In this document: one piece after another, positions 1-40,304 of the stretch | How the letters are laid out: each line of letters opens with the position of its first letter | How positions within the stretch are numbered: the first letter of the stretch is position 1 | Origin: Candidatus Zhuqueibacterota bacterium | GTDB taxonomy: Bacteria; Zhuqueibacterota; Zhuqueibacteria; Zhuqueibacterales; Zhuqueibacteraceae | DNA length: 40,304 nt | Assembly (NCBI GenBank): GCA_003576975.1 | Contig: QEVD01000055.1 | Coordinates: forward strand, 1-40,304 | Reading direction: 5' to 3' | Made by a program: the position numbers and the translations under genes | Notes under the pieces: model-generated | Database searches by the model: none | Told to the model about the DNA's origin: nothing | Seen by the model: the letters and a program-made list of their open reading frames with translations, nothing else

Positions 1-486
1 CCATTCGTTACGCAGCTTGAGCAACAACTCTTGCAAGCGCGGAATGAGCACGCCGGTTTCCGTGTCTTGCAGAATCGCGTCATAGGAACGATGCAGCGCG
101 TGCAGAATGGCATCGGTTGAAACGAATACCGGCAAGTCATGTTTGTAGATTTCAAGAAAGGCATGGCCAAAGCTGTCGCGCCTCAGCCGCTCGCTCACCA
201 CAAAACCATTTTCATGCAACAAGGCTTGTTCATCGGAGGTGAGTTGATAGAGTTGAACAATCGTATCGAGATAGGCGATTTCGGTGAGGGTGAGATCGAG
301 TTTGCTTCGAAAATTCGGCGTGGGATGCAGGCCGCGCAGTTGCTCGTAAGTCAAATCGCGATGGCTGGCGAGGAAATTGGTGTAGGCCTGCATGTTGAAG
401 CCGCCGCCGGCTTGTGCGTGTGTTTGCGGCGCATGCGCGCCGACCAGCAAAGTCAGGCACAACATCATCGTAACGAAATGTCGCAT
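1..486 (-). CDS. DUF3160 family protein, N-terminal part (runs off the window)
   Basis: The reading frame is open from an ATG at 486 to the window edge, so 162 codons of the N-terminus are present. A GGGAGGAT ribosome binding site lies just upstream of the ATG. Residues 1 to about 25 form a signal peptide (positive start, then MMLCLTLLVGAHA, then small residues), so the protein is probably exported. The mature part contains HENGFVVSERL and LPVFVSTDAILHALHRSYD. These match my recollection of DUF3160 proteins, in which a phrase like LPVFVTTDSLLH is conserved. DUF3160 proteins are large secreted proteins of unknown function, common in FCB bacteria. The rest of the gene lies outside the window. 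The family call is from memory of motifs. Confidence 0.72.
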   Translation of the reverse strand, partial: MRHFVTMMLCLTLLVGAHAPQTHAQAGGGFNMQAYTNFLASHRDLTYEQLRGLHPTPNFRSKLDLTLTEIAYLDTIVQLYQLTSDEQALLHENGFVVSERLRRDSFGHAFLEIYKHDLPVFVSTDAILHALHRSYDAILQDTETGVLIPRLQELLLKLRNEW

Positions 487-557
487 AATCTATCCTCCCG
501 AGGTTTGAAAAAAACATTATATCAAGTTGCAGCGGTGTAAGCCAGTCGGACTGGTAT

Positions 558-1043
558 TCACAATTCAATTCGAAATGGTATATCCGGAGGCTCCACCACG
601 GGAGCTTTTTGGAAGCCATAGCGCATGACGGCACGCGCGAAATAGTCGCCGGGCGCGAGTTCAATGCGTGGCTGTCTCGCCGGCGAATTCGGCGCACGCC
701 AGGTCTGGGTTTCCGTCTGGCCGTTGCGCAAGACGCCAGACTCAACCACCTGAACCCAAGCCAGTCCATCGACCGAAGAGGTGATCGTGCTGTCTGCTTG
801 TCTGATTTCGAAAATCACAGTCGGGCCGGAGTGGCGGTAGATTTGATCCTTGCCGGTAAGATTGGTGATCGCGAAGATCAGATCAAAAGATTCTCCAGTT
901 CGAAAAGTGGTACGTGACTGGTCGGTGGTATCGGCGATGGCAAAGGTGACTCTCATCCCATTGTCCGGCTCCATTGGACTGAAAAGATCACACGATCTGA
1001 AGGCAAGGACAACCAGGCTGATAAGGAATGCAGCTTTCATCAT
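558..1043 (-). CDS. Putative small exported protein or lipoprotein with a BsuPI-like Ig fold
   Basis: A 161-residue protein starting at tandem ATGs (1043/1040) behind GAGGTAAA. The N-terminus is hydrophobic and ends in a cysteine (VVLAFRSC). This resembles a lipobox, but the residues before Cys are not ideal, so lipidation is uncertain. The body looks like a single beta-sandwich. FDLIFAITNLTGKDQIYRHSG, here split as FDLIFAITNLTG then KDQIYRHSG, is followed by an alternating hydrophobic stretch and ELAPGDYFARAVMRYGF. This layout resembles BsuPI-type proteinase-inhibitor domains. The similarity is weak, and no function should be assigned. It lies 71 bp upstream of the DUF3160 gene on the same strand and may be co-transcribed with it. 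Confidence 0.55.
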   Translation of the reverse strand: MMKAAFLISLVVLAFRSCDLFSPMEPDNGMRVTFAIADTTDQSRTTFRTGESFDLIFAITNLTGKDQIYRHSGPTVIFEIRQADSTITSSVDGLAWVQVVESGVLRNGQTETQTWRAPNSPARQPRIELAPGDYFARAVMRYGFQKAPVVEPPDIPFRIEL

Positions 1044-1335
1044 TTTACCTCAACATCCATTCAAGCTGGCAGGCATTCTTTAAACTGAATCACTCTCCAG
1101 CCCGCTTCTCTATTCTTAAAGTACTTGGGGATGAATCAAGTTTCTCAGTATCTATGCTAAATCAAAAGTAATGCCAATGAACAAGAAAGACATGGTGAGT
1201 CCAGTGCCTACGCGTGCTCTGAAAACCAAAATCTTGGTAGTTGAAAAATTTGGTTTTAGGATAAAGGGGATAAGGCGGGGAAAAGGAAGGTCTCAAAGCA
1301 TGTGGTCAAAGGATACCCTGCGGCGGTTTTGACAC

Positions 1336-2193
1336 TCAAATTTTTGAGGGCATCACCAGTTTTTTGGATCGAAAATCCGGCGCGGGCAGCCAAATCGCTG
1401 CTTGAGCATTGCCATAGGCGAGGGCATTGCCGCGCCAAAATTGATGCCCGATCCAGGCACACACTACGGCATCCAGCGCATCTTCGAGATGCTTGAGCCG
1501 CGCTTTGTTGCCGTTCTTGAGCAAGATTTTTGCGGAAGGAATGAGGTTTTCGAGGCCGTCGATTTCATCAGTCAGCGCCCGGCGCAAAGCGTCAAGATTT
1601 TTGCAGAGACGTAGCCAGCGCGTGCGTGATTTTGCTTCGGGCCAGTATTGCGACACGCGTGAGGTTTTGTAAGCCAGCCGCATGCGCAACTGCATCAATT
1701 CGATGATGGCCGGATGCGGGTAGGTTTCGATGAAAACGCGCGCTGCTCGTCGGACTTTACCTTGCGTGTGCCATTCATATCCGGCCTTACTCAATTGGTG
1801 AAAGAGAGATTTGGAAATCGGACCCGGGCGCAACGCGGAAGGTGTGTGCGTGCCTGCGCCGCGACTCACGTACGCCGAGGTCACGGCATTGTCGCATGGC
1901 CGCCGGCCGTTGAGCGGCTTGGCCGCCAGAGGAATATCCAACGCCACAATTTGCGGCAACTCGCCAGTGAGTCTTTTGCAGTGAGAGAGCAGCGCATCAA
2001 TGGGAGGCAGGCAACCGCGCACGCGTGTGCGCCAATCAATTTTTGCATGCGGCCCGCTGGTGAGAAATTCGTCATAGGATCTTCCGAGCGCGATCAATTT
2101 TGGTTTGGCATTTCTGCGTGCGCGCAACAGCGCTACTCCCGAGGGTTGATGCGCCGTCCACGCCGCGTCGATGCCGAGAATGTGTGCAGGCAT
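1336..2193 (-). CDS. DUF429 family protein (predicted RNase H-fold nuclease-like)
   Basis: A 285-residue protein starting at ATG 2193. The N-terminus GIDAAWTAHQPSGVALL is characteristic of DUF429: a conserved Asp at the end of the first strand and a small-residue turn. A second acidic motif, VALDIPLA, lies near residue 93, and RGAGTHTPSALRPGPIS follows about 35 residues later. Later, LEDALDAVVCAWIGHQF gives the C-terminal acidic helix typical of RNase H-like folds. DUF429 proteins are predicted nucleases without an established pathway. The ribosome binding site is weak. The upstream uracil-DNA glycosylase gene is 107 bp away on the same strand, so the two may be loosely linked in DNA metabolism; this is inference. 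Confidence 0.72.
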   Translation of the reverse strand: MPAHILGIDAAWTAHQPSGVALLRARRNAKPKLIALGRSYDEFLTSGPHAKIDWRTRVRGCLPPIDALLSHCKRLTGELPQIVALDIPLAAKPLNGRRPCDNAVTSAYVSRGAGTHTPSALRPGPISKSLFHQLSKAGYEWHTQGKVRRAARVFIETYPHPAIIELMQLRMRLAYKTSRVSQYWPEAKSRTRWLRLCKNLDALRRALTDEIDGLENLIPSAKILLKNGNKARLKHLEDALDAVVCAWIGHQFWRGNALAYGNAQAAIWLPAPDFRSKKLVMPSKI

Positions 2194-2300
2194 AATTGTG
2201 ATGGTCCCGTCCGGGTGGTTGTTGCTGAGATATCAAATATTAATTGAGTTTATAAGATCCCATGAGAACCGCCCGGCGGTTTGAGAGCTCGGAGCCGGCC

Positions 2301-3005
2301 TTATTCAGAATCGAGCAACTGCCGCGCGCGGCGAAACACTCCGTCGAACATCGCCTCCGTCAGTCTTCCGGTAAACGTGTTCTGCTGGCTGGGATGAAAA
2401 GAGGCGATCAGCGTGATCTTTTCCGTCAGCTTCACTTCCGCGCGATGCCCAAATTTCGGTTTGGGAGAATGATTGACGCCATACACTTCACCGAAAACAG
2501 AAAGCGCGGTATCAAATGCGATTTTGCCGAGCGCAATCACCACCTTCACTCTCTTCATGAGAGTGACTTCTTCAAGAATATAGCCGCGGCAATTCGCCAT
2601 TTCCTCCGGCGTGGGTTTGTTCGCCGGAGGCGCGCAGCGGCAGGGCGCGGTGATCAAACAGTCTTTCAGTTTCAATCCGTCATCGCGATGCGTTGACACC
2701 GGTTGATTGGCGAAACCAGCCTTGTGCAAGGCGCGATAAAGCCAGTCGCCACTGCGGTCGCCGGTGAAGGTTCGTCCCGTACGATTGCCGCCGTGTGCCG
2801 CCGGAGCCAATCCCACAATCAGCAAACGCGCATTGAAATCACCAAACGAGGGCACGGGCTTGCCCCAATAGTCTTCGGTTTCAAAACGTTTGGTTTTCTC
2901 ACGCGCGATGCGTTCGCGCCATTGCACCAGCCGGGGACAGCGCCGGCAAGCGACAATATCGTGATGAATTTGCAGAAGCTTTTGTTGAGTCTTGGAAGGT
3001 TTCAT
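2301..3005 (-). CDS. udgB: Uracil-DNA glycosylase, family 5-like (UDGb)
   Basis: A 234-residue protein that should remove uracil and related damaged bases from DNA to start base-excision repair. Cys20 and Cys23 (ACRRC) with later cysteines around [10 protein letters not shown] and ANCRG fit the 4Fe-4S cluster of family 4/5 enzymes. Motif 1 is [19 protein letters not shown] at residues 65-83. It has the Ala-rich form of family 5, which lacks the catalytic Asp/Asn of other families. The C-terminal motif [15 protein letters not shown] provides the His and the DNA-intercalating loop. Length is close to the family norm. The gene diverges from ferritin across a 130-bp spacer that must hold both promoters. 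No clear Shine-Dalgarno sequence precedes ATG 3005. Confidence 0.88.
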
Positions 3006-3135
3006 GAATTTGACATTTCGTGCTGAACTTTTTGAATAATATTCCAGCCGACACTTGCGCTTTTGCTATGAAAAAGCCATATTGCAAGCGTTTCGCAAAT
3101 ATCAATCTAACGTGAAATCAACAAAGGAGTCTAGC

Positions 3136-3633
3136 ATGTTAAAAAAAGCAGTGCAGGATGCGATCAATGAACAAATCAAAGGCGAGTTGGAGTCGGCCTA
3201 TTTGTATCTCGCGATGTCGGCCTATTGCGAATCTGCCAGCCTGCGCGGATTCGCGCACTGGATGCGCTTGCAAAGCCAGGAAGAAATTGGGCATGCGATG
3301 AAGCTGTTCAATTTTCTCAATGATCGCGGCGGCCGCGTCATTTTGCAGGCGCTGGCGGAACCGCCCTATGAATTTCAATCGCCGCTGGATATGATGGAGC
3401 AGGCGCTTAAACACGAACGAAAAGTAACGGGCATGATCAATGCGCTGTACGAGCTTGCCATCAAGAAAAACGATTATGCCACGCAGGCGCATCTGCAGTG
3501 GTTTTTGACAGAACAAGTGGAAGAGGAAAAAACAGCGCAAGAATTAGTCGAACAATTGAAGATGCTCGGCGATCAAACCGCGGCTTTGCTGCTGCTCGAT
3601 CGTGAAGTCGGACAGCGCGGCGGCGCGAAATAA
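3136..3633 (+). CDS. ftnA: Ferritin (iron storage, ferroxidase)
   Basis: A 165-residue non-haem ferritin that oxidises Fe(II) and stores the mineral inside a 24-mer shell in the cytoplasm. ATG 3136 is chosen because AAAGGAG sits at 3123-3129 at good spacing; an in-frame extension upstream lacks this signal. The ferroxidase ligands are all visible at the same numbers as in Escherichia coli FtnA: Glu17, Tyr24, Glu50, His53, Glu94, Gln127 and Glu130. Length matches the family. No Fur box was recognised upstream. The gene stands alone, converging with the MOSC gene 18 bp downstream. Confidence 0.95.
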   Translation: MLKKAVQDAINEQIKGELESAYLYLAMSAYCESASLRGFAHWMRLQSQEEIGHAMKLFNFLNDRGGRVILQALAEPPYEFQSPLDMMEQALKHERKVTGMINALYELAIKKNDYATQAHLQWFLTEQVEEEKTAQELVEQLKMLGDQTAALLLLDREVGQRGGAK

Positions 3634-3651
3634 AAAATCAGCCGGAAATTC

Positions 3652-4095
3652 TCATAGATGCCAACTCACGGAATCGCCTACTGCAATCTTGCCGTTATCC
3701 AACACCTCGGCAAAAGCGCCGCCACCCCAATCTTTTTTCATAATCTCACGCAAGCCGGGCCAGGCTTCATCCATCCGCTCGCACGGCCTGGTCTCACCGA
3801 GAATACGCAAGCGGCATGCGCCGATTTGCAGAATGCGATTCCGGCTTTCCAACAGGCTCAGGCCGCTAACCATGAGGTTCGCGCGGCGTGCAGCAGGATC
3901 GACCGGCGCGCCGAGTTGTTGCATCATCTCCGCCCAGCGCTCGGCGGAGATGATCGTCACCTGGCGTTTGCCGCCTTGATTCGCGTTGCCTTCCAAGCCT
4001 TGGCCGGCGACTAACGTTGCGCGCGTCTGTGCATCCATCGGGCCGCGGGTGGCGCGCTTCAGCCAGATTCTCTCCAATTTGCCAATTGTTTCCAT
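3652..4095 (-). CDS. MOSC domain protein
   Basis: A 147-residue protein made of little more than one MOSC (molybdenum cofactor sulfurase C-terminal) domain. Visible features are GLEGNANQGGKRQVTII near the N-terminus and ILGETRPCERMDE. The latter carries the conserved cysteine used for molybdenum cofactor or sulfur handling. GVHG-type residues are not seen, but GNGKIAVGD-like DNGKIAVGDSV closes the domain. Stand-alone MOSC proteins are related to YiiM, which reduces N-hydroxylated bases, but the substrate here is not predictable. The start is ATG 4095, preceded by GAGGATTGAAA; a TTG two codons upstream is less likely. No molybdopterin genes are nearby. Confidence 0.85.
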   Translation of the reverse strand: METIGKLERIWLKRATRGPMDAQTRATLVAGQGLEGNANQGGKRQVTIISAERWAEMMQQLGAPVDPAARRANLMVSGLSLLESRNRILQIGACRLRILGETRPCERMDEAWPGLREIMKKDWGGGAFAEVLDNGKIAVGDSVSWHL

Positions 4096-4285
4096 TTTCA
4101 ATCCTCAAAAAATTTTGCCTGCCGTTTCAGTTTTGCAACAATGTGTCTGCTGTTGAGTTTGTTGCACGGAAAAATCACTTGCTTTTCGGAAGTCGAAGGT
4201 TTATTCTTGCGCGATCTTGAATTCAACATTCCGCGCATGGCGTGGCAATCTATCATAATTTTTGCAGGAAGACAAAGGATAAATC

Positions 4286-7228
4286 ATGAGTCGAACAGCG
4301 AGCGTTTTGCGGATGGCGGGTTTGGCAATTTTAATCGGAAGCGGAGCATGGCATTGGCTAAACGCGGCTGACAATCAGGCGAAACGCGGGCAGAGAATGC
4401 CCGCGACTGCCGCGGGAATCGAATATGCGCCGAATGTTGTGGTGATAAAATTCAAAAACGGCCGGCAGTTCGGCGAGAAACTCAGCGCCACCGGCGTGGC
4501 CTCGGTTGATGCGGCCTTGCGTGCGCACGGCGTTTATCAATTGCAACAGGTTTTGCCGGAAAGCCGGGTGCGGCGCGATGCGGTTGTGGTCAAGGATATC
4601 TCGAGCATTTATTTCGCCTACTTCAAAGGCGAGAATTCACCGCTGCACGTGGCGGAAGCCTTACAGCGCGATCCCAATATCGCCTACGCCGAACCGAAAT
4701 ACCGGCATCGCCTCGCGGTTGCGCCGAATGATCCACAATTTATTTTGCAGACGTTCTATAATGCTGTCGATGCAACGCAAGCCTGGGACGTTGTGAAAGG
4801 CGAGCAGGGCAGCGTGGTTATTGCCATCGTGGACGGCGGCACGGATATAGACCATGAAGATCTGGCCGTAAATTTATGGACGAATGGTGATGAAATTCCC
4901 GGCAACAACATTGATGATGACAACAACGGCTTTATTGATGATGCGCACGGCTGGAATTTTGCGAACAATTCGCCTGATGCCACGGGTTTATCGAGCACGC
5001 CCAACAGCGCAGATCACGGCACACATACCGCCGGCATTGCCTGCGCGGCGACGAATAACAGTGTTGGCATTGCCGGCATGAGCTGGAATGCCAAGTTCAT
5101 GCCGATCTGCGCCGCCAGCGCAACCGATGACAACGCCATTGAATTTGGCTATCAGGGGGTTTTGTACGCGGCCAATAACGGCGCCGATATCATTAGTCTG
5201 AGTTGGGGCGGCTACGCCAGCTCTTCGTTTGAGCAAGATGTTGTCAATTTTGCCGCGGACTTGGGCATCGCTGTGATTGCTGCGGCCGGCAACGGCAACA
5301 CCTCGGCGCGGCATTATCCCTCGGCCTATCAAAACGTGCTGGCTGTGGCGAACACCCGCAACGATGATGTCAAAAGTTCTACGTCGAATTATGGATCGTG
5401 GATTGATCTGGCTGCGCCCGGCAACAGCATTCTCAGCACCGTCAACAATAACAAGTATGCCAGCTTCTCCGGAACCTCGATGTCATGTCCGCTGGTGGCT
5501 GCGACTGTGGCTCTGGTGAAAACCAAAAATCCCTCGTGGAGCGCAATACAAGCCAGTGAACAAGTGCGCGTGACTTCGGACAATATCAATGCGGGCAATC
5601 CCGCCTATTCCGGCCTGTTGGGCCGCGGCCGCGTGAATGCTTTGCGCGCGGTGACGGAGACTTCACCCTCCATTCGTTTGCAGAATTTTAGCTTCACAGA
5701 AAGCGACGGCGATGGCGTGATCGAGCCGGGCGAAACCGTTGCGGTTACGGTTACCTTGCGCAACTATCTTGCACCTGTTGTCAATGCCACGGTAACGCTG
5801 AGTGAGAACGACAACTTCGTTACCGTAACCACCGCGAACGCCGCCGTGGGCGCGCTTGGAACGCTGCAAGAAACGACTGTGGCAACACCGCTGCAGTTCA
5901 GCGTTGCCGGCAATGCGCCGAGTGGGCACCCCATCGACTTCACGCTTACGATTTCATCCGGCAGTTATTCCGACGCCGATCGCTTCACTGTTACCGTTTT
6001 GCCGACCTTTGGAAGCGTGAGTGTGAATAATGTCGCCACTACGGTTACCAACATTGGCCGCCTTGGATTTGCGGATCCCAGCAATTCGCTCGATGGCATT
6101 GGCTTCCGCTTTAAGAACGGAACGAGTTTGTTGTTTGAAGGCGGCGTCATTGCCGGCGCCGGGCCAACCCAAATTTCAAACGCCGTCCGCGGCCTGATTG
6201 CCGGCAATAGCCAGGGATACGATAAAGATTTTACCATCGCAACCGGCGGAGATTTGCGGGTAATGACGCCGGGCGCGCTGAGCGACCAGGAGAGCATCGG
6301 CATTTTCGAAGATAAAGCCGCCAATAACCCGCAGATTCGCGTGATTCAGGAAACGTTTGCGCGCAAAGAGGCGCCGGCGGATGATTTCTTTTTGTTGCGG
6401 TATACCATCGAAAACCAAAGCGAGAACCCGCTCACGGGTTTTCACTTTGGCATTTTTTATGATTGGGACATTGATGGCGGCTCGTTTGCAACCAACGTTA
6501 CCACGAATGACGCCTCGCGTAAATTAGGATATGCTTATGATTCCGGCTCCGGGCCGAAAACATATGTCGGCATGTCTTTGGTTTCGCAAGGCGAATTTAA
6601 CTATGAAGGGATTTTTAACGACCCGAATGCGCCAGGATTCACCGGCATTGGCTTGCACGACGGTTTTACAGATACGGAAAAATGGCAGTCGATCAGCGGC
6701 GGCATCGGACTCAACCAGGCCGGACCGGCGGATGTTTCGTTCGTTGTTGCCGCAGGCCCATTTGATATTGCCGGCCGCGCGACCATTGAAGTTGGTTTTG
6801 CCTTGCTGGCGGGCGAGAGCCTGGCGGATTTGCAGGCAAACGCCGATGCCGCGCAGCAATTTTGGAATGAATTGTTCGCCACGAAGGTGACGGAGAAAAA
6901 CGATGCCGGCCTGCCGCAAGCATTCGCGCTGCAGCAGAATTATCCGAATCCCTTCCGCAGTGAAATCAACACCGAGAGCAAGATTGCCGGCGCTGGAACG
7001 GTTATCGGTTTTCAATTGCCCAAAGCCGAACATGTCGAATTGGAAATCTATGATGTTCTGGGCCGAAAGATTCGCACGCTGCTGCAGGACCGGCGCAATG
7101 CCGGCGTGTATGCTGTGATCTGGGACGGTTTGAATGAATTGGGCGAACCGGCGCACAACGGTATTTATTTTTATCGCATGCGCGCGGGCAGCTTTGTGCA
7201 AACGCGCAAGCTGGTTTTGGTGCGATAA
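4286..7228 (+). CDS. Secreted subtilisin-like serine protease (S8) with type IX sorting domain
   Basis: A 980-residue secreted protease. Residues 1 to about 28 are a signal peptide. An I9-like pro-region follows (about 45-145, with VVVIKFKN and DPNIAYAEPKYRH). The S8 domain spans about 155-465, with catalytic Asp183 in IVDGGTDIDHED, His244 in DHGTHTAG and Ser398 in SGTSMSCP. An Ig-like repeat region begins at DGDGVIEPGETVAVTVTLRN, and a long beta-rich region follows. The last 85 residues hold FALQQNYPNPF, VELEIYDVLGRKIRTL and GIYFYRMRAG, ending in KLVLVR. This is a type A Por/T9SS C-terminal sorting domain with a FlgD-like Ig fold. The protein is therefore expected to cross the outer membrane by type IX secretion and act outside the cell. 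The start is ATG 4286 behind AAAGGATAA. It stands alone. Confidence 0.94.
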   Translation: MSRTASVLRMAGLAILIGSGAWHWLNAADNQAKRGQRMPATAAGIEYAPNVVVIKFKNGRQFGEKLSATGVASVDAALRAHGVYQLQQVLPESRVRRDAVVVKDISSIYFAYFKGENSPLHVAEALQRDPNIAYAEPKYRHRLAVAPNDPQFILQTFYNAVDATQAWDVVKGEQGSVVIAIVDGGTDIDHEDLAVNLWTNGDEIPGNNIDDDNNGFIDDAHGWNFANNSPDATGLSSTPNSADHGTHTAGIACAATNNSVGIAGMSWNAKFMPICAASATDDNAIEFGYQGVLYAANNGADIISLSWGGYASSSFEQDVVNFAADLGIAVIAAAGNGNTSARHYPSAYQNVLAVANTRNDDVKSSTSNYGSWIDLAAPGNSILSTVNNNKYASFSGTSMSCPLVAATVALVKTKNPSWSAIQASEQVRVTSDNINAGNPAYSGLLGRGRVNALRAVTETSPSIRLQNFSFTESDGDGVIEPGETVAVTVTLRNYLAPVVNATVTLSENDNFVTVTTANAAVGALGTLQETTVATPLQFSVAGNAPSGHPIDFTLTISSGSYSDADRFTVTVLPTFGSVSVNNVATTVTNIGRLGFADPSNSLDGIGFRFKNGTSLLFEGGVIAGAGPTQISNAVRGLIAGNSQGYDKDFTIATGGDLRVMTPGALSDQESIGIFEDKAANNPQIRVIQETFARKEAPADDFFLLRYTIENQSENPLTGFHFGIFYDWDIDGGSFATNVTTNDASRKLGYAYDSGSGPKTYVGMSLVSQGEFNYEGIFNDPNAPGFTGIGLHDGFTDTEKWQSISGGIGLNQAGPADVSFVVAAGPFDIAGRATIEVGFALLAGESLADLQANADAAQQFWNELFATKVTEKNDAGLPQAFALQQNYPNPFRSEINTESKIAGAGTVIGFQLPKAEHVELEIYDVLGRKIRTLLQDRRNAGVYAVIWDGLNELGEPAHNGIYFYRMRAGSFVQTRKLVLVR

Positions 7229-7288
7229 CCTTAAACAGGAATTAGGCGCGCAAGTTGACGGAGGAAAAGGAAAGAGGCGGGCAAACGT

Positions 7289-7708
7289 ATGCTTGAACGC
7301 GTTGTTGCTTTTGTGAATCGTTTTGTTGTCGATCCGGTTTTACAGCAGCGGATCGTCGCTGTGTTGCATTCGTTGCCCCGCGAGGTACTGCAGGATTTAT
7401 TACAAGACGAGCGCTTTCGCATGGCGGTGTACGATGTCAACGATCCGGCGAATTCGTATTTGCATATGGCGCCGCCGGGCGTGGGCGACAATGGCAGCCG
7501 CATGATTGCATGGAAATCCTCTCTCAGCCGCGCGCCGCTTGATTTTGCGAATTATGTCATTGCGCACGAATTTGCTCACGCTTATTTGCGCAACCGCGGG
7601 CGTACGGCGGAAGAAGATCCCGAAGATGCCGCCGATGCGCTTGCCCATTCATGGGGCTATGATAAACCCGAAAGCGCCAAGCGTTTTACCTGGTGGCGCC
7701 GGACGTGA
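7289..7708 (+). CDS. Small HExxH protein, putative zinc metallopeptidase
   Basis: A 139-residue soluble protein with no signal peptide or membrane segment. HEFAHAYLRN places His93, Glu94 and His97 as a zinc-binding HExxH helix. The downstream acidic stretch EEDPEDAADALAHSWGY could give the third ligand, a layout seen in several minimal metallopeptidase families. The N-terminal half (LQQRIVAVLHSLPREVLQDLL) is helical. I cannot name the family. ATG 7289 has AAAGAGG upstream. It follows the secreted protease by 60 bp on the same strand and is followed by a strong terminator, so the two may share a transcript. Peptidase activity is inference from the motif. Confidence 0.65.
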   Translation: MLERVVAFVNRFVVDPVLQQRIVAVLHSLPREVLQDLLQDERFRMAVYDVNDPANSYLHMAPPGVGDNGSRMIAWKSSLSRAPLDFANYVIAHEFAHAYLRNRGRTAEEDPEDAADALAHSWGYDKPESAKRFTWWRRT

Positions 7709-7753
7709 GTACTTGTAGTTGAGACGTGAAGTTCGAAAATCTCCTGCAAAATT

Positions 7754-7804
7754 AAAATCCCGGAAGACAAAGCTGAATGCTTTAGCTTCCGGGATTTTTT
7801 GTTT
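7754..7804 (+). terminator. Rho-independent terminator, possibly bidirectional
   Basis: Arms AATCCCGGAAG and CTTCCGGGATT enclose a loop that can itself pair (AAAGC/GCTTT). A run of T follows on the plus strand and A-rich sequence precedes the hairpin, giving T on the minus strand. It sits between the plus-strand HExxH gene and the convergent TolB-like gene, so it can serve both. Confidence 0.9.
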
Positions 7805-7880
7805 CAACGATGTTTGATGCAACGGCCAAGCCGTTGCGGGAACAATTTCTTGAAAACTGAATTTCCGAACGAACGCCCAA

Positions 7881-9092
7881 CTATTTCCAGCTCATAAAGC
7901 TCGAATCCATCCTCGCCGGATTCTCCACCCAGTCCGCAACGAACACGTTGGTGTCACGCGTAGGCGTACGCTGCGCGTTACGATTCGAGCAAAAAACGAG
8001 CTGCTTGCCGTCATACGAAAACATGGGAAAGGCGTCGAACGTGTCGGTGTGCGTGATTTGCCGCAAGCCGGTGCCGTCGATGTTGATCATGAAAATGTCG
8101 AAGTTGCGCCCGCCTTTGTCGAGTGAATGATGATTCGAGCAAAACAGCACGCGCTTGCCATCGGGATGGAAGAAGGGCGCCCAATTCGCGCCGGGAAGAT
8201 TGGTGACTTGCCGCACATTCTTACCCTCCGCGTCGGCAACAAAAACATTCAACTCCTTCGGTTCGACGAATCCCTTTGCCAATAAATCCTTGTAACTCGC
8301 CTGTTCCTCTTCTGTCGTTGGCCGGCTGGCGCGCCAGACGAGTTGTTTCGAATCCCGCGAGAAAAATGCCCCGCCGTCGTAACCCAACTCCGAGGTCAAT
8401 TGCAAATACTCTCCGGTTTGCAAATCATAACGCCAGAGTTCCAAATCACCCGACCGCGTGGAGGTGAAAACCACATAACGGCCATCCGGCGAAACCGTGG
8501 CCTCGGCATCATAGCCGGGCGCGCCGATCAAAACTTCGGGCTGTGAGCCGTCGGCCTGGGCGCGATAGATATCATAGCTTTCATAAATCGGCCAGACGTA
8601 CCGGCCTTCGCTGAACATCGCGGCTTTGGGACAATCTGCGCTGGCGGCGTGTGTTGAGGCATAAATGATCGTACCGTCCTGCAAAAAATAGCTGCACGTC
8701 GTGCGGCCTTTGCCGGTTGAGACCAAATTGTACGGCTGGCCGTCGGCGAGCGGCGCGCCGTTCGCATTCATCACAAAAATTTGATCGCAGCCCTGCGCAT
8801 TGATTTTCTCCCAATCGCTTTGAAAGATAAGCTGCTTGTCATCGAAGCTCCAATAAGCTTCGGCATTGTTGCCGCCGAACGTCAATTGCCGGATGTTGCG
8901 CAAATGAATTTCGCCGCTGTAGCGCAGTGAATCGGCCGAGGCGTGGTTCGTTTCCGCTTCCGAATTTTTTTGCGCATTCGAACAACCGGGCAAATAGAGC
9001 AGCAACAATGCGAAAAACATCATCAAAACCGGCCGTGTGTGCGCCAGCGTCGAACGGCCAAAACGTCTAAGCAAAACTTCCCTGGGGTTCAA
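7881..9092 (-). CDS. TolB-like beta-propeller lipoprotein (PD40 repeats)
   Basis: A 403-residue protein. An n-region with arginines and a hydrophobic stretch (MMFFALLLLYLPGC) lead to a clean lipobox, LPGC, so it is probably a lipoprotein of the cell envelope. The rest holds WD40-like PD40 repeats with the usual pattern of pro-x-(F/W)SPDG-x-x-(I/V)-x-F-x-S: AYWSFDDKQLIFQSD, ATVSPDGRYVVFTSTRSG, APFFHPDGKRVLFCSN and PMFSYDGKQLVFCSNRN. Such propellers bind protein partners or ligands; the function here is unknown. The start is a TTG at 9092 because GAAGGGAG sits at ideal spacing before it and no better ATG precedes the signal sequence. Transcription ends at the hairpin at 7754-7804. Confidence 0.85.
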   Translation of the reverse strand: MNPREVLLRRFGRSTLAHTRPVLMMFFALLLLYLPGCSNAQKNSEAETNHASADSLRYSGEIHLRNIRQLTFGGNNAEAYWSFDDKQLIFQSDWEKINAQGCDQIFVMNANGAPLADGQPYNLVSTGKGRTTCSYFLQDGTIIYASTHAASADCPKAAMFSEGRYVWPIYESYDIYRAQADGSQPEVLIGAPGYDAEATVSPDGRYVVFTSTRSGDLELWRYDLQTGEYLQLTSELGYDGGAFFSRDSKQLVWRASRPTTEEEQASYKDLLAKGFVEPKELNVFVADAEGKNVRQVTNLPGANWAPFFHPDGKRVLFCSNHHSLDKGGRNFDIFMINIDGTGLRQITHTDTFDAFPMFSYDGKQLVFCSNRNAQRTPTRDTNVFVADWVENPARMDSSFMSWK

Positions 9093-9153
9093 GTCAGACT
9101 CCCTTCTGAGTTTCTCTATTGATCACATTTAAATTGAACCACTGATAAAGCTC

Positions 9154-9669
9154 TCAAGCCACCTCAAGCTCATGCTCCAGCAACCGATCGTCATCAAACA
9201 AAAAACGCCCTTCGAATTTATTGCCGGCGAGCATGTGGGGAATCCAAATGCGATCGTCTTCCCACATGCGATCATACGGAATTCGATCGAGCGGCGTCCA
9301 CAACGGCGCGGCTTCATCGGTTTCCATCGGCTCGCCTTCCCAATCTGAGGCCGTGAAGACTTGCACGTGAATCGACAAGCCGTCGACGAATTGAAAGCGC
9401 AAAATGCCGCTGGGGCTCAGTCCGAGCGGCGTGATTTTCAGCTCCTCTTGAACTTCGCGCACCGCGCACGCGAGCGCGGTTTCGCCCGGATCGATGCGGC
9501 CGCCAGGGCCGTTGATTTTGCCCGCGCCCAGCCCGCGTTTTTTGTGAATGAGCAAAATATGGCTGTCCTGCATCACAAACGTCAGCGTGGCGCGTTGTTG
9601 GGGTGTCCAATTCTGCCAATCGACATCGTGGAGACGAACATATTTTTTTTCCGGGTTGGAATTCTTCAT
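9154..9669 (-). CDS. Nudix hydrolase (MutT/MTH1-like)
   Basis: A 171-residue enzyme with a Nudix box at residues 57-77: Gly57, Glu63, then REVQEE at 71-76 within [18 protein letters not shown]. The position of the usual late Gly is Lys. Nudix enzymes hydrolyse nucleoside diphosphates linked to another group. NGPGG and the C-terminal [19 protein letters not shown] pattern resemble MTH1-type 8-oxo-dGTP diphosphatases, so clean-up of oxidised nucleotides is the likeliest role. ATG 9669 is preferred because it lies 13 bp after the stop of the upstream hydrolase gene; a longer frame would overlap that gene. The two genes probably form one transcript. Confidence 0.88.
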
Positions 9670-9682
9670 TTTCGGCGCTGAG

Positions 9683-10474
9683 TTATTTCGCAAAAATCTT
9701 CTTGAAGAATTGCTGTGTGTCGGCCCAGGATTTTTTATCCGCCGCGGCATTGTAAGCCAGTGGCATATCGAATTTCTTGCCGAACGTATCCGCGTCGGGA
9801 TTGGTGAAGCTGTGCTTAGCGTCCGGGTAGTCGATGAATTGGAAATCGACTTTGGCGTCTGTCATTTCCTTTTTGAAGGCCGTGATTTGTTCGGCCGTGA
9901 CAAAAGGATCTGCTGCGCCATTGCACACCAACACGGCGGCTTTTACTTTGCCCGCTTGCGCCGGCGTTTGGGCGCCCAGGCTGCCGTGAAAACTGACCAC
10001 GCCCTTCAAATCAAACCCAAAACGCGCCATGTGCAGCACCACGCCGCCGCCAAAGCAATAACCGATCGCGGCGATCCGGGTCGTATCGGTGGTTTTGTGT
10101 TTCTTGAGAACCTCGAGCGCTGCAGTGAAACGCGCTTTTGCGCCTTCGATGTTTTGCATCACCGCGCCGGCAAACTTACCCGCCTCGTCGGGATGCGCCG
10201 CCTGTTTGCCGTCGCCAAACATATCAACCGCGAGCGCGGTGTAACCCAATTCCGCCAGCATGCGGGCGCGTTTGCGCGCATATTCATTGTGTCCCCACCA
10301 CTCATGCACCACCAACACCCCTGGACGTTTGCCTGTGACCGAATCGTCGTAAGCCAGATATCCCTTCATGGTCACGTCGCCGGCAGTGTAGGTGATTTCT
10401 TCGTGTTTCACTTCGGCAAAGGCGGAAAGTGCGGCGACCAGCAACACAACGAAGATCAAGCGAACAGCCATCAT
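9683..10474 (-). CDS. Exported dienelactone hydrolase family protein
   Basis: A 263-residue alpha/beta hydrolase. GAGGAG precedes tandem ATGs at 10474/10471. Residues 1 to about 20 form a signal peptide ([15 protein letters not shown]), so the enzyme is probably periplasmic, unlike classical cytoplasmic dienelactone hydrolases. The catalytic triad is visible: nucleophile Cys in GYCFGGG, Asp in NGAADPFV and His in [25 protein letters not shown] is the typical oxyanion-hole region, and AVDMFGDGK is also conserved. The natural substrate is unknown; DLH-like proteins often act on esters or lactones. It is upstream of the Nudix gene by 13 bp. Confidence 0.9.
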
Positions 10475-10671
10475 CGGAATTCTCCTCAAAGTTTTGGGCG
10501 GCTTTGAAGTGTTTGTTGTGACTTGAAATTTTTGCGCCAATATAGTCATCAAACCGGCAACGCGCAACCCGGAAATTTTTTTGAAAACGCCTGTGCCGGG
10601 ATTTCAGACAAACGAAGGTCTGGTATTCTGCCGGCAGTTTCCCAGTTTTTGACCGCAAAGGCCGCCGCGAT

Positions 10672-10750
10672 TGGGCAAAAGCATTGTGGGCAAAATCATT
10701 TTTGAGCATCACGATCACATCCGTTGGCCGCGTTCATCCGTTGGAGCCCG
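10672..10750 (+). repeat. Dispersed intergenic repeat, GGGCAAAA family, copy 1
   Basis: The unit reads GGGCAAAAGCATT, then GGGCAAAATCATTTTTG, then ATCCGTTGGC and TTCATCCGTTGG. The same order of words recurs imperfectly at 23212-23287 (GGGCAAAACGATT, GGGCAATATCATTCTTG, ATCCGTTGGCAG, TTCACCGTTGG). Both copies are intergenic and in the same orientation relative to the + strand. Confidence 0.65.
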
Positions 10751-10790
10751 TGCACTGCTACCTTGAATTGCAGGAGCACTCTCTTGCTTT

Positions 10791-10820
10791 GTCATTCAAA
10801 CGAATCTTGTGAGGTATTCA
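10791..10820 (+). repeat. Dispersed repeat, CATTCC/AATCTTGTGAGG family, copy 1
   Basis: CATTCAAACGAATCTTGTG followed by AGGTATTCA. Related words occur in an inverted pair at 12987-13074 and at 29311-29340, all between genes. Confidence 0.6.
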
Positions 10821-10989
10821 GTATGAGGCTTGAAACTTCACAGGAGCCCTTCTGGATGACACACACGAATGGATAAATTTTTCAAAGTAGTCGTGCACCA
10901 GTCTTTAACGCGACAGGCCATGGCAGGGAATGGGCGGAAGGGTTTTTCCGCGAGCCAATTCCTTGGAATAGTATTCCGAGTTTTAGAAG

Positions 10990-11679
10990 CTAACCCTCGC
11001 GCGATTTCCGGCAGGCAAAAATTATTGATAACGGTTTTTGTGTTTCCAGATGTTTTGGTTCATGACATTCCTCAAGCGAGAAACCGGCGTGTTGCAGCGT
11101 TGCAAGCCACGAGCTGAGCGTGCGAAAATACCAGGGCATCGGTTGCGGGAACGTTTCGCCAAATGCGGCAAAGGATTCCATGCGCCAGCCGTCCTCATAA
11201 GGCTCATCGCCGCATGCGCTCCACGGGTGAACGGTTTGAATGATCAGCGCGCCGTGTGTTGACAATGCCTGGCGCAGACTCGTCAAAAGTGAATTCAGCT
11301 CTTCACTCAAAAGTGAAAAATTGCAAACGATGAGATCGAAGGGGCCAGCAAGCCGCGCAGGATCGGCGACAATCTCGTCATAGTTTAGCACGCGAAAAGC
11401 AGCGTTGCTGTTGCGTTGCGCTTCGGCAATCAATGCGGCGCTGCCATCAACACCGGTAACCTCAACGCCGCGATTCGCCAGTTCGCGCGCGAGCCAGCCC
11501 TCGCCGCAGCCCACATCCAGCACGCGCTTCGGTTGGTGCGCCGTGATTGCCGCCCAAATCGCGGCATCTGTCGCAACACGGCGGCTTTCGATTTGCCGGC
11601 TTTGTACCACCGTGGTCCACGCCCGCGCGTTGGCCTCCCAACTGTCGGTTAATTGTTTTTCGAAATTTGGAAGCGTCAT
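10990..11679 (-). CDS. Class I SAM-dependent methyltransferase
   Basis: A 229-residue Rossmann-fold methyltransferase. Motif I is VLDVGCGEGWLAREL, followed by the acidic ribose-binding residue in VTGVDGSAALIAEA and motif IV FDLIVCNFSLL. The overall layout resembles UbiG/Methyltransf_11 enzymes, but the substrate cannot be told. The tail HPWSACGDEPYEDGWRMES and MPWYFRTLSSW is shared, as I recall, with small-molecule methyltransferases of this broad group. ATG 11679 lies four bases after the T-run of the susD terminator, so there is no room for a Shine-Dalgarno site. Expression from read-through, or from a start further in, is possible, although the conserved N-terminal helix (WEANARAW) supports this start. 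Confidence 0.88.
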   Translation of the reverse strand: MTLPNFEKQLTDSWEANARAWTTVVQSRQIESRRVATDAAIWAAITAHQPKRVLDVGCGEGWLARELANRGVEVTGVDGSAALIAEAQRNSNAAFRVLNYDEIVADPARLAGPFDLIVCNFSLLSEELNSLLTSLRQALSTHGALIIQTVHPWSACGDEPYEDGWRMESFAAFGETFPQPMPWYFRTLSSWLATLQHAGFSLEECHEPKHLETQKPLSIIFACRKSREG

Positions 11680-11683
11680 GAGG

Positions 11684-11717
11684 AAAAAACCGGGGCATGG
11701 CGCAATACCATGCCCCG
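11684..11717 (-). terminator. Rho-independent terminator of the susC-susD locus
   Basis: On the minus strand CGGGGCATGG, a 7-base loop and CCATGCCCCG form a perfect 10-bp stem, followed by GGTTTTTT. It starts 10 bases after the inferred original susD stop (11728-11730), which supports that stop as the ancestral gene end. Confidence 0.92.
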
Positions 11718-11727
11718 TGAGTTGTGG

Positions 11728-12950
11728 TTAGATCGTCGGGTCCGGCGGTGTGTTGGGGTTGTTCAAGCGTTCTTGATCGGGATACGGATAGAAGTTGCGA
11801 TTGCGCTCGGCATTGGCATCGAGCGCTTTCGGTTACCGGGCCGCTGTAGATCGGCAAGCCCGCAGCAACGCCGAAGGGATCCGTGGTTTTGGTGCGCACG
11901 GCATTGATTTCCACCACGGCCTCTGCCAACCGGCTCTGCCGCACCAACGCTTCGGCTTTGATGAGGTTCATCTCGCCGGGCAGATAAACGGGAATCGTTT
12001 TTGTCGGGGTATCAAAGAAACCCTTGAGATCATCAATGGGCAGATTGTACGGCGAAGGATTGGTTCTGTCCGCGGGCGTGAGGAAAAAAGCCACGCGCCC
12101 GTCGCCGGACTCAATTAACGCGCTGCCGAAATTGTCGCGCGCCGCATAGTTCCGGTTGAGGAACACGAGCTGATAAATCGGGTTGGGATTGCGATCATCG
12201 TACGTGAACACGGAGGTAGAGGCCAGATTGACGCTTGCAGCAGCGTCGAATGCTTGTTGATACCGCCCAACCATCAAATTGTAGCGTGCGCGATAGGCAT
12301 TGATGGTGTTCACCAGATCGAAATTCCTGCCCAGAATTTGTGTGGTGAATTCGTTGCTCGCGGGCGTTGTGGCCAGTAATTGCGCAGCCGCGTCGAGCAA
12401 ACTGATTGCGCTCGCCAAAACCTCCGCACGCGGCTGAAAGATGGATTTGCCGTTTTCGTCAAGCTCGATGGGCGCTTGCTCGAACGCCTGCGCGAGAACG
12501 CCCATGGACATGGCTTTGTAAAGATGCGCCAAGGCAATGATGCCGCTGCGCGTGCCGGGATCGAGCGTCACGTTCGGCGCGCTGTTGATCAAATCATTCG
12601 CCATGCTGATCACGCGGATGGGCCGCGACCACAGCGCCAGCACGTTACCGTTGCCGGTGGTGACTTGGTCGCCGCCGTCCTGCAATTCCAACAAATTGGT
12701 GAAGGTGGAATTGATCGCGATTTCGCCGCTGGTCACGCCGGGCGTCAAAATCATTGCTTCCACCACGCCGATGGCATAATTTTGCTGAATGCCCGCCGCC
12801 AGCGCGATCACGCCTTCGCGCGTGGTTAACACTTGATCTTCCGAAGCGCTGTTGGGATTGGTGACATCCAGCGAACAGGCTGTTATCACCAATAGCAGCA
12901 GGCTCGCCAATGCCAGCGTGAGTTTTTGTCTATCAAGAAATTTGTTCATG
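11728..12950 (-). pseudogene. RagB/SusD-like outer-membrane lipoprotein, internally deleted and frameshifted
   Basis: SusD-like lipoproteins cap SusC porins at the cell surface and bind glycans or peptides. The start is ATG 12950 behind GGAG. A signal peptide and lipobox end at Cys25 or so (LLVITAC). The protein then reads clearly as RagB/SusD: an N-terminal TPR-like region with LYKAMSMGVLAQAFEQAP and a later YLPGEMNLIKAEALVRQ. After GLPIYSGPVTES, about residue 375, the frame breaks near 11815-11829. In another frame the end reads ERNRNFYPYPDQERLNNPN, and it stops at 11728-11730. SusD proteins normally have an RR-x-EL-x-x-EG-x-R-x-x-D segment of some 40-60 residues between these parts, and it is missing. 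In the first frame translation runs on to 11462 through the methyltransferase gene. This is either a pseudogene or an assembly gap. Confidence 0.85.
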
Positions 12951-12986
12951 AATTCATTCTCCAAATTGTGCGATTTCCTTTCATGC

Positions 12987-13074
12987 TCATTCCTCGAGAA
13001 TCTTGTCAGGCTTTTGATGCAACAGTGACCTCGACTGCTTTCACGATACCTCACAAGATTCCTACGGAATGACA
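12987..13074. repeat. Inverted pair of CATTCC/AATCTTGTGAGG repeats between susC and susD
   Basis: The left arm is TCATTCC...AGAATCTTGTCAGG at 12987-13010. The right arm, read on the minus strand, is TCATTCC...GAATCTTGTGAGGTAT from 13074. The two arms pair imperfectly over about 25 bases around a loop of about 30 bases. This can form a long hairpin in the susC-susD spacer and could act as an mRNA stabiliser or attenuator. Related single copies occur at 10791 and 29311. Confidence 0.7.
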
Positions 13075-13102
13075 GGAAGGGTGGGTAAGTCCAAATCTGA
13101 AG

Positions 13103-14038
13103 TTAGTAATTCAACGTCACACCAAAAGAGAATGAGCGCGGAATGGGAACTTCGACGAAATCAAAACCGCGCACGCCCGTGCTCTGGCCGGCGGTGTTGA
13201 TCTCGGGATCGTAGCCGGTATAATCATCAATCGAAAACAGATTGCGGCCAATCAAACTCAAACGCATACTGCGCAGGCCGAGCATCTTGGGATGCAAATC
13301 ATACGAAACCGCAAGCTCGCGCAATTTGATGAACGAGGCGTCTTCAACCCAGGCGCCCAAAATGGAGAAGAGTGCGGTGTTGTAACCGGCAGGCACCTGG
13401 CCTTCCAACTCGCGTTGATAATCCACCAAATTGCCGTATAGCGGCCCGCGCGCGCCGACGCGCCGCGTGAAGTTGAAAACATCAAAGCCCTGCACCGCAT
13501 CCAACTGGGCGCGCACGGAGAGATTACGCCCGATCTCCACTTCATTGATCCACGACGCGGTGAAATCAGGATTGGGATCGCCGGTGACGTCGCGAATCGT
13601 GCCGCCGGTGGGCTGGCCATTCGCACCGCGGCTGCGCTGTTCCGGTTGCGGCAGGCCGGCAGGCGTCAACAGCAAACTGCCGTCGGCATTGCGCGCATAA
13701 AACGTGGTATAAAACACGCCCAGCGGCTGGCCATTGACGGCAGCAACCTGGCCGAACGAATCCGCGAGCAACAGAATGTCGCCTTCGATGCCGTTGACTT
13801 CGTTGCGATTGCGGGCGAACGTCACGCTCGTGTTCCAGCGCACGTTGCGCGTTTGCAGCGGGATTGCCCGCAGCATCACTTCGAGGCCTTTGTTATCCAG
13901 CGTACCCACATTTTCCAAACGGCTCAAATAGCCGGTGGAAGGCGCGAGCGAGCGGAACAGCAGCAGATCGGTCACATGCTGGTTGTAATAAGAAAACTCC
14001 ACCGCGATTTTATCGCGCCACAAGCTGAACAAATCTTC
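13103..14038 (-). pseudogene. SusC/RagA-like TonB-dependent receptor, C-terminal fragment
   Basis: About 312 residues of the last part of a SusC-type beta-barrel. Typical segments are FSYYNQHVTDLLLFRSL, STGYLSRLENVGTLDNKGLE, NTSVTFARNRNEV, DPNPDFTASW, FIKLRELAVSYDL and SLIGRNLFSIDDYTGYDPE. It ends in FGVTLNY, with the terminal aromatic residue needed for barrel assembly. Homology begins around 14038; upstream the frame continues into AT-rich DNA (to 14308) with no resemblance to SusC. The plug and early barrel are not attached: the N-terminal fragment lies at 15030-15797 and some 400-500 residues of the middle are absent. The gene cannot make a working receptor as read. Confidence 0.88.
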
Positions 14039-14346
14039 TTGACTAATGAGATTTATTTTTTTAATAATCAGGTAATATGAAATTTTATTACCTTCAATGA
14101 TCTCTAAGATGCTGGTTCCTGAGAATTGAAAAATTTCATTCACAATAGGATCCAAAATCGCTCGCCACCGAAATACTGCAGAAGTATTTTGGATCTTGTC
14201 AATATTATTAAATTGATTCCAAATTAACACAGCGATGATGCCTTCAAATATTCTGCTGATTTTAATAGCAAAAGGCCGAACCTCATCGAAATGATAATTT
14301 GGAAACACTCTACTCGTCTTCTCACTACAAGTAATTGGAGGCCATC

Positions 14347-14925
14347 ATGCGAGCAGCTAAATTCAAGGATTATAATATTGTTGCCGCAGTCGTCTTATTG
14401 CTGGCTTTGTTTGTTATGTCGTGTAATTTATCGAAGCCAACAGAAGATTCTGATATTCAATCGCCATTGTCGCATAGCCCATCAGATCGTGGAGCCATTG
14501 CTAAAGCCATTCCCCTAGGACGACAAACAGCTAGTGGAAGCCAAAGCATGGCAGGTAGTATTCATGCATGGGCATCTGTTATTTCATATGGTGAAGGATT
14601 CAAAGAAGATTATATAGATGTACAAACTTCTTCAAACGCCACTAATATAAAGCTTAAAGTGCATGGCGTTTACCGATACAATTCATCATGTGATCCTCTC
14701 GGAAGTGCTCTTACCTATGTGATGGTAGACAATCAACCTCCTTTGTATTTGAATAATACCAATTGGATAAATCTTCCGAGTGGATCGCATACCTTTCGAG
14801 TATATGCATCAATCACAACTAGCATAGGTGTAGACCAATGCAGTTCTTGTGAGCCACCGCCGTTCGAGTGTAATGGAGAATCTGGCATAGAATTAACTGT
14901 AATATGGGATAGTGCGCAGGAATAG
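14347..14925 (+). CDS. Putative lipoprotein of unknown function within the AT-rich insert
   Basis: A 192-residue protein. TTGGAGG lies just upstream of ATG 14347, so an upstream in-frame TTG is not needed. The N-terminus has Lys/Arg residues, a hydrophobic run (NIVAAVVLLLALFVMSC) and a lipobox with Cys at about residue 26. A low-complexity Ser-rich linker follows. The C-terminal domain is beta-rich, with VYRYNSSCDPLGSALTYVMVD, LPSGSHTFRVYASITTS and a cysteine cluster DQCSSCEPPPFEC. This suggests an Ig-like exported domain with disulfides. I do not recognise a family. Codon use is AT-rich, unlike all neighbours, which points to a different origin. It has its own terminator. Confidence 0.75.
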   Translation: MRAAKFKDYNIVAAVVLLLALFVMSCNLSKPTEDSDIQSPLSHSPSDRGAIAKAIPLGRQTASGSQSMAGSIHAWASVISYGEGFKEDYIDVQTSSNATNIKLKVHGVYRYNSSCDPLGSALTYVMVDNQPPLYLNNTNWINLPSGSHTFRVYASITTSIGVDQCSSCEPPPFECNGESGIELTVIWDSAQE

Positions 14926-14973
14926 CATTTTTAATTTTAGCTGCTAAATTGTGGACGTTCACTTTTTATTTCT

Positions 14974-15010
14974 AATGGTATGAAGGAAGCTTCATACCAT
15001 TTTTATTTTA
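14974..15010 (+). terminator. Rho-independent terminator of the insert lipoprotein gene
   Basis: A perfect 12-bp stem, AATGGTATGAAG / CTTCATACCATT, with loop GAAG, followed by TTTTATTTTA. It lies 48 bp after the lipoprotein stop codon. Confidence 0.93.
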
Positions 15011-15029
15011 CGGACCATTTAATTCATAC

Positions 15030-15797
15030 TTATGAACAAAACAAAATGCGTTTCGTGAAGATTTGCACCACGCCGTTGTTGGCGCGCGAGCCGTAAATTG
15101 CAGCCGCGGCCGCGCCCTTGATCACTTCGATGCGCTCGATGTCTTGCGGATTGATATCGACCAAACGATTTTGGCGATAGCCGCCCAGGTCGATCAGTTG
15201 CGGTGAGTCGTTGCTCACGATCACGCCGTCTACGATGTACAGGGGATCGGCGTTGCCCAGCACCGTGCTTGCCCCGCGCAACCGCACGGTGATGCCGCCT
15301 GCCGGGTTGCCGGAGTTTTGTTGAATCTGTGCGCCTGCGATTTTTCCCGTGAGCGCCGCATCAATGGCGGTCGCGCCGGTCGATTCCATTTCGCGAATGT
15401 TTACCGTTGAAATGGCATTGCCGAGTTGCCGTTTTGAAGTGGCGACCGAAGTACCGGTGACGATGACTTCGTCCATCTGCAAGGCATCGACCGTGAGATT
15501 GAAACTGACATCAATAATGCCGCTGGTTTGCGTTACGCTTTGACGGGCCGATTTGTAGCCGAGCAGGCGCGCTTCGAGCACGGTTTCTGCGCCCGGCGAG
15601 GGCACCAGAATGCTGAAATTGCCATTGGCATCCGTCGCCGCGCCGCGCGCAGTGCCAACCACAAGAACATTTGCGCCCACCAGCGGTTCGCCGCGATCGT
15701 CCGCCACATGACCTTGAATAGTCAATTGGCCAAAGGCGAGCACCGGCAGGGCGAGCAGCGCGAGTGTTTGCAACAAACAACGTCGCACAGTAAACAT
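15030..15797 (-). pseudogene. SusC/RagA-like TonB-dependent receptor, N-terminal fragment
   Basis: A 255-codon fragment starting at ATG 15797 with GGGAGGAAG just upstream. The signal peptide spans residues 1 to about 23. A CarboxypepD_reg-like domain follows (about 24-105, TIQGHVADDRGEPLVGANV then GTARGAATDANGNFSI). The TonB plug follows (DEVIVTGTSVATSKRQLGNA, ALTGKIAGAQIQQNSGNP, VRLRGASTVLGNADPLYIVDG, IERIEVIKGAAAAAIYGSRA), split here into short words. After NGVVQIFTKR the sequence leaves the family and stops five codons later in AT-rich DNA. The normal continuation, a 22-strand barrel, is found only as a distant C-terminal piece at 13103-14038. The promoter and translation signals are intact, so a plug-only product might still be made. 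Confidence 0.9.
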
Positions 15798-15913
15798 GAA
15801 CTTCCTCCCGAACAAGTTTTGGTGAGTAGCAGTTGAGTGAAAATACTCTGGGATCACCGCAGGCTGTTAAGAGTGTTACTCCTCCTTTCTCCCGTTTAAA
15901 TAAATTGCCCACA

Positions 15914-15941
15914 AGGATAATAAAAATTTCTGCTTTGTCAA
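15914..15941 (-). promoter_or_regulatory. Sigma-70 type promoter for the susC-like gene
   Basis: On the minus strand TTGACA (15941-15936) and TATCCT (15919-15914) are separated by 16 bases of A/T-rich spacer. Transcription would begin near 15907 and give a leader of about 110 nt before ATG 15797. Confidence 0.6.
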
Positions 15942-16417
15942 GATCATTCTCTTTGAACGGCGGAATGGCATTGCTTGTGAACGGCAGTGATTCATCTCAA
16001 TCAGGATCGACGATTAAATGACTTGCCCAATCTCCAACCGCGAATTGAGGCGAATCATTGCGAATTAAAAAGCATTAGTGGCCATTCGCGTTGATTAGCG
16101 GATTAAAGAAAATGAGTCAGGTATTTAAATCGCAATCATCAGCAGCAAGCTCAACCCGCCAAAATGCGGCACGCCTTGCAACCCATCATTTCGCGCTGAC
16201 TGAATCAAAATGCACAAGAATGCATGCTGTTCCTATCAGCACCTCTTGAGTGACAGAATATTTTCGAGATGACTGCACGGTGTTGAAGTAAAGTCGCAAG
16301 GATCACAGTTTTGCATTTTTTGTTACCCCGCGTTAGCAGAACGGTGGAATTGAGTGTTTATTTGTTCACAAGTTTTTGAAATTATTCAATAAATGTGCGC
16401 TATTTTCGAAAAAAAAC
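15942..16417. other. Divergent intergenic region between susC and the division cluster
   Basis: No coding frame is supported. It contains a CGCGAAT-type inverted repeat at 16036-16101 and AT-rich DNA leading into the mraZ promoter at its right end. Nothing else was recognised. Confidence 0.6.
16036..16101. repeat. CGCGAAT-type imperfect inverted repeat, copy 1
   Basis: AACCGCGAATTGAGGCGAAT on the left, ATTCGCGTTGATTAGCGG on the right. The same words occur at 29475-29542 in a better-paired form. Both copies are intergenic. Confidence 0.55.
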
Positions 16418-16446
16418 TTGACTTTAATAGGATTCTAAGTTATCAT
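16418..16446 (+). promoter_or_regulatory. Sigma-70 type promoter of the dcw cluster (mraZ promoter)
   Basis: TTGACT at 16418-16423 and TATCAT at 16441-16446 with a 17-base spacer, preceded by an A-tract. The predicted start near 16453 falls directly before the MraZ repeats. Confidence 0.82.
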
Positions 16447-16454
16447 TGGGCGAA

Positions 16455-16500
16455 AGTGGATAAAAGTAGGGAATAGTGGGGATTAATGGAAGGTAGGGGT
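16455..16500 (+). promoter_or_regulatory. MraZ operator: five repeats at exact 10-bp spacing
   Basis: AGTGGA, AGTAGG, AGTGGG, AATGGA and AGGGGT begin at 16455, 16465, 16475, 16485 and 16495. MraZ is known to bind TGGGN-like direct repeats with about 10-bp periodicity upstream of its own gene, and this array fits that. The last unit also looks like the Shine-Dalgarno sequence of mraZ. Confidence 0.85.
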
Positions 16501-16508
16501 ACGAAGCC

Positions 16509-16964
16509 GTGGTTGAACTCTCTGAAATCATTCCAAAATTTTATGGCCGCTTCAAGCAGAGCTTAGACGATAAGGGCCGCGCCGCCATTCCGGCCAAGAT
16601 TCGCGAAATCGTCGATCTGCGCGACATGAAGTCGCTGATGTTGCGGCTGATGGAAACGCCGAATGCCTGTTTCATTCGTGCGTATCCCGCCTCTTATTTC
16701 CGCGAGAAGATCCTGCCAATGGCTTCGAATATCGACGAGGAAAGTGAGCTTGGTATCTACCAGATGCAGGCGATCCTGGCATCCTGCCATCAGGTACGAT
16801 TGGATAATCAAGGTCGCATCAACATTCCGACGGAGTTATTGCAAGCCGCAAAAATCACCAAAGAAATTCGCTACGTCGGGATGGGCGACTTTTTTGATAT
16901 GTGGGACGTCGCAAACTACGAACAGTTTTTAGAAGCAGGACGCAGCGGCGCGCTCAAGGGTTAG
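16509..16964 (+). CDS. mraZ: Transcriptional regulator MraZ
   Basis: A 151-residue DNA-binding protein that regulates the division and cell-wall cluster it heads. It contains two SpoVT-AbrB half-domains: LDDKGRAAIPAKIREIV near residues 18-34 and LDNQGRINIPTELLQAA near residues 98-114. MraZ forms a ring that binds phased repeats, which are present just upstream. The start is GTG 16509; no ATG lies in frame before the first conserved motif, and AGGGGT precedes it by 8 bases. The N-terminus is about ten residues longer than the usual M-F-x-G-x-Y start. It ends 3 bp before rsmH. Confidence 0.95.
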   Translation: MVELSEIIPKFYGRFKQSLDDKGRAAIPAKIREIVDLRDMKSLMLRLMETPNACFIRAYPASYFREKILPMASNIDEESELGIYQMQAILASCHQVRLDNQGRINIPTELLQAAKITKEIRYVGMGDFFDMWDVANYEQFLEAGRSGALKG

Positions 16965-16967
16965 CCT

Positions 16968-17912
16968 GTGTCAACGCCCAAGCTACAACAAGGCGACTAT
17001 CACGTTCCCGTTTTAGTGCGCGAGGTGATCGCATTCCTGCTCACCGAAAAAAGCGTGACGCTGGTAGACGCCACGGTGGGCGACGGCGGCCATAGCCTGG
17101 CGCTCTTGGAAGCGAATCCGCACATACGCGTGATCGGCCTGGATGTTGATCCGCAATCCCTGGCCGTAGCGCAACAACGTTTGGCAAAATTCAAAAATCG
17201 ATTCTTATTCGTGAATGGCAACTTCCGGCATATGACCAGTCTCCTCACAGCAAACGGCATCACGTCGGTTGATGGTGTGCTGGCCGATTTGGGCATGAGT
17301 TCACGCCAAATCGACAGGCCGGAACGTGGCTTCAGTTATCTCGATGAGGGCCCGCTCGATTTACGCCTGAACCCCTCCCTCCCCCAAACTGCAGCGGAGC
17401 TGATGGCGGCTCTAGAACAAGACGAACTGGTGCGTCTTCTGCGGGACTATGGCGAAGAAAGGCAAGCCCGGCCCATCGCGCGAGCCATCGTGCAACAACG
17501 ACGGCGGCACCCGATCCGGACGACGACTGATCTTCGCTTGATTATCGAAGGCGTCGTGCGCGGCCCTCATCGGATTAAATCCCTGGCGCGCGTGTTTCAA
17601 GCGCTGCGCATCGCGGTGAACGAAGAACTGCAAGCCCTGCAGGAGTTATTGCAGCAAGCCTTTACGCTGCTCGCCTCCGGCGGGCGCATGGCGCTCATCA
17701 GCTATCATTCGCTGGAAGATCGCATTGTGAAAGAATTCTTTCGCGCGCAAGCCTTGCCTTGCACCTGCCCGCCGGAATTCCCGGTGTGTGTGTGCGGCAA
17801 ACAAAGCCAGGCGGTGATTTTGACGCCGAAGCCCGTTACGCCGGGCCCGGAGGAATTGGCTGCGAATCGGCGCAGTCGCAGCGCCAAGCTGCGTGTGTTG
17901 CAGAAACGATGA
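16968..17912 (+). CDS. rsmH: 16S rRNA (cytosine(1402)-N(4))-methyltransferase RsmH
   Basis: A 314-residue SAM-dependent methyltransferase (formerly MraW) that modifies C1402 in the decoding centre of 16S rRNA. HVPVLVREVIAFL opens the protein. VDATVGDGGHSLALLE is the SAM-binding motif, and DGVLADLGMSSRQID, with RGFSYLDEGPLDLR and ISYHSLEDRIVKEFF, completes the signature. Length is normal. The start is GTG 16968. The gene lies 3 bp after mraZ and overlaps ftsL by four bases (ATGA), indicating translational coupling. Confidence 0.97.
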   Translation: MSTPKLQQGDYHVPVLVREVIAFLLTEKSVTLVDATVGDGGHSLALLEANPHIRVIGLDVDPQSLAVAQQRLAKFKNRFLFVNGNFRHMTSLLTANGITSVDGVLADLGMSSRQIDRPERGFSYLDEGPLDLRLNPSLPQTAAELMAALEQDELVRLLRDYGEERQARPIARAIVQQRRRHPIRTTTDLRLIIEGVVRGPHRIKSLARVFQALRIAVNEELQALQELLQQAFTLLASGGRMALISYHSLEDRIVKEFFRAQALPCTCPPEFPVCVCGKQSQAVILTPKPVTPGPEELAANRRSRSAKLRVLQKR

Positions 17913-18319
17913 AAATGGCGAAACCCAAAGCCGGCGTGCGCCGCCCGGCGGCGCCGGTGAAGCGCAAGGCAGCGCCTCGCGCGCAAGTCATCAATGCCAG
18001 CGGCAAAGTTCGCCTGAAGCTGCGCCAGCCCAAGGCTGCGAGTCCCGGGATGGGTAAAGTCTGGGCAGTTTTGCTGGCGCCGTTTTTTGTCCTCTTGATT
18101 TTCGGTTTGTTGTTGATTTGGGAGCGGGTGGCGGTGGAGCGCCTGGCCAAAACAGTTGCACAGTTGGAAGCTCAAAAAATACAGCTTGTCGAGCAAAACA
18201 CGCGGCTGGTCGTGCAAGCGGAGCAGCTTGGCGGTTATGGCCGCATTTCAAAAATTGCACGCGAGCGCTTGCACATGATCCGAGTGGCCACCAAGCTGAT
18301 CGTGGTCTCACAGGAATGA
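17909..18319 (+). CDS. ftsL: Cell division protein FtsL
   Basis: A 136-residue bitopic membrane protein. The start is ATG 17909 in an ATGA overlap with the rsmH stop. The N-terminal about 50 residues are basic and cytoplasmic, one membrane helix follows (WAVLLAPFFVLLIFGLLLIW, about 52-71), and then a leucine-zipper coiled coil (VERLAKTVAQLEAQ, KIQLVEQNTRLVVQAEQL). The tail RISKIARERLHMIR is the usual FtsL/DivIC-like end. FtsL forms a complex with FtsB/DivIC and FtsQ and activates FtsW-FtsI at the septum. Sequence conservation is low in this family, so the call rests on topology and position between rsmH and ftsI. It overlaps ftsI by four bases. Confidence 0.88.
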   Translation: MKMAKPKAGVRRPAAPVKRKAAPRAQVINASGKVRLKLRQPKAASPGMGKVWAVLLAPFFVLLIFGLLLIWERVAVERLAKTVAQLEAQKIQLVEQNTRLVVQAEQLGGYGRISKIARERLHMIRVATKLIVVSQE

Positions 18320-20523
18320 AGAAGCAATTTCATACAGCCTTGTCGCGGCGGGACTCGCCGTCGAAACGGAAAACCAAAACGGCTGACGCAACACAGCCGA
18401 ATCGCAGCGTTTTTATTGAAGCATTTTTTTTACTCTTCGCTCTGATTTTGATCAGCCGCTTGTTGTATATCCAACTGTTGCAACGCGGGAAATATCAAAA
18501 CGCCGCAAAAAGCCAGCATTATTCCGCCATTCCTTTGGAAGCGCAACGCGGCCTCATTTATGATCGCAATCACAATATGCTCGCTTTGAACGATGCCTGT
18601 ATCTCGGTCGGTGTGGATCTGCGCCAAGTTAAAGATCGCCGCGGTTTGGCGCACAAGCTGGCGCGCATTTTGGGCGAATCCTCCGCGGCATTGTTGGAGC
18701 GCATGCGCACGGACCGCCCCTTTGTCTGGCTCAAGCGCCGGGTTGACGCCGAGCTGGCAAAGAAAATTGAGGCGAGCCATTTGCCCGGCATTCGCATCGA
18801 GAAAGATATGCGCCGGCGTTATCCTCATAAAGAAATCGGGGCGCACGTGATCGGCTACACCGATGTGGATAATCGCGGCATCTCCGGCATTGAACTGACC
18901 AGCGACTCCTTGCTGGCGGGGCAGAATGGCCGCAAGTTTCTGCAAAAAGATGCGATCGGGAATTCCTTTCCCAATCTCGCCATGCCCGATGTGCCGCCGG
19001 TTCACGGCCAACACATTTTTTTGACGCTCGACTACGTCATTCAGACGATTGCCACAGAAGAGTTGCGCTCGGCCATGGATTTTTTTGATGCCAGCCGGGG
19101 CACCGTCGTCGTCACCAATCCGCAAACCGGCGAAATTTTGGCGATGGTGAATGAACCGGGTTTCGACCCCAATAACCCCGGCGCCTACTCAACCGCAACG
19201 CGGCGCAATCGCGCAGCCGCCGATCAATTTGAGCCAGGCTCCACATTCAAGCTCATCACCTTTGCCGCGGTTTTGCAGGAAAACGTGCGCCGCCCGGACG
19301 ACGTCATTTTTTGCGAAAATGGCGCGTGGAAGTTTGCCGATAAAGTCATCACCGATCACGGCGAGCGCTACGGCAATCTCAGTGTGGCGGAGGTATTGGC
19401 GAAATCGAGCAATATCGGCACAACCAAACTGGCGCGCTTGGCGCGCAAAGAAAAAATTTATCGCTATGCGCGCGATTTCGGTTTTGGCATGCCGCCGCGC
19501 GCGGGCATCGAAGGCGAAGCGAATGGCACGCTCAAAATGCCCGGCGAATGGTCCGGTTATACGATTGCTGCAATGGCCATGGGGTATGAAGTGTCCGTAA
19601 CCGCCGTGCAAATGGCAATGGCTTACGGCGCCGTCGCCAACGGCGGTCTGTTGCTGCAGCCGAAAATTCTCATGGCGCGCAGCGACGCGCACGGCCGCGT
19701 CGAACGCTTCGACGAGCCGCAGGTTGTGCGGCGCGTTTTGACCAAAGACGTGGCGGCAGAGCTGGCGCACATGTTCGAAGGCGTGGTGAAAAACGGCACC
19801 GGCAAGAATGCCGCCCTGGAGGGCGTTCGCATCGCCGGTAAAACCGGCACCGCGCACCGCGCGCTGCAAAATGCCCGCGGCTATTCGCGCAGCGATTATA
19901 TTTCTTCGTTTGTGGGATTTTTCCCGGCGGAACAGCCGCGCTATTTGATCTATGTCATGCTCGAAAATCCCCGCAGAGATCATTGGGGCGCTTCCGTCGC
20001 AGCGCCCACCTTCCGGCAGATTGCGCAGCGCATTCTAGGCGCAGAGCCGTCGTTCACCGAACGGCCGGGAATGCCTCATGAAAATTTCACGGAAAACTAC
20101 AGCGAGACAATTATGGACACTCGAAAAATTGTGTTGCCCGATCTCACCAGCCGCCATCGCAACGTCGGTGAAGAAATTCTCAAGAGCCTCGAGCTCAAAC
20201 CGATTTGGGATGGCGAAGGCGATTTTATTCTGAATCAAATGCCGCCGCCCGGTTCGACCGTGTTGCGCAACTCGCCTGTCACGTTGCAGCTTTTTGAAAT
20301 TGGTCAAATGGCGAAGAAAGCGCGCATGCCCAATCTCGTGGGACTGTCGCTGCGCCAGGCGTTGCGGCAGCTTTCCGTTGCAAATGTGGAGGCCCGCGTC
20401 GTGGGCAGCGGCTCCGTGGTGCAACAATATCCGCCGCCGGGCACACCCATCAGCTCGGGCGTGCGCTGCGAGTTGCGCTGCCGCTCGGAAGTCGTAGTCG
20501 CGCAGGAAGCGGTGTTAAATTAG
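18316..20523 (+). CDS. ftsI: Septal peptidoglycan transpeptidase FtsI (PBP3-like) with two PASTA domains
   Basis: A 735-residue class B penicillin-binding protein that cross-links septal peptidoglycan in the periplasm. ATG 18316 overlaps the ftsL stop (ATGA); a longer frame upstream only reads through ftsL. One membrane helix lies near residues 33-53 (AFFLLFALILISRLLYIQLL). RGLIYDRNHNMLA begins the dimerisation domain. The transpeptidase motifs are Ser309 in GSTFK, Ser364-Ser-Asn366 in KSSN and Lys509-Thr-Gly in GKTGTA. Two PASTA domains end the protein, starting at LPDLTSRHRNVGEEIL and MPNLVGLSLRQALRQL. Two PASTA domains on FtsI are more usual in Gram-positive PBP2x/SpoVD but are also seen in FCB relatives. 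murE, which normally follows, is missing. Confidence 0.96.
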   Translation: MKKQFHTALSRRDSPSKRKTKTADATQPNRSVFIEAFFLLFALILISRLLYIQLLQRGKYQNAAKSQHYSAIPLEAQRGLIYDRNHNMLALNDACISVGVDLRQVKDRRGLAHKLARILGESSAALLERMRTDRPFVWLKRRVDAELAKKIEASHLPGIRIEKDMRRRYPHKEIGAHVIGYTDVDNRGISGIELTSDSLLAGQNGRKFLQKDAIGNSFPNLAMPDVPPVHGQHIFLTLDYVIQTIATEELRSAMDFFDASRGTVVVTNPQTGEILAMVNEPGFDPNNPGAYSTATRRNRAAADQFEPGSTFKLITFAAVLQENVRRPDDVIFCENGAWKFADKVITDHGERYGNLSVAEVLAKSSNIGTTKLARLARKEKIYRYARDFGFGMPPRAGIEGEANGTLKMPGEWSGYTIAAMAMGYEVSVTAVQMAMAYGAVANGGLLLQPKILMARSDAHGRVERFDEPQVVRRVLTKDVAAELAHMFEGVVKNGTGKNAALEGVRIAGKTGTAHRALQNARGYSRSDYISSFVGFFPAEQPRYLIYVMLENPRRDHWGASVAAPTFRQIAQRILGAEPSFTERPGMPHENFTENYSETIMDTRKIVLPDLTSRHRNVGEEILKSLELKPIWDGEGDFILNQMPPPGSTVLRNSPVTLQLFEIGQMAKKARMPNLVGLSLRQALRQLSVANVEARVVGSGSVVQQYPPPGTPISSGVRCELRCRSEVVVAQEAVLN

Positions 20524-20569
20524 TTCTCTAATAACGAATGCGCAATGGAGTTCTAAGTCGGGTTGCCCT

Positions 20570-21952
20570 ATGCCGATCATTCTAACATTGGGAGAAGTGT
20601 TGCGCGCCTGCGGCGAACAAGTGCGCTTTGCGGGCGATAAAAGCATGTTGCGGACGCGTCCCGCAGCCTGCTCCATTGATTCGCGCACATGTCAGGGCGG
20701 CGATTTGTTCTTTGCACTCGCCGGCGACAAATTCGATGGACACGAATTCCTGCCGCAGGTGTTCGAAAAACAAGCACTGGCGGCGGTGGTCAGTGCTCGT
20801 TGGTATGAGCAACATCCGAAACAGCGCAATAATCTCATCATTGTTGGCGATGTGCTGCAGGCACTGCAAAATCTCGGCAGCGCCATTCGCCGGCGCTGGG
20901 GCAAGCCTGTGCTTGCGCTCACCGGCAGCAATGGCAAAACCACCACCAAAGAAATGGTGGCTGCGGTTTTGGCGCAAAAGAAAGTCGTGCACAAAACCGT
21001 GGGCAATCTCAACAATCATATCGGCGTGCCGCTCACCTTATCGCAACTTGCATTCGCCCACGACATGGCTGTCGTCGAAATGGGGGCGAATCACTTTGGC
21101 GAGATTGCCCGCCTCTGCGAAATCGCCGTGCCGCAGTATGGCTTGATCACCAACGTCGGACGCGCGCACCTGGAATTTTTCGGAGATGCTGCGGGCGTGG
21201 CGCGGGCCAAGGGAGAGCTGTTTCATTATCTGCACGAGCACGAGGGCATCGCATTCTTCAATGCCGATGATCCGTATTTGCCCGCCGTGCTTCCGGCCGG
21301 CTTGAAAGCAGTGACGTACGGATTGCAAAAGCCGGCGCAGATTCACGGCACGATCAAACAAACAGATGGCGGCGGACATGCCACGCTGTCCTGGCGCAAC
21401 ACCGAAATTCGCATAAACGTGCCGGGCGCGCACAATGCCGGTAATGCGCTCGCCGCGGTGGCGATCGGCGACTTCTTTGGCATCGCGCCGGAGGCGATTC
21501 GGGCCGGTATTGAAGCCTGCGCCAGCGTTTCGCAGCGCATGCAAATCGTGCGCAAAAGCGGCATGGTCATCATCAACGATGCCTACAACGCCAATCCCGA
21601 GTCCATGAAAATCGCGTTGGGATTTTTGGCGCAGCAGCCGCTGGCCGCAAGCGCCCGGCGCGTCGCGATTCTGGGCGACATGCTCGAATTGGGCGCGAGC
21701 GCTGAAGCCGCGCACCGTGAAATCGGAGAATTCATCGCCACCCTGCCGCTGCAAGCGGTTTTTGCCTACGGCCCGCAAACGAAACATCTCGTTGACGCCG
21801 TGGGGCAGAATTGTTGGGCCGTACATTTTATGAAAAAGCAGAATCTGTTTGCTGAGGTCAATCGTTCGGTACGCCCCGGCGACGTGCTGCTGCTCAAAGG
21901 CAGCCGCGGCATGGCCATGGAGGAAGTCTTGGAAAAATTGCCAGAGGTTTAA
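20570..21952 (+). CDS. murF: UDP-N-acetylmuramoyl-tripeptide--D-alanyl-D-alanine ligase MurF
   Basis: A 460-residue cytoplasmic ATP-dependent ligase that adds D-Ala-D-Ala to UDP-MurNAc-tripeptide, the last soluble step of peptidoglycan precursor synthesis. The substrate-binding N-domain has SIDSRTCQGGDLFFAL. The ATP loop is LTGSNGKTTTKEMV. VGNLNNHIGVPLTL and VVEMGANHFGEI are MurF-specific, and NDAYNANPESMK with LGDMLELG marks the C-terminal domain. These exclude MurE. It starts 46 bp after ftsI; no strong ribosome binding site is visible. It is the only Mur ligase in the cluster. Confidence 0.96.
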   Translation: MPIILTLGEVLRACGEQVRFAGDKSMLRTRPAACSIDSRTCQGGDLFFALAGDKFDGHEFLPQVFEKQALAAVVSARWYEQHPKQRNNLIIVGDVLQALQNLGSAIRRRWGKPVLALTGSNGKTTTKEMVAAVLAQKKVVHKTVGNLNNHIGVPLTLSQLAFAHDMAVVEMGANHFGEIARLCEIAVPQYGLITNVGRAHLEFFGDAAGVARAKGELFHYLHEHEGIAFFNADDPYLPAVLPAGLKAVTYGLQKPAQIHGTIKQTDGGGHATLSWRNTEIRINVPGAHNAGNALAAVAIGDFFGIAPEAIRAGIEACASVSQRMQIVRKSGMVIINDAYNANPESMKIALGFLAQQPLAASARRVAILGDMLELGASAEAAHREIGEFIATLPLQAVFAYGPQTKHLVDAVGQNCWAVHFMKKQNLFAEVNRSVRPGDVLLLKGSRGMAMEEVLEKLPEV

Positions 21953-22030
21953 TCCTGTTCTTTCAAACCCGCTCATGCTCCTGTCCGGCCTGCAAACGCG
22001 CACCGGAGCGGGAGAGAAAAGGAGCCGTCA

Positions 22031-23143
22031 ATGCTGTACTATCTGCTCTATCCGTTGCGTGAGCACATATCCGGCTTCAACCTGTTTCAGTATATCTCGT
22101 TCCGCGCCGGCTTTGCTGCGATTACGGCATTGTTCATCAGCTTCGTCGTTGGCCCGCGCCTCATCAACCTCTTGCGCGAACGCCTGATCGGCCAGGAAGT
22201 GCGCAAAGACGGCCCGCAAACGCACCTGAAAAAGCAGGGCACGCCCACCATGGGCGGTTTGATCATCCTGGCGGCGGCGTTGTTGCCGACGTTGCTGTGG
22301 GCGCGCGCCACCATTTATGTGGGCCTGGTCGTGCTCGCCACCGTCTGGATGGGCGTTGTCGGCTTCATCGACGACTACTTAAAGGTCGTCAAGAAGGCTC
22401 CCAAAGGGCTGTACGGCCGCTACAAAATCGTTGGTCAAGTCTCGTTTGGATTCGTGCTGGGCAGTATCATCTTCTTTGCACCCCAATTCGACGGCATCGC
22501 AACCTTGACCACGGTTCCGTTCTTTAAAAATTTCGAATTCGATCTCGGTCTCAATCTCGGCTTTCCCTTCAACTACATTCCGTATGTTCTGGCGGTGATG
22601 TTCATCATTACCGCCATGAGCAACTCGGTGAATCTCACCGACGGCCTGGACGGATTGGCCGTGGGATTGGTGGCCATTTCCGCGGGCGCGTGGGCGTTGA
22701 TTTGCTATGTCTCCGGTCGCACGGATTTCAGCGACTATTTGAACATTCTTTACCTGCCGGGCGCCGGAGAGTTGACGGTTTTTTGTGCGGCACTATTCGG
22801 CGCTGCGCTGGGATTTCTATGGTACAACTCGCATCCCGCGCAAGTGTTCATGGGAGACACCGGTTCGCTGGCGCTCGGCAGCGCACTGGGCACTCTTGCC
22901 GTGCTGGTCAAGAAGGAATTGTTGCTGCCGATCATTGGCGGCATTTTTGTGGCCGAGAGTCTGTCGGTGATCATTCAGGTCTGGTATTTCAAACGCACCG
23001 GCGGCAAGCGCATTTTTCGCATGGCGCCGCTGCACCATCACTTTGAGTTGAAGGGCTGGAGCGAACCGCAAGTCGTCGTGCGCTTTTGGATCATGGGCAT
23101 CCTGCTGGCCTTGTTGACGCTGACAACGTTCAAAGTGCGCTAA
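22031..23143 (+). CDS. mraY: Phospho-N-acetylmuramoyl-pentapeptide-transferase MraY
   Basis: A 370-residue integral membrane enzyme with about ten helices. It transfers phospho-MurNAc-pentapeptide to undecaprenyl phosphate to make lipid I. Family motifs are KKQGTPTMGGL, the catalytic Asp-Asp in GFIDDYLKV, NLTDGLDGLAVG, FMGDTGSLALG and the HHH motif in PLHHHFELKGW. Length is typical. AAGGAG sits eight bases or so before ATG 22031. murD, which usually follows, is replaced by a 264-bp gap bearing a repeat. Confidence 0.97.
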   Translation: MLYYLLYPLREHISGFNLFQYISFRAGFAAITALFISFVVGPRLINLLRERLIGQEVRKDGPQTHLKKQGTPTMGGLIILAAALLPTLLWARATIYVGLVVLATVWMGVVGFIDDYLKVVKKAPKGLYGRYKIVGQVSFGFVLGSIIFFAPQFDGIATLTTVPFFKNFEFDLGLNLGFPFNYIPYVLAVMFIITAMSNSVNLTDGLDGLAVGLVAISAGAWALICYVSGRTDFSDYLNILYLPGAGELTVFCAALFGAALGFLWYNSHPAQVFMGDTGSLALGSALGTLAVLVKKELLLPIIGGIFVAESLSVIIQVWYFKRTGGKRIFRMAPLHHHFELKGWSEPQVVVRFWIMGILLALLTLTTFKVR

Positions 23144-23211
23144 AGGCCACAATGCCCAACACCGGATTGCGGATGACCTGATCCCGAGACCTCGAAACAG
23201 TATGATGGTAT

Positions 23212-23287
23212 CGGGCAAAACGATTACGGGCAATATCATTCTTGCGTCACACAGGTTGATCCGTTGGCAGCTTTCACCGTTGGGCAC
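23212..23287 (+). repeat. Dispersed intergenic repeat, GGGCAAAA family, copy 2
   Basis: GGGCAAAACGATT, GGGCAATATCATTCTTG, GATCCGTTGGCAG and TTCACCGTTGGGC appear in the same order as at 10672-10750. It occupies the mraY-ftsW gap where murD would normally be. Confidence 0.65.
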
Positions 23288-23407
23288 GGTTCCGATTGGA
23301 TCAGCTCATTGTAATGAAAATTCAAAAACATCCTTGGAGTGCGCCAGACTTGCGGTGCCGGTCGCGGGCTGATGCTGCTTCTCTCACATAACTGATTGGT
23401 TGCTCCA

Positions 23408-24577
23408 ATGTCCGTGGTGCGTCGTCAAAATTTGGATGTCATTCTGCTCATGGCCGTTCTGTTCTTGTTGCTCTTCGGCGTTTGCTTTGTGTTTACGGCA
23501 AGCTCGGCGCGCGCGGAGCATTTGCATCAAGACAGCGCGTTCTATCTCAAGCGACAAATGCTGCGCATGCTGGCCGGCTTGCTGCTCGGTTATTTGATGA
23601 TGCGCGTGGACTATCATAAGATATTGCAGATCTCACCGCTGATTTACATGGCCAGCCTGGCGATGCTGGTGTTTCTGCTGTTTGCGCCGGAGTCGTGGAC
23701 CATTCGCGGTTCGCGGCGCTGGCTCATGCTCGGCCCGGTGCAATTTCAGCCTTCGGAATTGGCGAAATACAGTTTGGTTTACTATCTCGCCATGAATTTC
23801 GCCAAGCCCAACCTTGATCTGCGCAAGCTCGGTGACGGCCTGATGCCGCAATTGCTGCTCATCGGCGCGACCGTCATCGTGGTCGCCCTCGAGCCGGATC
23901 TGGGCTCGGCCTTGATGATCACTGCGGTGGCCTTATGCCTGCTCTTTCTCGCCGGCGCGAAACTGGCTCATTTGTTCGCCTTGCTCTCGACCGCGGCCCT
24001 GGCTCTGCTTGCGTTCAGCGCCAAGGTTGCCTATCAGCGCGGCCGCGTCGAATCGTTCGTCGAATCGTTTTTGGGAAATGCCGAACCGGCCTGGCAGGTG
24101 AAACAATCGCTCATTGGCCTGGGCAGCGGCGGCCTCACGGGTTTGGGTTTGGGCAACAGCAAACAGAAACTCATGTTTTTGCCCGATCCTTTCACCGACT
24201 TCATCATGTCAATCATCGGGGAAGAACTTGGTTTGCTCGGTGCGCTGACGGTGATTGTGTTGTTCCTTCTCATCCTGTGGCGGGGCTTCAACATCGCGCG
24301 GCATGCTGCGGACCAGGAGGGCCGTCTGGCGGCGTGGGGCATCACGTGCGCCATCGGCTTGGGCGCGTTCATCAACATGGCCGTGGTCATGAATCTGTTG
24401 CCAACCACCGGCATTCCGCTGCCCTTCGTGAGTTATGGCGGAACCGCCCTGATCATGAATCTCATCGGCGTTGGCATCTTGTTGAATATCTCGCGCAGCG
24501 GCAAGGCCGTTACCGCAAAAGGAATGTCTCAAGTGCCGCTCGCGAAGGTGCAATGGTATCGTGACCGCAAACGTTGA
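23408..24577 (+). CDS. ftsW: Septal peptidoglycan glycosyltransferase FtsW (SEDS family)
   Basis: A 389-residue polytopic membrane protein that polymerises lipid II into septal glycan with its partner FtsI. SEDS features are GSRRWLMLGPVQFQPSELAKY (quoted in parts: GSRRWLMLGP, FQPSELAKY), the catalytic Asp in EPDLGSALM and the signature PFVSYGGTALIMNL near the C-terminus. ATG 23408 is preferred over an in-frame TTG four codons upstream; neither has a good ribosome binding site. The gene overlaps murG by 17 bases. FtsW rather than RodA is chosen from the cluster position, since the two are hard to tell apart by motif alone. Confidence 0.95.
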   Translation: MSVVRRQNLDVILLMAVLFLLLFGVCFVFTASSARAEHLHQDSAFYLKRQMLRMLAGLLLGYLMMRVDYHKILQISPLIYMASLAMLVFLLFAPESWTIRGSRRWLMLGPVQFQPSELAKYSLVYYLAMNFAKPNLDLRKLGDGLMPQLLLIGATVIVVALEPDLGSALMITAVALCLLFLAGAKLAHLFALLSTAALALLAFSAKVAYQRGRVESFVESFLGNAEPAWQVKQSLIGLGSGGLTGLGLGNSKQKLMFLPDPFTDFIMSIIGEELGLLGALTVIVLFLLILWRGFNIARHAADQEGRLAAWGITCAIGLGAFINMAVVMNLLPTTGIPLPFVSYGGTALIMNLIGVGILLNISRSGKAVTAKGMSQVPLAKVQWYRDRKR

Positions 24578-25706
24578 ACCCGCAGCGCCGGCATTGCGCC
24601 TGGTGTTTGCCGGCGGCGGCACCGGCGGCCACCTGTATCCCGCGATCGCCCTGGCCGAAGCATTCGCCCAACGCGCGGCGCCGGTGCAAACGCTCTTCAT
24701 CGGCACGCAACGCGGGCTGGAAGCGCGGGTATTGCCCGGTTTGGGTTATCGCCTGGAACTGGTTCCGGTGCGTGGCCTGCTGCGCAAATTCGCCTGGAGC
24801 AATTTCATGGTGCCGGTTCATCTCGCGCGCAGCGTGTGGCAATGCCGCCGTTTGTTTCGTGCATTTCAGCCGCATCTCGTCATCGGCACCGGCGGCTATG
24901 TCAGCGGCCCGGCGTTGTTGGCGGCACGGTTGGCAGGCAGAAAATATGTGATACAAGAACAAAACAGCTTTCCCGGTTTGGCCAATCGCGTGTTTGGCAA
25001 TCATGCGGACGCGGTGTTTCTGAGCTTCGAGGAGAGCCGAAAATATTTTCGCAAACAGCATCACGTGCACGTGGTGGGCAACCCGGTACGCAGCAATTTG
25101 CAGGCACGCACACCGGAAATGCGGCAACAAGCCGCGCAAAAATGGCGGTTGCACGCCGATAAAACGACATTGTTCGTATTCGGCGGCAGTCAAGGCGCGC
25201 GCCGCATCAATGAAGCGATGGTCGAGCTGTTGCCGCGCTTGGCGCAATTGCCCGGGTTGCAAGTGTTGTGGGTTACCGGGCCGAGCCATTTCGAACGAAT
25301 CGCAGCACTGACACAACAACAAGCCGTGCGCGCCGTGCCCTATATCGACGATATGAATTTGGCGTATGCCCTCGCAGATTTCGTGCTCTGCCGCGCCGGC
25401 GCCACCACCATTTTTGAATTGATGCTGTGCGGGCTGCCGTCGATTCTGATTCCGTTTCCGTTTGCGACGGCGGACCATCAAACCTTCAATGCGCGCGCAT
25501 TGGAATATGCAGGCGCCGCCATTGTCGTGTTGGAAAAAGACCTGCGGGCTGAGGTTTTGTTTGACATGATAAACACGCTTGCAAGGGACACGCATGCTCG
25601 GCGGAAGATGGCAAAAGCTGCCCACAAACACGCGCGGCCCAACGCCGCGGCTGAAATCGTCGAGGTGTGTATGAATTTAATTGAGCAAAAAACTAAGGAC
25701 GTTTAA
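24561..25706 (+). CDS. murG: UDP-N-acetylglucosamine transferase MurG
   Basis: A 381-residue GT-B glycosyltransferase on the inner face of the membrane. It adds GlcNAc to lipid I to give lipid II, the substrate of FtsW and FtsI. The N-domain glycine loop is FAGGGTGGHLYPAIALAE. IGTGGYVSGPALLAA and QEQNSFPGLANR bind lipid I. The C-domain has FGGSQGARRINEA and the UDP-GlcNAc site CRAGATTIFELMLCGLPSI with ADHQTFNA. The start is GTG 24561, inside the end of ftsW, with GAAGGTG upstream. murC and murB would normally follow but are absent, leaving a 225-bp gap before ftsQ in which I see no gene. Confidence 0.96.
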   Translation: MTANVEPAAPALRLVFAGGGTGGHLYPAIALAEAFAQRAAPVQTLFIGTQRGLEARVLPGLGYRLELVPVRGLLRKFAWSNFMVPVHLARSVWQCRRLFRAFQPHLVIGTGGYVSGPALLAARLAGRKYVIQEQNSFPGLANRVFGNHADAVFLSFEESRKYFRKQHHVHVVGNPVRSNLQARTPEMRQQAAQKWRLHADKTTLFVFGGSQGARRINEAMVELLPRLAQLPGLQVLWVTGPSHFERIAALTQQQAVRAVPYIDDMNLAYALADFVLCRAGATTIFELMLCGLPSILIPFPFATADHQTFNARALEYAGAAIVVLEKDLRAEVLFDMINTLARDTHARRKMAKAAHKHARPNAAAEIVEVCMNLIEQKTKDV

Positions 25707-25931
25707 GTCTCAATCGGGTGAAATCGTTGTTCTAAAAGCAATAATTTCTTCCCGCGGACAGCAGCCAATCAACGGACAAAGAGTTTTTCATCTGCTGGAT
25801 TGTTTCTGTCCACTGACGATTTCCTTTTGAGTTGCGGTTTATCCGCGTTGGGATAAAGCCATTTTGAAGACCCGCATTGCGGATTGTCTGTTTGGCTTGA
25901 AACAAGAACATAAATTTCGAGGATATGGCCC

Positions 25932-26657
25932 ATGATTTCGCCACGCTACAGCAAGCTTTTCTTTTTCACGACGACATTCTTGTTGAGCGGCTTGCATTTG
26001 CAGAATTGGGTTGGCGCGGATGCCAGTTTTACCGTGCAGCGCGTCGCCGTCAAAGGCAACTCGTTCTTGAGCGCTGAAACGATTTTAAAAACCGCGCAAG
26101 TGCCGCAAGGCGAGCGCACGTATCGCGTCGATGTTTCGCAAATCGAGGAGCAGCTCGAAACCTTGCCGTTTGTGGAAGAAGTGCAGGTCAGCCGCATTTT
26201 CCCCTCGACCGTCCAGATTTACGTCAAAGAACGCGAGGCGATCGCCCTGTTGAGCGCGAAAGGCCTAAGCCCGATTGCCGCCAACGGAGAAGTCTTGCCG
26301 CAAGTCGAAGCCGGCGTGCGCCTGGATTTGCCGGTGGTGTCCGGCGTGTCGTTCAAACAAGACGATTCCAAAAGAGTATTGTCAGAAGCAGGCAAATCTC
26401 TGTGTGATTTTATCAGCGTGTTGCGCGCACAAAATCCGGTGATGTATCACGACGTTTCCGAGTTTCATCTGGACGGCAAGGGCAATCTGGTCTTGTTTCT
26501 TTATTCTCACGGCGTTCCGGTTTATTTGGGCAAGCAGCAATGGTTGGAGCGCTGTGATCGTTTGCAAACCGTGTTGCAGCAATTGCCGCACAATGGAAAC
26601 GGCCTGGCCGCGATCGATTTGCGCTTTGAAAATCAAGTCGTGACGCGAAGAACATGA
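25932..26657 (+). CDS. ftsQ: Cell division protein FtsQ (POTRA domain)
   Basis: A 241-residue bitopic protein. A short cytoplasmic start is followed by a membrane helix (LFFFTTTFLLSGLHLQNWV) and then a POTRA domain at about residues 33-105 (FTVQRVAVKGNSFLSAETIL, then LPFVEEVQVSRIFPSTVQIYVKE, here in parts). A beta-rich C-terminal domain follows. FtsQ links the early FtsA-FtsZ ring to FtsL/FtsB and FtsW-FtsI in the periplasm. ATG 25932 has CGAGGAT upstream. Sequence conservation is low in this family; the POTRA motif and place before ftsA make the call safe. Confidence 0.93.
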   Translation: MISPRYSKLFFFTTTFLLSGLHLQNWVGADASFTVQRVAVKGNSFLSAETILKTAQVPQGERTYRVDVSQIEEQLETLPFVEEVQVSRIFPSTVQIYVKEREAIALLSAKGLSPIAANGEVLPQVEAGVRLDLPVVSGVSFKQDDSKRVLSEAGKSLCDFISVLRAQNPVMYHDVSEFHLDGKGNLVLFLYSHGVPVYLGKQQWLERCDRLQTVLQQLPHNGNGLAAIDLRFENQVVTRRT

Positions 26658-26732
26658 AGCCGGCGGCTGGTGTAGCGTTAAGGAATAACCAGCAACAGGC
26701 ATCTTAACCACAAGACTTTAGGAGACAATTTT

Positions 26733-27977
26733 ATGGTACTCGACTACATTTGCGCGCTGGACATCGGCACAACCAAAATTTGTGCGCTGATTGCCGAAGT
26801 CGATGAGCACGGCCAGCTCAAGATTATCGGCATGGGCACGGCGCCGTCCGAAGGGCTGCGCCGCGGTGTCGTCATCAATCTCGAACGCACGGTCAATTCC
26901 ATTCTGCGCGCGAAAAACGAGGCCGAGCGCATGGCCGGCGTCGAGATTCAAGCCGTTTACACCGGCATTGCCGGGGATCATATTCGCAGCGTCAACGGCC
27001 GCGGTGTGGTTGCGGTGACCGGCGAAGATCACGTCATCACGCTTGAAGATCGCCGCCGCGTGATCGATGCGGCGAAAGCGGTGGCGCTGCCGTTCGATCG
27101 CGAGATCATTCATATCTTACCGCAAGCTTATATTGTTGATGATCAACGCGGCATCGATGATCCCGTGGGCATGAGCGGCGTTCGCTTGGAAGCCGAGGTG
27201 CATATCGTCACCGGTGCGGTGACCTCGGCGCAGAATATCTGCCGCTGCATCGAACGCGCCGGCATGGTGGTGCAAGATCTCGTGCTTGAACCGCTGGCCT
27301 CGAGCTTCGCCACTCTGACGGACGACGAGAAAAATCTCGGCGTGGCGTTGTTGGATATCGGCGGCGGCACCACCGACATCGCAATGTTTTATGAAGGCTG
27401 TATTCGGCACACGGCCATTGTCGGACTCGGCGGCAAGAACATCACCAACGATTTGGCGCACGGCCTGCGCACGCCCATCGAGCGCGCGGAACTGCTCAAA
27501 ATCGCCTACGGCGCTGCCATTCACACGGACATCGAGCGCGACGATACCGTGGAAGTTTTCGGCGTCGGCGGCCGGCCGGCGCGCAAAGTCTCACGCCAGG
27601 TTTTGGTTGACATCATTCAACCGCGCGTCGAAGAGATTTTGGAGCTGACGCTGGCGGAGCTTAGAAAATCCGACTACTTCAAGCTCATGACGGCCGGCGC
27701 CGTTCTGACTGGCGGCTGCGCTATGTTGCCCGGCATCGTCGAGCTGACGGAGTCGATTTTCGATATGCCGGTCAAGCTCGGCATTCCCAACACCGTGAAT
27801 TCCGTGACTACGGAAGTGAACAAACCCAATCATGCCACCGGCGTCGGATTGGTGCTTTATGGCTATCAGCACAAAAATGATGTCGAAGGCTTGACCAGTC
27901 CGAATGAAACGCATTTGTTCGACAAGATCGCGGAACGTATGAAACGCTGGTTTGGCGTGGTGAACCGCGCGGCCTAG
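26733..27977 (+). CDS. ftsA: Cell division protein FtsA
   Basis: A 414-residue actin-like ATPase that tethers FtsZ filaments to the membrane and recruits later division proteins. ATG 26733 follows AGGAGACAATTTT. The phosphate-binding loops are ALDIGTTKICALIAE and LLDIGGGTTDIAMF, and the adenosine motif is LTGGCAMLPGI. The FtsA-specific 1C domain lies between them. The C-terminus (LFDKIAERMKRWFGVVNRA) is an amphipathic helix that should bind the membrane. Length is typical. It is separated from ftsZ by a palindromic repeat. Confidence 0.97.
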   Translation: MVLDYICALDIGTTKICALIAEVDEHGQLKIIGMGTAPSEGLRRGVVINLERTVNSILRAKNEAERMAGVEIQAVYTGIAGDHIRSVNGRGVVAVTGEDHVITLEDRRRVIDAAKAVALPFDREIIHILPQAYIVDDQRGIDDPVGMSGVRLEAEVHIVTGAVTSAQNICRCIERAGMVVQDLVLEPLASSFATLTDDEKNLGVALLDIGGGTTDIAMFYEGCIRHTAIVGLGGKNITNDLAHGLRTPIERAELLKIAYGAAIHTDIERDDTVEVFGVGGRPARKVSRQVLVDIIQPRVEEILELTLAELRKSDYFKLMTAGAVLTGGCAMLPGIVELTESIFDMPVKLGIPNTVNSVTTEVNKPNHATGVGLVLYGYQHKNDVEGLTSPNETHLFDKIAERMKRWFGVVNRAA

Positions 27978-27981
27978 TGAA

Positions 27982-28040
27982 GTAGTAGCGCCTTCAGGCG
28001 CTTGTTCTTAATCACTGAAGCCCCTGCAAGGGGCTACTAC
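27982..28040. repeat. Palindromic 59-bp element between ftsA and ftsZ
   Basis: GTAGTAGC at 27982-27989 pairs with GCTACTAC at 28033-28040. Inside are two further hairpins, GCGCC-TTCA-GGCGC and CCCC-TGCAA-GGGG, giving a three-way junction in RNA or a cruciform in DNA. It resembles REP-type intergenic repeats. It starts 4 bases after the ftsA stop and ends 17 bases before the ftsZ ribosome binding site. Confidence 0.75.
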
Positions 28041-28071
28041 GAACGAAGACTCTCAGCAAGGAGATTTCTCC

Positions 28072-29268
28072 ATGAACCTCAGATTGAATTTTGACGAAGG
28101 CAGCTTGATGGCGGCGCGCATGAAGGTGGTCGGTGTGGGCGGCGCCGGATGCAACGCCGTGAATCGCATGATCGCTGCCGGCTTGACAGGTGTTGATTTC
28201 GTCGCCATCAACACCGATATGCAAGCGCTCGACACCTCCAAATCGACGCAACGATTGCAAATCGGCAAAACCACCACGCGCGGCCTGGGCGCGGGCGCAG
28301 ATCCGGAAATCGGGCGCAAAGCCATTGAAGAAGATCGCGACATGGTGGCGGAAATTCTCGACGGTTGCGACATGGTCTTCGTCACCTGCGGCATGGGCGG
28401 CGGCACCGGTACGGGCGCTGCGCCAATCGTGGCGGAAATTGCCAAAGATCGCGGCGCGCTCACGGTCGCGATCGTCACCAAACCGTTCGTGTTTGAAGGC
28501 AACAAGCGTCTGAAACGCGCGGAAGAAGGTTTGCACGAGTTGAAACAGCGCGTCGACACCATGATCGTCATTCCGAATCAACGCCTGCTTTCGGTTGTGC
28601 CCAAAGGCACGCCGCTGGTTGAAGCCTTTCGCCAGGCGGATGACGTGTTATTGCACGCCACGAAAGGCATTTCGGATTTGATCTCGATTCCCGGCCTGGT
28701 CAATCTCGACTTTGCCGATGTGCGCACCGTCATGAGCGAGATGGGCGATGCCTTGATGGGCGCGGGCTTGGCGCGCGGCGAAGAGCGCGCGATTCAAGCG
28801 GCGCAACAAGCCATTTCAAGCCCTCTGCTCGAGGACATTTCGATTGCAGGCGCGCTCGGCGTTTTGGTGAATATCACCGGCGGCAGCAATATGACATTGC
28901 ATGAAGTGAACGATGCCGCCACCGTGGTTTCCGAAGCGGCGGGCAGCGACGCCAATGTGATCTTCGGCGCCGTCATCGATGAAAACATGGGCGACGAGGT
29001 GCGCGTTACTGTGATTGCCACAGGTTTTCGCCTCAATGGCCGCCATCCTTCTGCGAGCCGGCAGAATCGTGTTGCACGATTTTTTGACACAACCATTAAG
29101 GAACTCGACATCCCAACCTATCAGCGCCGCGAGAAGAACGGCCATAATGGGCACAATGGCCATAACGGGCACGCCGAACCGATCATTCGTCCTCTGGATG
29201 TTCCGATGCCTGATGCGCCGGCAGATTATGACGTGCCTGCGTTCTTGCGTAAGCGGATGGGTTCATAG
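28072..29268 (+). CDS. ftsZ: Cell division GTPase FtsZ
   Basis: A 398-residue tubulin-like GTPase that polymerises into the division ring. ATG 28072 follows AAGGAG at 28058-28063. [16 protein letters not shown] and the tubulin signature [13 protein letters not shown] bind [14 protein letters not shown] is the T7 loop that completes the GTPase site of the neighbouring subunit. The C-terminal linker contains four tandem Asn-Gly-His units (29137-29172). The final [14 protein letters not shown] is the conserved peptide that binds FtsA. Length is normal. Confidence 0.98.
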
Positions 29269-29310
29269 TACGCTGTCGCGTTAAATTTGTAGGAACATTC
29301 TTTCAAAATG

Positions 29311-29340
29311 CCATTCCGGCGAATCTCGTGAAGTATTCGG
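29311..29340 (+). repeat. Dispersed repeat, CATTCC/AATCTTGTGAGG family, copy near ftsZ
   Basis: CCATTCCGGCGAATCTCGTG followed by AAGTATTCGG. It aligns with the copies at 10791-10820 and 12987-13074 with a few substitutions. GAAGTA/TACTTC just downstream can form a small hairpin. Confidence 0.5.
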
Positions 29341-29474
29341 CATCCGGCCCAGTACTTCATGGTTCCGCCGCGGCAGAGTTGTGGGATAGCAGGGCGAAGC
29401 TCGACTTGCTTTTCAAGGCAACAGCCCTCTATCGGTTGCAGATGCGTGCCATTTAAATAGCATGCTCATTTTTG

Positions 29475-29542
29475 AAACCGCGAATGAACGCGAATATTCG
29501 CCAATTTCAAAATTCGCGTTTATTGGCGCCCATTCGCGGTTT
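29475..29542. repeat. CGCGAAT-type inverted repeat, copy 2
   Basis: AAACCGCGAATG at 29475-29486 pairs perfectly with CATTCGCGGTTT at 29531-29542. Inner words AACGCGAAT/ATTCGCGTT and CGCCAAT/ATTGGCG are also inverted but would compete in folding. It is related to 16036-16101. Confidence 0.7.
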
Positions 29543-29775
29543 GTGAGATGGGCAATTTGTTCAAGCGAGAATCCTGGGCTGGCGAGAGAAGTACTGCGGC
29601 GAACTTAAATTTGATTACACGCGCACACGGTGAGTGAGTTGTACCACGGCTGACGGCCCTGCGATCTTCGCTGTTCCAGCAAATCGCGGGGCTGTCGTTT
29701 TTAAAAGGGCTTGCTTTTGTGGCGCGATTATGGCACTTTTCTCCCGCTGTTTGATTGCCGTTATTGCGAGAATGA

Positions 29776-29949
29776 CGCAACGCGGTTGGCGGCGTTTTTC
29801 GCGTGGATAGCAGCGGCTACGCCGCGGCGCAGGTGTTGCATCTCCCTCAAACCGGCGGGGATATTGCGGCGTTCGCCGTCACACGCGAACCGAAAGGCGG
29901 CAGCGCCAAACCGACATTGACGCAAATGCATCTGCTCGGTAAAGCGTGA
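29776..29949 (+). pseudogene. C-terminal remnant of a RskA-like anti-sigma factor
   Basis: A 58-codon frame between an in-frame stop (29773-29775) and TGA 29947-29949, with no start codon in place. It reads GGVFRVDSSGYAAAQV, then DIAAFAVTREPKGGS and PTLTQMHLLGKA. This matches the end of anti-sigma-K factor (RskA) domains, in which AAFAVTxEPxGGSxxPTGxxxLLG is typical. The rest of the gene and its sigma factor are missing, so it is a decayed fragment. Identification is from memory of the motif over a short stretch. Confidence 0.6.
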
Positions 29950-30079
29950 GCCTTGAACCGATTCATGCTTTCTTTCAGCCCGCCACGATCCCACTTAATA
30001 AAATGACTTCTACTTGCCTATTTCCTCTTTTGCAACGCTTATCAAAAATGAATGCCAGATCAATGAACAAAAAGTTACT

Positions 30080-30847
30080 ATGCGTACGCTCGTAAAATTT
30101 TTTGAAACGATTGCGCGCTTCGTTCTGTTTTGCGGTCGCTTCCTGCGTTGCCTCTCGCGGCCGTGGCAGGATTGGCATGAAACGCTGCGGCAGATGCACG
30201 AAATCGGCGAAATCGGCAGCAAATCGATTGTGCTCGTGGGCGTTTCGGGATTAGCGATCGGCATGGTGCTGGCGATGCAAACGAGCAGCACGCTGGCGCG
30301 TTTCGGCGGCCAAAGTTTGTTGCCGAGCATGATCGCTGTGGCGGTCTTGCGTGAAATCGGCCCCATCATTACGGCGCTGGTCGTTTCCGGGCGAGTGGGG
30401 GCCGGCATCGGCGCCGAGTTGGGCGCCATGCGCGTATCCGAGCAGATTGACGCCATGGAAGTTGCCGCGCTCGATCCGTTTCGCTATTTAGTCGCGACGC
30501 GCGTGCTGGCCGCGACTCTGATGCTGCCGGTGTTGACGATTTACGCAAATGCGCTGGCCTTGTTTGGCGGTTTTGTGGCGATGCGTGTCGAGGAGAACAT
30601 TTCATTGAAACTTTATTTTGATTCCGCTCTTCGTTTTCTTAATTTTCCCACCGTCGTGCCGGCGCTGGCAAAAACCGCGATTTTCGGGTTCATCATCGGT
30701 ACGATCGCTTGTTATCTTGGTTATAACACCACCGGCGGCACATACGGCGTGGGCCGCAGTGCCATGATTGCCGTGGTGGTGTCGTCCTTGTTGATTATCA
30801 TTGTCGATGTTGTGTTGGTCAAATTGACGATTATTTTGTTTGGATGA
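30080..30847 (+). CDS. mlaE: MlaE-family lipid ABC transporter permease
   Basis: A 255-residue inner-membrane permease of an MCE-type transporter that moves phospholipid or other lipids between inner and outer membranes. MlaE features are IGSKSIVLVGVSGLAIGMVLAMQ (in parts), SMIAVAVLREIGPIITALVVSGRVGAGIGAELG (in parts) and ATRVLAATLMLPVLTIYAN. About six hydrophobic segments fit the family. ATG 30080 gives normal length; upstream extension uses a weak TTG. No good ribosome binding site is seen. It is first of three genes with the ATPase and MCE protein. Confidence 0.94.
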   Translation: MRTLVKFFETIARFVLFCGRFLRCLSRPWQDWHETLRQMHEIGEIGSKSIVLVGVSGLAIGMVLAMQTSSTLARFGGQSLLPSMIAVAVLREIGPIITALVVSGRVGAGIGAELGAMRVSEQIDAMEVAALDPFRYLVATRVLAATLMLPVLTIYANALALFGGFVAMRVEENISLKLYFDSALRFLNFPTVVPALAKTAIFGFIIGTIACYLGYNTTGGTYGVGRSAMIAVVVSSLLIIIVDVVLVKLTIILFG

Positions 30848-30901
30848 TCAGAAGCTTCAACGAGTGAAGCGGGCTGGTTCAAGCTGGCTTGGTCTGCGGT
30901 C

Positions 30902-31633
30902 ATGATCGAAATAAGCAATCTGCATAAAGCCTTTGGCAAGCAGCTCGTTTTACGCGGAGTGAATTTATCCGTGCCCCGGACAACGGCGGTCGCGATTCTT
31001 GGCCGCAGCGGCAGCGGCAAAAGCGTGTTGTTGAAATGTATCGTGGGATTGGTGACGCCGGATCAGGGCAGCATTAAAATCGATGGCGAAGAAATTCTCG
31101 GATTGCCCGAGGCGGCATTAAATGCCGTGCGCAAGCGCATTGGCTATGTCTTTCAAAACGCCGCGTTATATGATTCCATGACGGTGGAAGAAAACCTTGC
31201 GTTTCATTTGGATCGTTATGCGAAATTGCCGCGCGCACAACGCCGCGATCTCATTCGAGAAAAGTTGAATTTTGTCGGCATGGCGGATGCAATGCACAAA
31301 TATCCCTCAGAGCTTTCGGGCGGCATGCAAAAACGCATCGGCCTCGCGCGCGCGCTGGTGCTGTCGCCGGAAATTATTTTGTATGATGAGCCGACTACGG
31401 GACTTGATCCTATCACCACGGCGGAGATTGACCGCCTGGCGGTGCGCTTGAATGAGGAAACCGGCGTCACCTCGATTGCCATCACGCACAGTCTGACCAG
31501 CGCCCGCCGCACCGCCGACCGGATTGCGGTGTTGCACGAAGGTGAAATCGTGGCCGAAGGTACGTTCCTTGAATTACAAAACCATGAACATTCGTTCGTG
31601 CGGCAATATTTTGCAAACTTAACCGGGGGATGA
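30902..31633 (+). CDS. mlaF: MlaF-family lipid ABC transporter ATPase
   Basis: A 243-residue ABC ATPase that powers the MlaE permease. Walker A is GRSGSGKSVLL, the Q-loop lies in YVFQNAALYDSMTV, the signature is LSGGMQKRIGLARAL, Walker B is IILYDEPTTGLDP and the H-loop His is in AITHSL. The Met in the signature and the SGKSVLLK loop are typical of Mla/Ttg2A ATPases. It starts 54 bp after mlaE and ends 7 bp before the MCE gene, so the three are co-transcribed. Confidence 0.95.
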   Translation: MIEISNLHKAFGKQLVLRGVNLSVPRTTAVAILGRSGSGKSVLLKCIVGLVTPDQGSIKIDGEEILGLPEAALNAVRKRIGYVFQNAALYDSMTVEENLAFHLDRYAKLPRAQRRDLIREKLNFVGMADAMHKYPSELSGGMQKRIGLARALVLSPEIILYDEPTTGLDPITTAEIDRLAVRLNEETGVTSIAITHSLTSARRTADRIAVLHEGEIVAEGTFLELQNHEHSFVRQYFANLTGG

Positions 31634-31640
31634 GTTATCT

Positions 31641-32843
31641 ATGAAAAAGAATAGACTATTTTTGCTGGGCTTGTTTACATTCGGCGGGCTGGTGCTGTTG
31701 GTGTGGGCCATTTTTTTGCTCGGCACAAAAAAGAAAATCTTCGAGCAGACGTTTCGCCTGGTTGTGCCGTTTGAAACGGTTGCCGGCCTGCGCGAAGGCT
31801 CGCCGGTGCGGCTTTCCGGCATTGACATTGGCGTCGTGGAAAAGATTGCCTTGCCCGAGGTTCCCGGCGCGAAAGTCGTTGTCGTCATGCGTTTGGATCA
31901 GAATGCGCAACGACTGATCCGTAAGGACGCCTTTGCCGTGATTGAAACCGAAGGGCTGGTCGGCAACAAAATCGTTTCACTCAAAGGCGGCTCGCTCAGC
32001 CAGCTTCATGTCAGTGATTACGATTCGATCAGCAGCCGCAGTCCCATCGATCTTTCCGCCATTCTTGGCAGTTTTGATGAAACCGCGCGCTATATGCAAT
32101 TGGTGACCGTAAGCCTTGACGGCATCACGTCAAAAATTCGCAGCGGTGAAGGCACGATCGGCAAGCTTGTCTATGACGAAGAATTTTATCATAATCTCGT
32201 TTCCATGACGGATCGCAGCGACTCCGCCTTTGCCGCGGCTTCGGCTGAAACCCGGCGGTTGGGAGAGTTGCTCACCAAGGTCTCCACATTGACGGATTCG
32301 ATTATCAGCCGCGTGGAAGCCGGCGAAGGCACGCTGGGCGCGTTGGTTTATAAAGATGATCTCTACGATTTGACTTATGAAACCGTGAGCAGCACGCGAG
32401 ACTCCCTCTCCGCGTTGATACATGACATGCGGCGCGGCCAGGGCCTGGTGGGAAGAATGATTTCGGATCAAGAGTTATCCGCGCAAGTCGATTCGTCGCT
32501 GCATCGCCTTGCGCGGTTGAATCAAGAGTTGGCAGAGTTGAGCCGGGTGGCGCGCGCTGGCGCTTTCAGTTTCGCTGAAAACATGGAGGCGCTCAAACAC
32601 AATTGGCTGTTCAAGGGTTATTTCGAGCGCCGTGGATTTTGGAGTCGCACGGAATTCGAAAAAAATTATGCCGAGCGCCAGCGTGAGCTGGCCGAACGCG
32701 AAACGCGTCTCGAAGAACATGAAAAAACCTTGAACGTGCAGTATCAACAATTGCAGGAATTGCACAAACAAGTGCAGAGGCGATTGCAGCAGGTCGAAGA
32801 GCTGGAAAGGAAACAGCGGGCGCAGAATGAACCGGAGCAATAG
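31641..32843 (+). CDS. mlaD: MCE-domain lipid transport protein (MlaD-like)
   Basis: A 400-residue protein. One N-terminal membrane helix (LFLLGLFTFGGLVLLVWAIFLL, about 5-26, in parts) is followed by one MCE domain at about residues 37-118 (VPFETVAGLREGSPVRLSGI and DAFAVIETEGLVGNKIVSLK). A long helical region follows, ending in a highly charged coiled coil (ERQRELAERETRLEEHEK). MCE proteins form hexameric rings or tubes that guide lipids across the periplasm. It is longer than proteobacterial MlaD (about 180 residues), as is common outside Proteobacteria. GEGT(I/L)G repeats near 165 and 225 are typical of such C-terminal regions. ATG 31641 follows GGGGGATGAG. Confidence 0.93.
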   Translation: MKKNRLFLLGLFTFGGLVLLVWAIFLLGTKKKIFEQTFRLVVPFETVAGLREGSPVRLSGIDIGVVEKIALPEVPGAKVVVVMRLDQNAQRLIRKDAFAVIETEGLVGNKIVSLKGGSLSQLHVSDYDSISSRSPIDLSAILGSFDETARYMQLVTVSLDGITSKIRSGEGTIGKLVYDEEFYHNLVSMTDRSDSAFAAASAETRRLGELLTKVSTLTDSIISRVEAGEGTLGALVYKDDLYDLTYETVSSTRDSLSALIHDMRRGQGLVGRMISDQELSAQVDSSLHRLARLNQELAELSRVARAGAFSFAENMEALKHNWLFKGYFERRGFWSRTEFEKNYAERQRELAERETRLEEHEKTLNVQYQQLQELHKQVQRRLQQVEELERKQRAQNEPEQ

Positions 32844-32907
32844 AGTTTCCGGCGCGCGGCTCCGCAAAAGCAACGCTTCGGGTGTATGTTGCTAATCAGT
32901 TTTGTCA

Positions 32908-33744
32908 ATGCCATCAACCATCATCAAGCCAAATCTAGCAATCATGCCTGTCCGAGATTTCCGCTTCGACACCCCGCAGCACAAATCCTCTTATGTGCAA
33001 GAAATGTTCAACCGCATCGCGCCGCGTTATGATTTGATGAACCGCCTCATGACGTTCGGACGCGATCAATCCTGGCGCAAACGCCTGATCCGGCATGCCG
33101 GAGTTTCGAAAAATGCCTTGGTTTTGGATATTGCCACCGGCACCGGCGACATTGCGTTGTCGGCGCGGGCCGCCGGCGCACGCGGCGTCATTGGCGCCGA
33201 TTTCAGCGGTGAAATGCTGGCGTATGCGCAGCGGAAAATTCAAAAAGAAAAAGGCCGCAGCGGTTATATCCATCTCGCGGTGGCCGACGGCTTGAAGCTG
33301 CCCTTTCCCGATGAAACATTTGACGCCGTGGTCACCGGATTTTCGTTGCGCAATGTCGCCCATCTTGATGCGTTCTTGCGTGAGATGGTGCGGGTGACGA
33401 AGCAAGGCGGCAAGGTTGCGAGTTTGGAAATCACGCGTCCGCGCCATCCCTGGTTTCGCCAGTTCTTTGCCTGGTATTTTGGAAAAATCGTTCCCCGCAT
33501 CGGCGCGCTGGTGTCCGGCCAAAAAGATGCTTATAGTTATCTGCCGCATTCCGTCGCCATTTTTGTCACACCCGAAGAATTGCGGGTGAGATTGGAAGAC
33601 GCCGGGTTGCATCATGCCCGCTTTGAAACCTTGATGTTCGGCAGCGTTTCGATTCACACCGGCGCAAAAATTCGCGCGACTGTGACTTCTCGCATAACCA
33701 CGACGAATACGCCCCCGAACACGATTTCCGCCAGGATGCGCTGA
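32908..33744 (+). CDS. ubiE: UbiE/MenG (COQ5) methyltransferase
   Basis: A roughly 278-residue SAM-dependent C-methyltransferase of quinone synthesis. It methylates demethylmenaquinol or the ubiquinol precursor; menaquinone is likelier in this group. Motifs are MFNRIAPRYDLMNRLMTFG, the SAM loop VLDIATGTGDIALSA, DFSGEMLAYA, VTGFSLRNVAHLDAFLREM and GQKDAYSYLPHSVAIF. The last is the UbiE family signature. The body ends with SVSIHTGAKI where relatives stop. About 20 further residues rich in Thr and Pro follow and may be a non-homologous extension. ATG 32908 or 32944 could be the start; neither has a clear ribosome binding site. Confidence 0.92.
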   Translation: MPSTIIKPNLAIMPVRDFRFDTPQHKSSYVQEMFNRIAPRYDLMNRLMTFGRDQSWRKRLIRHAGVSKNALVLDIATGTGDIALSARAAGARGVIGADFSGEMLAYAQRKIQKEKGRSGYIHLAVADGLKLPFPDETFDAVVTGFSLRNVAHLDAFLREMVRVTKQGGKVASLEITRPRHPWFRQFFAWYFGKIVPRIGALVSGQKDAYSYLPHSVAIFVTPEELRVRLEDAGLHHARFETLMFGSVSIHTGAKIRATVTSRITTTNTPPNTISARMR

Positions 33745-33882
33745 GTCGTGGCTCGAATCAAGAGTCGTTTCGTCAAAAGTTACAGCGCGATTTTATTTTC
33801 GATCTGAGGCGTTGTAATCCTTGCAATTCATGCCTGCCTTTAATACTTTTGCCCCAATTTTTAAGAAGGAGCTGCGCTTAGC

Positions 33883-34290
33883 GTGTTGGAAAAAATTGAC
33901 CATGTCGGCATTGCGGTGCGCGATCTGAAGCTTGCCACGGCGCGCTACACGATCTTGATGGCTGCACCGCCGCAACATGTTGAAGAAGTGGCGGGACAAA
34001 ACGTCAAAGTGGCGATGTTCGAGGTCGGCGAATCGCGCCTCGAGCTGCTCGCCGCAACCTCTCCGGATTCCACGATTGCGAAGTTTCTGGATAAACGCGG
34101 CGAAGGCATACATCATATTTGTTTCAAAGTCGCTGATTTGGATGCGATGGTGACGCGGCTGCGCCAGGAAGGCATGGAAATCTTGCCGGATGCCGGCGCA
34201 CCCGGCGCGGAAGGCAGCCGCATCGCATTTCTGCATCCGCGCAGCGCGGCCGGCGTTTTGATCGAGCTGGTCGAGAAAAAAACAGGCTGA
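33883..34290 (+). CDS. mce: Methylmalonyl-CoA epimerase
   Basis: A 135-residue VOC-fold metalloenzyme that interconverts (2R)- and (2S)-methylmalonyl-CoA, linking propionyl-CoA to succinyl-CoA. IDHVGIAVRDL supplies the first metal His7. ESRLELLAA, STIAKFLDKRGEGIHHICFKV (in parts) and HPRSAAGVLIELVEK match the family almost word for word. The start is GTG 33883 with AAGGAG about 11 bases upstream. No mutase or carboxylase gene is nearby in this window. The hydantoinase gene follows by 28 bp. Confidence 0.95.
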   Translation: MLEKIDHVGIAVRDLKLATARYTILMAAPPQHVEEVAGQNVKVAMFEVGESRLELLAATSPDSTIAKFLDKRGEGIHHICFKVADLDAMVTRLRQEGMEILPDAGAPGAEGSRIAFLHPRSAAGVLIELVEKKTG

Positions 34291-34318
34291 GAGGCTCCCT
34301 CTCGGGCGAGCATATCTT

Positions 34319-36466
34319 ATGAGACGCATTCGTATCGGTATCGATGTCGGTGGAACATTCACCAACGCTGTTGCGATCGATACCGCGAGCTTCAGCATTC
34401 TGGCGCATACCAAAACGCATACCACGCACCGCGCAGAGGAAGGCGTGGCGCACGGCATTGTGACCGCCTTGCGCAAGCTGGTGCGCAAGGGTAGAATCGC
34501 GCCGGAAGAAGTGGTTTTGGTCGCGCATAGCACAACGCAAGCGACCAATGCTTTGTTGGAAGGCGACGTGGTGCGTGTCGGCATCATCGGCATGGGCGCC
34601 GGCCTGAAGTCGATGCGGGTGCGGCGCGAGACGAATATCAAAGATCTTGAATTGGCGCCGGGCAAAATGCTGCCCACGTGTTATCGCTTTCTCGATACCA
34701 AGCGTAATTTTACCGAGAGTGTGATTCGACAAACCATTGCAGAATTGCAGCAGGAGGGCGCGGGCGCCATCGTTGCCGCAGAAGCATTTTCCGTTGAGAA
34801 TCCTCGCCGCGAACAGCTTGTGCTCAACATCGCGCAAGCCATGGGGCTGCCGGCCACCTCGACCCAACAAATCTCCCAGCTTTATGGTTTGCGGATGCGC
34901 ACGCGCACAGCGGTTATTAACGCCGCCATTCTGCCGGTGATGATTGCCACCACGGAATTGATGGAACGCAGCCTGCATGAAACCGGCATTCACGCGCCGT
35001 TAATGATCATGCGCTCGGACGGCGGCATTATGGACGTCAAAGGCATGCGCGAGCGTCCGGTGCTGACGCTCTTGTCCGGGCCGGCCGCCGGCATTGCCGG
35101 CGCCTTGATGTACGCCTCCGTCTCGGAAGGCATTTTTTTGGAAGTCGGCGGCACCAGCACCGACATCAGTTTGATTCATCACGGCCAGGTTGAGGTGCGG
35201 ACGGCGCGCATCGGCTCACATAAATTGTATGTCAAAGCTCTCGACACGCGCACGATCGGCGTGGCCGGCGGCAGCATGATTCGAGTTCGTAACGGCGAGA
35301 TTTCCGAGGTTGGTCCGCGCAGCGCACACATTGCCGGCATGCCCTATGAAGCCTTCAGCTCGATTCTCGATCTGCATGACGCCGAGCCTACGCTGGGTGC
35401 GCCGAATCCCGGCGATCCTCCGGATTATGTTTTTTTGCACAAGGAAGGCAAACGATTTGCGCTCACCGTCACGGGCGCGGCCAATCAAATGGGTTTGGTT
35501 CCGGATCATGATTATGCCCGCGGCGGCCAAAAAAATGTGAGTATGAGTTTCACTAAATTGGGGCGTTTGCTCGATCAAACACCGGAAAAAGCCGCGGAAG
35601 CGATCTTGCGTCTGGGGTGTAAACGCATTGCAGCCGCCGTGCAAGAGTTGATTGACCGGCATGAATTGCAGCGCGAGAATTTGCGTTTGATCGGTGCGGG
35701 CGGCGGCGCCTCGACCATTGTGCCTTACACCGCGTGGCTCTTGAATCTTCCTTATGTTTTGGCGCCCAACAACTCCATTTTCTCGGCGATCGGCGTGGCG
35801 CTCGCCATGATTCGCGAGACTATTGAACGCAGCCTGGTAAATCCTTCGGAAGCCGATTTGTTGAGCCTGCGGCAGGATGCCGAAGCCATGGTGCTGGCCA
35901 TGGGCGCCTCGCCCGAAACTGTTGATGTCAAAATCGAAGTGGATACGCGGCGCAGCCTGGTGCGCGCGATTGCGACCGGCGCGACCGAAGCGCGCTTGCT
36001 GGAAAAAATTCGCCGTCCCGTGCCTTCGCATCAACGTTCCAATGTTGCGGCCGCCACGTTGGAAACAGAAACTGATAAAATTCGCACGCTGGCACAAACT
36101 GATTTTTTCACGGCTTTTACCGCGCCGAAAGTGGTCACACGGATGTTCGGCTTGATCAAGCACAAGCAGCAGCCCATTGTGATTGTCGATCAGCACGGCG
36201 TCGTTCGCCTCACATTCGAGCGCGCCGAGCTTTTGGAAATGACGGCGGGCGACGGCCGCGAACGGATGAAGCAGTTTCTGGATACCCTCACGCATTACGG
36301 CGATAGCGGCGCGCATATTCCAGCGATTCATCTTGCCATTGGGCCGCGGCTCATTGACTTTTCGGGTTTGGTTAATTCCTCGCAAATCATCTCGCTGGGC
36401 GCGCATGAGCTTAAACAGACCAAGGCAGAATCGCCTGTTTTATTGATGGCAGATTTGAAAAACTAA
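34319..36466 (+). CDS. Hydantoinase A / 5-oxoprolinase family protein
   Basis: A 715-residue protein of the HyuA family. RIRIGIDVGGTFTNAVAID opens the hydantoinase N-terminal domain. VVLVAHSTTQATNALLEG and VGIIGMGAG follow. The Hydantoinase_A core has RTRTAVINAAILPVM, LTLLSGPAAGIAGALM, EVGGTSTDISLIHHG and TIGVAGGSMIRVRNG. Family members hydrolyse cyclic ureides or lactams with ATP (hydantoins, 5-oxoproline) or carboxylate ketones. The usual HyuB partner gene is missing here, and the C-terminal about 200 residues do not look like a HyuB domain. The substrate is therefore open. It is followed 8 bp later by a ROK-like gene and then an SDR gene. Confidence 0.85.
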   Translation: MRRIRIGIDVGGTFTNAVAIDTASFSILAHTKTHTTHRAEEGVAHGIVTALRKLVRKGRIAPEEVVLVAHSTTQATNALLEGDVVRVGIIGMGAGLKSMRVRRETNIKDLELAPGKMLPTCYRFLDTKRNFTESVIRQTIAELQQEGAGAIVAAEAFSVENPRREQLVLNIAQAMGLPATSTQQISQLYGLRMRTRTAVINAAILPVMIATTELMERSLHETGIHAPLMIMRSDGGIMDVKGMRERPVLTLLSGPAAGIAGALMYASVSEGIFLEVGGTSTDISLIHHGQVEVRTARIGSHKLYVKALDTRTIGVAGGSMIRVRNGEISEVGPRSAHIAGMPYEAFSSILDLHDAEPTLGAPNPGDPPDYVFLHKEGKRFALTVTGAANQMGLVPDHDYARGGQKNVSMSFTKLGRLLDQTPEKAAEAILRLGCKRIAAAVQELIDRHELQRENLRLIGAGGGASTIVPYTAWLLNLPYVLAPNNSIFSAIGVALAMIRETIERSLVNPSEADLLSLRQDAEAMVLAMGASPETVDVKIEVDTRRSLVRAIATGATEARLLEKIRRPVPSHQRSNVAAATLETETDKIRTLAQTDFFTAFTAPKVVTRMFGLIKHKQQPIVIVDQHGVVRLTFERAELLEMTAGDGRERMKQFLDTLTHYGDSGAHIPAIHLAIGPRLIDFSGLVNSSQIISLGAHELKQTKAESPVLLMADLKN

Positions 36467-36473
36467 GCACCTT

Positions 36474-37457
36474 ATGAAACCAGTTCGCACGGACGCCAAC
36501 ACAAGTTCCCCGCTTTATCTCGGCCTCCATCTGCAAGCCTCATTCATTCAAGCCGGTTTAGGCGACGGTTTTCAACTATTACTCGCCGATCTCGGCCAGC
36601 CTCTCGAACACGGAGACAACGCCCAGGATATTTTGCCAGTTTTGTGCAGCATTTGGAAAAGTGCGCAAATGGTTGCCGGTGATTTGGCAAGCCGGATTCA
36701 TGCCGTCGGGCTTGCGGCGCCGGCGGCTGTGCATCCTGCGCAAGGGCATCTCACATTAACTACCGAAAACAATCCGATGTGGGAGGGCCTGGCCGTGGCG
36801 GAATGGCTGCAAAAAGAATTGGGTGCACCGGTTATCGTCGCGTCCGAAACAATTGCAACGGCTGTTGCGGAATTGAAAATCGGCGCAGCGCGGGGCGCGC
36901 ACGACGCGCTTATCATCAAGATCGATACGGCTGTCAAAGCAGCCTATTGGCGCAACGGCGAGTTTGTGCGCGGCGCGAACGGCTTTTTTGGCAATATCGG
37001 CCACATCGCGACCGGCAACAGTGACCTGCCGTGCTCGTGCGGCCACCTCGGCTGTTTGGAAGCGAGCGTTGCCACGGATGCGATTCTCGATCGTTTTTTT
37101 GTGGCGATGGAAGAAGCGGAACTCGAGCTAGACGATGAAGAAATGCCCGAATCTGGTGAAGATGTTTTTAAGCTCAGCCAGCAGAATCATGCCGTGGCGC
37201 GCGCCGTGCTCGATGATGTCGCCTTCGATCTCGGCGCCGGGCTTGCGAGCGTGATCAATATCATTAATCCGGCAAAAATTGTGATTGCCGGCGATCCGGT
37301 TTACCGGCAGGCAGAGTTCTTCGAGCAGATGATGCAGGATGTGACGCGACGAATCTTGCCGGGCTGTGCTTCCGGGTTGCAGCTCGTGCGTGCCACGGTC
37401 AATGAAAATTCCGAATGTCTCGGCGCCATGATGCTGGCGCATGAACGTTTTGCATGA
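36474..37457 (+). CDS. ROK-family protein lacking kinase residues (putative pseudokinase)
   Basis: A 327-residue protein with the ROK fold. It keeps GNIGHIATGNSDLPCSCGHLGCLE (in two parts), which contains the structural zinc motif CxCGxxGC, and a C-terminal ASVINIINPAKIVIAGDPV segment typical of ROK proteins. The catalytic parts are altered. The N-terminal phosphate loop is GLHLQASFIQAG instead of DIGGTK-like. The catalytic NDAN motif reads SETI in IVASETIATAVAE. The second loop reads KIDTAVKAAYW instead of a GTGIGGG type. No helix-turn-helix domain precedes it, so it is not a standard ROK repressor. It probably binds a sugar or scaffold without phosphorylating it. It is in a tight operon with the HyuA-like and SDR genes. 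Confidence 0.82.
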   Translation: MKPVRTDANTSSPLYLGLHLQASFIQAGLGDGFQLLLADLGQPLEHGDNAQDILPVLCSIWKSAQMVAGDLASRIHAVGLAAPAAVHPAQGHLTLTTENNPMWEGLAVAEWLQKELGAPVIVASETIATAVAELKIGAARGAHDALIIKIDTAVKAAYWRNGEFVRGANGFFGNIGHIATGNSDLPCSCGHLGCLEASVATDAILDRFFVAMEEAELELDDEEMPESGEDVFKLSQQNHAVARAVLDDVAFDLGAGLASVINIINPAKIVIAGDPVYRQAEFFEQMMQDVTRRILPGCASGLQLVRATVNENSECLGAMMLAHERFA

Positions 37458-37468
37458 AAGGAAGATTT

Positions 37469-38197
37469 ATGGAATCGCATACCAACCTCAAAGGCAAAGC
37501 CGCAATCGTCACGGGCGCGAGCCGTGGCATTGGGCGCGCCATTGCTCTGGCATTGGCGCGTGAAGGCGTCAAGTTGATGCTGGCGGCGCGTGATCAACTG
37601 CGGCTGCAGCGCGTCGCTGAGGAGGCGCGTCAATATAGCGTGGAGGCAGACAGCGTCAGCGCCGATATGCGGGATGAAGCTCAAATCAAAAACATGATTG
37701 AGGCCGCGTTGAAACGTTTTGGCCGCCTGGATATCTTGGTGAACAATGCCGGCCTCGGCTATTTCAAACCGGTGAGTGATCTTTCCACGGCGGAGTGGGA
37801 TGAGATGTTCGGCGTCAATCTGCGCGGTGTGTTTCTGGCGACGCGCGAGGCGCTGCCGCATTTGCGTGAGGCCGGTGAAAGTTTTGTGGTGAATGTCGCC
37901 TCGCTGGCAGGTAAAAACACCTTTGCCAACGGCGCCGGTTACACCGCGACGAAATGGGGCTTGCGCGCCTTTGCACAATGCCTCATGCTGGAAGAACGCA
38001 AGAACGGCTTGCGCGTGCTCACCATTTGTCCGGGATCGGTGGCCACAGATTTCGGCGCCGGCCCAAGCCGGGAACAGCGCGCCGAGAAGCGCAACATCAT
38101 CATGCCGGAAGATGTGGCTGACGGCATTCTTGCCGCTCTCAAGTTGCCGCAACGATCAATGATTAGTGAGATCGATATCCGGCCCTCAAATCCCTGA
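37469..38197 (+). CDS. Short-chain dehydrogenase/reductase (SDR)
   Basis: A 242-residue NAD(P)-dependent oxidoreductase with a Rossmann fold. The cofactor motif is VTGASRGIGRAIALA, NNAGLGYFKPV is the structural NNAG motif, and the catalytic residues are Ser in VNVASLAGK, then Tyr and Lys in GYTATKWGLRAFAQ. The C-terminal PGSVATDFGAGP is typical of classical SDRs resembling FabG, but the substrate is unknown. ATG 37469 follows AAAGGAAGATTT; an ATG at 37454 overlaps the ROK stop and is possible. It is the last gene of the HyuA-ROK-SDR group. Confidence 0.9.
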   Translation: MESHTNLKGKAAIVTGASRGIGRAIALALAREGVKLMLAARDQLRLQRVAEEARQYSVEADSVSADMRDEAQIKNMIEAALKRFGRLDILVNNAGLGYFKPVSDLSTAEWDEMFGVNLRGVFLATREALPHLREAGESFVVNVASLAGKNTFANGAGYTATKWGLRAFAQCLMLEERKNGLRVLTICPGSVATDFGAGPSREQRAEKRNIIMPEDVADGILAALKLPQRSMISEIDIRPSNP

Positions 38198-38266
38198 AAC
38201 GGGAAAGGCGCCGCTTGAATTTTTTCAAAAGGATTTTGGAATATGACTTTTACAGGACGATGGCTT

Positions 38267-39283
38267 ATGAAACTTCGTATCCTTGTTTTCAGCGTTTTGT
38301 TGCTGCAATTGCCAGCCGGTTTGACGTATGCCCAGCAAAGCAAGCGGCTGTTCGCCGCTGTTGCCAGAAGTTTACACACGAATGCTGCGGACAACGCGGA
38401 AACGATGGGCCTGCTTGCCTCGCCATTGGACAATCCGAAGTGGGCGATTTTAACATGGCCGGGATTGCCGCTCAATACCATTGCCAAAACCAGCGGCAGC
38501 GGCTCTCCAAAGTTGCTTGCTGCCGGACCAACGGGAATTTTTTTGCCATTTACCAATCCCACCGGCTGGCGCTTGCTAACGGACTGGCATTTGACAGAGG
38601 TGCTTGATGTCGAAGTCGATCCCACTTCCGAGCGCATACTTTACGCCGCCACCGCAGTGGGCGTTTTCATTTCAAAAGATAATGGCAAAGAATGGAAGCT
38701 GCGCAACCAGGGGCTGACCAGCAATTTTGTGAGTTGTGTGTTGGCAGATCCCAAACAATCGCGGCGTTTGCTCGCGGGCACGGAAGCAGGTTTGTTTGAA
38801 TCTCTCAACGGCGGCGACGATTGGCGCTTGCTGGCGCTGCCGGACGTTGCCGTGCGCGCATTGCTGCGTGAAAAAGAGTCGTGGCCGGGCATTTTTTGGG
38901 TGGGCACCGAGTATCACGGCATTTACGAAAGTTTTGACGGCGCCAAAACCTTCACGAAAGTTGATATGGACGATGACAGCAGCTCGGTGTATACGCTTGC
39001 CGGCGGCGGCGCAAATGAACCAATTTACGCCGGTTTGTACGAACAAGGCATGTATCGTGCCGCTTCGCCCGGCGAATTGTGGGAGCGCATGAGGGACAGT
39101 GAAAAACTCGGCACCGTCTTGTGTATCTTGCCATTGCACGAAAGACAAATGATTTTCGCCGGCACCTATGACAAAGGTGTTTTTCTCAGCGTTGATGGCG
39201 GGCAAACCTGGCAAGACTTTGGCCTGGAAGGCGCGCCGGTTCGCGATTTGTTGCTCGGTGAGTCGAGTTGGTCAAAGCCATGA
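38267..39283 (+). CDS. Secreted BNR/sortilin-like beta-propeller protein
   Basis: A 338-residue exported protein. Residues 1 to about 23 are a signal peptide (MKLRILVFSVLLLQLPAG, then AQQ). The body is a set of BNR-like repeats with the aspartate-box pattern S/T-x-D-x-G-x-x-W: FISKDNGKEWKL, FESLNGGDDWRLL, YESFDGAKTFTKV and FLSVDGGQTWQDF. Such propellers occur in photosystem-assembly-like Ycf48 proteins, sialidases and many FCB surface proteins. No enzyme motif is seen and no T9SS sorting domain follows. An in-frame ATG at 38243 is an alternative start. Confidence 0.85.
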   Translation: MKLRILVFSVLLLQLPAGLTYAQQSKRLFAAVARSLHTNAADNAETMGLLASPLDNPKWAILTWPGLPLNTIAKTSGSGSPKLLAAGPTGIFLPFTNPTGWRLLTDWHLTEVLDVEVDPTSERILYAATAVGVFISKDNGKEWKLRNQGLTSNFVSCVLADPKQSRRLLAGTEAGLFESLNGGDDWRLLALPDVAVRALLREKESWPGIFWVGTEYHGIYESFDGAKTFTKVDMDDDSSSVYTLAGGGANEPIYAGLYEQGMYRAASPGELWERMRDSEKLGTVLCILPLHERQMIFAGTYDKGVFLSVDGGQTWQDFGLEGAPVRDLLLGESSWSKP

Positions 39284-39416
39284 CACGCGCTAGTTGCAGG
39301 AAGTATCTCCGTTAGGCATGGGCAATCAAGTATAGGCAGTCTTCTAAATAAACGATCACCTTCGCGTGAAGGCGATCATCGCGTCGTTCTTAAATTTTCG
39401 GAGGAAGGAAACCGTA

Positions 39417-39974
39417 ATGTTGAATCCCAAGGTGGAGTTGAAACAGAGTGTGATTCAGGGCATGGGAATTTTTGCCAGAGAGTTTATTAAAGAAGGCGAA
39501 ATCGTGTGGTGGGAGACGCCGGAAGAACAAGCAAAGCGTTTCATTGTAACACGTGAAGTGGTCGTGAGCTGGCCGGAAGAGTTACAGCGCAAGTTTCTGA
39601 ATTATGCTTATCAAATCAGCGAGGGGATTTATTACGGTCCGGAAAACGGTGTTTCGAACGACCCGGCGGACTCCACCAACCACAGTTGTGATCCCAACAC
39701 GTGGTTTGTTGATGACAATGCCATGAGTGCGCGCCGCGACATTATGCCCGGCGAAGAAATTACCTATGACTATGCCATGAGTGAAATCGAAGAAGATTTT
39801 ATTCTCGTATGCGGCTGTGGCGCTGCCAATTGCCGCGGCATCATTCGCGGTTCAGATCATTTGCTGCCGGAAGTGCAGGAAGCCTATGGCAGCCACATGA
39901 TGCAGCACACGCTGCACAGTATCGCTGCACATGGAAACGCATCGAAAAAAGTGAAGGTTGCAAACGCGGAGTAA
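39417..39974 (+). CDS. SET-domain protein lysine methyltransferase
   Basis: A 185-residue protein with an almost complete SET fold. GMGIFAREFIKEGEIVWWE is the N-terminal SET motif (SAM-binding GxG region). NHSCDPNTWF is the core NHSCxPN motif, and GEEITYDYAM carries the catalytic Tyr. A post-SET-like zinc cluster CGCGAANCRG follows. SET enzymes transfer methyl groups from SAM to protein lysines; bacterial targets are mostly unknown. ATG 39417 has GGAGGAAGGAAACC upstream. It stands alone downstream of the propeller gene. Confidence 0.9.
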   Translation: MLNPKVELKQSVIQGMGIFAREFIKEGEIVWWETPEEQAKRFIVTREVVVSWPEELQRKFLNYAYQISEGIYYGPENGVSNDPADSTNHSCDPNTWFVDDNAMSARRDIMPGEEITYDYAMSEIEEDFILVCGCGAANCRGIIRGSDHLLPEVQEAYGSHMMQHTLHSIAAHGNASKKVKVANAE

Positions 39975-40205
39975 AAATTCGCGGACGACAACAGCCGCAT
40001 CATTATTTGCGCGATGCGCCTTTTCGCGCGACCCGCGGCGCGGAAGGTGATGTGGCCATCGCAAAAAAAGTTAAAACCGCCCGCATAGGTGAAATCCCGG
40101 CAAAAGGTTTTTGTGGGAGTTCCACTGCTGTGGGCGAATTTTTTTGAGCGGTTACGTTTTCCATCTCGGCGCGTCGAAATTTCCCCGGTAATGATGTACA
40201 AACGT

Positions 40206-40304
40206 TTACAACTTTTCCATCTTTTCTGCGAGAGCCTGAAAATAATGTTCACGCAATGTCGACAATGAAGCCTTGAGTAATGAAGAAATTTGCAGCGCCT
40301 CGCC
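40206..40304 (-). CDS. C-terminal end of a minus-strand gene (runs off the window)
   Basis: An open frame of 32 codons from the window edge to TAA at 40208-40206. It reads GEALQISSLLKASLSTLREH and then YFQALAEKMEKL, a plausible helical protein end. It would converge with the SET gene. There is too little to name a family, and it could be chance. Confidence 0.35.
   Translation of the reverse strand, partial: GEALQISSLLKASLSTLREHYFQALAEKMEKL

Follow-up and report, generated by a model that had tools for sequence, protein, structure and literature searches.

Very probable recent loss of a SusC-type receptor through foreign-DNA replacement, common to two compared genomes of one Candidatus Zhuqueibacterota species

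A susC gene of Candidatus Zhuqueibacterota has very probably been lost recently by replacement of its middle with apparently foreign DNA, and this loss is common to both genomes of the species that we compared. The gene lies in a stretch of 40,304 nucleotides (contig QEVD01000055.1 of assembly GCA_003576975.1, positions 1 to 40,304), which is referred to at its full length as the window. The window's own genome is G000; G081 is labelled as the same species, G001 and G002 belong to the same genus, and G018 is a class-level relative of the window's bacterium. Overall, we consider it highly likely that susC decayed through replacement by foreign DNA, that the broken allele was then transferred between strains, and that decay went further in susD. 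Read in this way, the locus captures an uncultured bacterium in the course of losing a nutrient receptor, with susC broken, the allele probably shared, and the decay of susD begun. The features on which the argument rests are the following:

15048 to 15797, minus strand: susC 5' fragment, 250 codons, ending at TKR
14030 to 15047, no strand: AT-rich replacement segment (the insert) of 1018 bp, substituting for 1284 bp of susC and delimited by alignment to G001 and G002
13103 to 14029, minus strand: susC 3' fragment, 308 codons and a stop, the end of the beta-barrel
14347 to 14925, plus strand: orphan lipoprotein-like gene, an open reading frame of 192 aa
14974 to 15001, plus strand: terminator-like hairpin 3' of the lipoprotein gene, with 12 pairs, a 4-nt loop and a T-rich tail
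14036 to 14308, minus strand: open stretch of the insert that shares its reading frame with the susC 3' fragment
13097 to 15542, no strand: near-identical tract between G000 and G081, spanning the insert
11728 to 12949, minus strand: susD, its frame shifted close to the 3' end through loss of 95 bp at about 11823/11824
10990 to 11679, minus strand: methyltransferase gene (Pfam Methyltransf_23), which follows susD downstream as it does in G001 and G002

Alignment of the two fragments to intact relatives confirmed that a SusC-like gene is split by an AT-rich segment, as a first-pass annotation had proposed from the letters alone. The break point in this alignment to G001 and G002 falls after the R codon of TKR and before TTCAGC (FS). 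The annotation had the 5' fragment ending at TKR near 15047, which agrees with the 15048 found here, and the 3' part resuming near 14038, about 10 bases away from position 14029, where it resumes at FSLWRD; its estimate of about 540 remaining residues was of the right order, the actual count being 250 + 308 = 558 codons. The 5' fragment consists of a signal peptide region recognized by eye, followed by a carboxypeptidase-regulatory-like domain (PF13715) and a plug domain (PF07715). The NCBIfam model for SusC/RagA TonB-linked outer membrane proteins, TIGR04056, is matched at positions 2-205 by the 5' fragment and at positions 667-980 of 981 by the 3' fragment, each scoring under the whole-protein cut-off, and model positions 206-666 are missing. 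The locus thus resembles this family in that both of its fragments match the model, and differs from it as a broken, non-working member without the central part. Instead of one continuous frame of about 1000 residues with a plug and a full barrel, as in a functional SusC/RagA protein, the window holds 250 and 308 codons with 1018 bp between them. Since about 60% of the barrel part of TIGR04056 (positions 206-666 of 981) is gone, the SusC receptor of this locus is expected to be dead.

The size of the loss can be read from the intact orthologues. Both G001 and G002 carry susC as a single unbroken frame (996 aa and 1030 aa respectively, counted from one stop to the next), and their identity is 84% in the 5' fragment and 87-88% in the 3' fragment. 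The G001 protein has a CTD-like domain, a plug and a barrel, and matches the solved SusC homologue 8aa4 over residues 10-987 of 987; its Pfam barrel domain (residues 398-755) lies mostly inside the part that the window has lost. Between the parts of G001 that match the two fragments are 1284 bp, i.e., 428 codons of native susC that are missing from the window, where 1018 bp stand in their place; the earlier description of the event as a replacement rather than a simple insertion is therefore correct. A 427-aa query made from the SusC middle of G001 found no match in G000 or G081, but did so in each of the four genomes used as controls (G001, G002, G003 and G018). We also considered a second susC copy elsewhere in the genome and rejected it: the middle is absent, and the 32 other matches of the 5' fragment in its own genome are all at most 42% identical.

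A split gene of this kind resembles a chimeric assembly, a question that could be checked against the second genome of the same species. Contig C119 of G081 is colinear with positions 2737-19148 of the window at 97-98% identity, and holds the insert, with one base different (at 15015), together with both junctions. Its parts other than the insert differ from the window by 1.4-5.1%, and the contig outside the near-identical tract by about 2.5% by mismatch counts. If an unrelated 1-kb piece had been joined between two susC fragments during assembly, the abrupt change of composition at the insert would find an explanation, and the window comes from an assembly of 776 contigs with a listed completeness of 94% and contamination of 2% (for G081, the listed values are 100% and 5%). 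However, for this to hold, two assemblies would each have had to join the same piece falsely at an identical pair of bases, in one case within a colinear contig that is otherwise diverged; further, neither the window nor the G081 contig contains any Ns, and the susC middle is on no other contig of G000 or G081. We therefore regard the chimera, which the first-pass annotation had left as an option, as quite improbable. More generally, misassembly as the cause of the split susC is unlikely because the insert and both junctions are shared by a colinear contig with diverged surroundings, with the qualification that the two genomes are less independent if they come from one sample.

The insert differs from the surrounding gene in composition. 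Its GC content is 36.9%, and that of the two susC fragments is 58.7% and 57.3% (54.3% for the window); the third-position GC is 0.67-0.71 in the susC fragments vs. 0.30 in the inserted gene. As the first reading had described, this AT-rich DNA of about 1 kb (1018 bp) contains a lipoprotein gene on the strand opposite to susC, located at 14347-14925. By eye, the gene has a signal peptide, a lipobox-like MSC, and GGAGG ahead of its ATG. A structural model predicted from the single sequence was poor (mean pLDDT 50.9), and we therefore claim no fold. On the minus strand, all 105 codons from 14344 to 14030 (within 14030-14346) are open and run into the susC 3' fragment, an extent reached in 6 of 2000 shuffles; this open frame may be a remnant of the 5' part of a torn donor gene. 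Between 13900 and 16500, we counted 3 terminator-like sites (shuffle mean 3.0) and 5 promoter-like matches (shuffle mean 4.7). As these counts are no higher than in shuffled sequence, the promoter and terminator signals around the insert are plausible but not proven. The claim of the first-pass annotation that the promoter, ribosome-binding site and terminator of the locus are all intact thus holds only in part: the ribosome-binding site looks good by eye, the promoter-like matches do not exceed the shuffles, and the terminator scan covered 13900-16500.

We searched for a possible donor among bacterial relatives, phages and plasmids. The lipoprotein gene is present in 2 of the 82 genomes of the phylum, namely G000 and G081, and no relative beyond this species was found in searches of 60 and 82 genomes; a match in G020 (E 0.005, with a stop inside) was too weak to be counted as a relative, and neither was a match in G049 to the second insert frame (E 0.009, with a stop). 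Protein searches with the lipoprotein found no match in IMG/VR, phages, plasmids, PHROGs or PDB sequences, no NCBIfam family, and in Pfam just one match far under the cut-off (Y_Y_Y, E 0.062). Similarly, the minus-strand frame of the insert matched no Pfam, NCBIfam or PHROGs family, phages, plasmids and viral contigs contained nothing homologous to it, a DNA search with the whole insert found no match in phages and plasmids, and no Rfam family was matched at gathering score between 10400 and 16600. The lipoprotein gene accordingly shows no kinship to phage genes of the kind expected for a phage-derived single-gene insertion (moron), an unsampled phage still being a possible source. From its composition and its absence from relatives, the insert appears to be foreign DNA.

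How this DNA came to replace part of susC can be narrowed by what the junctions contain. Pfam, NCBIfam and PHROGs showed no transposase family in the two frames of the insert, and neither a terminal inverted repeat at the exact insert ends nor a target-site duplication was found. A transposon or insertion sequence was therefore rejected (no transposase family, no terminal repeats, and 1284 bp of target lost). From the lack of a transposase family, of a terminal inverted repeat at the ends and of a target-site duplication, we infer that incoming DNA would have replaced the segment by illegitimate or homology-assisted recombination. The proposed course is a single recent inactivation, in which 1284 bp of barrel-coding susC would have been swapped for 1018 bp of apparently foreign AT-rich DNA; the broken allele would afterwards have been transferred between strains by ordinary homologous recombination. 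In the window's strain the operon has decayed further through the 95-bp frameshifting deletion in susD.

Near the junctions is a 9-bp inverted match (CAAATCTTC at 14030-14038 and GAAGATTTG at 15057-15065), which was noticed post hoc and has a length that 43 of 5000 letter-shuffled versions of the two ends (about 40 bp each) also reach; an 8-bp direct match is also present alongside it. In addition, a 15-nt imperfect inverted repeat (87%) flanks the lipoprotein gene inside the insert, at 14352-14366 and 14931-14945. Both inverted features could be expected if the receptor were switchable, with a susC locus that inverts or exchanges cassettes and the segment as one of its states. Yet one arm of the 9-bp match sits within native susC, 9 bp from the break, so that the match does not mark the boundary; no SusC segment was recognized in the insert on either strand; an alternative middle is nowhere in G000 or G081; and these two genomes are in the same state. 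Alternative segments between inverted repeats, the hallmark of a phase-variable invertible locus, were thus not found, and we hold a switchable receptor to be extremely improbable. The earlier proposals of a phase-variable receptor locus and of a swapped binding module fall with these results, the former because the genome has no alternative middle and the inverted match lies off the boundary, the latter because no Pfam or NCBIfam family scores above cut-off in the insert and the SusC middle is nowhere in G000 or G081. We likewise rejected a receptor-module swap as a candidate, as no SusC segment is recognized in the insert.

The preferred reading, replacement by foreign DNA, has parallels in known systems. 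Homology-facilitated illegitimate recombination commonly deletes recipient DNA. In PMC3240628, it is described as the joining of incoming DNA by homology at one end and illegitimately at the other, a process that could yield the replacement of a native segment and that we propose here by inference only. For E. coli, S. aureus and S. pyogenes, PMC2884548 describes dimorphic variable segments, in which unrelated sequence has taken over the position of a native segment; it stresses segments of 20-500 bp and states that small variable loci are particularly abundant in membrane-protein genes. The locus studied here is similar in that, between flanks that are homologous, an unrelated segment stands where the native one would be, with the native state in G001 and G002 and the replaced state in G000 and G081. 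Compared with the segments emphasized in PMC2884548, the one described here is different in being 1018 bp long, carrying its own gene, and belonging to a candidate phylum. Our literature searches found no paper on KSB1 together with SusC and TonB-dependent, and none on a SusC/SusD pseudogene frameshift.

The loss of susC is recent, because both fragments are free of stop codons and their dN/dS values are like those between intact genes: 0.086-0.103 for the window's fragments against G001 and G002, compared with 0.084-0.085 between G001 and G002. There is no clear sign of relaxed constraint in the fragments. The view of the first-pass annotation that the event is recent is thus backed by the lack of stops and the purifying dN/dS, and gene decay, one of the options it had listed, is supported, with susD damaged too in the window's strain.

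Sequence comparison between G000 and G081 also bears on how the broken allele came to be shared. The near-identical tract at 13097-15542 differs at 1 of 2446 positions, the same base at 15015, and from this we conclude that the broken allele probably has a single origin and spread from strain to strain through homologous recombination. Outside the tract, the first 85 codons of susC (15543-15797) show a dS of 0.23 at a dN/dS of 0.12 between G000 and G081, which suggests that the divergence in these codons arose while the gene still worked. For the G000-G081 dN/dS, 14 other genes in the window served for comparison, two of which had no value because of gaps and two of which had no differences. 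Over the 37,105 aligned bases, the divergence between the two genomes is patchy, with identical runs of 0.8-1.9 kb and up to 99 differences in a 500-bp window (21501-22000). Such strong patchiness across the window suggests that recombination between strains is frequent.

The same data could be read in a more adaptive way, in which the insert is a mobile lipoprotein module of benefit to its host and the receptor-loss allele is sweeping the species, e.g., by blocking or removing a phage receptor. In its full form, this reading holds that the orphan lipoprotein replaced the barrel, spreads via homologous recombination in the flanks, and is advantageous together with the receptor loss. It would fit the presence of just one gene, preceded by a ribosome-binding site (by eye) and followed by a terminator-like hairpin, the identity of the lipoprotein gene in the two strains (0 differences between G000 and G081), and a tract that includes the longest identical run of the 37 kb compared. 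If true, it would link the loss of a receptor to the gain of a new surface protein. However, near-identical patches of about 1-2 kb, nearly equal in length to the tract, exist in the absence of any insert (e.g., 31981-34169, where two runs of 1013 and 1076 bp are free of differences), and the tract is therefore not evidence of selection for the insert. Moreover, searches of phages, plasmids and viral contigs yielded no relative of the lipoprotein, and the comparison comprises two genomes only. We consider the adaptive module with a sweeping allele very improbable, and give equally little credence to the full form.

Under the preferred reading of receptor loss followed by inter-strain transfer, the remainder of the operon shows the next step. 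The 95-bp deletion in susD is present in the window and, according to the alignments, absent from G081, G001 and G002, and the susD frame is uninterrupted in G081. The window therefore does not have the intact downstream susD partner of a functional SusC/RagA system. As G081 shares the broken susC yet keeps a whole susD frame, the order of decay, as far as the sequences indicate it, is susC first and susD later. Further downstream, the methyltransferase gene (10990-11679) is far more diverged than susC and susD, with a dN of 0.49 to G001 and a dN/dS of 0.27.

Compared with G001 and G002, the locus has also been rearranged. In those two genomes, a ferritin gene is followed by susC, susD, the methyltransferase gene and a MOSC gene. 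The window has its ferritin block next to the MOSC block, one alignment ending at 3622 and the next starting at 3661; its susC-susD-methyltransferase unit is moved and inverted, lying at 10990-15820 upstream of mraZ, an arrangement that is common to G081. Further synteny breaks are found at about 8934-9161, 10453-10990, and 15820-16401. A dispersed element of about 130-140 bp is present at 16002-16144 and 29437-29576, the copy at 29.4 kb being strongly palindromic, and has at least dozens of matches on other contigs of G081; an apparently distinct dispersed repeat lies at about 10749-10889.
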